Source: Limnomonas spitsbergensis
Lineage: Eukaryota > Chlorophyta > Chlorophyceae > Chlamydomonadales
Assembly (NCBI GenBank): GCA_037349105.1
Contig: JAYJMM010000094.1
Location: 1,054,001 to 1,118,000, forward strand
Length of the DNA: 64,000 nt
Direction of reading: 5' to 3'
Shown here: positions 1-64,000 of the stretch, piece by piece
Layout of the letters: each line of letters begins with the position of its first letter
How positions within the stretch are numbered: position 1 is the stretch's first letter
Made by a program: the position numbers and the translations under genes
Notes under the pieces: generated by a model
The model's input: the letters and a program-made list of their open reading frames with translations, nothing else
What the model was told of the DNA's origin: nothing
The model's database searches: none

Positions 1-156
1 CATAACATTATAGGTTACAGCCAGCTACATCTACCATATCAACGAAGCTCATCACGCATCTCAGAATCAAAATAAATCTCAGCCCATAAGGTCAGAAGCA
101 GTCAGATTGCAGCAGCCCAAACACAGCCCACCATACGTCCATACCTGATCCCACCA

Positions 157-262
157 GATTTCAGCGAACCAGATCTTGCCCAGCCAGATTTCAGCCCACC
201 AGATCTCGTCCAAGCAGATCTCAGCCAAGCAGATTTCAGCCAAGCAGATCTCAGCCCACCGG
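157..262. repeat. Short tandem repeat, about 15-18 bp unit
   Basis: Seven or so imperfect copies of a unit containing CAGATCTCAGCCAAG. It lies downstream of the last recognised exon of the minus-strand peptidase gene and probably sits in its next intron. It stays open on the minus strand, but nothing suggests that it is coding. Confidence 0.6.
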
Positions 263-304
263 ATTTCAGTCATATGAATCGAACATCTCACACTAATTAC
301 ATAC

Positions 305-1859
305 CTTAGCTTCCGCCAACCAGATGTACAGCTTGGCCTTAGCCGTGACGACCTCGGGGTTATTGTTGCTGCCTGTTGCAGCCTTTGGGTTGTTGCTGCT
401 GCTGCCTGTTGTAGCCTTTGGGTTGTTGCTGCTGCTGCCTGTTGCAGCCATTCGGTTGTTTCTGCTGCTGCCTGTTGTAGCCTTTGGTTTGTTGCTGCCT
501 GTTGCGGTCGCCTCGGGACTCTTGTCCACACCGGGGACGCTGACCAGTCTACTGGTAAAGGCCAGGATGGCCTCCTGCTCAGAGAGTACAGGCGTCACAT
601 CAGGGACAGCCGTGTCCAGGCCTGTGAATGTCAGTTGGGTGGTCAAATGTCAGTTGGGTGGTCAAATGTCAGTCAGACAGCAGAATGTCAGTTAGGCAGT
701 CATCTAGGCAGCCAAATAGGTCGGCCTTGTCCACATTAGGCACATGCGTCACATCAGGAATAGACGAGTCCAGGCCTGTGAATGTCAGTTGGGTGGTCAA
801 ATGTCAATTAGGTTGTCAAATGTCGGTCAGACAGCCGAATATCAGATAGGCAGTCATCTAGGCAGCCAAATAGGTCGGCCTTGTCCTCATTAGGCACATG
901 CGTCACATCAGGAATAGCCGAGTCCAGGCCTGTGAATGTCAGTTGGGTGGTCAAATGTCAATCAGGCAGTCAAATGTCAGTTCAGCAGTCAGTTAGACAT
1001 GCAGGCAGCCAAATAGTTCAGCCTTGGCCTCGGTCAAAACCCCGTAACTCTCAACCCTTTACCCTAAACAAAATTTGCATGCACTGACCTGTGACTACTG
1101 CGTCGTATGTGCCCTCTGCCTGCTCCGCGCCGCCCGCACTTGGTGAAGAGCGTAACCCTGAACCCCTATCCATACTTAAATAATTATTTAACCAACCCGT
1201 GGCAGCTTTATCGTACGTGCCTGCTTCTTGCCGCCCACCGCTCGTCCTCGTTGAAAAATGTAACCCTCAACCCTTAACCCTCAACATTTTTTCATACACT
1301 GACCTGTGACTGCTGTGCCGTATGTGCCCTCTGCCTGCTCCTCGCCGCTCGCGCTGACTCCCACAACGAAGGTGTGACCGAACACGGGGATGCCTTGGTG
1401 CGTCTGCTGCACCTTTTTGAGCGACAGTTGGGCCCGGCTTGGATGAGGCACCAGGCGGAGGGTTTCGTACGTCAGCTGAGGCTGATCTGGCAAGGCAGAT
1501 CCGGTGGATCCAGTAGATCTGGTATATCCGGAGGAGGCTGCTGGTAAGGAGGACGGGGAGGAGGAGGCACCGAATAGGGTAGACGCAGCATCGCCGCGCG
1601 TGACGGTCTGTTGAGGAGCAGCGCCGGCGGTGGTTGGCTGTTGCTGCTTGTTGACCTGGAGGAGATCAGGGCCGCCATTTGTACCGCTTGTACTGCGTGT
1701 TCGGTTTGTACTGCTGTGGGGAGAGATGTTTAAATTGCTGGCGGAGGCCTGCTGGCCTGCAGTCCACATTGGCAGTGCGGCTGATAGCAGCAGCAGCAGC
1801 AGCAGCAACAGAGTCGTGGTAGGCGCACCGGCGCGGGGACGCATCGACGGTGACGACAT
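305..1859 (-). CDS. Secreted thermolysin-like metallopeptidase, N-terminal propeptide part (partial)
   Basis: Two exons are supported: 1304-1859 (ATG at 1857-1859) and 305-621, which join in phase 1 and leave 291 codons before the next donor (AAG|GTATGT at 301-305). Residues about 14-36 form a leucine-rich signal peptide. A Ser/Thr/Gln-rich linker follows, then about residues 128-186 match the FTP propeptide motif of M4/M36 peptidases (QQTHQGIPVFGHTFVVGV). Exon 2 (GLDTAVPDVTPVLSEQEAIL, later KAKLYIWLAEAK) looks like the PepSY part of such propeptides, interrupted by about four 12-residue repeats rich in Thr, Gly, Ser and Asn. The propeptide keeps the secreted zinc protease inactive while it folds. 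The catalytic HExxH domain would lie beyond position 1 and is not seen, so the family is inferred from the propeptide only. Confidence 0.62.
622..1000 (-). repeat. Upstream copies of the 5' edge of peptidase exon 2
   Basis: The acceptor and first codons of exon 2 (CACAG|GCCTGGAC at 621) recur at 775 and 929, an exact 154-bp spacing. The copies would read GLDSSIPDVTHVPN and GLDSAIPDVTHVPN against GLDTAVPDVTPVLS in the exon. Both keep an AG acceptor but lose the exon body. Confidence 0.75.
1087..1303 (-). repeat. Downstream copies of the 3' edge of peptidase exon 1
   Basis: The last roughly 50 bases of exon 1 (coding EEQAEGTYGTAVTG) recur ending near 1196 and 1087, about 108 bp apart. The copies would read RQEAGTYDKAATG and AEQAEGTYDAVVTG. 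The 1087 copy keeps the same donor, CACAG|GTCAGTG; the middle copy has GGTTGG. CCCTAA-like runs separate the copies. Confidence 0.75.
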
Positions 1860-2493
1860 GATCGCGAGTGATGACGGAAAACCTGAGCATCATCGTATTT
1901 GAACCTTAGTACCGCATAGAGTTTGGGGATTTATGATCAAAGGTTTAGGCTAGGAAAAGTTAGTCCTGCTGATAATAAGTGCTTGAGATCAACCGGTACT
2001 GAAACCAAAACTATCAGATGAACGAGTCATAAAGTGTACGCCACTTTCTTACGGGCAGGCAGGCAGACAGACAGTCGGGCGTTTAGGCGGGCGGGCGGGC
2101 GGGCTGGGCGGCGGGTAAGATGGCAGGTGGGAGTGCGGAAGAAGAAGAGGCATCCAGGTGTGCTGGCTTGAGGGTGCCCAGGCGTACGGCTGGACGGGCG
2201 CTATGTTGGTGACAACAAAACATTTGAGAATCGCCCCATTGTACTAACAAGCATTTAAGCGGGGAAAAGGGAGGCACCTAGGACTGTTTGCTGGCATTTA
2301 AACTTAAATGTGTTCAGCAGACAAGGCAGGCCAATTGTAGCTGAAATGTAGCCGATATAAAAGGATAAGGCAGTGCCTCCGGTTGGCTCTGTCTGGCCCT
2401 TCCGAAAAAGGGCTCTTGGGTGGTTTATGCCTTTATGGCCAGGTTGGGATGGTGATGCCAGCCCTCCTGCCTGAGCGGGAGGCCAGTCAAGAG

Positions 2494-2660
2494 TTAGCCC
2501 CCGTCAATCTTTTGCTTGGACTTAACAAAGTATGAGGCTAGCCGCCCAACCCTAAAAAACCTGAGACGCAAACACAGAAAACAGCCCGGGTGCCCTTGTG
2601 GCCCTGGTCGGCAGCTGAGAAAAGGCAAGCAGGAGCAGGCAAGGCACCAACAAGCACTCA
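2494..2660 (-). repeat. Dispersed repeat family A (copy 1)
   Basis: This segment, with GGCCGCCCAACCCT followed by CAGCCCGGGTGC and an AG-rich stretch, recurs in the same orientation at about 18.27-18.47 kb and in the opposite orientation at about 7.13-7.26 kb. Three copies within 16 kb indicate an interspersed element. No terminal repeats or coding capacity are visible. Confidence 0.6.
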
Positions 2661-5600
2661 CATAGTCACACCATGTCAATAGTAGAACCCCACGGTAGCT
2701 GCCTAGTGGCCCGCCAAGTGCCACGAAAATACAAACTTGATGCTGTACGTGTGCTTGTGAGCTGTATCATCGACTATTCGCTGTTTTTACGGCGTTTACC
2801 CTCAGCCTTTTTCGAAGGGGCCAGGCAGAGCGACTTGGAGGAAACCCTTCGTCTTGCGCCTGCGATTCCAAACCCACGCACCTTAGCTGTGATGCAGCAA
2901 CAGCCCGTCGATGCTCAAACTTAAAACGTGCGACTGCCACCAGTGAAATCTTCGGGTCCCGCGATTAAAGAGCAAACGTCCTGACGCATTTTTATGGGTT
3001 TCACCTTTCGTTGGTTGTCAGTCTGCCCGCTAAACTACCGAACAGTAGTTAGCCCGCCGGCAGTACTTCTGTCGACTGTCGTCCGACTTCTGGTCGACTA
3101 CCTTTTTCGGCAGACGTCTGACGATTAATATTGATTTAGAAGGTGAAAGCTTGGTACTTATGAACATTGTCTTACTCTCCTGCAGAAAGAAATGAAGATA
3201 ACGCCTGGTCGGCATGGCCTTGGACTCTTGGGGGACGGAGGCACGCCCTGAGCCAAACACTAAAAGCACATCCAGGTTGAACGAACGGGACTGTAGCAAA
3301 CTGTAGCACCGTAAACAGGCTCTGACAACCCTTGAGTCCGAATGCGCTGTGTCTCCGAATGCTGTCCACCGGCAGAAGTCGCCTTTTTAATCCGGGCACT
3401 AGGCAAATTGTTTTTCATCCCCACCCTCATCACCGGAATTCGTTAAAATTTAGGAAGTCATTTCTCAATCCAGCCAGGAGAATTCAAGTTATTCAAGTTC
3501 AGTCCAGCAGAGCAGCAAACGTGATACATAAGACAGGAAACGGCTGACCGGTTTGAGCGCTATATAAACTAGGACAGCGAACAAAAAAGGAATTGATCCC
3601 TTGGTGCAAAAGACAAGCTCCAAAAAGAAAACATGACGCGGGTGCAAATGAGTTGATCAGCGCCCACAAAATCAGGAAAGAGACGGCCGAACGTGCTACG
3701 ACAAGTTAAAAATCCATAGAGAGACAGACCTTACAAAAATGAAGGGCAGCAGGGCACCTCTCTTCCATGACCGGACGAGCACCGACATCATGACAACACC
3801 TCGCTGCAGCGCTGAAGCTGCTATTTTTTGCAATTCACGAGTACCCAAAGATAAATGCCGCACATTTTACAGTTTGTCCACGAAAATGCCATGCAGATCC
3901 AAACCCGAAGATCGAATGCAGGGGGGGCAGTGCATGGTGGGGCATGGAAAAGCAGCACATGGAGCAGTGCATGGCATGTACGTGCCATGCAGTTTTGCCA
4001 AAACTGACCTGCACCTCCGCTCTTGTCATTTCCTGTGCACAAATTGTAGTCCACTTCTCTCCAAATCCAGTGGGCGGTCGTCTGCTGACGGCATGGCGCA
4101 TGAAACTGATGCTGCAGCGGCTACCAGCAGCCATTTGTCGGCATTCTGCCCTACATGGCTCCCTGAATGGGCGCATGGCTTCTCCAATTTAAAAGCTTAT
4201 GCAGCTGAGCCTCGGCAGTGGTGCGCACTACGCAGCAGTCCGGTAGGTGCTGGCGTTTTTTCTCGTCATCGAGCGCAGCATGTTTTTCTCCCCAGCTGCA
4301 CTTGCATTGATTCGTATCAAGCTCTGATATTCTGCACAGGTCCCTGGTCTGATCGCGGCCTAATGGTGGAACAGGGTATAACGATCTGCGATTTGATGGG
4401 CCGCATCTCTCAGTTGGATTTTCCGCCTCGTAGACCGACCGTAGAGCCTCGGCCACCATCCAGGCATCCGCAACCACCCGGAGGCAACGACAAAACTTAA
4501 CGGAAATGCCCGAGCCCAAATTTAAATACCGGTCTTACACAGCCAGGGGGGTCGTACGCAGGCAGGGTCTCACAATGGCAGGTTCAATATTCGAGATAGT
4601 AGATGAGTCAGTAGATGATTAATTAGGGCTCTGGTAACAAAACAAACCAGCAACGGTGTGATGTTTGTGATGTAAGACCGTTTTCAAATTTCGAAGCAGT
4701 GTTTCCTTTGGCTCAGCTACGGTTCATCTACACTCCAGGTGCCTTGAACGGCCAGAGAGGCCCATGCGCGGCCAACGTAAAGAGATGCCCATCAGCGATT
4801 TCTCCGGATAGCCATGCTGCCTGCGCCTGTACCTGTATGGCTGTCAAAGTTCCGGCATCAGAGAGCCGCTCAAGGAGAATTCTTAGAGAAATAAACATAA
4901 TTTTAAATTTTAGGACCCACGCAGCGTAACTTGTTCCTGCAAGATCAGTACGGGTCACTGCCGAAACTCCGGCACCTCATCCAGACATGTCTATCCCCAG
5001 CAGCGTATCTCCAACTGAATCATCACTATACAGATGGGCCACTACCAAGAACCGGATGCCTCACTGCGCTGTTTAATTTGCAATGCCCATGCAGTGATGA
5101 CTTCAATCTGAAAAAGGGTGGAGCAGACTAATCTGGTGTCCACCTAGTGTGGCTTTGGGCCTGGAATTAGGCTGCTTATGGAGCCTTGCAACTGACAACA
5201 TTAATATGATTGAGTGTACGGAAAGTACCCTCTCCATGCCAACAGGCCAATTTTCATGTTTGAAAAAAGTCAGCATTACAGAAACATAAAGAACTTACAT
5301 TCAAGAGGGTCGCACACTGATCTGCCAGCTCTACGCAGGATGCCTAGGTACCAAGCAGTGTCCTGTAAAACGGGATAGGGTCCGCGCAACCCTGATGAGA
5401 ACTAATACCGTACATAAATTTCGTTGCGCAGGCAAAAAGTACCCTACTCCGCAAACGTGCAGCTGATTATTTATTTTTATTTTGTGTGCTGGAAACACTA
5501 CTCCGTGCACCCCCTACAAATAGTTGTTGATTATTATTCTGTCGCGCACCAATCCGCGCACCTCCAAAAACGGAAAAAATATGCATGGTCCTCGTACGCC

Positions 5601-5959
5601 GAGTCAAACCAGTTTGAAGGTGTGCTAAATACCGGTACAAGAATACAAACAAGGGGAAAACATCGAAACCATAAGGGAGAACATCGGGAAAACAAGCCTG
5701 ATCATGCCCTCATGGGGAAGTCTCCCAAAAGCGTGGACGGGACTCATTCCGGATGCTCCTTCTTTGAGCTCCGCCTAGCCCCCTACTGACAGTGCGTACG
5801 AGGTGCACAGGCCAGCAGGGCGTTTTTAACCCCAAGCACACAATTTGGGTCTCAGACAGTAAGGGCGCTTTGCCCCTGTCATATATATCCATCACCAGGC
5901 AGGGGGCACTTGAACCTGGTCTACATAAGATGCCTGCTGGTTTTTATGTCCATGCGGAT

Positions 5960-6290
5960 CAGGTGCTCGGCTACGAAGTTGACCAAGTGCAGGTCGGTGG
6001 AGTCTCCCAAGAATAGTTAGCGGACCTGGGAAGATGAAGGAGGCCCTGTGGCAAGGAATGCAATCTCATTTAAGAACGGGGCATACCCCTGGGCCCTGCT
6101 GAAGTTTGGCCATGTGGGGATGGTAGGGGATGAGCGAGCTCGATTCCATGTACAAAGTTGACCAGGTGCAGGTCGATGGAGACCAAGCCCAAGAACAGTA
6201 AGTGGACCGGGGATGATGAAGGAAGCCCGGCTTTGAGGAATGTGATCTCAGTTTATAACAGGGCAAAGAACGGAAGAAAATAAGCTACGC
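5960..6290. repeat. Imperfect direct duplication, period about 177 bp
   Basis: GTTGACCA(A/G)GTGCAGGTCG occurs near 5978 and again near 6155 with similar flanks (GGGATGATGAAGGA-like and GGGGATGAGC(G/A)AGCTC). A weaker third copy begins about 6300. No gene is recognised. Confidence 0.6.
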
Positions 6291-6649
6291 CCAATCAGGG
6301 CAAAACCGCTGGGCCCCTCGTCTGTGTGGGGCTGGTAGGGGATGAGCAAGCTCAATTCCAATTACCGTACACAGATAGCAGGACCATGGTGCAGCCATGC
6401 CCCTCTGCTATGTGAGAGGGGCAGGAACATTGAGCCCGGTGATCTAGACAGGGGGAGAGAGAGGATCGTTTGGTCGGTAGGCTCGATCCCTCAACAGAAG
6501 ATTTTCAAATGCAGAAATCAGATTTTGCTGCCTCAATGGGTTTTTTTATTAGCTGCGGTTATGCCATTGGAAATCTGACTTAGATTATGCGATCTCAGTG
6601 GGCTGAACTGTTCACCCGGTGCAGGTCTGCCGAGTCACCCGGAATAAAC

Positions 6650-6800
6650 AAGCGAGCTCAAGCTCGTTCCTGTTTTCCTGCAGCTGTCTGCCGCCGCCGG
6701 TCATACAGCAGTGTTCACCTTTCTGCCATTGTACCTCGCGCTTTCTCACACGTGCTCAAGCTCTTTCCTGCTTTCCTACAGGGACTGGTGCTGAAAGGAG
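6650..6800 (+). repeat. Stray copy of the 5'-edge unit of formiminotransferase exon 3
   Basis: CTGTTTTCCTGCAG followed by CTGTCTGCCGCCGCC and later TTTCTCACACGTGCTCAAGC matches the intron-exon unit that is tandemly repeated at 15.7-16.1 kb. The copy lies about 9 kb away, upstream of the gene itself, and has decayed inside the exon part. Confidence 0.65.
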
Positions 6801-7129
6801 GCCTATTACAAGGATTTAAATTTCAATGGGCTGTTGACTGCCTCGATGTGACTGGGCAGCCTCCATTGTGTGAATAGGTGAGTGCGTACATGTGTGCATA
6901 CAGGTGTGAAAGCAAGGCTCCAAGTTCCTAGTGCTCGTGAACTGATCCTTTCCGGGTAAAATAATCCTGTTGTGTGACACGGTTTAGTGAACAACGCCCG
7001 TTTTGCGTCTGGCCCCCCAGCTCCCCATCTCCACCGGTCGCAGGGCTTCAGCTGCTGCCACTGCCGCCTCTGCCTCCCATCACGCAGCTTGCTCCTAGTG
7101 GTATGGACCCTTCCTGGTACACCCAATTC

Positions 7130-7260
7130 CTTCGCTCAGCTGCCGACAAGGGCCCCAAGCGCACCCGCCACCTGGGCTGTTTTTCTGTGTCCGCATCTCA
7201 CTTTTCCTAGGGTTGGGCGGCCAGCCACACACTGTGTGGAGTCCAAGCAAAGAAAATCCC
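7130..7260 (+). repeat. Dispersed repeat family A (copy 2, inverted)
   Basis: Reverse-complement relative of the segments at 2494-2660 and 18270-18470, recognisable by CACCTGGGCTGTTTTTCTGTG followed by AGGGTTGGGCGGCCAG. Confidence 0.55.
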
Positions 7261-7319
7261 TGTCTTAAAACTGGGAGCGAATGCAGTTAAAGCCTCCTTC
7301 ACCAATTTTCTGCCGCTCA

Positions 7320-7535
7320 CCCGCTCCTCCTGCGGCAGCGCTAAACCCCTTAGCCCTAAACGCCGCCCACCTGCTCCTCCTGCTGCAGCCCCAAACCCTT
7401 TACCCTAAACCCTTAGCCCTAAACGCCGCCCACCTGCTCCTCCTGCTGCAGCCCTAAACCCTTAACCCTAAACGCCGCCCACCTGCTCCTCCTGCTGCAG
7501 CCCTGAACCCTAAACCCTCAACACCGCCCACCTGA
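7320..7535. repeat. Tandem repeat with telomere-like runs
   Basis: Four copies of a unit of about 55-60 bp made of GCCGCCCACCTGCTCCTCCT, GCTGCAGCCC and a CCCTAAACCC run. No gene is seen. Confidence 0.7.
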
Positions 7536-7609
7536 TTGTCCTGCTGCAGCGCTGCTGCCGCCCTACCTCCTGTCAAGTAGCTGGCCACCAAGCTCTGACA
7601 CCGCGGTTC

Positions 7610-8215
7610 CAAGGGCAGCATTCTGCCCGGAAGTCGTCCACCTTTCGGGTTTGGGTAGCAGAGGCAGAAACGTTGGCAGCAGCAGCAGCAGCAGCAACAA
7701 GAACAGCAGCAACAGCAACTGTATCAGCAGCAGCAACAACAGCTATGGCAGCTGTAGCGGCATTAGCAGCAGTAATAGGAGCGACAGCATTAGGCTAATA
7801 GGGGTATATTCTGCCCGGGAGTCGTCCACCTTGGGGGCAGGGGAAGCAGGGGCAGGTATGTTTGAGGCAGCAGCGGCAGCAACAGCAGCAACAACATTAG
7901 TAGGTTTGACAGCATCTGGCTGGTAGGAGAGCATCATTCCCGGGAGGTGGTCACCTTGGGGGCAGGGGAAGCAGGGGCAGAAATGTTTGCAACAGCAGCA
8001 CCACCAACAGCAATTATAGGTATGACCGTATGACAGCATCTGGCTGGTAGGGGAGCATTCTGCCTGGAAGTCGACCACCTTGGGGGCAGGGGAAGCAGGG
8101 GCAGAAATGTTCGCAACAGCAGTAGCAGCTTCAGCAGCAGCAGCAGCAGCGCTAGCAGCAACAGCATATGCAAGAATGGGAGCGACAGCATCAGGCTGGT
8201 CAACGTTTTGTGCCC
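7610..8215. repeat. About 130-bp tandem repeat with CAG microsatellite
   Basis: Four to five copies of a unit containing CACCTTGGGGGCAGGGGAAG and GCATCTGGCTGGTAG, each carrying an AGCAGCAGCAACA stretch of different length. On the minus strand each unit contains CCCAAG|GTGGTC, a donor-like site, so this may be another array of exon 3' edges, but the parent exon is not identified. Confidence 0.65.
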
Positions 8216-8301
8216 ATCGTCCCACTTTCGGTTGATCGGCAGCCTGTCAAAGATGGTCTGACAAGCATTACAAAAACTCCTGTCATGCCCTTTGTAGGTG
8301 A
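8204..8301 (-). other. Possible exon of unknown gene
   Basis: On the minus strand a pyrimidine tract and TTTTTTCAG precede an open stretch reading VTYKGHDRSFCNACQTIF, then DRLPINRKWDDGHKT. It contains a Cys-x2-Cys pair. There is no clear donor, no flanking exon and no recognised family. It could be a relic of a transposon or chance. Confidence 0.2.
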
Positions 8302-10047
8302 CTGAAAAAAAACGAAAAACAGAGCTCAAGAGGTCAGTGTTTGTTTTGGGGCTCGCCAAACCACGTGTAGGGTGCCGCCAGGCGGCCACCACTGGGCCAT
8401 GGGGCACTTCACCATGCGCACGGCAGTGTCCGTATCAGTGTACGCTTGACAACCTGAGGTGGCCGTCACGCGGCCAACACAAGGCTATGTAGGACAAAAA
8501 TCTTGCTCTACCTACAGCTGGCGGCCTAAGCAGCAGGGCATGCTAAAGTGGGTCCTGCGGGCCGTAGATGTAGCTGAAGCACCTTGAAACAAACACAAGA
8601 CGACAACGTCATGGCGTAATGCCATGTGCCTCATGGCATCACAGCCACAGGCTACACGATAACAGATGGGAAAAAATATACGGCAACGCAACATATTTTG
8701 GTCCTTGCTCTGTGACCCTGCATATCCCTGCGTAGCTGTATGGCTCGTAGCTGCATGGCTGCATGGCTGTGCCCCTGCATGGCTTGTGGCTGCATGGCAT
8801 GCATGATTGCTGAGCAGAGGCTGCATGCTGGTTCTGTGTGATGCAGCGCCGCATCAGCTACCCTCATGCGAAGCTAATCCAGCTGTTGCAGCCACCAGGA
8901 GGCAAATAACCATGCTAACATTCACTGACCTGTATTTCCGTTGTGGAGGGCGATAGCTCCCCAAATTACATAGACGTCCGGTCTAGCGGTCTGGTCGGGC
9001 GGAGGCGTGGCTTACATGCCGGGAAGCGAGCCGTGCTGGCAGAGGGCCTCGTCTGTATTTTCATCGAACTAAGTCAGCCAGGTCTCGTTCACGGCAGGTA
9101 CGAGATCAATAGCATTTGAATTTCTTGAGATCAGATCATTGCCAAGGAGCAGCAGCAGCAGCAGCGGCAGCGTCGGGACGATTGCAACGCATCAGAGACG
9201 CAGGCATGCGACAGCTAGGTTTCGCAGGGAGCGGACAGATTTGAAATGAAATATATTCAACGAGAGATATACTATGTGAGTTATTTTCTTAATAATTCGT
9301 TACCCAGCAAGTCCATAGCAGGGGGTCCATAGTTTCATAGATCTCTGCACCGCATGTGGCCACAGCGGGGCCACTGATGCTGATTGCCCCAACGGCCCAA
9401 CCCCAACCAACCAACCCGTCACATGTCTGCACTAGCGCGACTCGGTAGTAGGTCCGGTAGTAGAGTGCGTGATACTTCTTCGCCGCACGGCACCCACCGC
9501 GACCAGCTCGCCCAGATGTACCTTCCGATTGATATCAGACAGCATTCTTAAGCGCAACTCGCTTCACGCCTTGCGAAACGTTCAGACGCCGTTCGGACTA
9601 CATAGCACGACCGTGAGGTAAATGCTGGCCTCCCGACCCCGCACCCCGTACCCCTTCCTCCCGACCATCCTATTTTCTACTCCATCGCGAATGCATTTTC
9701 CAAATTAAAGACTTGATCTCCTCCAGCTCGTAGATGCTGCATGTTGGATGTAATGAAGTGTTTCCCATGCGCTGCATGGCTCAGCGATCATGTCCCACCA
9801 CAGATAACTGCATGCAGGGATAGAGGCCCGTCTAGGAGGTGCGCAACAAAGGCTGTCTGACGCCTGACGCCTGAGTGGTTCATATATTGCTAAGGTCCCA
9901 AAGCATGATGAGACATCGTCTTATGGTCAGCAATGTGGTGGAATCGTTCCTCCGATTGTCCTTTCCTCACTGCTCGATCCCCACTGACCGCTCCCCGCTG
10001 CCGGCCTCCCACTGCCCTCTTCCCACAGTCTCTCTCCCCACCCCCAG

Positions 10048-13000
10048 ATGCACACCGCACTCCCAAAGCTGCGCCTGCTGCTCCTCCGTCACCGCCTTCC
10101 TCTCGCGCGGTCCACCGACAAGACCATCCCCATCAGCCAATCTGCGGTAGAGACTCACCGCCAGCTGTTTACCGGCAGCTCCCGCTCGGGCCTGCTGCCT
10201 GCGGCAAGCTGTGCACATCCAGGAAGGCGTGCCAGCAGTAGCAGCGCTGACCAGTCAGCGTCAGGCCTGCAAGGAAGCCGGGCGGAAGCTGCTGGCATGA
10301 GCGGAAGCCAGACAGAAGCTGCTGGTATGGGAAGGAGTCAGACGCAAGCCGCAGGCGCTGAGAGCCATGTTCTGGCCGCGATTGTTTATGTCTCTGAGGG
10401 GACGAACCAGAGCGTGCTGCAGGAGCTTGAGGTGAGAGTCGAGGGAGGGAGGACGCTGCACCCACCTGCCACTTGTTTCAGGGCTTGACTCTTAGCCCTG
10501 AACCCCAAACCCTGAAACAGGCCAATCGACGTCGAACCTCTCCTTGTTGCATGGTTTGGACGGTAACGGCGCGGATGTGGCTTTGGCCCAGGCTGCGCTG
10601 TTTTCTTAACTCTCACGCCCCCCACGGGGCGTAGCTTTCTTCTTTTTCTTCTGCATGGTTTGGTGACAGGTGAGAAGTTGGGATGCCAACATTCCCTGAT
10701 ATATCCCACACGTGCAGCATAGGCCAAGAGGTTCAGAGTATGACGAATACCGCACCGTTAGCAAACCTGCAGTAACACCAAAGTGATGCTGGTATGGTGG
10801 TACCGTAGCTTTGCTTTTCACTTCCCTCATAATGAGCGTTGTTCGGGGATGTGAGGGATACATTCAGTCAAATCTACGCTTTGTCGATTCCTCCTTCAAA
10901 TATATTTTCTGCACCAAAGGCGTCCTGGTGTGCTCCAAAATTGAACATGGTGGGGGTGGAGGGGGCATTGTAGCTCAGAGGACAAGTGTTAGCTCCTCCC
11001 ATGCATTCATATCATGTAGAGCTGTGGGCCATGGGCAGGCTGGCCACGGGTATGCTGGCCACGGGCAGGCTGGCAGGGGGATTGTAGCTCAGAGGACAAG
11101 TGTTAGCTTCTCCCATGCATTCATATCATGTAGAGCTGTGGGCCATGGGCAGGCTGGCCACGGGTAGGCTGGCAGGGGGCATTGTAGCTCAGAGGACAAG
11201 TGTTAGCTTCTCCCATGCATTCATATCATGAAGAGCTGTGGGCCATGGGCAGGCTGGCCACGGGTATGCTGGCCACGGGTAGGCTGGCAGGGGGCATTGT
11301 AGCTCAGAGGACAAGTGTTAGCTTCTCCCATGCATTCATATCATGTAGAGCTGTGGGCCATGGGCAGGCTGGCCACGGGCAGGCTGGCCACGGGTAGGCT
11401 GGCAGGGGGCATTGTAGCTCAGAGGACAAGTGTTAGCTTCTCCCATGCATTCATATCATGAAGAGCTGTGGGCCATGGGCAGGCTGGCCACGGGCAGGCT
11501 GGCCACGGGTAGGCTGGCAGGGGGCATTGTAGCTCAGAGGACAAGTGTTAGCTTCTCCCATGCATTCATATCATGTAGAGCTGTGGACCATGGGCAGGCT
11601 GGCCACGGGTATGCTGGCCACGGGCAGGCTGGCAGGGGGATTGTAGCTCAGAGGACAAGTGTTAGCTTCTCCCATGCATTCATATCATGTAGAGCTGTGG
11701 GCCATGGGCAGGCTGGCCACGGGCAGGCTGGCCACGGGTAGGCTGGCAGGGGGCATTGTAGCTCAGAGGACAAGTGTTAGCTTCTCCCATGCATTCATAT
11801 CATGAAGAGCTGTGGGCCATGGGCAGGCTGGCCACGGGTATGCTGGCCACGGGTAGGCTGGCAGGGGGCATTGTAGCTCAGAGGACAAGTGTTAGCTTCT
11901 CCCATGCATTCATATCATGTAGAGCTGTGGGCCATGGGCAGGCTGGCCACGGGCAGGCTGGCCACGGGTAGGCTGGCAGGGGGCATTGTAGCTCAGAGGA
12001 CAAGTGTTAGCTTCTCCCATGCATTCATATCATGAAGAGCTGTGGGCCATGGGCAGGCTGGCCACGGGCAGGCTGGCCACGGGTAGGCTGGCAGGGGGCA
12101 TTGTAGCTCAGAGGACAAGTGTTAGCTTCTCCCATGCATTCATATCATGTAGAGCTGTGGACCATGGGCAGGCTGGCCACGGGTATGCTGGCCACGGGCA
12201 GGCTGGCAGGGGGATTGTAGCTCAGAGGACAAGTGTTAGCTTCTCCCATGCATTCATATCATGTAGAGCTGTGGGCCATGGGCAGGCTGGCCACGGGCAG
12301 GCTGGCCACGGGTAGGCTGGCAGGGGGCATTGTAGCTCAGAGGACAAGTGTTAGCTTCTCCCATGCATTCATATCATGAAGAGCTGTGGGCCATGGGCAG
12401 GCTGGCCACGGGTATGCTGGCCACGGGTAGGCTGGCAGGGGGCATTGTAGCTCAGAGGACAAGTGTTAGCTTCTCCCATGCATTCATATCATGTAGAGCT
12501 GTGGGCCATGGGCAGGCTGGCCACGGGCAGGCTGGCCACGGGTAGGCTGGCAGGGGGCATTGTAGCTCAGAGGACAAGTGTTAGCTTCTCCCATGCATTC
12601 ATATCATGAAGAGCTGTGGGCCATGGGCAGGCTGGCCACGGGCAGGCTGGCCACGGGTAGGCTGGCAGGGGGCATTGTAGCTCAGAGGACAAGTGTTAGC
12701 TTCTCCCATGCATTCATATCATGTAGAGCTGTGGGCCATGGGCAGGCTGGCCACGGGCAGGCTGGCCACAGGTAGGCTGGCAGGGGGCATTGTAGCTCAG
12801 AGGACAAGTGTTAGCTTCTCCCATGCATTCATATCATGAAGAGCTGTGGGCCATGGGCAGGCTGGCCACGGGCAGGCTGGCCACGGGTAGGCTGGCAGAG
12901 GGGCATTGTAGCTCAGAGGACAAGTGTTAGATTCTCCCATGCATTCATATCATGTAGAGCTGTGGGCCATGGGCAGGCTGGCCACGGGTATGCTGGCCAC

Positions 13001-16000
13001 GGGCAGGCTGGCAGGGGGCATTGTAGCTCAGAGGACAAGTGTTAGCTTCTCCCATGCATTCATATCATGTAGAGCTGTGGGCCATGGGCAGGCTGGCCAC
13101 GGGTAGGCTGGCAGGGGGCATTGTAGCTCAGAGGACAGGTGTTAGCTTCTCCCATGCATTCATATCATGAAGAGCTGTGGGTCATGGGCAGGCTGGCCAC
13201 GGGCAGGCTGGCCACGGGTAGGCTGGCAGAGGGGCATTGTAGCTCAGAGGACAAGTGTTAGCTTCTCCCATGCATTCATATCATGAAGAGCTGTGGGCCA
13301 TGGGCAGGCTGGCCACGGGCAGGCTGGCCACGGGTAGGCTGGCAGGGGGCATTGTAGCTCAGAGGACAAGTGTTAGCTTCTCCCATGCATTCATATCATG
13401 AAGAGTTGTGGGCCATGGGCAGGCTGGCCACGGGCAGGCTGGCAGGGGGCATTGTAGCTCAGAGGACAAGTGTTAGCTTCTCCCATGCATTCATATCATG
13501 TAGAGCTGTGGGCCATGGGCAGGCTGGCCACGGGCAGGCTGGCAGGGGGCATTGTAGCTCAGAGGACAAGTGTTAGCTTCTCCAATGCATTCATATCATG
13601 TAGAGCTGTGGGCCATGGGCACTCTGGCCACGGGCAGGCTGGCCACGGGTAGGCTGGCAGGGGGCATTGTAGCTCAGAGGACAAGTGTTAGCTTCTCCCA
13701 TGCATTCATATCATGAAGAGCTGTGGGCCATGGGCAGGCTGGCCACGGGCAGGCTGTTCACGGGCAGGCTGGCCACGGGCAGGCTGGCCACGGGCAGGCT
13801 GGCAGGGGACAATCTAGCTCAGAGCATATCATGTAGCCATGGGATTGGGCAGGCTGGCCATGGATAGGCTGCGGCATCGTCCGACCGTCAGAGGTTTCGA
13901 GAGGGGACAGGTTTTTATTTCTGTGCGCACAGGACCCGCTTCAACAGACCGCTGGGCGGCCACTGTCGGGTGCCGATTGGGACCAAACGTGGGCCATTCA
14001 ACGGCTGGTGGCCTACACAGCAGTACTGCAAGAACTGCAGTGCTGTAGATGTTCTTTACCTTCCCTCATAAGTCATCATTTAAGTTGTCTAGGGGTGAGG
14101 GTCTGATTTTGACATGAAATTGCTATGAAACCATCATTGACGCCATTTCCGTCTTAAATTGGGAGTGTTGGTTACTTGGTTGATTTGGCACCCCGAAGAA
14201 ATGATATATTTCAACCCGAGGCAAGTAATATTAAATCTACGGTACTGCAGTATTACCGGCAGTACCGTTATACAGCAGGACCAGTGCAATACCACATACT
14301 GTACTTGTACTGCCAGTACTTCTGCAGTACTAGTACAGTACCATACATATCCTGCAGGATTACTGCAAGCATCAACAAGCAATCAAGGAAATAGCGCAGG
14401 CTAGAAGCTGTGTCGCAATCTGTTGAGAGGGGGCCTTCATGCACAACTGGCCGCCGCCACACTTGTGTGGCTGTGTTCCGTGCATCAAGTTTGATGCTCC
14501 GCTGGACACTAAGAGACAGACAGGTTCGTCCTGCCTGGCCCTTTGGGGAAAGGCTGTGGGTGGTTGCGTCAACTTTGTAACAACCATAGCAATCCACCGC
14601 CCCCTCCCTGCCCCGCCTTCTGCTTCCAGGCCGTGGCGCAGTCAGTGCAGGGTGCCCTCCTCCTCAATATGTTCGTGGACGCACCTTACAACCGAACCGG
14701 GTTCACGCTGACTTCTACCTGCGGCAAAAAGGTGAACTGAGGCGACGCAATGCTGTTGTTTGAATGCACAGTGCTTGCAAGCACTAACGACTCGTGGGTC
14801 ATATCAAATTGGGGGCATATCAAATCAGGGGCATGCTGAGACCTTGCAAGGCCCATGGTAGCCCACCCAGTGCTACGGCCGAAGGGGTGGCTTCCTTTAT
14901 CCACGCCTCAGGGCGTATCTTATTCGAAGGAGGAGTAGGAACAGTATTTATTTAAAGACATTGCAACAACTGTTAATGTCCGGAGTCTCTGGACAGTGAT
15001 GAGAGTTTTTGGGTAGAGCTGGTAGTACCAGCTCATGAGTCATGATCAGTGCCGTGCCGATTACGGTCCTTTTGGCAACGGCTGCTCGGCGGTCCGTCAC
15101 CCGTGTGTGTCAAGATAAAAAACAAAAACAAAACAAACAAAACAAAAACAAAAAAACAAAGCTACTGACTGAGTTGCTCAGCTGTGTTTCAGCCACGGGA
15201 CATGCCAAGGCTACTTCAGCTTCTTTCACCAGGGATGGCACGTAGCTACTTGCACTTTTTCTGAATTGCAGCTAAATTCACGTCACTGGTCATAGCTCAA
15301 GGGTCTTGTCTAACTGCTGTTGGATGGACGCACATGTGCTGAAGTGAAGGATCATATTTGGAGTCTCAAGTGCCCCAAATACCTATACTCAAGTGCCCGA
15401 AATAACCGGAGGGGAAATGTTACTGCGTCGCAAAGAGGGTTTGGAGTTAAAACCTGAACCCGAAACCCTGAACCCTTCCGAAAGGGTAATTTAACTGTGT
15501 CACAAAGAGGTTTGGAGTTAAACTCTAGTACCTGAACCCTAAACCCTAAACCCTTCAGGAAGAGGATTGCAACTGCGTCTCAAAGACCCTGAGCCCTGCC
15601 GCCGCCTTCATTCTGAAAAGCATGAACCCCCAAGATGGAAGCCCCCCCGCCTCAAGTGTTTCCTCGAGCTCTACTACAACTGCCTGCTGCTGCCGTGCCT
15701 GTGGCGGAGTTGCCCCTTCAGCGGATGGACCTCACACTTTCTCACACCTTGTCACACTTGTTTCTGCTTTCCCGCAGCTGTCTGCCGCTGCCATGCGTGC
15801 GGTTGTGTTGACCTTGCTGCGATTGGACCTCGCTCTTTCTCACACCTGCTCATGATCGTTTCTGCCTTCCCGCAGCTGTCTTCAGCGGCCATGCGTACAG
15901 CAGTGCTGACCTTGCTGCCATAGGACCTCACACTTTCTCACACCTGCCCAAGCTGTTTCCTGTTTTCTCACACCTGCCCAAGCTGTTTCCTGTTTTCTCA

Positions 16001-19000
16001 CAGCTGCCTACCTGAGCCGTGCGTACAGCAGTGTTGACCCCACTGCCAATGGGCCTCACTCTTTCTCACACCTGCTAAACCTCTGTCCTGCTTTCCCGCA
16101 GCTGTCTTCCGCCGCCGTGCGCGTGGCAGAGCTGGCCTTGCTGCGATTGGACCTCAGGGCCCACGCGGCCACGCATCCGCGGCTGGGCGTGGCTGACCAT
16201 GTGTCCGTGCATCCCCTAGGAAGTATGCCTGAACCCTGAACCATAAACCCTCATCCCTAGACCCTGAACCCTGAACCATGCACCTTAACCCTAACTAGGC
16301 CCATGTGGCCACTCACCGGCGGCTGGGCATGGCCGGCCATGTGTCTGTGCACTTTCCCTGAGGTATGCATAGGACCTGTACCCTAAACCATGAACCTTGC
16401 TCCATAAGCCCTTAACACTAAACCCTAACCCCCGTAAACTGAACCCTGCACCTTACACCTAACTAGGCCCATGCGGCCACGCACCAGTGGCTGGACATGG
16501 CCAACCATGTGTCTGTTCACTATCTCCAAGGTATATATGCATCAGTGTGGTCTTGACGTAACCCTGATCCCTAACCCTAAATTCTAGGCTCTGAGCCCTG
16601 AATCCTAAACTCTTAACTCTGAAACCTACATATCTAATTCTTCACCTGTAAACCTTCGGGAGGTAAGAGTGTGATCTCTCTTGTTTGTGATTCAGGAAAG
16701 TTTTTGCGCATCAAACCCCACATACCCTGCCCCACATCTTTTAACAAGTATATGTATTACCTGACCACAGGTTCCTCCTCCAGCCTGATGGCTGCGGCTG
16801 CTGCTTGTGCTCAAGACATTGGCCAGCAGCTGGCTAAGGCTGGCCTCCCCGTATTCATGTATGGGGCAGCACATCCTCAGGGAAGGAAGCTGGCTGAGAT
16901 ACGGAGGAAGCTAGGTACGTGGGCAGGCATGGGAGCAGGAGTACAGGGAGCAGGAGGGGGGGGGGGGTAAAGAGTGTGGGGAGGGAGGGGAGACGCCGGC
17001 CTGCAGCTGCCTGGGGTTGGCCTCCCGGCGTTCATGTATGGGGCAGCACATCCTCAGGGAAGGAAGCTAGCTGAGATACGGAGGAAGCTAGGTACGTGAG
17101 CAGGCATGGGAGCAGGGGTGCATGAAGCAGGGGGGGTGGGGGGTAAAGAGTGTTGGGAGGTAGGGGAGACGCCGGCCAGCAGCTGGCTCAGGAAGGCCTT
17201 TCCTCTGTTCATGTTTAGGACAGCACATCTTCAGGGAAGGAAGCTGGTTGAAATACGGAGGAAGCTAGGTACGTAAGCAGGCATGGGGGCAAGGGTGCAA
17301 GGGGGGGTGGGGTGTAAAGAGTGTTGGGAGGGAGGGGAGACGCCGGCCAGCAGCTGGGGTTGGTCTCCCTGTGCTCATGTAAGGGGCAGCACATTCCCAG
17401 GGAAGGAAGCTGGCTGATATACGGAGGAAGCTAGGTACGCGGCAGGCGTGGGAGCAAGGGAGCAGGGGGGATAAAGGGTGGACAGGACCCGTTCTTGCCC
17501 TTCACCTACTTCAAGCATTTATCCTCAAACCTCCACCCTGATTAAGACTGAAGTCTGACCAATTATCGCCCTTGCCCGATCAGGATATTTCAAGCCAGAT
17601 GCCGAGGCCACCTCCTCGGCTTCCCTGCAGGTGAGGGAGCGGGGACAGGGGGGGGGCTGGCACCGTTTTGTAATATGTTTTGGTTGTTGTCACGTGTTAC
17701 GCCGTCTCTCGAGTTTTTCTTATGGTATGTTTTGTGTTATTAGTTAATTTATTTATATAATTATGAGGAATCCAAAGCACACAACACCGAGCCAGGTTTG
17801 GCAGGCCTCTGGGAAGCTACCGCTGGGCCAATGGGCCACTAGCCATAAACCCTTAACCCTAAGCCCTAAGTCCTCTGGGAAGCTACCGCTGGGCCAATGG
17901 GGTCCTAGTTTAGGGTTAGGCACTAGCCCTAAGCCCGAAACTCTTAACCCTAAACCCTTAACCCTCTGGGAAGCTACCCCCGGGTCAATGGGGTCCTATA
18001 ATGGCTTGGCCAACGGCCGAGTGCTCTAGAAGCCAAGCTTACTCCACCAGGTGGTAACAGCGGCCACGGCCACGGCACGGCCCATGCCGCACTGTTTTCT
18101 TCAATGAATGAATAAAATACAGGGAGGGGGAATGAAGTTTGGGATAAAGGAAGTGGCCCTTTGTGACCGAAGCATGGGACATGGCTACTGTGGTATAAAG
18201 TTTCCTTAACCCCCGCGCGCCTGCGGGTCGTATTGTACTTTCCTATCAGAAGCCAAGCTTGCTCTACACCTTTTGCTTCGAATTCACGAAGTGTGAGGCT
18301 GGCCGCCCAACCCTAGAGAACCTGATATGCAACACACAGAAAAACAGCCCGGGTGCGCTCGTGGCCCTCGTCGACATTTGAGAAAAGGCGAGCAGGAACA
18401 GGAAAGGCACACGACCAACAAGCTACACCAGAAGCCCTCGGCTGCAGACTGGGATGTAGCTGAAGTGTGGCTAAATAGCAATGAGCCCACTAGCCCTGCT
18501 GCCCACCCCACACCCACATAAACCCAGCACCTCCTCGGCTTCTCCACGGTTGAGGGAGCGGGGACAGGGGGGTTAGGGTTTAGGGTTTAGCACAAGCCAG
18601 GTTTGGCAGGCCTCTGGGAAGCTACCACTGGGCCAATGGGGTCCTAGTTAAGGGTTTAGCACTAGCCCTAAACCCCTAACCCTAAAACCCTAAACTAGGC
18701 TGCCCACCCCACACCCACATAAACCCAGCACCTCCTGGGCTTCCCCACGGTTGAGGGAGCGGGGACAGGGGGGCGGTTTTGTAATATGTTTTTGTTACGT
18801 GTTGTGTTATTAGTTACTCGAGTTTTGTTACAGTACGGTATGTGTTGTGTTATTACCGCACCATCAATCTCAATTGGTATTCACGATGGTCTCAAAACAT
18901 GAAACCACTTTGGATAAAGTGGCCTTCGGAATTAATACGGTCCAACCCAAGCTGGATAGTTGTTAAGTCGTATTTTGTGCGAAAAAGTGTGTGTTTATCC

Positions 19001-22000
19001 GCGCTTTCTCCTTCTCCACGCACTCACATAAACCCAGTACATTTGTACATTCTCCTATGGTACTTCTTAACCCCTGAGTTTTTTTTTCTCCTTTAGTGCG
19101 TCCTATGTTGTGTTATGCCGTAAAAGTCCTTTGCCTCGGCGAGAAAAAAATGTTTTCCGCTGTCGCACCTCCAGAAATTTACCCCAATTTTAGCGGAAAA
19201 TTACCCCAATTTTTGCTGTCGCATCTAACCCCAATTTCAGCGGGATAAACTTTTGGACATCAAGAAAAGTCATCCAGCGCTGTGGCTAAAAACTAAGTGT
19301 GAGTCTCGTTCACAGAGGCAAGTCAAGTCTACGGCAGTGCTCCTTATCTTCTCTTGATTTGCTTATTTCATTCTCCTACCCTAAACCCTAAACCCTGAAC
19401 CTAAAACCCTAAACCCTGCAATCCTTGTCACAGGAGGATCGTACCGGGGGAAACGAAGGTCCCTCTCTGTGGAAAGGCCGCCTAGGCATTCGATCTCTGG
19501 CACCCTATCCACCAGATGCTGGCCCCAACGAGGTGTGTCACGGAATGGGCCTTGGACTGTCCTACATAGCATAAAAGACAGTGCTGTGCTGATTACGGTC
19601 CTTACCGTGGCAGAATTACGAAGCTCCCTCTCTGAGGAAAGGCCCCCTTGGCGTTCGATCTCTGGCGACATATCGACCAGATGCCGGCCCCACCGAGGTG
19701 TGTCACGGATTTGTCCATGGACTGTCCTACGTAGCACAAGGGTTTAGGGTTTAGGGTTACCCAAACCTAAAACACTTAGCCCTAAACATAAACATAAACC
19801 TAAACCTTAGGCCTTAGCCCAAACCAGGTTTAGGGTTAAGGGTTACCCAAACCTAAAGATGATCATCAGAGCCATGTCCTGCCTCAGCAAAACGAACATG
19901 TTTTTTAAATTATGAATTCAGATGTCTTGTTATTTGAATTTGAATCCAGGCCAATGACCGCACCGGAGTGATGACCATCGGGGCGGTGCCTTGGCTCATC
20001 AATTACAATGTACCGCTGCTTTTAGCAAGCCTGGCGCAAGGTGCGTTCAAGTAGCTCTCGATCCTGTTATTGAGTCAAATTATGGTCGTATTTTCTCCAA
20101 CCAAATTACTTTTCATGCTATGGACGTCCTTCGCCTTGCCAGGAAGTTCAAATTTAATTGCCTGAGCAACTGACCAAATACTTCAACAAATACAATCAGC
20201 CGATGCCGCCGCGGTTCAGCATGGGATACTTTTAGAATTCCGACCGAGCATCATTCCTTGAGCAGTCCACAGTCCACACCTCTGCCGGACCGGTACTCAT
20301 GCAGTCATGCCCTGTCTGCAACATGACCATGGGCTCAGCAACAGCAGCGTGCCGCGCAAATCTGCATTGGCCAGACTATGGAATCTCCGAGGGACAGCTG
20401 CCTTGCGGGTTGTGCAGCTAAAATTCTTTTTTTGCCAAATTGTAACAAAGCACAGATTCGGGCTGTGCAAATTCGTATCATCCTGACCATGGAATCTCCC
20501 AGGGAAAGCTGCCCTGCGTGTTGTGCAGCTTAAAAACGATTGATTTTGGCAAGGGTTCAGGTTCTAGGGTAAGGGTTGAGGGTGTCATGCTTAAGTGTTA
20601 ACAAAGCACAGAATCGGGCTGTAAAACATCAAAATACAAAGACAATGGAATCTCCGAGGGACAGCTGCCCTACAAGTTGTGCAGCTTTCAAAAGCAATAA
20701 AGTTCGGCCAGATCGTAACAAAGCACAGATTCGGCAATTTTCAACTCACAAAATACTGGTAATTTTTTTGGCCAATCAACTATTAAACGTGATCGCATTA
20801 AACCACTACCGGTACCAGTGTGACCCTAACCAGAGATATCCTCGCTGCCCGGTTGTACATGTTCTGGGGCTCTAGCCAGTGTTGAAAACTTAGTCATAAA
20901 TGCTCAGCTACACCCTTTGCTCATGCTGGATTCAAAATTGGCCTCGGCGCGAAGCTGTTTCCTTCACTCTTACAACCAAAGGACAGTACCTGAATTGTAG
21001 CTGCATTGTAGCTGAAATGCAATAAAAGCCACCATGGTGCGCGCAGCCAAAATCATGGCACGTGCGGTGAGCCAGAGAGGAGACGGCCTTCCTCATGTGG
21101 ACAGTAGCTGAATTGTAGCTGAATTGCAGCTGAATGTAGCTGAAATGCACTGAATGCAACCATGGTGCACACAGCCAAGATCATGGCATGTGCGGTGAGC
21201 CAGAGAGGAGGAGGCCTCCTTCATGTGGACAGTAGCTGAATTGTAGCTGAATTGTAGCTGGCTGAATGTAGCTGAAATGCACTGAATGCAACCATGGTGC
21301 ACGCAGCCGAGATCATGGCACGTGCAGTGAGCCAGAGAGGAGAAGGCCTTCCTCATGTGGACAGTAGCTGAATTGTAGCTGAATTGCAGCTGAATGTAGC
21401 TGAAATGCACTGAATGCAACCATGGTGCACGCAGCCAAGATCATGGCACGTGCAGTGAGCCAGAGAGGAGACCTGCCTCATGTGGATAGTAGCTGAATTG
21501 TAGCTGAATGTAGCTGAAATGCTCTAAATGCAACCATGGTGTGTGCAGCCAAGATCATGGCATGTGCGGTGAGCCAGAGAGGAGGAGGCTCCCTCATGTG
21601 GACAGTAGCTGAATTGTGGCAAAATTGCAGCTGAATGTAGCTGAAATGCACGAAATGTAACCATGGTGCATGCAGCCAAGATCATGGCACGTGCGGTGAG
21701 CCAGAGAGGAGACCTCCCTCATGTGGACAGTAGCTGAATTGCTGCTGAATGTAGCTGAAATGCACTGAATGCAACCATGGTGCGTGCAGCCAAGATCATG
21801 GCACGTGCGGTGAGCCAGAGAGGAGGAGGCCTTCCTCATGTTGAGGCTATGGCGCTCACGCACCCTGATGGGAAGGATGGAACAGGTAGGAAAGCGGTTT
21901 TTGTTTTTTAACCGTAATTTCGGAGTGTTCTCTTTATGTTGAGGCTATGGCGCTAACGCACCCTGATGGGAAAGATGGAACAGGCAGGAAAGCTGCTTGT

Positions 22001-23607
22001 TTTTCAAAACCGTCATTTCTGATGTTATCTTTATGTTGAGGCTATGGCGCTCATGCACCCTGATGGGAAGGATGGAGCAGGCAGGTAAGCGGTTTCATTT
22101 TTAAACCGTAAGTTCTTATATTATCTTCATGTTAAGGCTATGGCGCTAACGCATCCTGATGGGAAAGATGGGACAGGTATGAAGGCGGTATCATTTTGAA
22201 AATCTTGGTGTCGGATGTTTCCTTTATGTGATTTATAGCGCTCACGCACGCATTCTGATGGGTAGAATGGAAAAGGGTTAGGAAACGGCTTAGTTTTTGT
22301 AATTATAATTTTGGATACGTCTCATTATCTGTTATGTTCTGTTGCATGGTGCCAGATGTGCTCCATACTCCAGCATATCCTTCATGTCCGTGTCTTTATG
22401 ATCCTTGGTGGCGAGGGTCCCACGGGCCTCGTCAGAGATATGAAATCTGGAATCTTCAATGGCCTTTCAGTATTGCCAACAATCCGATGTGTGTGTGAGT
22501 TGCTGGCACTGCTGCTGCTGCTACTTCTGCAACGACCTAGTCGTCATGTCCGAGTCTGCATTAGCATCAACTTTCAGCATTGTCACAAATCTGATGTGTC
22601 TGTTTTGCTGGCACTGCTGCTGCTGCTGCTGCTGCTGCAACGACCTTGCAGTTATGTCCAAATTTGCATTTCGGCGCTCATAGCCAGTGCCTAGGTGCCT
22701 CACCTCGATGCCTCACCTCGGCTTCAGCCTCGAAGCCCTCGACCCGTAACTCACAATCCTAAGCCCTCATGTCCATCTGAGAGACGTTAAGACACGGGGC
22801 TCAACTGCTGCGACGGCACAGGATGTATGTGTTTTCGTCAACTCGTCGAGCTCAGAAACGCTAATAACGAAATACTGAGCTCTCATGTCCCAGGGTCCAT
22901 CATGAACCTTAAAGCCAGGGTCCAGCCGGGGCCTTAAAGCCCTCAAAGCCAGAATCCAGCGAGGGCCTTAAAGCCCTCACAGCCAGCTTCCAGCTCCAGG
23001 GCATAGCCAGGGCCTTGAAGCCCTCAACCCTCAACTCCTAATTCTAAGCCCTCATGCCCCAGGGTCCATCGAGGTGGCATGCAACCTGCTGGATCTTAAG
23101 GCAACGCCACCGGCGGCAGTACAGCAGTACCTTGAAGCAATGGTTTTGGCCGCAGAGGCTGCCCGTCCGGGTGAGCTTCTTCATAGGAGCAGCGGTCAGG
23201 GCAGGATGTTGTAGCGTCCCTGGATGCCACTGAGTATAAGGCTATACAAGTGTACAGCCTTAGACTCAGTAGCATCCAGGGACGCTACAGATGTAGCAAA
23301 AAGGGTGGCAGCTTGTTGCTGGGGATCATCTTTGCTTATGTTGTCCAAAGCTGGGGCTGGGTAACCCAGGGACCTCTGAGAAAGGAAATGCGCTTTCGTG
23401 AGCCGATGACACTTTTTGCACCCCTTTTTTTGCTGTTGGCAACGAACGTGTTGTGATTTCGTCTCAGGCATTGCTCTGGATGCCGCTCCTGGTGTTGCTG
23501 CTGCAGCTGCTGGAGATGGGCTTGAGGGTGTCGTCGTTAAGCTAGGTTACTGCACCGGCAAGTCAGCAGAGGAGCTGATCCGCCTAACCCTGGAAGCAGC
23601 TGCCTAG
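10048..23607 (+). CDS. Plant-type glutamate formiminotransferase-like protein, nine exons
   Basis: Exons 10048-10431, 14630-14731, 16102-16222, 16771-16914, 17584-17630, 19950-20040, 21790-21885, 23063-23170 and 23468-23607 join in phase to 410 residues ending in TAG. All introns are GT-AG. The product resembles plant proteins related to the formiminotransferase domain of FTCD, which moves a formimino group from formiminoglutamate to tetrahydrofolate. Matching blocks in order: VLAAIVYVSEGTNQSVLQEL, NMFVDAPYNRTGFTLTS, ATHPRLGVADHVSVHPLG (His187 lies in the conserved HPRLG block), VFMYGAAHPQGRKLAEIRRK, LGYFKPDAE, MTIGAVPWLINYNVPLL, SQRGGGLPHVEAMALTHPDG, IEVACNLLD and a final GYCTGKSAEELIRL. About 105 residues precede the first block and may be a targeting or linker segment, so the start is less certain. 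Intron 1 is 4.2 kb and mostly satellite. The activity in algae is inferred. Confidence 0.85.
10960..13830 (+). repeat. Large minisatellite in intron 1, about 100-115 bp units with an inner 16-bp repeat
   Basis: About 25 copies of a unit beginning ATTGTAGCTCAGAGGACAAG, passing CCCATGCATTCATATCATG and ending in one to five copies of a 16-bp subunit, GGCAGGCTGGCCACGG. Unit length changes with the number of 16-bp subunits, giving a nested repeat. Several multi-unit blocks recur as larger blocks (for example the 11.18-11.75 kb pattern again at 11.75-12.33 kb), showing recent block duplication. The short open frames across it are by-products. Confidence 0.95.
15670..16101 (+). repeat. Upstream copies of the 5' edge of formiminotransferase exon 3
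   Basis: The acceptor and exon start (CCCGCAG|CTGTCTTCCGCCGCC at 16102) recur at about 15778 and 15874 with good pyrimidine tracts, and more weakly near 15674 and 16001. Copies read through to GATTGGACCTC and then revert to the intron motif TTTCTCACACCTG. Confidence 0.85.
16223..16560 (+). repeat. Downstream copies of the 3' edge of formiminotransferase exon 3
   Basis: The exon 3 end (GGCCCACGCGGCCACGCATC through CATGTGTCCGTGCA) recurs at about 16298-16365 and 16467-16533. Both keep a donor, GAG|GTATGC and AAG|GTATAT, like the true GGAA|GTATGC. Telomere-like CCCTAAACC runs lie between copies. Confidence 0.85.
16915..17450 (+). repeat. Downstream copies of the 3' edge of formiminotransferase exon 4
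   Basis: Three copies of the end of exon 4 (TTCATGTATGGGGCAGCACA through GGAAGCTAG|GTACGT) at about 17020-17095, 17195-17275 and 17365-17445. All keep CTAG|GTACG. The first would still encode most of the FMYGAAHPQGRKL block. Confidence 0.9.
17631..18790 (+). repeat. Downstream copies of the exon 5 3' edge with repeat family A and telomere-like runs
   Basis: The exon 5 end and intron start (CACCTCCTCGGCTTCCCTGC then GAGGGAGCGGGGACAGGGG and TTTTGTAATATG) recur at about 18529 and 18730. In both copies the donor GT has become TT. Between them are four or five copies of CTCTGGGAAGCTACC with CCCTAAACC runs, and a family A copy at about 18270-18470. Confidence 0.75.
19380..19865. repeat. Interstitial telomere-like runs flanking a direct duplication
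   Basis: CCCTAAACCC runs at 19380-19420 and TTTAGGGTTTAGGG with its complement at 19740-19860. Between them a segment of about 165 bp is duplicated (GATCTCTGGC, CCACCAGATGC/CGACCAGATGC, CCCCA(A/C)CGAGGTGTGTCACG). Smaller runs occur at 15500-15560, 16230-16640, 17840-17960, 18570-18700 and 35140-35260. Confidence 0.8.
20340..20730 (+). repeat. About 130-bp intronic tandem repeat
   Basis: Three copies of a unit containing ATGGAATCTCC, AGCTGCC and GTTGTGCAGCT followed by GTAACAAAGCACAGATTCGG, in intron 6. No coding role is seen. Confidence 0.7.
20980..21789 (+). repeat. Six upstream copies of the 5' edge of formiminotransferase exon 7
   Basis: The exon 7 start (GCAG|CCAAGATCATGGCACGTG, true copy at 21790) recurs six times, near 21039, 21171, 21307, 21437, 21549 and 21675. 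Each carries the acceptor AG and about 45 exon bases coding KIMARAVSQRGG-like sequence. The copies alternate with the intron motif TAGCTGAATTGTAGCTGAAT. They stop at CTTCCTCATGT, where the exon continues only in the last copy. Confidence 0.92.
21886..22260 (+). repeat. Four downstream copies of the 3' edge of formiminotransferase exon 7
   Basis: The exon 7 end (ATGTTGAGGCTATGGCGCTC through GGAACAG|GTAGG) recurs starting near 21937, 22033, 22130 and 22225. The first three keep a G|GCAGG or G|GTATG-like junction. Exon 7 therefore sits between an upstream array of its 5' half and a downstream array of its 3' half. Confidence 0.92.
22725..23062 (+). repeat. Upstream copies of the 5' edge of formiminotransferase exon 8
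   Basis: The intron end and exon start, CCTCATGCCCCAG|GGTCCATC, have weaker relatives near 22767 (CCCTCATGTCCATC) and 22886 (CTCATGTCCCAGGGTCCATC). The motif GCCTTAAAGCCCTCA is repeated between them. Confidence 0.65.
23210..23289. repeat. Near-perfect 34-bp inverted repeat (hairpin) in intron 8
   Basis: The arm at 23210-23243 pairs with 23256-23289 at 32 of 34 positions, with a 12-base loop (ATACAAGTGTAC). The transcript of intron 8 could fold into a long stem. The arms contain GCGTCCCTGGATGC and GCATCCAGGGACGC. No MITE target duplication was identified. Confidence 0.85.
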
Positions 23608-24310
23608 CAGCTGCGGGTGTTGCTATTGGGAGAGCTAGTGTTGCTGCTGGTGTTGCACTGGCAAATCAGCCTCACGCTGGAAGCAGCTGCCTAGCAGCTG
23701 ATGGTGTTGCTGTTGGTATAGCTGGTGTTGCTGCTGGTGTTGCACTGGCAAATCAGTCTAACACTGGGAGCAGCTGCTTAGCAGCTGCTATTGTTGCACC
23801 GGCAAGTCAGCAGAGGAGCTTATCTTCCTCATGGTAGAAGGAGCTGCCTAGCAGCTGCTGTTATTGTTGCTGGTATTGCACCAACAAGGCAGCCTCACGC
23901 TGGAAGCAGCTGCCTAGCAGATGCGGGTGTGGCACCAGCAAGTCAGCAGAGGAGCTGATCTGCCTCGCGCTAGAAAGAGCTACCTAGCAGCTGCTGGTGT
24001 TGCACCAACAAGGCAGCCTCGCGCTGGAAGCAGCTGCCTAGCAGATGCGGGTGTGGCACCAGCATGTCAGCAAAGGAGCTAATCTGCCTCACGCTAGAAG
24101 GACATGCCTAGCAGCTGCTGGTGTTGCACCGGCAAGGCAGCAGAGGGGCCGATCTGCCTTGAGCTGGAAGCAGCAGCCTAGTAGCTCCGGTGTTGTTGCT
24201 GGTATTGCACTGACAAGTCAGCGTCACACAAGAAGCAGCTGCCCAGCAGCTGCTGATGTTGCTCCGGAAAGGTAACGAGGAAGCTGATCCGCCTTTCGCA
24301 GGAAACAGCT
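23608..24310 (+). repeat. About nine downstream copies of the last exon's 3' end, each including the stop region
   Basis: The end of exon 9 (CACCGGCAAGTCAGCAGAGG through GAAGCAGCTGCC and TAG) is repeated with a spacing of about 60-90 bp. Several copies keep ACCGGCAAGTCAGCAGAGGA and most keep the CCTAGCAG stop context. The array probably forms the 3' UTR or lies just past it. Confidence 0.92.
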
Positions 24311-24739
24311 GCTCCCCACCAGCCCCTTGAATAGAGGTGACAGTCACGTCGAGGCGTTGGATACGACGGGCAGTGATCTCGCAACCCTCGTGTCGGTCCT
24401 TATGAGGGGCAGGCATGTTGCTTACATTTATTTGCTTGTATTTAAGAGGCATGGCTTGCTTTTGTGATGATCAGAGCGTCTTAACTGCCTTTGCTACATT
24501 GACATCACTGGACATGAAGACCTCAGTTCCTTCAGGTCAGGATTGGCCCGGGCATGGTGCCCTGTTTCTATCAGCTGCTGTGATGGGGTTGTCTCAGAGG
24601 TAAAGCCTGGAAGGTCCTGGTTCTTATTATATTTACTCTCTGGTCAAATGCCCGCATGCACAGCCCTCCGCTCAAAGCCGGTAGCAAGATCACGAGGATG
24701 ACATCAAGAGGAAGACCGGGGTGAATGTTAGGGAGGGTA

Positions 24740-25520
24740 TTCTGAAGCAGGGCTGACGGTTGTGCGGCAGAGTATCCAATAGCGGGGCTAACGGTTGTGC
24801 GGCAGAGTATCCAATAGCGGGGCTAACGGTTGTGCGGCAGAGTATCCAATAGCGGGGCTAACAGTTGTGCGGCAGAGTATCCAATAGCGGGGCTAACGGT
24901 TGTGCGGCAGAGTATCCAATAGCGGGGCTTACGGTTGTGCGGCAGAGTATCCAATAGCGGGGCTAACAGTTGTGCGGCAGAGTACCCAATAGCGGGGCTT
25001 ACGGTTGTGCGGCAGAGTATCCAATAGCGGGGCTAACAGTTGTGCGGCAGAGTATCCAATAGCGGGGCTAACGGTTGTGCGGCAGAGTATCCAATAGCGG
25101 GGCTAACAGTTGTGCGGCAGAGTATCCAATAGCGGGGCTAACAGTTGTGCGGCAGAGTATCCAATAGCGGGGCTAACGGTTGTGCGGCAGAGTACCCAAT
25201 AGCGGGGCTTACGGTTGTGCGGCAGAGCCAGTATCCAATAGCGGGGCTAACAGTTGTGCGGCAGAGTACCCAATAGCGGGGCTAACGGTTGTGCGGCAGA
25301 GTATCCAATAGCGGGGCTAACAGTTGTGCGGCAGAGTATCCAATAGCGGGGCTAACAGTTGTGCGGCAGAGTATCCAATAGCGGGGCTAACAGTTGTGCG
25401 GCAGAGTATCCAATAGCGGGGCTAACGGTTGTGCGGCAGAGTATCCAATAGACCAATAGCGGGGCTAACGGTTGTGCGGCAGAGTACCCAATAGCGGGGC
25501 TTACGGTTGTGCGGCAGACT
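24740..25520. repeat. 35-bp minisatellite
   Basis: About 21 head-to-tail copies of a 35-bp unit containing GTGCGGCAGAGTATCCAATA followed by GCGGGGCTAAC. Copies differ by one or two bases (CGG/CAG, TATCC/TACCC), which suggests recent homogenisation. It lies between the formiminotransferase gene and atpC, and nothing else is seen there except unique filler to 26574. Confidence 0.95.
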
Positions 25521-26574
25521 ATCTGTTCTTATATTTTGGATTAAAACCAGGAGGCTGGCTGGGGGCTGACAGACAGCGGGTGTCACACTGTCACATGGTA
25601 ATCCTGTTGCGTTCTGCAACGGTCGAAGGCCCACCTCTTCAAGCAATCAAACATAGCGAGCCTTTCATTCACTTGGCAGTGTCATAGGGGAGGTGGGGGG
25701 CCTCCCCTCATTACCAAGGGAGATTTGAATCTGTAGGGGATTTCTCATATGGTGGGCTCCCAAAACAGCATGAGCACAAAATGTTAGTCGATCAGGTGGC
25801 AGGCCATGCTGGCGCTGCGCTCCCTTGCTACAGTGCGGCCATATCGTATGGCCCATAACACCATATGCCACCCAGGCATGGCCCAGTGGCACGCCTCCCT
25901 TATGGAGGCAGGCTGGTCAACGAGACCGGGCACCAGCTAGGTTTGCATCGGCTGGGTCGGCAGTTGGTCGTGCCTTACATTCACGCAGGCTCCCTTCACA
26001 CATGCCAGCCCGACTTGCATGGCAGGGAAATTAAGCCACTGGCCAGGCCTCTCCTTGATTCATATGGACAGATGTCCCGCATCAGCATCAGCCCTGTCTG
26101 CATGACTGGAGGATTAATCCTTGGTTATGCATCGCGTGAGGTCTCGCTTGGTTGCTTGCTAGTTTGCAGACCTGGCCCAACAGGATCCTGTGAGACAAGC
26201 TCACCATGTGGCTCCCGGCGTCATTGAGAGGTGTAAGCTTTATGTTACATGCTATGCTATCAAGGAGATCCTGGCATTGGTCTCCACGTAAGACCTCACC
26301 AGAAACCTGATAAGTATTTGGACACCGAGGACTACAGCTCATCATTAGCCGTTGTCCCATGTGTGGGACACACTGCCACCAATATGAGAAATTTACAGTT
26401 ATCTAGCAAAGCTCTTCAGCAATAGCGAGGCTTAATTGGGCGCAACACCTTCAGCGAAAGGACGATTCTCATCTCATCTGATCCGACCTTTTGGGAGTAC
26501 GGCACATCTGGCCACCGAGTTTTATCTGACCCGTGTCTTTCCCTCTGCTCACTTTCAGAAAGGCTCCAATCAAT

Positions 26575-29500
26575 ATGGCGTCTATCTCTGCCAAGCAAAA
26601 TGCCTTCATGGCCTCGACCTCGTTCGCTTCGACCCAGAAGAAGGTCGCCGTCAACAGGGGATCCCTGCAGGTCGGTCCCCCATGATACCAGTGTGCGCGA
26701 TGTATAGTCACCATAGTATCCATGAAAGACGGTCTTGACTTGTGAGACCGGGTGGGTCGCAACTTATCCTCTTGGGTGGTCGTGGTGGAGGATCGGTCCC
26801 TGGGAACATGTCCAGAAACGTCCATGCCACGAGATACCTAAGTGGGCTAGTATTTCATGGTTAATGTTGAGCACTCGGAGAGGCACTCCCTGCTGAACAT
26901 CTTGTGTTTGTCCTCAGGTGGCTGCCGGCATGAAGGAGATTCGCGATCGTATTGGATCAGTGAAGAACACCTCCAAGATCACAGAGGTGACCTACGGGGT
27001 ATTCAGTCCGGATAAGGAGGAGTTTGATGCCTTCTAGCCGAGTTACCCGCACCCATTGTGTGTGGATTGGGGGACTGGAAGGACATATTCGGATAAGTTT
27101 GAATTGTAGTGGTCATTGATTGTGTTCATGCGCAGGCCATGAAGCTGGTCGCTGCTGCCAAGGTGCGCCGTGCCCAGGAGGCCGTCATCAACTCTCGTCC
27201 CTTCTCGGAGAACCTCGTGAAGGTGAGCGAGCGACGATGAAGGGAGATACTCAGCTTTGCTGTCCTGTACGAGGGTGCATGCAGGGGGCAGCACAACACT
27301 TTGACGCACCCCATCTCTTTGCTGAGATCTCATTCGAAAATAGATGGACGGCCACGGTTAGCCGATCATTGTCCCAAGCCATGGGTGCCACGTACAAGCT
27401 ACCACAGCCCTTTCATCAGCCATATCTGATGGCAATGTTTGGGGGCAGATTTACAAATATTCAATGCTGTGCATCCCCCACCTGGCACATGTTTTCAAAC
27501 CTGCCCCCTCTCCCCCCTTACATGCGCATGTGTCCCCTTCTCCTTCTCGCCTGACAGGTGTTGTGGGGTGTTAACCAGAGGCTGCGCGTTGAGGATGTGG
27601 ACTCACCTCTGTGCAATGTCCGCCCCGTCAAGACGGTCCTGATGGTTGTTATCACCGGAGACCGTGGTCTGTGCGGTGGATACAACAACTTCATCCTGAA
27701 GAAGGTAAGGTGGCATGCGAAGGCACGGTTATTTTAGGATGTGGACCAAATCTGATGGAGTCATGCATCGGAAGGCTTTGAGAAGTACAGTGCATTTGCA
27801 GTCTCCCTTGCTGGCCAGCATTTGGTTTGATCTGGTCAAGGCGCACTTCACAAAAATGTGGAAGGTGGTGGTGGGTAACGTGACTATTCAGGGTGCCGGT
27901 GGGACTAAATTTGGTCAGGGCCACAAGGTGGCTATGATCACTGGACTGGATGCTCATGCCTTGCCATGCCACGATGTCTGGCTGATGAATTTTTGTCTGT
28001 CCCAACCGTCCGTGGCCTAGTAAAAGACAAGTGTCCCCCCAAAGCTCTAGCTCAGTCAGGTCCTCCAACTGCATGGTCTCACCATATGGCAGGCTAGAAA
28101 ATAGCCACCACTGCCTTGGTGTCCCGCATGGACTTCAACTCGCCGTCTAGATTTCAACTGCCGATCAGTTGCTTTCACAGCCAGTGCTGCCCTTGGTAAC
28201 ATCTATGAAGATGCGCAACGATTTGAAGCAGTCCTATACCTCGGGACTCGTCAGTGGATGCCCAGACCCCTTCCTCTCAACCTCCTCTTCACCCCTCAGA
28301 CCGAGAGGCGCTTCACCGAGCTCACCGCGCTGGGTGTCACCGTGAAGGTGGTCGCCATCGGACGCAAGTGCCAGCAGTACATGAAGCGCAGGCCCAAGTA
28401 CGACATCGTCAGTGAGTACAGCTCCAAGAGCCCCCAGACACGCCTGGCCTGGCGCTGGCCGTCGATGCAGCCTGCCCCGCTTGTGCCTGGCATGTGCCGC
28501 CCACAGTTTTTCCCGGCACGGGCTACCCACACAACCTGTCCCACCCTCTGTCTGGCACAACCGCGCTCTTTTCTGGGCCGGCTAGGCCGCCGGTGTCTGC
28601 ACCTGCTCGACAGATGGCCGCTGGTTTCATGCATCCCTGCGATAGCTTGAGTGCTCACTGGACGGAAAGCCTGAGAGTAGCCCCCGGTAGCCGCGCCATG
28701 TATCTGTGGGTGGTGCACAGGTGTGGCATGCCTTGTCCTGCCCCCCCCGGCCAGTCTGAAGCTGTTTCGCGTGGCATGCCTTGTCCTCCCCCCATGGTTC
28801 AGCTGTTCATTCATTCCCGGGCAATGCACTTTGCTCTCAGCCCCAGTGATCACCTGTTTGTCGGGGCTTCTAAAACCGGTGGTTCCCCCCCATTGTGATC
28901 TGTTCCTTTCCGCTCTCGGCCCCGGTGATCGCCTGGTTGTCGGGACTTCTAAAATAGGTGGCTCCCCCAGTCCCCCCCCATTGTGATCTGTTCCTTTCCG
29001 CTCTCAGCACCTGCAATCACCCGGTTGTCGGGGCTTCTAAGCCAGAGGCTCCCCCCATTTTAATCTGTTCCATTCCTCGCGCCCCTGCAGAGGCATTCAA
29101 CATTGGCAAGGCGCCCACCATGAAGGACTCCCAGGCCATCTCCGACGAGGTTTTCTCCAGCTTTGTCTCTGAGGAGTGCGACAAGGTGGAGATGATCTAC
29201 ACCAAGTTCATCTCGCTGATCTCTTCGGACCCCGTGATCCAGACGCTGCTGCCCTTGACCCCCAGGTACGGGGTGCGGTACCTGGGGCTGGGGCCCTGGT
29301 GCGGTACCCGGTGCGGGTACCTGGGGCCCTGGTGCGATACGTGGGTGCGGTACCCGGTGCGGCTTTAGACAATGACAAGAAGCAGCGGCCAATGTATCCG
29401 CACGAAATTGTGAAGACAAGAGGCTCCCCAGTAGGCACCTGTGGATTAGGGATCCTGACTCTCTGGCGTGCATTGAGGTCTCTCTGTTAAGAGATACATA

Positions 29501-31333
29501 CCTCATGGCTACTTTCATAGTGGCCTTTGTGGCTTCAGACCCTGACCCCGTGACATGCTCTGTATCTTCAGAAATGCCTGGGGAGCGCTGGGTTGTCAAA
29601 GTGACTAGACCACCATTAACACATCTACAGCTGTACACTAGAAGCAGGAGACCAAATATCAAAGCATGCTTCCAGCAGCTCGCTACCCTTGCATGTTCCT
29701 TTGCCCCGACATGCACCTGACCCCATCCCCAAACCCCTGTCCACACAGCGGTGAGCTTTGTTCCGCTGAAGGCAACTGCGTGGATGCCGCCAACGACGAG
29801 ATTTTCAAGCTGACCAGCAAGGGCGGCAAGTTCTCTGTAGACCGCGAGAGCAAGCCCATCGAGACTGAGCCCCTCGACCCCGGCCTCATCTTTGAGCAGG
29901 AGCCCACCCAGGTATGAAGACAGGCTCAGGCACAGAGCATTGTTGGGTGAAGGGATGGCCAGGCGCAAGGCTGTGGATGATGAGTGGCAGTGCCCCAGCC
30001 TCACGCCTAATTAGGAGACCACATAACAGGCCCTGGCAGGGAGCATGGTTGGGTGAAGAGTTGCAGGGCCATGGATGATGAGTGGCAAGGCCCCGGCCTC
30101 ACATTCAATCAGGAGCCCACTTGGTTAAATAACAGGGCCAGAAATTTTAGGGCTTGGAGACCTGTTCTGTTTGTGACCAGCAGGTAGGTGTGTCCTTTCA
30201 TATTGAGCAGGACAACTGAGGATCAAGTCAATGACTCTCCAGCTTCTTTTTTGTTCTGTCTTGGAGCCGTCTGTTTACTTCCCAACTACAAACCCTGCCC
30301 TGCTGTCCCCTTAATTCTTTTCTAATCCCTGTTTCCTGCTGTCTGTATCCCGCAGATCCTGGACTCCCTGCTGCCGCTGTACCTGAACGCGGCGATCCTG
30401 CGCTCCCTCCAGGAGGCGCTGGCCTCTGAGCTGGCAGCGCGGATGACGGCCATGGCCAGCGCCTCGGACAATGCCAAGGAGCTGCGCAAGGTGAGAGGCG
30501 CTTTTGCTAGATAAGGAGAAGTCAATGACATACAACCTCTGGCCTCTGCTCAAAAAGGCTTGGCCGGTAGGCAAGGATGGGGTGGGCTGGTATGATTGAA
30601 CGGGGCAGGAGAACGTGCGCGGCCTGAGCTGACAGCCTGGCAGCCCTGATGAAGGAAAAAGCTGCAAAGGTTTGTTTTCAGCTCCTTGTCAAATTAGAAC
30701 TCCGAATTGATGTCATGAGGGCACCTTGGTGGATGACACCTTCTTTGAAAATAAGACACCCTCCATGCCCGGGTTTCTGACTGGCTCTGTCCTGTGCTGA
30801 ATGTTTCTTTCAGGCCCTTGAAGCCCTACATTGTTTTTTTCCATATGTGCTCCCTGATTGGCAATGCCCATGTCCTCCCTGATTGGCAATGCCCATGTCC
30901 TCCCTGATTGGCAATGCCCTTATCCTCCCTGATTGGCAATGCCCTTATCCTCCCTGATTGGCAATGCCCATGTCCTCCCTGATTGGCAATGCCCATGTCC
31001 TCCCTGATTGGCAATGCCCTTATCCTCCCTGATTGGCAATGCCCTTATCCTCCCTGATTGGCAATGCCCATGTCCTCCCTGATTGGCAATGCCCATGTCC
31101 TCCCTGATTGGCAATGCCCTTATCCTCCCTGATTGGCAATGCCCATGTCCTCCCTGATTGGCAATGCCCATGTCCTCCCTGACTGGAAATGCCCATGTCC
31201 GTCCTCCCTGACTGACCTCCCTTGTGTGCAATGCCCCCCTCAGGCCCTGTCTGCCAGCTACAACAGAAAGAGGCAAGGCAAGATCACCCAGGAGCTCGCC
31301 GAGCTGTGCAACGGTGCCGCAGCCGGCCGCTAA
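26575..31333 (+). CDS. atpC: Chloroplast ATP synthase gamma subunit, nine exons
   Basis: Exons 26575-26670, 26918-26986, 27136-27222, 27558-27704, 28300-28411, 29091-29265, 29749-29911, 30356-30490 and 31244-31333 give 357 residues, the usual length for green algal precursors. The gamma subunit is the rotor shaft of the plastid F1 ATP synthase; it couples proton flow through the membrane ring to ATP formation in the alpha/beta head. The first roughly 32 residues (Ser, Ala, Lys, Arg-rich) are a likely transit peptide, ending at a splice junction. Conserved blocks are [49 protein letters not shown] and the C-terminal [14 protein letters not shown] and KITQELAEL. Exon 7 begins the plastid-specific regulatory loop with Cys233 and Cys239 ([14 protein letters not shown]), the pair that thioredoxin reduces to activate the enzyme in light. 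The reading phase is continuous and nothing is missing. Confidence 0.97.
28715..29090 (+). repeat. Tandem repeat before atpC exon 6
   Basis: About three copies of a unit of 80-120 bp containing CCATTGTGATCTGTTCCTTT, CCGCTCTC and GGTTGTCGGG. The last copy merges into the true intron end (TAATCTGTTCCATTCC then CCCCTGCAG|AGG), so this is a repeat of the acceptor region without exon sequence. Confidence 0.7.
29912..30140 (+). repeat. Decayed downstream copies of the atpC exon 7 3' edge
   Basis: The exon 7 end and intron start (GGCCTCATCTTTGAGCAGGA then GCCCACC) are echoed at about 29998-30040 (CCTCACGCCTAATTAGGAGA) and 30099-30140 (CCTCACATTCAATCAGGAGC). Shared flanks are GGATGATGAGTGGCA and GAGCATGGTTGGGTGAAG. 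The donor is lost in both. Confidence 0.65.
30845..31205 (+). repeat. 25-bp minisatellite in atpC intron 8
   Basis: About 14 copies of a 25-bp unit with CTCCCTGATTGGCAATGCCC, alternating CATGT and CTTAT variants. It ends just before the true branch and acceptor region of exon 9. Its unit resembles that region (GTGCAATGCCCCCCTCAG). A decoy acceptor, TTTCTTTCAG|GCCCTTGAAGCC at 30813, precedes the array. Confidence 0.9.
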
Positions 31334-31407
31334 TTGCCCGCGCGTTGCGCAATGCCCCCACCTAAGCGGGCATCAGGGTTCGTGGTTTTCGTCTCTGGCG
31401 AGTTTGT

Positions 31408-31412
31408 TGTAA
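31408..31412 (+). promoter_or_regulatory. Possible TGTAA polyadenylation signal of atpC
   Basis: TGTAA lies 75 bases past the atpC stop. TGTAA is the polyadenylation signal known from several green algae; whether this lineage uses it is not known. One short motif alone is weak evidence. Confidence 0.3.
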
Positions 31413-33490
31413 CATTACCCGTCGTTCCGCTAAGAGCCCTAGAGACGAAGCACCTCTCTCCCCACACCTGGTGCGGGGAGAGTTTGTATTAAACTCTTCT
31501 GGCTGCGAGACTCCAAGGGAGGGAAGGAAGCTCTGCCTCTCGCACAGTGAATTCCCACCTGCCCTTGGCCCCCATGCATATGCCCCACGTGTGAAGACCT
31601 ATGTATTCGAGCTAGTAGGGACCTCGATAGGGGAATCATGCGTTTTTCTCCCCCGCAAACAGTTTCTCGCGCCATCCTTGTCGGCCATCCACCCGGCGCT
31701 GTTTTGAGTATCGAATTTTCTGATGATGTAACCTAGCTGCACAGAAGAGCTGGGCCAAGCCTTTTTGCCCTGGGCCCTATTGAGTAACGTGATTAACGTG
31801 TGATACAACGTAAGAAAGCTGGCTTACTTTGCACGCCGTCACAAAATGCTATACGCAGGATAGCGGAGGTACTAGGGGGAGTGTCAATGACGTGATACAT
31901 CTGGCTTTGCATTAAAGAGACTCAGCTGCGGCGCCCTGGAAGAATAGATGAAAGAATGAGGGAGCAGGCCGGAATGGCTAACAAGTCCAACTCGCGAGCT
32001 CCTCCAGTAACTAGCCCTTAGCAATGAGCAGAAATAGCCAAAGGTGTAACGTTTTTATTATTCCGTGAAGGCAAAATTCATTTTGATGGCTAACAAGGTA
32101 CATGGTGCACCGTCAGTAGGAATTTTCCTCATTTACTACAAGCAGAGAATTGGATGCCCTCCCAGAAAAGACAATTGTTTGGCATCTGAATCTCGAGTAC
32201 CAACACTCACCTCTTAGGCAGCCATAGGAGAGCAAAAGTAGGGGGGAGGCGCGGTATAGTGGCTTGGGGAATGAAGAGGGATTTCGCTTAGGCTGTGCAG
32301 GGGAGAGGGCGTGTACCTGTCGCGGCATTACATGCGTGCCCTAGTGTCAGGGAGCATGGGTGGGCAGGTCCCTCTAACGGTGCCACGGACTTCCGCCAGC
32401 TGTATCAGACCGAGCAAGGGTGGGATACACACGCTGTTGTGGGCGCTGTTGCAGACTTTGTCAAGGGCTAGTTCCTACAGGAGCTCAGGTGTCGGACTTA
32501 ATTTCCTTCTAGGCCTCTCATGTTGTTCCTTTCTTTGTCACCTCTTCCTTACGTTTCTACTTTTCTTCCATCTGGACATTTCGGCGCCTTAAAAGCCTTT
32601 TTGAGCACGGCCCAGAGGCATACTGGCATAAAGACTTCTCAGTAAATTCGCCGCATCCATTAGTCTAAAATATTATAGATTTGCCGTCGAGGTGCTGTAG
32701 ATTTGCTATGCCTTCCCCCATAATTTACGTTGTTTCGGTATCCATGAACTACTAATGATTGATTGCCGACTCCAGGTTTCAGCTGAGAAATTAATAGTTT
32801 GGGTTGATAATTTGCCCGGAGGGCGACATGAAAAGGTTTTGTTTACGCCTGAGGTACCGGTAAGGCAAATCAAATCTACGGTACACGTGTTGAAATAGCA
32901 TTTTTGATATCTGTCTTAATTATTGTGCAAAGAAGGGCGGAGTGCGGACTTGTGCTCAACAGTGCTCAGCCCCCATCAGCTGACACGCAAGCCAATATGG
33001 CCGCCGACAGCTGACACGCAAGCCAATTAGCCAATATGGCCGCCGTCAGCTGACACGCAAGCCAATATGGCCCCCGACAGCTGACACGCAAGCTAATTAG
33101 CCAATATGGCCGCCGACAGGTGACACGCAAGCTAATTAGCCAATATGGCCGCCGACAGGTGACACGCAAGCCAATATGGCCCCCGACAGCTGACACGCAA
33201 GCCAATTAGCCAATATGGCCGCCGTCAGCTGACACGCAAGCCAATATGGCCCCCGACAGCTGACACGCAAGCTAATTAGCCAATATGGCCGCCGACAGGT
33301 GACACGCAAGCCAATATGGCCCCCGACAGGTGACACGCTAGCCAATTAGCCAATATGGCCGCCGACAGCTGACACGCAAGCCAATATGGCCCCCATCAGC
33401 TGACACGCAAGCCAATATGGCCCCCGGCAGCTGACACGCAAGCCAATTAGCCAATATGGCCGCCGACAGCTGACACGCAAGCCAATATGG
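31413..33490. other. Interval between convergent atpC and dioxygenase genes
   Basis: No gene is supported. The two genes face each other here. Near 32596-32620 and 31756-31780 occur relatives of a dispersed motif, GCCTTTTTGAGCA plus GGGCCCAGAGG, that is also present near 45100-45200, 45407 and 57470. The open stretch at 32388-32470 ends in a stop and has no recognised family. Confidence 0.4.
32965..33490. repeat. Alternating 30/39-bp minisatellite
   Basis: About 15 units beginning CAGCTGACACGCAAGCCAA. A short form continues TATGGCCCCCGA; a long form inserts TTAGCCAA before TATGGCCGCCGA. Long and short forms tend to alternate, giving a higher-order period near 70 bp. The array lies just downstream of the dioxygenase gene's stop. 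Confidence 0.9.
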
Positions 33491-33529
33491 CAACTTGTGT
33501 GTTTTCACACTTCACACTGAACTTCCCAG

Positions 33530-33896
33530 TGCATATGCCGCCTCAGCTGGCACCCCAGCGCTGCCTGATAGCTGGCAACGCCATTTGCTTCACTATTACA
33601 CATATGTTCATACTGAACGCTACTGTTCACACTTCATAGTGCATCCGCTGTTTCAGGTGGCTCTAAGCCGACATGGCCCAACACAGCCTGGAGGCCAACG
33701 CCATGTGCTTCACTCTCACACATATTTTCATACTTAACGCTAGTGTTCACACTTCATTGTGTACATGTTGTTGTGTCAGGTGCCCCCCAAGCCGACATGG
33801 GCCAGCATCGCCTGGGGGTCAACATCACTGCGTTCTCCACTCCCACACATGTCCATACTTCACGATTCTTCGATACTTCACACTTGCGTTCGTACG
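33530..33896 (-). repeat. Copies of the dioxygenase last-exon 3' edge
   Basis: On the minus strand the sequence around the stop (GGGCCATGTCGGCCTGGGTG then CCAGCTGAGGCAGCGTATGC) is followed by three degenerate copies near 33790, 33670 and 33545, spaced about 120-140 bp. Shared features are CATGTCGGC, AGCTGAGGC and AGTGTGAA. Confidence 0.8.
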
Positions 33897-36800
33897 TCAC
33901 AGAGCATACGCTGCCTCAGCTGGCACCCAGGCCGACATGGCCCAACGCTGTCTGGAGGCCGGCATCACTTCATGTTCCACTCGCCTCGAATCAAACAGAA
34001 CCAGCCTGCCCAGCACAGGCGCAACATCGGTATACTGCGGCGACACTGCACCTACGTCTATACTTGGACCTGACCCTGATCTGGAAGCGCCACCAGCTGG
34101 GTGGTGCAGCCTCAGCTGGCCGCCGTGATCGGCAATGTGCCAGTCCTGTGAGGTAGGGTTTCAAATTCCAATTTCAAATTCCAGGTTTCAAATTTGAGGA
34201 TTCAGGCGGTAGGTTGCAAGACAATAGGTCTCAGGCTCCAGATTTATGATGTGGCTTTTGGGCTCTACGTTACACGTTATAGACAACAGATTTTAGGTCA
34301 TGCGCTTCGAGTTTCAGGCTTCAGTTTTCAGTTTTCAGGTTCCAAAATCTGGCTTCATGTTTCAGGCTTCATGCTTTCGGTGTCAGGCTCTTGGTTTCAA
34401 GCTCCAGGATTCATGCAACAGGTTTAGGCACCAGGTTTTAGGTTTCAGGTTTCAGATCTTCAGTTTGAAGTCCAGATTTTGAGGTCACCCAGGTACCCTG
34501 GGGGGTGGGAACAATTACGTCTGGTATGCGCCAGAGAGTCTTTTAGTGATTTTGGCCATTTATTGCTCAGATCTGAAATCCCCCCCAAGTGCGCCGCAGC
34601 AATGCCGCAGGTGTGAAAAATCCCTGTTTCTCATAATTCTGCTTGTTTTGGGGATGATACTTTTTGCACTGAGCGATTGTGCGCGACACGCAATTGCAAC
34701 AGTTCGATACCGTGTTTCAGTACGATTCGTACTCATTACTGACTGAAATAATCACAGGTATGCGCCCCAAGCGGCCACCACTGCTACTTAAGTATCCGTC
34801 GGAGGCCCCCTTCCGTTTTTATTCCCCAGCAAAACGAATGGCCGGTTTAACAGTGACGGGTCCCAAGGCAAAACGCGAATTCTGGAACTAGATTTCATCA
34901 GACGATTCTGCGGGATGCCATGGAACCGGAAAGTTACATCAATCCCCTTCAACTTGATTGGCGCCCAACCTATAACTCGCATCTCACTGGCAGTCTGATA
35001 CATCAAATTTGAGAGGCATCAAAATACACACTCATGAAAGCTATTTCTTTGAACGTGACGAAAGAAGGAGGTGGACGGGGTCACCTCAGATCCAATCAAC
35101 ACACTACACAGCGCAGCCTCACGTTCAAAGTCCTAAGGGTTCAGGGTTTAGGGTTAAGGAGGTTGAGAGTTTCAAAGTCCTAAGGGTTAAGGGTTTCAAA
35201 GTCCAAAGGGTTTCAAAGTTGTAAATGTTACAGGTTTAGGAGGTTTAGGGTTTAGGGTGCATATGACATTCCTCTGCTTCTGTCCTCGGAAACGTGCAAA
35301 AACAAAATCTCAAACCTTGATGTCTCCACAACTAAGCTATTCACATCCCATTTCGAATCCACTGCCCCCCTCTCACTTCACACAAAGTACACCATACCTC
35401 ATTGAAGTACAGTATTGTCGTGATGGCCCTGTCAGCAACACGCTGACCTGGCGGCCCTTGCCATGAGGCTCCGACTCGGCTGCTGGCTGCACACAGGCAA
35501 GGGCACGCACACGTTTATTTCCGTGACCCTCAGCTACAGTTCAGTTGCATCGTCGCTTATGAGCCAGTCCTGGTGGTCAGGTTTGAGGTTTGAGATTCCA
35601 AACAGCAGGCTTGGGAATTTAGCTGCATCGTCGCTTCTGATCCAGTCATAGGTGGTCAGGTAAGGGGTTCGAAATTTCAAGTATCAGGCTTGATCTGTAA
35701 TTCCTGTGTACCACCGATTATGGCTGAGGGGGTCCGGTGAAGCATATGCAACTGCAGCTTGGGCTATGGGCTATCAGCTGTAAGCCAGTCCAGGTTTAAT
35801 CTCCATTACACCAGGGACCGCCACGACAGGCCCAAGCATAAATATGACTCGGCGGCATTTATTTTCCAATGCCGGATTATGCCCATCGTTCCATAGGCAC
35901 ATCGGGTCCACAGGGCCGCACACAAAACATACATGATGTGTGGTTAAGGATTCAGGGTCAAGGGTGTTGGATGTGTACTCAAGGCTCAAGCACAGAATCT
36001 TAACGTACCTGGGGGTGCGGGCCAGAGTGCGTTGTCGGGCGCCGACTCTGTATCGACTGAATCGTGCGATGAGGAGGCAGGCACTGCGTCGTTGTCGAGA
36101 TGAACAGCGTAGTATGCTCCCGCACCTGCACCGGGGGGGGGGAGGAGAATGGGGGAATGTGGAAGTGTGTGGAGGGGGGGGTCTGCAGGCGGTAAGGCGG
36201 CAGGCACTGCATCGTTTTTGAGGTGAACTGTGCAGTATGCTCCCGCACCTGCACCGGTGGGGGGAGGGGGGGGGGCGCGGCATGGGGGGAGCATGTAAGT
36301 GTGTGAGAGGGCATGGGGAGAGCACTTAAGTGAGGGATCAACGGAGAGGGCATGTGGAGAGGGCATATGGAGAGCATGTAAGTGTGAGCTAGGGGGGGTC
36401 TGAGGGCAGTGAGGAGGCAGGCACAGCGTCGTTATCAAGATGAAGCGCAGAATATTTCCCAGCTCCTACCGACACCAGGGGTGTGTGTGTGGCAGGGCAT
36501 GAAGGGTGCATGCACTTGTCTGGAAGGGGTGGGGGATTTGTGGGCGGTGAGGAGGGAGGCACTGCGTCATGATCGAGGAGGAATACGTATTACGCTCCAG
36601 CACCGGTGCACAGGGGGCGCAATTTAGATAGAAGCACCTTCAGGGCCGCCAAACTTATGCGAGTTCGACACTCTGCTCACTGAGTGAAATGTTTGAAAAC
36701 AGCAACATGCAAGACGCAGCCTGGACATTTGCCCCTAAAGACTTCACTTTGAACCCTTACAGGTAACCTTTTTCACACTTACCTCAAACCACAAAACCCT

Positions 36801-39800
36801 CAACCCTAGAAACTGAACATCTGACACTACGCAGTACACCCCCCCACACTTATTCACCCACCAGGATACACAGCCAGCATCAGGCTCTCAGGCACCGCAA
36901 GATTTGGCATCCAACAACAAGGCCCCCCGGTGACAGAGGAGGAGACGGCACCGTCGATATCCGTCCGATCCGTCGCCTTAACTGCTGCTGCCGCTGCCAG
37001 CGGGGCCGCATCGGGGGCGGCGGCGGCGGCCGCCGTCGCCTCACGGGCTTGCCTCTGCCGACTGGTCAGTGCGAACGGCAGGCCCTTGAGCACGGCGCCG
37101 AGCTGCGCCAGAGCCACGCACTGGGGGCTATGAAGCAGATGCTCCTGCTCTCGCTGCTGCTGCTCCTGCTCGGCGGCACCTGAGACTCGCGCCGCGCCGC
37201 TGTAAAGCAGGGAGCATCAGAAGCCGCGGAATTGTCTGGCAGGTGGTAGGCCAGTGGTATTTTTTTTTAGCATGGCATCGCCCACCCACGCGTTAAACTG
37301 ACAGAGAACGTCTGGATCAATAGATTATGGGCATTGTTCTGATGGGCAACGACGACTTTTCCAGCCAAAGGAGAGAAGTAGGTGTGGGTGGGTGTCGTTG
37401 AAAGGGGGTGAGCCGGGGAGGGCAACTTCCACACTTCCAACCAAAGGGGAGGAGTGGGTGTGGGTGTGATTGAAGGGGGGGGTTGAGAGCAACATTCACA
37501 CACCCACTGCAACCCGCCTCCCACACCTGCTACGCAACAGTAGCTGCTGTCCATGTCCCCTCTCGTCCAGGACAAGGATCTCATCCTCTCGGCCAAGGCC
37601 TCGCTGTGATGAAACTGCAAAGGAGACGGAGCATGCACGCAACCTGTTAGGTCCAGCCCAAACCCCTAAAACCTCAACCTTAGACACAGAATGCATGCAC
37701 CCTGTTAGGTCGAGCCTAACCCTTCACCCTCAACCTTGAACCAAGAACGCATGCAACCTGTTAGGTCCAGCCACCCCCCCCTAAAGAAACCTCAATTCTA
37801 CACAGAGAATGCATGTACCCTGTTAGGTCCAGCCCAAACCATTAAAGCTCAACCCTGCACAGACAATGCATGCACCCTGTTAGGTCCAGCCCAAACCATT
37901 AAACCTCAACCCTACACAGAGAATGCATGCATCCCGTTAGGTACAGAATGCATGCAACACTGTTAAGCACGTCTGATCAATGACAAACAACACTGTCGTT
38001 ATGAAAACAGCTTGGCTTGCCCATATCCCCGTCCCCGTCCCGCGGAAAAGAGCCCCTTTCACCCACCCTTCACCAGAAATGAGCCTAACCCCACCCCTAC
38101 CCCTTCCCCCTTCCACCACTCCTTCCCCTTCCCCTTCCCCCCTTCCTTTCCCTTCCCCCTTCCCCGCCTTTCCCTTCCCTTCCTCGTTTTCACCTTCCCT
38201 GCCCCTCCCCTCCTCTCCCTTCCCTTCCCTTCCCCTCCTCGCCCCACCCCTTCACCAGGAAAGAGCAGGCCGCCATTGCACAGGGCCTCTGCCCCTAGAC
38301 CAAGAAAGAACCGCCCCGCCCCGCCCCGCCCCACTCCACCCTGTCCCATCCCGTCCCGCCCCACCCCTTCAACAGGAAAGAGCAGGCCGCCATTGCGCAG
38401 GGCCTCCGCCCCTTGACAAAGAAAGAATCGCCCCGCCCCGCCCCGCCCCAGCCCACCCTATCCCGCCCCACCCCTTCAACAGGAAAGAGCAGGCCGCCAT
38501 TGCACAGGGCCTCCGCCCCTAGACCAAGAAAGAACCGCCCCGCCCCGCCCCTCCCCGCCCCGCTTCAGCCCACCCTTTCCCGCTCCCCCCCTTCACCAGT
38601 AACGAGCAGGCCGCCATTGCACAGGGCCTCTCCGCCCCTTGACCAAGAAAGAACCGCCCCGCCCCGCCCCGCCCTGCCCCGCCCTGCCCCGCCCCACCCC
38701 TTCACCTGGAAAGAGTAACCCGCCATTGCGCAGGGCCTCCGCTCCAGCCAGCGCCAGGCGCATCGTCGCAACGTCGACCGCCTGCAAAGGATTCAGGACC
38801 TCTTATCTCATACTACATGGATGCATGATGCACAACTTTGAAAGACACGGTGGAACGGTGATAAAAAAGAAGCATTGACACAATTTTGATTTACGGGTGA
38901 TTCAGCTACAATTAAGCTACATCATGGCCTGCCGCTGAGGGGCCTGGTGCAGTGGGCCATTATTTTCAGGCCACAGGCTGCAGGCCGGTCAAGGATTTCC
39001 CCCCATCGGCCCAATCGTGGCTGCCCAGCAGCCTACCAAACGTGGTCTGGTGCGCTCAAATGCAAGCATTTATTCCCATGCACACAACATCACGTTTGGC
39101 AGGTAGCTGAGCAGTCGCCACTGGACGAACGCACTATGCACTATGCACCATGCACCACGTTTGGCAGGCCGCTGGCTCAGCAGCCGCCATTGCCCGAACG
39201 GTACCTTACTGTCACCATGCAATACTGCTCCCTACACCAGGCCGTACGGCTATAGGCCGTGATGTAGCTGAATGGTAGCTGAAACTTGCTTTCAAGGGTA
39301 CAGGACCCTGAACCCTGCACCACGCACAATGCACCATGCAACAGACTCACCCCATCAATCACCATGCACTATGCACCATGCACCATGCCACATACTCACC
39401 CCATCAATCACCATGCACTATGCACTATGCAACATGCAACAGACTCACCACATCAATCACCATGCACTATGCAACATGCAACATACTCACCCCATCAATC
39501 ACCATGCACTATGCACCATGCACCATGCAACAGACTCATCCCATTAATCACCATGCACTATGCACCATGCACTACTGTATGCACTATGCACCATGCACCA
39601 TGCACCAAACTCACCCCATCAATCACCGTAAAGCCAGATTGGCTCAGCTGCTGGAAGGCCTCCAGCGTCAGTGCTGCATCTGCTGCTGCATGCGCATGCT
39701 CTGCCATGCGCTGCCTCAGCTGCGCCACGGTCGGGCCTGCAGCCGCCTGAGCAACGGGTCCCACGGTGCATGGAGTGCATAACATGAGAAGTATATTCAT

Positions 39801-42800
39801 GGAGGTTGCATGGGATGTGAAGCATGGTCGGGCCTGCAGCTGGGGGACGGGGGGCCCAAGGTGCATGGAGTACATGGGATGAGAAGCACATTCATGGGGG
39901 ATGCATGGGATGTGATGATGTGAAGCATGGCCAGGTCTGCATAGGAAAAGGGTTCCACAAGGGCAGGTGGTTATGTACGTACATACCGATAGTTTGTGTG
40001 CAAATAAAAGCTTTATCATAGGACACAACCATACCAGCATAAATCCGTAACAAGATTGTACGGCCCAAGGGGTGGATCTGGGAAGCCATATTTGTATATA
40101 ATGATATCATGGTACGAGAATGTGCAGGGGGTCGGCGTTGACACTGCTGAAGCAGCTCTGCAGCATTACTCTAACGCTCCCAGATAATTCACCGCTGCCT
40201 CCTCTGCTTTTGCGGTTCCTGCCCGCAGCAGCCCTCCACGCCTCCTCTGCAAGACTGCTGGGTGGATGCCCTGGCACTGTAACAAAACTGCTACATCTTA
40301 AGCCCACCCAAGATGATGCTGGTACTCACCATTTTGCTGTGTCATGTCATTTCTGTCCCAAGACAGCCGCCAATCCGCTGCTGTCCGTCCGTACCAGTCC
40401 ATACCCGTCCATACGCCTCCATACCTGTCCGTACCCATCCATACCCGTCCATACCCGTCCATACGCCTTCATTTTGGCAGAAAGGCACACACTTGGGCAG
40501 CTTTCTGTCCACCCCTCGGGGCCCCGCCTCAGCCCGTCCATACCCGCCCATACCCGTCCACACCATGGCAGCTTTCAGTCCACCCCTTGGGGCCCCGCCT
40601 CAGCCCGTCCATACCCGCCCATACCCGTCCACACCTTGGCAGCTTTCTGTCCACCCCTCGGGGCCCCGCCTCAGCCCGTCCATACCCGCCCATACCCGTC
40701 CACACCTTGGCAGCTTTCTGTCCACCCTTCGGGGCCCCGCCTTAGCCCGTCCATACTCGCCCATACCCGTCCACACCTTGGCAGCTTTCTGGCCACCACT
40801 CGGGCCCCGCCTCAGCCCGTCCATACTCGCCCATACCCGTCCACACCTTGGCAGCTTTCTGGCCACCACTCGGGGCCCCGCCTCAGCGCGTCCATACCCG
40901 CCCATACCTGCTCACACCTTGGCAGCTTTCTGTCCACCCCTCGGGGCCCCGCCTCAGCCCGTCCATACCCGCCCATACCCGTCCACACCTTGGCAGATGT
41001 AGGGCCGCGTCTAGGGGTCCCGCCGCCGGACCAAGCAGCAGAGTTTACCGAAAGGTTGCCTGGCGGTGGGCGGCCACCGGCCGCCTCGGCCGCCTCTGTG
41101 AGCCACTCCTTCCACGCCAGCTGCAGTTCGAGTTTGCTTGCACTAGGCACCAGCCGAACCTGCTTGTGTAACAGTCCAGGGTGTGTGGTTGGTCAGAGTG
41201 CATGGCAGGGGTAGTTCTGTTGCCTATTCGGGTCGAGAGCTCAAAGACTAAAAGTGCTTTAGGTGTAGCAGGCGGGAGAAAACATCTCTGCATGGCGATT
41301 AAACATGTGGGGCAAGATACACCGTGCATCCCATGGACTTCATGCTTCATGCATCCGATGCTCCATGCCCTGCATGCCCCATGAATCCTATACCCCAAGC
41401 ACCGCATGCCCCATGCATCCCATGCCCCATGCATCCCATGCCCCATGCATCTCATGCCTTCATGCATCTCATGCCCCCTTGCATCTCATGCCCCATGCAT
41501 CTCATGCCTCATGCCCCATGCATCACATGCCCCATGCACTACACGCCCCATGTCTTACATGCCCCAAGCCCCTTGCATCTCATGCCCCCTTGCATCTCAT
41601 GCCCCATGCATCCCATGCCTCATGCCCCATGCATCCCATGCCCCAAACACTGCATGCCCCATACACTGCATGCCCCATGCCCCTTGCATCTCATGCCCCA
41701 TGTCCCTTGCATCTCATGCCCGATACATCCCATGCCTCATGCCCCATGCATCTCATGCCCCATGTCCTCTTGCATCTCATGCCCCATACATCCCATGCCT
41801 CATGCCCCATGCACTGCACGCTCCATGTGGCCATGTCTTACATGCCCCATGCCCCATGCATCTCATGCCCCATGCCCCATACATCTCATGCCCCATGCCC
41901 CCTTGCATCTCATGCCCCATACATCTCATGCCCCATGCCCCCTTGCATCTCATGCCCCATGCACTGCACGCCCCATGTCTTACATGCCCCATGCCCCCTT
42001 GCATCTCATGCCCCATACATCTCACGCCCCATGTCCCCTTGCATCTCATGCCCCATGCCCCATGCATCCCATGCCTTATGCCCCCTTGCATCTCATGCCC
42101 TATGCCCCATGCACTGCATGCCCCTTGCATGTCATGCCCCATGCACTGCATGCCCCTTGCATGTCATGCCCCGTGCATCCCATGCCTAATGCATCTCATG
42201 CCCCATGCACTGCATGTCTCATGCCCCTTGCATCTCATGCCCCATGTCCCGTGCACTGCATGCCCCATGCACTGCATGCTGCATGTATTACATGTCCCAT
42301 GCCCCTTGCATCTCATACATCCAGTGCCCCATAAATCCCATGTCCCATACATCTCATGCCCCATGTATTACATGCCCCGTGCCCCTTGCATCTCATGAAC
42401 CATGCCCCATGCACTGCATGCCCCTTGCATGTCATGCCCCGTGCATCCCATGCCCCTTGCATCTCATGCCCCATGCCCAATGCCCCTTGCATCCCATGCC
42501 CAATGCATCCCATGCCCCATGCATCTCATGCCCCTTGCATCCCATGCCCCATGCATCCCATGCCTCATGCACCACCCGCCCCGTACATCCCAAGCCCATG
42601 CGCCCCTCCTTCATGCACCTCATGCACCTCATGCACAGCTGAAGGTCCGCACCCGAGCAAAAATAGCCAGAAGCGGTTGCTGATCTGCGTGCGCCATCAG
42701 GCTGGCAGAAATCTGCCGAGACAGCCCGATGTATTGGATCTCAGATGCTTGGTTGTATACTGCATACACGCCAGCTCCGTCGGGGAGCTTCCCGGCAGCT

Positions 42801-43243
42801 TCCTCCCTGTCCTGTGTGATGCGGATCAGGGGTGCGGTGGCTAGAAGATGCTGTTGGACTAATGCGGCGGTGGGGGCGGGCGGCGGCCCACTGGCAGCTG
42901 CGGCGCGGCACGGGGTGAGCCGCTGGGTGTGGCGACGCGGTGCGTGCGTCAGCATTGCCCGGCATGGCCTGTGGGCCCCTCCTACACTTATCAGCACAGA
43001 AGGGACGGCTGCAGCCGCGAGCTGCGCAGTGGGGAATGCCTCACTGGCGCTCCCATGCGCTCGTGGAAGGGGGGCAATCTGCCACGTTGCCCGCCAGCTG
43101 GGGCGGAGCAGCGATCTGTGGCTGCGGAACCGGAAGGCGGTCACTGAGTCTGAGGTTTTGCCAGCTCTGAAGGAGGCCATGGAGGGAGCCATGGAGGGGA
43201 CTGCATGCATGGCCTGGCAGGCTGCTGCGGATGGCAGGGACAT
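33897..43243 (-). CDS. GIY-YIG domain fused to EGLN/prolyl-4-hydroxylase-like 2-oxoglutarate dioxygenase, ten exons
   Basis: Exons from the start: 42653-43243, 40989-41159, 40193-40276, 39615-39746, 38706-38781, 37527-37614, 36862-37199, 36009-36125, 35398-35447 and 33897-34145. All junctions are GT-AG, all phases agree, and the sum is 631 residues ending in TGA. The first roughly 60 residues are Ser/Ala/Arg-rich, like a plastid transit peptide. Residues 158-254 (GVYAVY, then YIGLSR with Arg176, LQLAWKEWL, GGRPPPGNLS) match the GIY-YIG domain known from plant glutaredoxin S16. The rest matches Fe(II)/2-oxoglutarate prolyl hydroxylases: GFTVIDG, GREDEILVLDE, SLMLAVYPGAGAYYAVHLDN (His502 and Asp504 of HxD), AITTILYFNEDW, HGGQLRL, LVLFDSRRVEHEV (His607) and Arg616, nine residues after the histidine as in human PHD2. 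An Ala/Gln-rich insert separates the parts of exon 7. The 84-bp third exon is the weakest link; without it the frame still joins, since both sides are phase 0. Two separate genes remain possible but no stop separates them. Confidence 0.78.
35550..35815 (-). repeat. Copies of the 5' edge of dioxygenase exon 10, displaced
   Basis: On the minus strand three segments near 35800, 35665 and 35580 resemble the start of exon 10 (CACAG|GACTGGCACATTGCCGATC): for example CCAG|GACTGGCTCATAAGCGACG. They lie in intron 8, upstream of exon 9, not directly beside exon 10. Confidence 0.6.
36130..36620 (-). repeat. Upstream copies of the 5' edge of dioxygenase exon 8
   Basis: The exon 8 start (GTGCAG|GTGCGGGAGCATACT, 36125) recurs at about 36249 with an intact acceptor and more weakly at about 36465 and 36600. 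Each copy runs through a TGATAACGACGCTGTGCCTG-like block and ends in CCGCC. G-rich runs (up to nine G on the plus strand) adjoin each acceptor. Confidence 0.85.
37621..37965 (-). repeat. About 58-bp minisatellite in dioxygenase intron 5
   Basis: Six copies of a unit with GAATGCATGCACCCTGTTAG, GTCCAGCC and AAACCTCAACCCTA. It starts just beyond the acceptor of exon 6. Confidence 0.85.
38080..38265 (+). repeat. Long homopyrimidine tract
   Basis: About 170 bases almost entirely C and T on the plus strand (CCTTCCCC variants), in intron 5 of the dioxygenase gene, where the transcript would be purine-rich. Mirror-like CTTCCCCTTC segments could form triplex DNA. Confidence 0.8.
38240..38705 (-). repeat. 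Four downstream copies of the 3' edge of dioxygenase exon 5
   Basis: The exon 5 end (GGCCCTGCGCAATGGCGGG, then CCAG|GTGAAGGGG) recurs with a period of about 108-118 bp, with copies ending near 38592, 38474, 38367 and 38249. The first and last keep GTGAAG; the two middle ones have TTGAAG. A GGCGGGGCGGGGCGG tract separates copies. Confidence 0.9.
39340..39614 (-). repeat. Five downstream copies of the dioxygenase exon 4 donor junction
   Basis: The junction GGTGATTGATGGG|GTGAGT of exon 4 recurs at about 39533, 39484, 39443, 39393 and 39345, spaced about 40-50 bp. At least three copies keep the full GTGAGT donor. Between them is a GCATGGTGCATAGTGCATGG microrepeat. Confidence 0.9.
39747..39960 (-). 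repeat. Upstream copies of the dioxygenase exon 4 acceptor edge
   Basis: The exon 4 start, CTGCAGGCCCGACC, recurs near 39834 and 39932, with shared flank CATCCCATGCA and ATGAATGTGCTTCTCAT-like sequence. Exon 4 is thus bracketed on both sides. Confidence 0.75.
40480..40988 (-). repeat. Six to seven downstream copies of the 3' edge of exon 2 (GIY-YIG part)
   Basis: The exon 2 end, GCCAAG|GTGTGGACGGG, recurs about every 70 bp as AGCTGCCAAG|GTGTGGACGG. Most copies keep the donor intact. A GGGTATGGACGGGCTGAGGC block and GGGGCCCCGAGGGGTGGAC fill the unit. The array ends near 40390 as a short TATGGACGGG repeat. Confidence 0.9.
41325..42640 (-). repeat. Short tandem repeat filling intron 1 of the GIY-YIG/dioxygenase gene
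   Basis: About 1.3 kb of CATGCCCCATGCATCTCATG-like 8-17 bp units, open in all plus frames because stop codons are absent from the unit. It begins within 15 bases of the exon 1 donor. The apparent 300-residue His/Pro/Cys-rich open frames on the plus strand are products of this repeat. Confidence 0.93.
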
Positions 43244-46070
43244 GGAGCAGGCAGGCCCACGGTCTCTCTGCTGAGACTAGAGGTGTTCTCGGAGGAGAAA
43301 GCTGTGCTACTGATGATCTAGCAGTTCATTTGTGCGTGAGTGCTCGTGAGAGTAAGAAAATTGCCGAAGTGAGCGGCTCGCGAGCGTGTCTTACGGAATA
43401 CGGCTCTCGTGGGATTCTCGTGGGGACCGCATGCCAAAATATTTGAGATGAGCAAAACGCAGATATTCATCTCCTTACAAACGTACTTTTACTCTTTAAC
43501 GTTTCAGATAGAGGACATAGCCAACGTTGGAAAGTAAGTGTCGTCAATTTGTATTAAGTCCCCCAGCTTTGAAGAGGAGCGCGTGGCATTAAATTTCTGC
43601 ATTCCTTTTATTTTATCGATCTCAATTCCGATCGTACCAAGTGTCTAGAGGGCCTCCGTGGAGGCGGGGTTGTTGCAGGCGAGGGTGGACAAGTCGCTGC
43701 TGCAGCCCCATTACCGTATCTGAAGTTGCAGGTCCTGGTTTTACTTGTGCGAAGCTGGCCTGAACCTTCGCCTACTGCAAGAGCATTCACTGCTTTTTGA
43801 TGTGCAATTTCAGCCCGCATGCACAGCGTTGAGCCAGCCAACACACCCTTATGAGTAGCGTCTTACATGCATTCGCAGCTTCCACTTGCCCAGCCCCTCG
43901 CATGCATGCACATAACTCGATCGCATAAGCGCACCGCCCGCATGCATGCACTGCCCCCCGGCCGCATGCGCACCGCTTGCCTGCACAGCTTCCACCCACA
44001 TGCACATTGCCTGCATGCACACACCCCTGCTCACATGCACAGCTCCCGCCTGCTTGCGGAGCCTAACACGCCTGCGTACTCCTTGCATGCACAGGTCCCT
44101 GCCTGCATTCACAGCGTGTAGCCGCATTCTCGACCCTCCGCCTGCATTCTCAGCCCCTTCCCATATGCAAACACCCCGCCCGCATGCACAGTAACGTAGC
44201 CTCACACGTTGTTCAGTGCAAGCAAAGTAATAGCCTGGTTGGAGCTCAAGAACCCAATCAGGACCTCCTCCAGACATCTCTATCGATCGTCCCTCAAGCA
44301 CTTTTGTGTCATCAGAGGAATCTCCATTGTCCCTCCAAAATCAACTTGGGCTTGTTTAGAGTTTCATGGGAAGATGTCCTGACCGGTATTCTTAGCGTCA
44401 TGCTGTATGCGTTCCCACCTACCTCTGCAGTTGCTACACCTCATCTTGCTGGCGTAGCGCCAACTTCCACTAAAGAGGCTTACTATTGTTGGTCCATGCG
44501 GCTTAATGAAAACTCTTTGTGGCCATGCGATGAAGAAAAAACTATCCTCTATTGCCTCATGCGAAGGCAAAAGACGTTTACGGGGTATACGAAATATTTC
44601 CATAGTAGAGGGTTGAAAGAGGAAGCAGCCGCCATGAAACCCCCGTTATAAATTGTTTATGTTATCGCAGATGTGAAAAACGCAGGGTTTCTAGCCTATC
44701 ATGCAAAAGTGCAACAGAAGCTCAAAGCAAATCTCCAAAGAGGGTGGGCAAAATGGTTCTATAGAGGTGCAGCAGAGCATCGAGAACACAATAAACTCAC
44801 GATTTGAAGCATGTCAGCCCTGTAAGTGACAGGTAAACAAACAAAAAGTTTCCTGCCCATAAAAACAGTAGGGGCTTGCCACTGCTCAAACAGAGGTCGT
44901 GGCGTAGGCTAACTTCCCCACGAACTTAAGCTTCTGACAAAAGGAATACCACCGGTATTGCAGATTCCGTGTATAAAGAAACTAGATTCTGCATTGCATA
45001 CAGAAAATATGTTTTCCAGGGCTGCCTGCCCACCTCGTGGACATGTGCGACCCCCGAGTCTCCACGCACACAAAAGGCATCGCACCACGCGGCCGAGCCT
45101 TTTTTGAGCAGGGCCCAGAGGTGTAACGTCGTTGACATGCAGCCTGTGTCCGCCCTCTGGCCGAGCCTTTTTGAGCAGGGCCCAGAGGTGACATTACACA
45201 GGCTGGGCGCCCAACTGTCCCGTTGGAAGAATAGAAACTGATGGTAAGAGTAAAAGAAGGAGAAGAACACAAACGAGAAAGAAATACCCCCCCAAAGGAA
45301 AAGGCAGCCCGAAGTATCCTTGCCCTTTGAAGCCTATTCCCCTTGAAGGCAAAGAATAGCAACAAAACTAGGCTTCAACAAAGCGCACAACGTCCTCAAC
45401 AAAAGTAGGGCCCAGAGGTGTAACATCATTGACATGCAGCCTGTTGCATGCATGCCTTAGTAATACCCCCATACGTGGTAGTTGTCACTGATTCCTTCAA
45501 GTATATCTGTGTTCCTCTAGCAGCATCTGTACCAGACGGACACTCTAGCAGCTGTTGCTAACATCTCAATGAGAATTTTGAGAATGAAAGCGCGCTGTCG
45601 GTCGATGGATATTGGACTAGATCACTAGAGGAGTGGGGCTCATATGGCATCACTCAGATGCAAGCTTAGAATACGGTGGCGCGAGGCGCTCTATCTTTCG
45701 CCAATTCGAGCATATACAAATATATTGAAGGAATTGTATGCAGTGCATTGCTTTTCTAGCGTTCTGCCTGAGATAGAATGTACATGCGCGATGCGCTCTA
45801 TCTGTCAGTGACTTGCTGTATGCAGTGCGTGTGATGCCCTTTTCTCATCTCTCTCACAACAAAGCAAGACAATCTGTGTTTATATACGTGCCATACCACA
45901 TTTTGAAGGGATCGCCACAACTGGCAAATCGAGACCAAACATTGACCCATGGGGCTAGTGGCCCCAGTACCTGGACTTTTTGCACCTAGCCATGGCGGCC
46001 ATGGCTGGGATGTAGCTAAGGCGCACCTGAGGTGTAGCTGAAGCACCCTGAAATAAACATTGCCCCGAGA
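43244..46070. other. Upstream region and gene-free interval
   Basis: No gene is supported. The promoter of the GIY-YIG/dioxygenase gene should lie just right of 43243. A GCATGCAC-rich repeat occupies about 43850-44190. The dispersed motif GCCTTTTTGAGCAGGGCCCA occurs twice at 45095-45190, with a partial copy at 45407. GCGATGCGCTCTATCTGTCA at about 45789 recurs at about 48889. Confidence 0.45.
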
Positions 46071-46372
46071 TGTGTCCATTACCAGCCCCGATCTATGCCC
46101 TCCCGGAATTCATGTCATTGTTCAACGACTCTGCCCTGGCCGAGATTGAGGCCACTCAGCTGGCCCAATTAGCTGTTGAACTAAGGCTCGTTTGCCCAGC
46201 TGGCCAGCCACCTCAACGGCTCCGGAATCAAATCGAGGCACATGCCTTCTTCGGCCTCGTCAACGGATTCGCTAACAGCCTGGCTGGAGAAAGTGCATGC
46301 ATAGAACATTGCAGAGGATGCCAAGGTGGGCATATCTTTCTACAAGGGTTTCAAACAATAAATTGGAAGTGA
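46070..46372 (+). other. Open frame with SAP-like motif, unknown
   Basis: An open frame that includes ALAEIEATQLAQLAVELRL, then PPQRLRNQIEAHAFFGLVNG. The spacing of Leu and Gly-like positions recalls a SAP DNA-binding motif. No flanking exons, start context or partner are found. It may be an exon of an unrecognised gene or a transposon remnant. Confidence 0.2.
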
Positions 46373-46529
46373 GGGCCGTCGTGTTTGTACTGCATGTAGT
46401 ATCCTTGCCACTAATAACATGAATGCCCTCTACCTAGAGATGATGCTCGCGAATGCCCTGTTTGTCCGTCCATGCTGCCAGGTGCTCAAGGCAAAGACCC
46501 ACAAGGAAGCTGCCGCCTCTTGTCATGAT

Positions 46530-48000
46530 CCCCGCCAACTGCTTGTCCCACACCATCTGGCAGCTGGGGGCTGCGGCGGTTGAGCGGGCTGGGCAGACCC
46601 TTGCTGTCCAGCAGATGATCAGCTGCTTGTCTCACACCATCTGGCAGTTGGGGGTGGTGGCGGCTGAGCGGGTCGGGCGTGCCCTTGCTGCTCATCAGAT
46701 GATCAACAGCCTGTCAGCATGACTAACACCGTCTGGCAGCTGGGGGCAACAACGGCTGAGCGGGTCGGGCAGGCCCTTGCTGCCAAGCAAATGATCAGCT
46801 GCTTGTCTCGCACCTTCTCGTTGCTTGGGGCAACGGCGGCTGAGCGGGTCGGGCATGCCCTTGCTGCCCAACACCTGATCAGCAGCCTGACTGACACCGT
46901 CCGGCAGTTGGGGGCAGGGGCAGTTGAGCAGGTTGGACAGGCCCTTGTTGCCCAACAGATGATCAGTAGCCTGACTTACACAGTCTGGCAGCTTGGGGCA
47001 GCGGCGGCTGAGCAGGTCGGGTAGGCCCTTGCCGCCGAGCGGATGATCAGCAGCCTGCCTAACACCATCCGGCAGCTGGGGGCAACGGCAGTTGAGCGGG
47101 CTGGGCATGCCCTTGCTGCCCAGCAGATGATCAGCAGCCTGACTAACGCCATCTGGCAGTCGAGGGCAGTTGCGGCTGAGCGAGTCGGGCAGGCCCTTGC
47201 TTCCCAGCAGATGATCAGCAGCCTGACTAACACCGTCTGACAGGAAGGTATATGGGCTGTTGAGCGGGCTGGGCGGGCCATTGTTGCCCAATGGATGATC
47301 AGCAGCCTGACTAAGACCCTCCGGCAGTCAGTGGCAGCTGCGGCTGAGCGGGTCGGGCACGCCCTTGTTGCCTATCAGATGATCATCAGCCTAACTGACA
47401 CCGTCTGGCAGCTGGGGGTAGCGGCGGCTGAGCTGGCTGGACAGGCCCTTGCTGCCCAGCAAATGATCAGCTGACTGACTAAAACCGTTTGGCAGCTGGG
47501 GGTAGCGGCGGCTGAGCGGGTCAGGCATGTCATTGCTGCCCAACAGATGATCAATGACTTGATTAACACCGTCTGACAGCTGGGAGCCGGCGGCTGAGCA
47601 GCAAGGGTTTGTCTGACCCGCTCAACCGCCACTGCCCCCACTGCCAAACGGTGTGAGACAAGCAGCTTGTCAGCTGCTCGGCAGCAAGGGTCTGCCCAGC
47701 CCGCTCAGCCGCCGCTGCCCCCAGCTCCCAGACAGTGTTAGTCAGGCTGTTAATCATCTGCTAGGCAGCAAGGGCATGCCCAACCCGCTCAGCCGCCGTT
47801 GCCCCCAACTGCCATACGGTGTTAGTCAGGCAGCTGATCATCCGCTGGGCAGGAAGGGCCTGCCCAACCCGCTCAGCCGCCGTTGCCCCCAACTGCCATA
47901 CGGTGGTAGTCAGGCAGCTGATCATCCGCTGGGCAGGAAGGGCATGCCCGCCCGCTCAACCGCCGCTGCCCCTAGCTGCCAGACATTGTCAGTCTTCCTT
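46530..48000. repeat. 84-bp minisatellite with an orientation switch
   Basis: About 13 copies of an 84-bp unit (CAGATGATCAGCAGCCTGAC, ACCGTCTGGCAGCTGGGGGC, GAGCGGGTCGGGCAGGCCCT) run in plus orientation to about 47590, then four to five copies run in the opposite orientation to about 48000. Being a multiple of three, the unit keeps open frames on both strands (28-residue repeats such as ISSLTNTVWQLGA) although frameshifts break them. Confidence 0.92.
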
Positions 48001-48339
48001 GAAGGGCATGTGTACCTTTATACACTTCATTGTGTATACGCTGCCTCACCCTCATGCATGGCATAGTGAGTTGCACGAGTGCTTCACTCTGGTACATGGT
48101 ATTGGGAGGTGTGTGAGCCATGAGTAGACCAGACCAAGCCTTGGAGTGCCTGATTCCACTTGATAATGCAGTTTGTGCAAGGAATGGTCCAATACATATC
48201 ATCACAAGTCCTAAGCGCTCACGCCATACCTGGATATTTAGTTATCGGGGAAAGGTTTGCACCATCAGTTCTCTAGGATCAGTTAAGCTGCATTGTAGAG
48301 CGTTGGCAAGCTCTGCTCCTGCTGCTCCTGCTGCTGCAC

Positions 48340-48531
48340 ATGGACGTCAAGGCTCGGCATCCGGACAGTTACAGCCTCAAGATGTGTCCCGCAACGTCCA
48401 AGCTCAACCCGGCTCTCAAGACGGATGTCAGGGAGCTGAGCAACGCTCTGGGTCAGGTGGACAAGAGGTTGTTACAGCTGCCTGCAGAGGACGGGGAGGT
48501 CCGCAGTGAAGGTTATAAGGTATTCAGGTAG
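48340..48531 (+). other. Candidate exon of an unidentified gene
   Basis: Open stretch coding MDVKARHPDSYSLKMCPATS, then ALKTDVRELSNALGQVDKRL, charged and helical, ending near GTGAAG|GTTATAAGG. A decayed copy of its 3' part (GGTCAGGTGGACAAGAGG against GTTCAGGTGGACAAGAGC) follows near 48555, as at edges of accepted exons. The family is not recognised and no joining exon was found. Confidence 0.35.
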
Positions 48532-49253
48532 CCAGGATTCAAGTAGGGCGCTAGTTCAGGTGGACAAGAGCCTGTTACAACTGCAAACTGACTTTGTGTG
48601 GCAGGTAGTAATGATCATACGGTGAGCTGCGGCCAAACAGGATGACGCCACAGCTCCTTGCATCTCTGCAAAAGCCGTGACCTTCACGAAGTACATGCAC
48701 ATGGGTGCTTCCAGTGTCATGAGCATGCCGCTACCTTGGCTTCATGCTGACTGCATGCCCTGCCCATGCTGTCAACTGGCTTGTCAGGCTGTCATTGGAT
48801 GTAGACAAGTAATCAGAAGTGCTGCTGCGCAGCACAAAAAACAGCCCCTCAAAGAATCCATAATAGCGCTCAGATAGATGATGCAGGCGCGATGCGCTCT
48901 ATCTGTCAGTGACGTGCTATATCTGAGATTCTCTGGGACAATCTGTCTAGAATTCATTTGGGCCAAGACAGGGTGGGTAGCGAGTCACTGGGTCGTTCTG
49001 ACACAATTAAGATTCTCAGATAATCGTGTTCTGGTCGATTGGTCGACAGCGTGGCGTCAAATATATCAGACGTGCCCGCCAGATTTACAGGAGGCCGAAA
49101 TCCATCTTAGAAATATCTCTGCCGCGCCAGCATCAGCACCAGGTGGGCGCCAGCGTGGCAAGGCCTTTCCCCCACCGGCCCTCTCCCCAGTTGTGATTTT
49201 GTGCCCTTCTCCACACAGAATATCCCTGAAATCGAGAGAGAAAATTGAACGAT

Positions 49254-52200
49254 ATGCCCGCCACTGTAATGAGAGACAGGAATAACGACATGGCGCACAT
49301 GGTGACGAGCTCCAATTCATCACTGGTTCGGCAGGGAAGCATGGAGGCGACGATGCCCCCGTCCTCGTCTTTGAGTGAGGACTACTCGAAGCTTCGATAC
49401 GCGAGGGTGAAGCAAGTGTTGGCGGTGACTGTGCCCAACTTCGAGGAGGGCTTCTGCGCGGCGCTGCAGCATGAAGTGAACCTGCAGGTGCGAGGGCAGA
49501 TCAGGGGCGACATCTGCCCAGCTCCGTTTGGCAGGATATTTCACCACTGGTGTGGGCTCTTTTACGCTTTTTGAGGCGTGCGAGCGACTGTTTGTTGTTG
49601 TCGGTAAGCAACAAGGTGCCAGCAATGGACAAGTCTTGTGAATTTTGATATGTGGCTCCTATGGATTGGGGACAGAAACTTTCGAAGTGCGCCCGTTTTG
49701 CGCTTTTTGGCCGATTAGGATTACTGTGTCTGCGCAATGGGTTTCGGACTTTCGGTACACGTTGCAAACATTAGTGCTCGAGTCGTGTGATGCTGGCTTC
49801 AAATTTGGCCGGTCACGCTGGGGGTTGCGTCGGGGTCGCTTTCCCCTGGTTTTCACTTTCCATTGTGAAACCGGTGCCAGCCTCACTGACATGACCAACC
49901 AACGTGAACTCGAAATGCTTTGATTGGAATTCACTCAATCTGCTTGAGACCGGTCGCCCAAACTCTCTGTCCCACGCGACACGGCAACGACAAAAGACAG
50001 CCCCGTTGCCCTTGCTGCCCCATCACTCGAATGGAAGAAGGGGAATGCAAAAACAGTGCATGCATGCATCCCTTAGGACCATACGTTTCATGCAGCGCAT
50101 AGCTCCCACAGACCTCAGGGCATGCAGTGTACCAATCACCGAGTAAAGCAAGGAAAAGCCTAGCTAGGAAAAGCCTTGTATGGAAAGCCTGGTCAGAAAA
50201 AGCGTGAAAGGTAGCCAGAGATATACTACCATGGTAGGTGCCATGCCACTTTGAGATGGCATCTACCATGGTGTGTTTTAGGGTTGTTTCAGGCAATCTC
50301 CGGGCTTCGGCTGCATGACGACCAGGGGGCTGGTGCAGCGAGCCCTGCTGCTTCGGCCACCGGGCATGATTTGGTCCCAATTGGCCTAGCGGGAACTGTT
50401 TGGCGGCCCCCCGGAGGTCGTCTGGCGCACACTAGAATGTACGCTGACACCTGCCCACCAGACCAGATGAGCATTTCAAATTCCCATCCCCCCTGAGTCT
50501 CTGATGCCAATCCGACTGACAACCGTGTTGATGGAAAGAAGGGAAATGAAAGTCGTGATACGTTCAAAACCTGCCTCATGGATCGAGCCTGGGTATGCCA
50601 CTACTGACCAGAAGCACTCGAATTATTCGAATTCACAGGGCAGGCACCTATGGGTTTTCAATGTTGCCTGTGTGGGGATATGTTACCATGTCTCCTAACA
50701 CAAACCGCTAAAAAGAGCCTCGTGTTTATTTCAGCGCTTGGCAGGCCACCCCTGGCTGGCTGCAGGGCTGCCCAACAGCTGCAGGGCTGCCCAACAGCTG
50801 CAGGGCTGCCCAACAGCTGCAGGGCTGCCCAACAGCTGCAGGGCTGCCCAACAGCTGCAGGGCTGCCCAACACCCTCAGCAGACCTTAGGCCAGTGCCAA
50901 GGCAGGAGGGCATGCTGCACCGGACCAGTGCGGCTGCAGCTACTATATCGGAAGCGCTCCTCAAGAATGCTTGTCCAACATCGCGATCATTTGGCGTGAA
51001 CGCCCTCCTCCCTTTCTTCTCACCTCTCTTGTCAAGGCGATACGGAAATGTTTGCGGACGCGTCTAAAATCTAAAAAACTGGTTTCCACCCTCTTGCCCA
51101 CCCTCCCTGCGCAGTTCTTTTGCGCCCTCGGTGACTCTGACTCCGATGCGGACAGCGACAACTGCGACGACTATGCGGAAGTGGAGAGGGCCAAGGACAA
51201 GCCTCAGCCTCACAACAGCTGCCTTATCGCCTACCTGACGCCCCGAATGGCCTGCAAGCTCTTCTGGCAGGGCCTGACGCTCTGCCGCATCTTGGACAGT
51301 GAGTCGCGTCTGGTTAGGGCAACCATATGGTGAAACCTTTGGCCTGCAAATTGTACTGTTTTGTGAGGTCTCTCCTGGCAGGGCCTCACGCTCTGCCACA
51401 TCCTGGACAGTGAGTCGCGGCTGATTAGGGCTACGGAGTACGGACAAACCTTCAAATCACAAACCGTTTCAGGCACGCAAGCTCTCCTGAAAAAAAGGGC
51501 CTCACGCTCTGCTGCATCCTGGACAGAAATGTGACTCCTTAGTATCATAAAGGGTCAGCCCCTTATACCGCCCTTTTAACCTTCACATGTGCCAGCTTCT
51601 TGTAGGGCTTAGGGTTGGGGATTAAAGGTTAGCCCATTTAGCCCCTTTTACCGCCCTTTTAAACTTCACATGTGCCAGCTTCTTGTAGGGCTTAGGGTTG
51701 GGGATTAAAGGTTAGCCCATTTAGCCCCTTTTACCGCCCTTTTAACCTTCACATGTGCCAGCTTCTTGTAGGGTTTAGGGTTGGGGATTTAAGGTTAGCC
51801 CACTTAGCCCCTTTTACCGCCCTTTTACCCTTCACATGTGCCAGCTTCTTGTAGGGTTTAGGGATGTGGATTAAAGGTTAGCCCCTTTTACCGCCCTTTT
51901 ACCCTTCACATGTGCCAGCTTCTTGTAGGGTTTAGGGTTGTGGATTAAAGGTTAGCCCCTTTTACCGCCCTTTTACCCTTCACATGTGCCAGCCTCTTTT
52001 AGCAAGGCCATAAGGTATAATGTTGCTAATGTATAGCAGTACGGTCTTGAGGCCTTCAATGGCATGCCATCACACTCTCACGGCATGCCATCACACTTAT
52101 TCATACCATCTAACACCTTCGTTTGCATTCCCCCCTTCGCAGCCGAGGGCCCCGCCTGCTGCCTGCAGAGCATGCCCGCTGCGGCCCGGCCCTTCACCAG

Positions 52201-55200
52201 CAACACTAGGTGGTGGGACTCCTACACGCAGTGCCTCAAGAGGATTGTCACTCGGCTGGCCAATGTGAGTGTGGAAGTGTTTGGAGTGCTGAGTGTGAAA
52301 TGTGTGGAGTCTTCGACCCTGCAGAGAGGACAAGGTGGATGCTGAGCTGGAGCTAGGGTATACAGGATTTTGATGTGTGGAGGTTTGAGAGGCCCTGCCG
52401 GTATTTCGTCTTAGTTTCACAATTGTCCCATGTTTGTTTCCATAGTTTGCTTCCTGGTTTATACCATTGATCTCGTGCCTTCTACAGCTATATTTAACAA
52501 CGAAATGCTCTGGTGCCTTCTACAGATATATTTAACAGTGAATGTTTTCTCGACGCTGCCTCCTGCCTCGCGTCTGATCTCCTCCCCCCGCTGCGGCTGT
52601 GTGCGCAGGCCCGCTCCCCCGACCCTAACTGCAAGGGCGAGGTGACGGCGCTCCACATGCTGCTGGAGTTCACACAGTCGGCCGAGCTGAGCGGGCATGA
52701 CGCCTTGGTGCAGGTGCAGACTTATGTGTGGTCTAGGGTTGAGGTTTTGAGGGCTTATGTGTGGCCTAGGGTTGAGGTTTTGAGGGCTTATGTGTGGCCT
52801 AGGGTTGAGGTTTTGAGGGCTTATGTGTGGCCTAGGGTTGAGGTTTTGAGGGCTTATGTGTGGCCTAGGGTTGAGGTTTTGAGGGCTTATGTGTGGCCTA
52901 GGGTTGAGGTTTTGAGGGTGTGAGTGGAGGGGGGGGGGGTGTTAGGACTGGAGGACTGTATCTGAGGGTCGAGTTTATAACACATTTCGGGAGAAGGGAG
53001 CTTCTAGCATCATGCCTGGTTTGATGGCTGCATGTAACGGTGCAAGGAGTAATAAGTGTGACAGTGTGGTGGCTTGAGTGCGACAGTGTGAAGGCTGAGT
53101 GCAAGAGTGTGAAGGCTGAGTGCAAGAGTGTGAAGGCTGAGTGTAACTGCGTTAGGGCTGGGTGCAACAGTGTGAGGCCAGGCTGTCAGAGTGTGATGAC
53201 TGTGTTTAATAGTTTGGTGACTGAGTGTAACAGTGTGATATGTGTGAGTAATAGTTTTGTGACTGAGTGTGATGGCTGAGTGTGACAGTGTGATGGCTGG
53301 GATTTAAGAGTGTGGCGACTGAGTGTCACAGTGTGATGACTGGGTGTAATAGTGTGGTGGTTGAGTGTATATATGTGAGGGGACAGTGTTACAGGAATTT
53401 TCCAGAGGGCTGAATGTGCTGAGATAACGGCAGCCATGACACGAATCATTTAGGCTTCTATAAACTCATCTATACCGTACTTATATAGTTTGATATAAGC
53501 TTACGGTATATGTTCATCTCTGCGTATGATTACCACACTCTCCTGCTTGTGCCCTGCCAGTCCAAGCTGGGCCACCTCCCGGTGCACCACCGCCTCGACT
53601 CGGACTTTGATCTGATTTAGGACCTGGCGCTGTCAGACTACGACGAACACCTGCTGTATGGACAGGTCAGTGCCAGGCAGGACAGGAACAGTACTGAGCA
53701 GTACAAGTCAGGACGTGTAGTACATGTGGGGTGATGGGCAGTACAAGGTAAGGACCTGGCGCTGTCAGACTACGATGAGCACCTGTTGTATGGACAGGTC
53801 AGTGCCAGGCAGGACATGAGAATTACTGAGCAGTACAGGTTGAGTGACAAGTACTTCAACTCAAGCTGTACATGTAGAGTTGTATTCCGTACCTCACCTG
53901 GTGGGAGGTCTGCTCTGAACCTGGCCTTGCACTGTGCGACTTACACGAGACGTGTCAATGCTGAGCAGTATGTCCATTTAGAATGAAGTCCATGTAGTAG
54001 CATTTGAACCTGACCCCTCAATCTGAAAACCCTCACCTTGGATGTAGCATTAAACCTGACAAGGGGCCTGTCACTTGGGGGGTCAGAGGAGTCCCCCCAA
54101 ACAAAGGTTTTCGGCTAGCCTTTACCCGCCAAAAGTTTGACCGGGAAAAAACCCTCAATCTGTGACCCTCACCTTGGATGCAGCATTTGAACCTGACCCC
54201 TCAATCTGTAACCCTCACCTTGGATGCAGCATTTGAACCGGACCCCTCAATCTGTGACCCTCACCTTCGATGCAGCAGCAGCTGAATCTGGACCAGAGGA
54301 GGCCTTTCGGAAGCAAGCTGGCCGGCAGCAGCACCAGCTCTGATTCCAGCAGCAAGCCCAGCGGTACGTTCATGTCCAGGGAAGGCAGGGGGGAGTGCTT
54401 GTTCCAGGTTCAGGGATGGAAGGACTGTTTTTTAAAGCAGAGCATCTTCCACCGCGTGTGCTTGTCCCTATATGCACGCATGGGACTCATTAAGGCATAT
54501 CCCGCAGTGCTGATTTGGGTGTCGCGACGTCTTCCTTTCTGCAGGTAGCGCTTGCACCATTACCAGCGGCAGTCTCGAAGGTGGAGAATCGTCTTCTGCT
54601 ACCTCGAGCTCCTCGGAGGAATCCTCCAGTGACAGGTAATGGGGTGTAGGGTTTGGGTCTTGGCTATCCTTTGGGTCTTGGCTATTGTTTGGGTCTTGGC
54701 TATCGTTTGGGTCTTGGCTATTGTTTGGATCTTGGCCATCGTTTGGGTTTTCGCTGTCGATCTCTGCATGCAGGGCCTGGTGTACTAGGGTGTAGTGTCA
54801 AGATCTAGGGTGTAGTGTCAAGATCTTGGGTGTAGTGTCAAGATCTTGGGTGTAGTGTCAAGATCTTGGGTGTAGTGTCAAGATCTTGGGTGTAGTGTCA
54901 AGATCTTGGGTGTAGTGTCAAGATCTTGGGTGTAGTGTCAAGATCTAGGGTGTAGTGTCAAGATCTTGGGTGTAGTGTCAAGATCTTGGGTGTAGTGTCA
55001 AGATCTAGGGTGCAGTGTCAAGATCTTGGGTGTAGTGTCAAGATCTTGGGTGTAGTGTCAAGATCTTGGGTGTAGTGTCAAGATCTTGGGTGTAGTGTCA
55101 AGATCTAGGGTGTAGTGTCAAGATCTTGGGTGTAGTGTCAAGATCTTGGGTGTAGTGTCAAGATCTTGGGTGTAGTGTCAAGATCTTGGGTGTAGTGTCA

Positions 55201-56288
55201 AGATCTTGGGTGTAGTGTCAAGATCTTAGGTGTAGTGTCAAGATCTTAGGTGTAGTGTCAAGATCTTGGGTGTAGTGTCAAGATCTTGGGTGTAGTGTCA
55301 AGATCTTGGGCGTAGTGTCAAGATCTAGGGTGTAGTGTCAAGATCTTGGGTGTAGTGTTAAGATTTTGGGTGTAGTGTCAAGATCTTGGGTGTAGTGTCA
55401 AGATCTAGGGTGTAGTGTCAAGATCTTGGGTGTAGTGTCAAGATCTTGGGTGTAGTGTCAAGATCTTAGGTGTAGTGTCAAGATCTTGGGCGTAGTGTCA
55501 TGATCTTGGGCGTAGTGTTAAGATCTTGGCTGTAGTGTTCAGATCTTGGGCGTAGTGTCAAGATCTTGGCTGTCGGTTGAGTCTTCGCTTTAGATCTCTG
55601 TCAGGCACTGCACATAATCAGCCATTCAGGGGCCAGGCTGGGTGTTCGCTATTGATGCATGTGGGGCGCCTCTCTTATGCGTAGGCATATGGGGAGCCTC
55701 TCTTATGCGTGGGCATATTTGTGGGCTATTCGCTATTGATGGGTGTTCGCTATGGGTGTTTACTATTGATGCATGTGGGGCGCCTCTCTTATGCGTGGGC
55801 ATGTGGGGCGCCTCTCTTTTGCCCATATTCATGGGCAAAGCCGAGTTCTGGGCAATGTTTCGCAACTTCTGGCTCTGCGTTTCTGACAAGAAGTATAGGG
55901 TTGAATCTTCCAGGGTACATTTTTTCACCATGAATATCCTTGGGGCGGTGCTTATAGCATTAGATCGCTACGGATCCAGTGCTTCATATTTCGTGACTTA
56001 GCTACATGTCAGCTACATGTCAGCTGAGGCCAGAGGCCTCAGTTGTGGCCAGCCAAACTGCCTTGGGCGCCAGTCATAGGCCGGTCCTGGCTTGGTCCCA
56101 CTCGAGCCTTTATAAGGTGGACTGGTAGCCGAAATGAAATAACACTGTGTTGATCTAGCCGTGTAGCCCATGCCTGACCCTTAAGCCTCCCCCCTGTTCT
56201 ATTCAGGATGAAGCTCACGGATACGCCGTCTAGCCCCTGTGACTGGTTCATCGCTTTCGATGTGGAGCGCATGGACGACCACATGTGA
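49254..56288 (+). CDS. Hypothetical protein, eight exons, family not recognised
   Basis: Exons 49254-49487, 51115-51298, 52143-52264, 52609-52713, 53621-53665, 54276-54363, 54545-54635 and 56207-56288 join in phase to 316 residues ending in TGA. An in-frame TGA precedes the first ATG, supporting this start. Visible parts: Ser-rich N terminus, RVKQVLAVTVPNFEEGFCAA, an acidic DSDSDADSDNCDDYAE stretch, MACKLFWQGLTLCRILD, TRWWDSYTQCLKRIVTRLAN, VTALHMLLEFTQSAELSGHD, then a Ser-rich tail (SSSATSSSSEESSSD) and PCDWFIAFDVERMDDHM. There is no signal peptide or membrane segment. Exon 5 has a second acceptor at 53561 that would add 60 bases with an in-frame TAG. I do not know the function; the mostly helical middle and Ser-rich ends suggest a soluble regulatory or scaffold protein. 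Confidence 0.7.
50745..50875. repeat. 19-bp tandem repeat
   Basis: Six to seven near-identical copies of CAACAGCTGCAGGGCTGCC, in intron 1 of the hypothetical gene. Confidence 0.95.
51299..51545 (+). repeat. Two downstream copies of the hypothetical gene's exon 2 3' edge
   Basis: TGGCAGGGCCTGACGCTCTG through TTGGACA|GTGAGTCGCG recurs at about 51377-51420, with donor kept, and at about 51497-51530, with donor lost. Confidence 0.9.
51560..52010 (+). repeat. About 80-bp intronic tandem repeat with telomere-like core
   Basis: Six copies of CTTCACATGTGCCAGCTTCT, TGTAGGGTTTAGGGTTG and CCCCTTTTACCGCCCTTTTA in intron 2 of the hypothetical gene. Confidence 0.92.
52720..52922 (+). repeat. 33-bp minisatellite starting at the exon 4 donor
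   Basis: Six copies of CTTATGTGTGGCCTAGGGTT plus GAGGTTTTGAGGG begin directly after the donor of exon 4. The unit is a multiple of three and stays open. A 20-odd-base GAGTGTGA(A/T)GGCTGAGTG repeat follows at about 53060-53380. Confidence 0.9.
53735..53812 (+). repeat. Downstream copy of hypothetical gene exon 5
   Basis: GACCTGGCGCTGTCAGACTA through TATGGACAG|GTCAGTG is repeated at 53752-53805 with two changes and an intact donor. It is preceded by AAGGTAAG, so it also retains an AG before GACCTG. Confidence 0.9.
54005..54275 (+). repeat. Upstream copies of the 5' edge of hypothetical gene exon 6
   Basis: The exon 6 start, CGATGCAG|CAGCAGCTGAATC, follows three relatives reading GGATG(C/T)AGCATT(T/A)(G/A)AACC at about 54040, 54178 and 54223. 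The intron motif CCTCAATCTGTGACCCTCAC recurs between them. Confidence 0.75.
54640..55580 (+). repeat. 20-bp minisatellite in intron 7
   Basis: About 39 copies of the 20-bp unit AGATCTTGGGTGTAGTGTCA from about 54785, preceded by five copies of a related GTTTGGGTCTTGGCTATC unit. Variants are AGATCTAGGG and GGCGTAG. Confidence 0.95.
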
Positions 56289-58500
56289 CCCAGGTCCATG
56301 CCCATGTGGGCCCCTACGAATGTTCCGTTGCGGTGGAGGTGGTCTTGGAGACTCAGGTTCGGGGCACGCACAACGATGCACAAACTAGGCTGTCATGATT
56401 GGATCTCGTCGATTGGGGACGGAACTTTGACCGGCCTGCGGCCAATGGCCCAAGCGGAAGAGCTTGTTGCACCCGGGCATATGCCGGGGTGTAGCTGAGG
56501 TGTGGCTGAAATGCGGTTACAAACAACACTGATAGCTGTGTATGTTTTTGGAGGGCAGGCCTTAGACAGGGCCACACTCCGGGCTGCACTAGGAAGGTAG
56601 AACAATGGTGTCAAATAGCCAGTAGCAAGCCCATTATATTTAATATCATTATAAAGAGCGCTTGTTATGGCACGTACATTTTTGTGTCTTTATTTCACGT
56701 TTGCCCCATGGGGGGGCATTTTATGCATAATTTCTTCCACGCATAATTCCAGACAATATACCGACAGGTGTACTGCAGGGTCCGGAACTGTGGTTTGTCG
56801 ATGTCTACCAACCCACCCAGTACAATTATTTGGAAAGGGCCTGGCCACAGAAGCAGCGTACGTTATCTAAAGTGATCCTTATATATGAAAGGACCCGGCA
56901 AGCTGCAGCGTACATTTTTATTTGGTAGGTGTGTGAAGAAGAAAGCCTTTTCATGTTATAAGTATGAACCGTGCGTGTTTATTTCCCTTCATTGTGGCTT
57001 TGCGAGCGGCAGTTGTCGTCCCTTTCAGTTGGTCGACCACACCTTTATTTACTTGTCCGACCGCTTTCATATTTGTATGTTCATTCCAGTGCTGTTCCGT
57101 ATCTGAATGCTGAAATTTCCTGGGAGCTGTAGGTCAGGAGTCCTTGTGCGATCGATCATGACATTTATTTTGGTTGCAATGTAGTCATTTGTAAGAAGTA
57201 ACGTTGCCTTGATTTGGAATTTCATATTTGCTTAGATTGTTTGATGTAAACGGCGGAAGAAGCTTCAAATATGTGGTGCCTTCTCCTTGATTGCTCTTGT
57301 TTTGCGTGAGTGCCGCTGGACTGTTTGGACTCCACAAATTTTCACAAGACACAGGCCAGGTATATATCAGGCTAGCTTGGATGGTTGCGACGTACGGGGA
57401 GGATTTGGGCCTCTATCATGGCTCTGGCCTTGCCGGCAGTGTGCTATTCAGGTCAATGACGTTACACCTCTAGGCCATGCTGAAATGAAGCTCGGCCTCG
57501 CCGGAAACAATATGTCAGCTAGGAAAGTCAAGGGAGAAGGCACAAGAGGAAAGAAAGGATAGCAAGTTCACCCACCAAATAACAAGAGGTCTGGCAAACC
57601 AGTGTGCTGTTCGGGTGTGCACCAGATGTTGCCTTGCACAGGTTGCACAGCAATGAACAAGTCGGGACGGAACTCTGGCCTTGTGCCGGGGGCCGAAGCA
57701 GAAGGCCTTGCTGTAACACCCGGCTTAATGAACCGAGTGGTCCAGCATGACTGTCCATGTACATTGTTTGGCAATGCACAAGATCACTCACCACTCATGA
57801 TTCAGTCAACAACTATTTACTTACACTTCAGCATATACCAACACAATTTTACGCGGTAAATAATATTCCCCGAAGCTATTTCCTCAAATTGAACCTACCT
57901 GCTTGCCAATTTTGTTGTTTTTATGGCCTGGTGATCCCGGCAGAAAGTAGCAGCTTCAGGCTCAAGACCCCCCCGGCCCCCCTTTTCTTCAGAAGATGGT
58001 TCAATGGTTCATGTGTCAATGACATTACATGCTTCAAGGATTCATGTGTGTGTCCGATTATCATAATCTGGGGGGGGTGTTGGATCTAGACCTGTAGGAT
58101 GCATGCCTCCAGGAGATCTGCAAGATCTCTAGTGCCCTCAAATAGGATCTCTTGATCCATTGCTGCCAAGCCTCATCTTGACAGGCAAGCCTCATATGTA
58201 CCACGTATATGGGGACAGGAGGGGGGGGCGAAGGAAGGAGGGGGGGGGGAATAGAAGCGCTTTTCATTCACGGGCCTGTGGCTTTTGTAGATTTGCCTTC
58301 ATATTTAACCGGCAAGCACCACACCGAGGTCCTGAAGTCTAACTGCTTTATCCTCGCGCCACTTTAACAGGCTAGTACCAGCAGATCAAGCCCCCCCCCT
58401 CTGTCTAAATCTGAGGTACACAATTTACACATCATATTCAAAATCTGTAACGCTCGTCAGCGGGAGTAATGGAGTGCCAAGCGAGGCCGTGGCGAGGCCA
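56289..58500. other. Gene-free interval after the hypothetical gene
   Basis: No coding gene is supported. It holds members of dispersed families: TAGCTGA(G/A)(G/A)TGTAGCTGAA near 56490, a GACCGGCCTGCGGCCAATGG segment near 56430, and AGGTGTAACGTCATTGACCT (minus strand) near 57445-57470. The open frames are short and unrelated to known domains. Confidence 0.45.
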
Positions 58501-58519
58501 CACACGATGCACTTCACAG

Positions 58520-58900
58520 GCAGCGTTGACACAGGGCTGGCGCGGATCAGTAGATCACACGAGATTGGCACGGATCAGCAGATCACACGAGGCTGGCACG
58601 GAGCAGCAAATCACACGAGGCTGGCACGGATCAGCAGATCACACGAGGCTGGCATAGATCAGCAGATCACACAAGGCTGGCACGGATCAGTAGATCACAT
58701 AAGGCTGGCATGGATCAGCAGATCACACAAGGCCGGCACAGATCAGCAGATCACACGAGGCTGGCATGGATCAGCAGATCACACAAGGCCGGCACGGATC
58801 AGCAGATCACTCAAGGCTGGCATGGATCAGCAGATCACACAGTTGCATGGCGATGCCGAGCTCTCCCTCTGATGGACACTGCAATCACGTTGAAAGAACG
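58520..58900 (-). repeat. 28-bp minisatellite, possibly from an exon edge
   Basis: About 12 copies of a 28-bp unit, GATCAGCAGATCACACGAGG plus CTGGCACG. On the minus strand the array follows TGATTGCAG|TGTCCATCAGAG at about 58881, an acceptor-like site with an open stretch EGELGIAMQLCDLLIHA. That could be a further exon of the EF-hand gene with its 3' edge amplified, but the phase and donor are not settled. Confidence 0.6.
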
Positions 58901-59617
58901 TCATTGGATGGGAGGGGGAGTGTTAAGATCCTAATAACCTAAGAGGACGTTAACCACATCTGGATGGTCTAACTGGTGAGAACGCTACAGGGAGGGGGAG
59001 GAGGAGGAGGAGCATCTGTAGGTTACTAGGTTGACGGTGTGCTACCACACATGCGTGGCGGCCTAGTGGCCCACGGGGATGAGCTGCTTGATATGCTTTC
59101 TGAATCAAAGATATAGATGAGTTAATAAGCATGAATTCTAATGTCTCAGAGATAGAGACAGATTTAGAGCTGGGTGGGTCAGTCGGGGCTCCAAGGGACG
59201 CTGAGAGGCACTAGGGATGCAGGGCTTAGGGTTAGGGCATTAGGGCTTAGGCTTAGGCCTAGGGTTGAGGTATGTATAGAGACAGGAAATCATACCATAA
59301 AATAAACCTGTCCTGCACCCTGACCTGAACCCTGCTAAATCTGTAGACCCCTAAGCTGGCAGCAGACTGTCAAATGTCTCCTAACCACTAAATCAGTTAT
59401 GTCCTTCAATTGGATTCAAGGCTTCCACACCCTGGATCCACCCACCAGATCCATATGATCCACATGCCAGATTTAGGTACACATGCCTAGTTTAGCCCCG
59501 AGCTGCACTGTTTCCTTAACCTCCACGCCACACATAACGCCACGAATAAGGCACAGCTTTCTTTCTTTCTTTCTTTCTTTCTTACACATGCCTCATCTAA
59601 ACACCGGATCCACCTAC

Positions 59618-61260
59618 CGGATCATCCAGAAGGTAAGCAGCCCAGATAGCTCTGCAGTGGAGATCTTTCCATCTTGATTGAGGTCACACTAATGGTGGGT
59701 CAGAAATATCACACTTGTCACGAGGCAGAGTGGTCACACCAATCACGGGGCAGAAAGACAACACTCGGCTTGGAGCATAGAGGTGACAGTGTCGCACTAA
59801 TCATCACGGGGTAACGCGGTCAAACCAGACATGAGCCAACACGATCACACCAGCAATGGGACACCAAACACACACACTGTGTATGGTGCAGAGGGGTCAC
59901 ACTTGTACTGGTGGTGGGGGCATCAATGTCACAGTGTCACACTTATGGTGTGGAACAATGTCACACGAATTTGGACGTACCTGGCAGTACGGTAGACCTG
60001 GTAGCAGCCAATATCCTTCCCCTTCATCTTTTGATGGCAACGGCGCGGACGTGACCTCGGCACATGTCGCGCTGTCGCTTGAAACCTCACGCCCTTTCAG
60101 CGACTAATTTGACCTCATCTTCAGCCCCAGCCTCTGCCCATCCACCCTAGTCATGGCGGCATCCGCTTCCCTGACAATTCTTCTGATTGGTATGAAGGTA
60201 GCCACACAGGTACGGCCCCGACCCATGCCGCGCTGTTCCCCCACAACTCAATTTCCTCTGCAGGGTGAAGTTTTCTTCATTTCCCGACGCTGCACTGAGC
60301 CCGACCGTGCGTCTTCTCCTAATGTGCAGTTGTGCACATGACCACTTAAAGAGGGCTGTCGGGCGGCCACCGCAGGGCTGATGGGAACCAAACCATAAAA
60401 CTTGAGTTTAAGTTGTGTGTACCAGACCACCTTTGGAGGGCGGTGGGGCGGCCACCACCGGGCTAATGGGGCCCAAACCATGAGACCTAAGTTTGTGAAG
60501 TGTGTATCTTTGGAGGGCGGTGGGGCAGCCACTGCTGGGTCCATGGGGACCAGACCTTGACCGGGCTATGTCCAGTGGCACAACCGGCAGGAAATGCTCA
60601 AATGCTGTGCCTAGCCCTGACTACCCTAGGCTGAGTTGTAGCTGAAGTGTAGCTGAAGAAAGGAAGCTGAAGTGCCTTGAGGTAAACAGCGGCCTGACCC
60701 CCCCCCCCCCACTTCAACATGCTGCACTTCGCCAAGATGGCTGTGAGCTGTGCCTGTTGTACGTCGTTAAAACATGGCTGAATTGTAGTTGAATTGTAGC
60801 TGAATAATAGCGTAAATGTAGCTTTAAGTGTAGCCTCATTGTAGCTGAAATGTGGCTGAAATAACAGTGACCTGAACCCCAGCCTCACTTTGCTCATGAC
60901 GGTATCCACATCTTCCTGTGACGGCGCCACGCCTGCGTCAATGCAAATAATTTAAAATTAAGCAAATTCGTATATATGAAAGTGCACTGGCTACACATTA
61001 GCTGCAGCCCGACCTACGGCCAGCAGGGCTGGGTGCAGCAAGGCCTCCTTTTTGAGCCACCGGCCGCAGGTCGGTCAAGGTTTGGTCCCCATTGGCGCAG
61101 TCGTGGCCGCCCGGCGGCCACCCCAAAGTAGTCTGGCCACTGGAGTGCACAAACACGAGCACTGAACACCTGACCACACGCGCACGCACACGCACGCACG
61201 CGCGCCCGCCTGCACGCAAGCACGCGCAAGCACGCACGCACACGCAAGCACGCGCACGCA

Positions 61261-61294
<34 letters not shown>

Positions 61295-61551
61295 GCCCCC
61301 CCCCCCCCCACACACACACACCCTTGCACACTACCGCACATCTCCAATGTGCTGTTCTTCCAATCTGCGATAGTGAGATTGAAAGAGGTCCTCTCTGACA
61401 AACTTGAACCCCAGCACTGTCCACTGCCCCCTCCCCACATCACCATGTACCGACCTTTGGCCAAGTCTTTCATGAGCTTAGGTAGTTCCTCCCTCCGGAT
61501 GGTTTTGTCGTTGTCCTTGTCATAATGAGCCATGCAGGACAGGACAAACAT
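59618..61551 (-). CDS. EF-hand calcium-binding protein (internal part, incomplete at both ends)
   Basis: Three exons join in phase: 61455-61551, 60889-60932 and 59618-59688. The first encodes MAHYDKDNDKTIRREELPKL, an EF-hand loop with Asp at positions 1, 3 and 5 and Glu at 12. The second encodes VAPSQEDVDTVMSK, the usual linker helix between paired EF-hands. The third encodes CDLNQDGKISTAELSGLL, a second canonical loop. Paired EF-hands bind calcium and act in sensors such as calmodulin-like or EF-hand regulated enzymes. The last exon ends at CCG|GTAGGTG; reading through this donor gives TAG at once, so it may be internal or terminal. Upstream exons lie beyond the right edge, past the satellite. 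No further domain shows, so the full protein class is unknown. Confidence 0.75.
59689..59960 (-). repeat. Degenerate upstream copies of the 5' edge of the second EF-hand exon
   Basis: The exon start (CCATTAG|TGTGACCTCAA on the minus strand) is echoed as ATTAGTGCGACACTGTCACC near 59795 and as TGGTGTGACC and GTGTGACC at several points. Copies are short and decayed. Confidence 0.55.
60345..60560. repeat. Dispersed repeat family C, three tandem copies
   Basis: Three copies of a 60-75 bp unit with GGAGGGCGGTGGGGCGGCCA followed by CCGGGCTAATGGGGCCCAAA. Relatives occur at about 8380, 13960, 38960-39030, 50300-50420, 56430 and 61020-61130. The last contains GGTCAAGGTTTGGTCCCCAT. Confidence 0.7.
61180..61325. 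repeat. Alternating purine-pyrimidine (CA/CG) tract with a C run
   Basis: About 90 bases of CACGCACG/CGCGCGCC variants pass into a perfect CACACA run, a run of 12-13 C, and CACACACA. It lies in the intron between the EF-hand exons at 60932 and 61455 and could adopt Z-DNA. Confidence 0.9.
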
Positions 61552-61559
61552 CTGGGGAC

Positions 61560-64000
61560 AGGGCAGGGGATGTGGGGGAAAGCCCATGAGGATGATGCAT
61601 GAGAGACAGGGAGAGGCACATGGGGGAGGTGCATGGGAGACGGGTGATAACCAATGAGCCATGCCTGACATGGCGAACACGACGGCGGGGAGGGTGTTCA
61701 ATGAAGCATGCATGACATGGTGAGCATCTGGGGACACGGCAGGAAAGGGCTCGTATTGAGCCATGCATGACATGTCAAACATAAAACAGCAGGGGACACG
61801 GCAGGGCAGGGCAGGGCAGGGTCCGTACTGATCCATGCATAACAAACACAACTTCGGGGACACGGCAAGGCAGGGTCCGTACTGAGCCATGCATAACAAA
61901 CACAAATTCGGGGACACCGCAGGCCAGGGTCCGTACTGAGCCATGCATAACAAACACAACTTCGGGGACACGGCAGGGCAGGGCCCGTACTGAGCCATGC
62001 ATAACAAACACAACTTCGGGGACACCGCAGGCCAGGGTCCGTACTGAGCCATGCATAACAAACACAACTTCGGGGACACCGCAGGGCAGGGCCCGTACTG
62101 AGCCATGCATAACAAACACAACTTCGGGGACACGGCAGGACAGGGCCCGTACTGAGCCATGCATAACAAACACAACTTCTGGGACACCGCAGGGCAGGGC
62201 CCGTACTGAGCCATGCATAACAAACACAACTTCGGGGACACGGCAGGACAGGGCCCGTACTGAGCCATGCATAATAAACACAACTTCGGGGACACCGCAG
62301 GGCAGGGTCCGTACTGAGCCATGCATAACAAACACAACTTCGGGGACACCGCAGGGCAGGGCCCGTACTGAGCCATGCATAACAAACACAACTTCGGGGA
62401 CAACCAGGCCAGGGTCCGTACTGAGCCATGCATAATAAACACAACTTCGGGGACACCGCAGGGCAGGGTCCGTACTGAGCCATGCATAACAAACACAACT
62501 TCGGGGACACCGCAGGCCAGGGTCCGTACTGAGCCATGCATAACAAACACAACTTCGGGGACACCGCAGGGCAGGGCCCGTACTGAGCCATGCATAACAA
62601 ACACAACTTCGGGGACACGGCAAGGCAGGGTCCGTACTGAGCCATGCATAACAAACACAACTTCGGGGACACGGCAGGACAGGGCCCGTACTGAGCCATG
62701 CATAACAAACACAACTTCTGGGACATGGCAAGGCAGGGTCCGTACTGAGCCATGCATAACAAACACAACTTCGGGGACACGGCAGGGCAGGGTCCGTACT
62801 GAGCCATGCATAACAAACACAACTTCGGGGACACCGCAGGCCAGGGTCTGTACTGAGCCATGCATAACAAACACAACTTCGGGGACACCGCAGGGCAGGG
62901 CCCGTACTGAGCCATGCATAACAAACACAACTTCGGGGACAACCAGGCCAGGGTCCGTACTGAGCCATGCATAACAAACACAACTTCGAAGACACGGCAG
63001 GACAGAGCCTGTACTGAGCCATGCATAACAAACACAAGTTCGGGGACACCGCAGGGCAGGGCCCGTACTGAGCCATGCATAACAAACACAACTTCGGGGA
63101 CACGGCAGGACAGGGTCTGTACTGAGCCATGCATAACAAACACAACTTGTGGGACATGGCAGGACAGGGCCCGTACTGAGCCATGCATAATAAACACAAC
63201 TTCGGGGACACCGCAGGGCAGGGCCCGTACTGAGCCATGCATAACAAACACAACTTCGGGGACACGGCAGGACAGGGCCCGTACTGAGCCATGCATAACA
63301 AACACAACTTCGAAGACACGGCAGGGCAGGGCCCGTACTGAGCCATGCATAACAAACACAACTTCGGGGACACCGCAGGGCAGGGTCCGTACTGAGCCAT
63401 GCATAACAAACACAACTTCGGGGACACCGCAGGGCAGGGTCCGTACTGAGCCATGCATAACAAACACAACTTCGGGGACACGGCAAGGCAGGGTCCGTAC
63501 TGAGCCATGCATAACAAACACAACTTCGGGGACACGGCAGGACAGGGCCCGTACTGAGCCATGCATAACAAACACAACTTCGAAGACACGGCAGGACAGA
63601 GCCTGTACTGAGCCATGCATAACAAACACAAGTTCGGGGACACCGCAGGGCAGGGCCCGTACTGAGCCATGCATAACAAACACAACTTCGGGGACACCGC
63701 AGGGCAGGGTCTGTACTGAGCCATGCATAACAAACACAACTTGTGGGACACTGCAGGGCAGGGTCCGTACTGAGCCATGTATAACAAACACAACTTCGGG
63801 GACACGGCAGGACAGGACCCGTATTGAGCCATGCATAACAAACAAAACTTCGGGGACACGGCAGGACAGAGCCTGTAATGAGCCATGCATAACAACAAAA
63901 CTTCGGGGACACGGCAAGACAGGACCCGTATTGAGCCATGCATTACAAACAAAACTTCGGGGACACGGCAGGAAAGGGCTTGTATTGAGCCATGCACGAC
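61560..64000 (-). repeat. 55-bp satellite related to the EF-hand exon 5' edge, reaching the window end
   Basis: About 40 copies of a 55-bp unit (plus strand TACTGAGCCATGCATAACAA, ACACAACTTCGGGGACA, CGGCAGGGCAGGG). On the minus strand the unit reads TGTCCCCGAAGTTGTGTTTG then ATGCATGGCTCAGTACGGAC. This parallels the EF-hand exon start TGTCCCCAGATGTTTGTCCT then CTGCATGGCTCATTATGAC. Between array and exon (61560-61790) lie transitional copies of 70-90 bp. Since 55 is not a multiple of three and the unit lacks stops, three long open frames of 740-954 codons arise; they are not genes. Confidence 0.93.

Follow-up and report, generated by a model that had tools for sequence, protein, structure and literature searches.

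Around a formiminotransferase-like gene of the green alga Limnomonas spitsbergensis, probably a snow alga, exon edges are accompanied by tandem arrays of their own decayed copies, and this raises the question of whether duplication is directed at splice junctions or runs through introns in general and takes on a polarity where it meets an exon. The window, that is, the whole stretch of DNA that was analysed, comprises 64,000 nucleotides of contig JAYJMM010000094.1 (positions 1,054,001 to 1,118,000).

Exon-edge copies in the FTCD-like gene

The gene (FTCD below) occupies 10048-23607 on the forward strand and was modelled as 10 exons with a 1332-nt open reading frame, consistent phases and nine GT-AG introns. 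The product of 443 aa contains an FTCD_N domain (E 1.5e-40), and a relative from Chlamydomonas eustigma is 50% identical across 76% of the query. A preliminary description of this DNA had counted nine exons, at least five of them flanked by arrays; the arrays were confirmed and the exon count was corrected to ten, as follows.

10048..10431, forward strand: exon 1, start codon at 10048 (open reading frame with consistent phases; homologues)
14630..14731, forward strand: exon 2, no edge copies at E 1e-4 (gene model; blastn)
16102..16222, forward strand: exon 3, intact (gene model)
16771..16914, forward strand: exon 4, intact (gene model)
17584..17630, forward strand: exon 5, intact (gene model)
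19434..19532, forward strand: exon 6, intact (gene model)
19950..20040, forward strand: exon 7, no edge copies at E 1e-4 (gene model; blastn)
21790..21885, forward strand: exon 8, intact, the exon 7 of the preliminary description (gene model)
23063..23170, forward strand: exon 9, intact (gene model)
23468..23607, forward strand: exon 10, terminal, the exon 9 of the preliminary description, stop codon 23605-23607 (gene model)

Copies were sought by blastn, using each exon with its 60-nt flanks against the whole window at an E cut-off of 1e-4. Those at FTCD exon edges were returned with E values from 8e-5 to 1e-54, and in a block-shuffled control the fraction of positions passing a 70%-of-40-nt criterion was 0.0. 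The arrays and single copies were located as follows, together with a purely intronic array for comparison.

10960..13871, forward strand: purely intronic array of ~115 bp in intron 1, for comparison (tandem-repeat finder, TRF; blastn)
15725..16058, forward strand: exon 3 upstream array, acceptor and first ~55 exon nt, copies at 15725-15831, 15817-15930 and 15964-16058 (blastn)
16298..16519, forward strand: exon 3 downstream copies starting at exon nt 57, 16298-16424 spanning the donor and 16466-16519 partial (blastn, alignment)
16998..17470, forward strand: exon 4 downstream, three copies of the 3' part with donor, at 16998-17150, 17174-17321 and 17345-17470 (blastn)
18528..18796, forward strand: exon 5 downstream, two copies of the 3' part and donor region, at 18528-18572 and 18729-18796 (blastn, alignment)
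19618..19739, forward strand: exon 6 downstream, one copy of the 3' part with donor (blastn, alignment)
20986..21727, forward strand: exon 8 upstream, six copies of the acceptor and first ~55 exon nt (TRF, blastn)
21936..22328, forward strand: exon 8 downstream, four copies of the 3' part and donor region (TRF, blastn)
22871..22901, forward strand: exon 9 acceptor, a single weak copy, 31-bp match (blastn, alignment)
23665..24312, forward strand: array in the 3' flank repeating the stop-codon end of exon 10, no splice donor involved (blastn)

By blastn, 8/18 splice junctions of the gene are copied. Acceptor-spanning copies lie only upstream, at exons 3, 8 and, weakly, 9, as had been claimed for the 5' exon ends, and donor-spanning copies lie only downstream, at exons 3, 4, 5, 6 and 8; exons 1, 2 and 7 gave no edge copies against the window at E 1e-4, and neither exon 1 nor exon 2 matched the ~115-bp array of intron 1. 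The earlier list of donor copies, at exons 3, 4, 5, 7 and 9 in its own numbering, was right as to polarity, but its exon 9 is the terminal exon, whose copies contain no donor, and it omitted the exon 6 copy. Its count of six copies before and four after exon 8 was reproduced by blastn. The polarity had also been called strict, and it is so for every edge-spanning copy inside the gene, where blastn found none on the wrong side at E up to 1e-4; outside the gene, however, an exon 3 acceptor copy at 6656-6737 (74% identical, 9.4 kb upstream) is not in tandem. Pieces of this acceptor unit, 74-83% identical, were seen over 6656-6776. A search of the 260 Mb genome with the exon 3 acceptor unit placed it at 5 sites, all in its own array, among best candidates only, which missed the copy at 6656.

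At the copied splice sites, the AG was intact in both copies aligned from the exon 3 upstream array and in 6/6 upstream copies of exon 8. TT stands in place of the donor GT in both downstream copies of exon 5, and the four downstream copies of exon 8 have GC in two cases and GT in two.

Elsewhere in the window, an 84-bp tandem array with long open frames was seen at 46550-47984, arranged head-to-head, the consensus of its second half (47593-47984) resembling by eye the reverse complement of the first. A Pfam scan of 42.6-62.6 kb on both strands returned weak EF-hand matches only. Short CCCTAAA-like runs, which we take to be of the plant telomere type, are scattered in introns and intergenic DNA (17934-17965, 18662-18693, 19378-19417 and elsewhere), and a segment at 35546-35692 that reads C-I-V-A-Y in frame occurs in two copies, one followed by GTAAG, and resembles, to our eye, the end of an exon of triosephosphate isomerase.

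Junction copies and their polarity over four genes

Junctions were counted in four genes, FTCD, AtpC, the L002 gene and RecQ, with 42 introns and 84 junctions. One of them lies in the window downstream of FTCD.

26575..31333, forward strand: AtpC, chloroplast ATP synthase gamma, 9 exons (gene model)

We take the identity of AtpC from its translated sequence, recognised without a database search; its introns are short (149-753 nt). The L002 gene, unnamed and without a Pfam match, comes from the upstream flank; its 7 exons were assembled by hand on the strength of reading frames and phases. The RecQ helicase gene, from a stretch of the same contig chosen arbitrarily (L004), has 20 exons, 19 GT-AG introns and no stop; its core exons were placed by spliced alignment to three relatives, its last five by hand from phases and its first acceptor from one relative. 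L008 and L009 were added to complete RecQ, whose exons 1-10 were unseen before modelling. The genes in L002 and L004 were modelled after copies had been seen in them by eye, the stretches themselves not being selected for arrays. The junction counts include neither terminal nor start edges, nor the RecQ exons that precede the conserved helicase core, nor L002-gene exons upstream of the first modelled one. No gene model was obtained in L003, L005, L006 or L007. A retrotransposon-like element lies on the minus strand of L005, where frames match Integrase_H2C2, rve and PHD and, below threshold, a C-5 methylase; LINE-like reverse-transcriptase frames were recognised by eye from motifs on the minus strand of L009 at ~8.8-9.9 kb. 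In four arbitrary 10-kb stretches the copied fraction was 4%, 30%, 67% and 82%; the two highest values, those of L006 and L007, reflect tandem-copy coverage by what are apparently satellite arrays.

Each junction was scored by comparing a 50-nt window centred on it with the non-coding neighbourhood within 2.5 kb, at a cut-off of 17, which 2.1% of all other-locus comparisons reached (99.5% point of junction windows at most 16.0). By this looser score, 32/84 junctions are copied (FTCD 8/18, AtpC 1/16, L002 gene 8/12, RecQ 15/38), with 16 acceptors all copied upstream and 16 donors all copied downstream. When copies were required to span the junction, 25/84 remained (FTCD 8/18, AtpC 0/16, L002 gene 5/12, RecQ 12/38). 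Within 2.5 kb in the four genes, no wrong-side copies were found among either the 25 or the 32, and inverted spanning copies were rare (1/84 junctions, 19/547 intron positions). As the copies are on the same strand and on the expected side, with inverted ones rare, tandem duplication is indicated rather than dispersed copying.

The spacing of copies overlapped between junctions and introns, with quartiles of 111-169 nt (25 junctions) and 79-126 nt (224 intron positions) and 10th-90th percentiles of nearest-copy distance of 94-331 nt (n=25) and 66-177 nt (n=224). The median distance to the nearest copy was slightly larger at junctions, 139 nt (n=25) versus 107 nt (n=224) in introns. Abutment of the upstream and downstream arrays at one point of the exon was considered as a rule, having been seen in FTCD exon 3 (nt 55/56) and exon 8 (nt 55/43), and was ruled out elsewhere (RecQ exon 3, 15 and 57; L002 gene exon 6, 34 and 400); the meeting point near the same nucleotide in FTCD exons 3 and 8 is possibly chance.

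The reading that fits these counts best, to which we assign a probability of about three in four, is that tandem duplication with units of ~65-330 bp is pervasive in introns and that polarity is forced by the keeping of one intact exon. Tandem duplications would strike all through the introns of the genome, and one that reaches from an intron into an exon would place a cut-off part of the exon upstream of the complete one, with the mirror image at a donor. As the intact exon survives only at the end of an array, acceptor copies would come to lie upstream and donor copies downstream. The copies would then turn into intron sequence and expand or decay, while the exon would be held by purifying selection. 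The earlier suggestion that polarity follows from junction-spanning tandem duplication with one intact exon selected was the one that fitted best, in 25/25 spanning and 32/32 looser cases. The duplication itself would be selectively neutral and the rest of the genome would be alike.

What the four genes display directly is that copies exist, in three of the four, with the polarity described and at junctions as often as in nearby intron. Against the best explanation stand the junction excess over collapsed intron and the shortfall of the simulations, both described below, a divergence ratio that is not 0.5, the 0/16 of AtpC, and the small sample of four genes, in two of which some copies had been seen before modelling. 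No AtpC junction has a spanning copy, yet 24% of its intron positions are copied, and stronger constraint or the short introns may account for this.

Copy rates at junctions and in introns

What had seemed to stand out in the preliminary description was the density of duplications at splice junctions. In raw coverage of the four genes, 47% of intron positions are copied versus 30% of junctions, and a stringent ungapped test, which missed old copies later seen by eye in L002 and L004, showed no junction enrichment (FTCD junctions 6/18, deep-intron positions 52%). Because a few long arrays dominate the introns, arrays were collapsed so that each was counted once. The deep-intron rate was then 15% and the junction ratio 1.93 (bootstrap 1.28-2.81), or 2.02 (bootstrap 1.12-3.51) without FTCD, a twofold excess that sets unweighted junctions against array-collapsed intron positions.

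A distance profile gave copied fractions on the exonic side of 0.17 at 60 nt inside, 0.22 at 30 nt and 0.31 at 15 nt, of 0.30 at the junction itself, and on the intronic side of 0.30 at 30 nt, 0.29 at 60 nt, 0.33 at 100 nt and 0.34 at 200 nt, with 0.43 at 300 nt and 0.50 at 600 nt in the deeper intron. There was no local peak at the junction in the four genes, and pairing each junction with an intron position 60-200 nt from it revealed no difference, whichever of four thresholds or six distances was used (p 0.36-1.0). Neither the profile nor the paired test thus bore out a special density at junctions, and the excess over collapsed deep intron is common to the intron flank rather than confined to the junction. 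The ratio of junction to collapsed intron also drops as similarity rises, from 1.93 at T17 to 1.63 at T24, 1.39 at T36 and 0.72 at T40, the numbers for the most similar copies being small (T36, 6/84 junctions versus 5.1% of collapsed intron; T40, 3/84 versus 5.0%).

A splicing- or R-loop-linked process that duplicates preferentially at splice junctions, the other origin proposed earlier, would agree with junctions at about twice the collapsed deep-intron rate and above all 11 simulated settings, but the junction peak is absent, nearby paired intron positions are equal, and the ratio falls to 0.72 at T40, where copies are few, having been 1.39 at T36. In addition, one of the three stop-codon edges examined is copied as well (FTCD exon 10; those of AtpC and the L002 gene are not). 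With no peak and an equal flank, a splicing-linked process is not needed, and we regard it as quite improbable; the four genes gave no enrichment over matched controls, the outcome named at the outset as counting against it. With a sample of four genes, a small junction effect may have escaped detection.

Neutral expectations were obtained from simulations of uniform tandem duplication with random intron deletion, in 11 settings, all but one of them with constrained exons. By the spanning metric, the copied share of junctions was 0.056-0.242 across these settings and never reached the real 0.298, and the ratios of junction to collapsed intron were 0.34-1.07 at thresholds 17 and 19, compared with the real 1.93; the simulated maximum of 1.35 was reached at T40 in the setting without arrays. 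An earlier simulation with the looser metric gave 0.17-0.21 versus a real 0.38. With frozen exons, the simulated fraction of copied junctions was 0.208 instead of 0.174 by the looser metric and 0.122 instead of 0.073 by the spanning one; a pure visibility effect of frozen exons was rejected, this gain being too weak. The suggestion that genome-wide duplication is simply most visible at exons thus held as regards the copying of nearly half of intron positions without a junction peak, while visibility alone proved insufficient. The neutral model does not account for the exon-proximal excess of copies.

Two further processes bear on this excess. The survival of old copies under uniform duplication, which we consider unlikely, supposes that they outlast near exons, since the deep intron is made younger by insertions and deletions that reach the exon are removed. 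The shrinking of the excess with copy similarity, and its extension to the intron flank, would follow; however, simulated exon-sparing deletions with a median of 25, 60 or 300 nt produced no excess in a model without insertions. Sequence inserted into introns could thin out the old copies far from exons, so that the zone next to exons would be the richer in them. Duplication that favours exon-proximal DNA (the junction and the first few hundred nucleotides of intron), for which transcription or chromatin at exons might be responsible, appears rather unlikely.

State of the copies and comparison with known systems

For the measurement of divergence, 24 junctions provided 42 copies in which either side had 12 or more aligned sites. 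All 42 combine exonic and intronic sequence (1776 intronic sites aligned). Per junction, the exonic half diverges less (means 18.1% versus 21.9%; 18/24 junctions; Wilcoxon p 0.011), with an exonic/intronic ratio of 0.83 (bootstrap 0.70-0.98), whereas pooled sites gave 15.4% exonic versus 16.3% intronic divergence (corrected ratio 0.94) and RecQ reversed the order (ratio 1.15). As a fully frozen exon is expected to give 0.5, a ratio above this means that exonic change or alignment bias must matter.

An assembly artefact comes to mind, tandem arrays being classic places of mis-assembly. However, mean divergence per junction ranges from 1% to 43%, 21/25 copied junctions have just 1-3 spanning copies, and the PacBio reads, with an L50 of 32.9 kb according to the passages available of the genome paper (PMC11228838), are far longer than the FTCD exon-edge arrays, so that this explanation is hardly credible. 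The published annotation of the genome comprises 18,277 genes, and the paper reports 43,157 polished Iso-Seq isoforms.

That the copies are kept as useful redundant splice sites, for back-up or regulated alternative splicing, would be in keeping with an intact AG in 20/24 acceptor copies, but overall identity alone predicts 17.4/24, and for the donor GT 16.7/25, where 18/25 were intact. Moreover, among the blastn matches no copy in FTCD or AtpC contains both the acceptor and the donor of one exon, as a whole-exon duplication would. Such usefulness is therefore very improbable, and the decoy splice sites are neither purged nor visibly maintained.

Were splice sites recognised in pairs across the exon, a short exon would be delimited by its innermost acceptor-donor pair alone, and the outer copies could accumulate freely; exon definition plausibly picks the true site among the decoys. 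If the four genes are typical, about a third of the genome's splice junctions would carry decoy splice-site copies, correct splicing would depend on exon definition, and the genome would be a natural experiment in how the spliceosome distinguishes true sites from decoys. Exon 8 of FTCD is such a case, where seven acceptors follow one another but a single exon is complete. The arrays also show that introns are able to lengthen by taking in exon-edge copies, and gene predictors may mistake decayed copies for exons.

Minisatellite (VNTR) arrays in introns are made up of repeats some tens to a few hundred bp long, arranged head to tail, variable in copy number and partly decayed. The algal arrays have these features in common with them, but exon edges and splice sites form part of the repeated unit. 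Introner elements are intron-associated repeats dispersed over many loci; the one array unit that we searched genome-wide was found in its own array only, as mentioned above, in a search that missed the 6656 copy.

Pervasive exon-edge arrays were not described in the open-licence literature searched, as far as titles and abstract openings go, and are not mentioned in the passages of the genome paper (PMC11228838). The abstract of PMC4974935 describes, for the RdRp gene of potato, a tandem duplication that runs across the boundary of intron and exon, so that the acceptor and its signals are copied; it also sets out a model of intron gain through tandem duplication of AGGT-containing exonic sequence. 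The algal arrays resemble the AGGT model in that tandemly duplicated exon sequence ends inside an intron, and differ from it in that the copies carry intronic flank and an existing splice site. An intron built of duplicated exon sequence alone was not encountered among the 42 copies, all of which reach into intronic flank. The potato case, as far as that part of PMC4974935 goes, is one recent event by which a new intron was made, whereas in the alga the arrays are many, decayed and partly multi-copy, lie inside introns and affect both kinds of exon edge, acceptor and donor, in three of the four genes. Judged from its sequence, the algal case is a recurrent, partly multi-copy and decayed form of junction-crossing tandem duplication.
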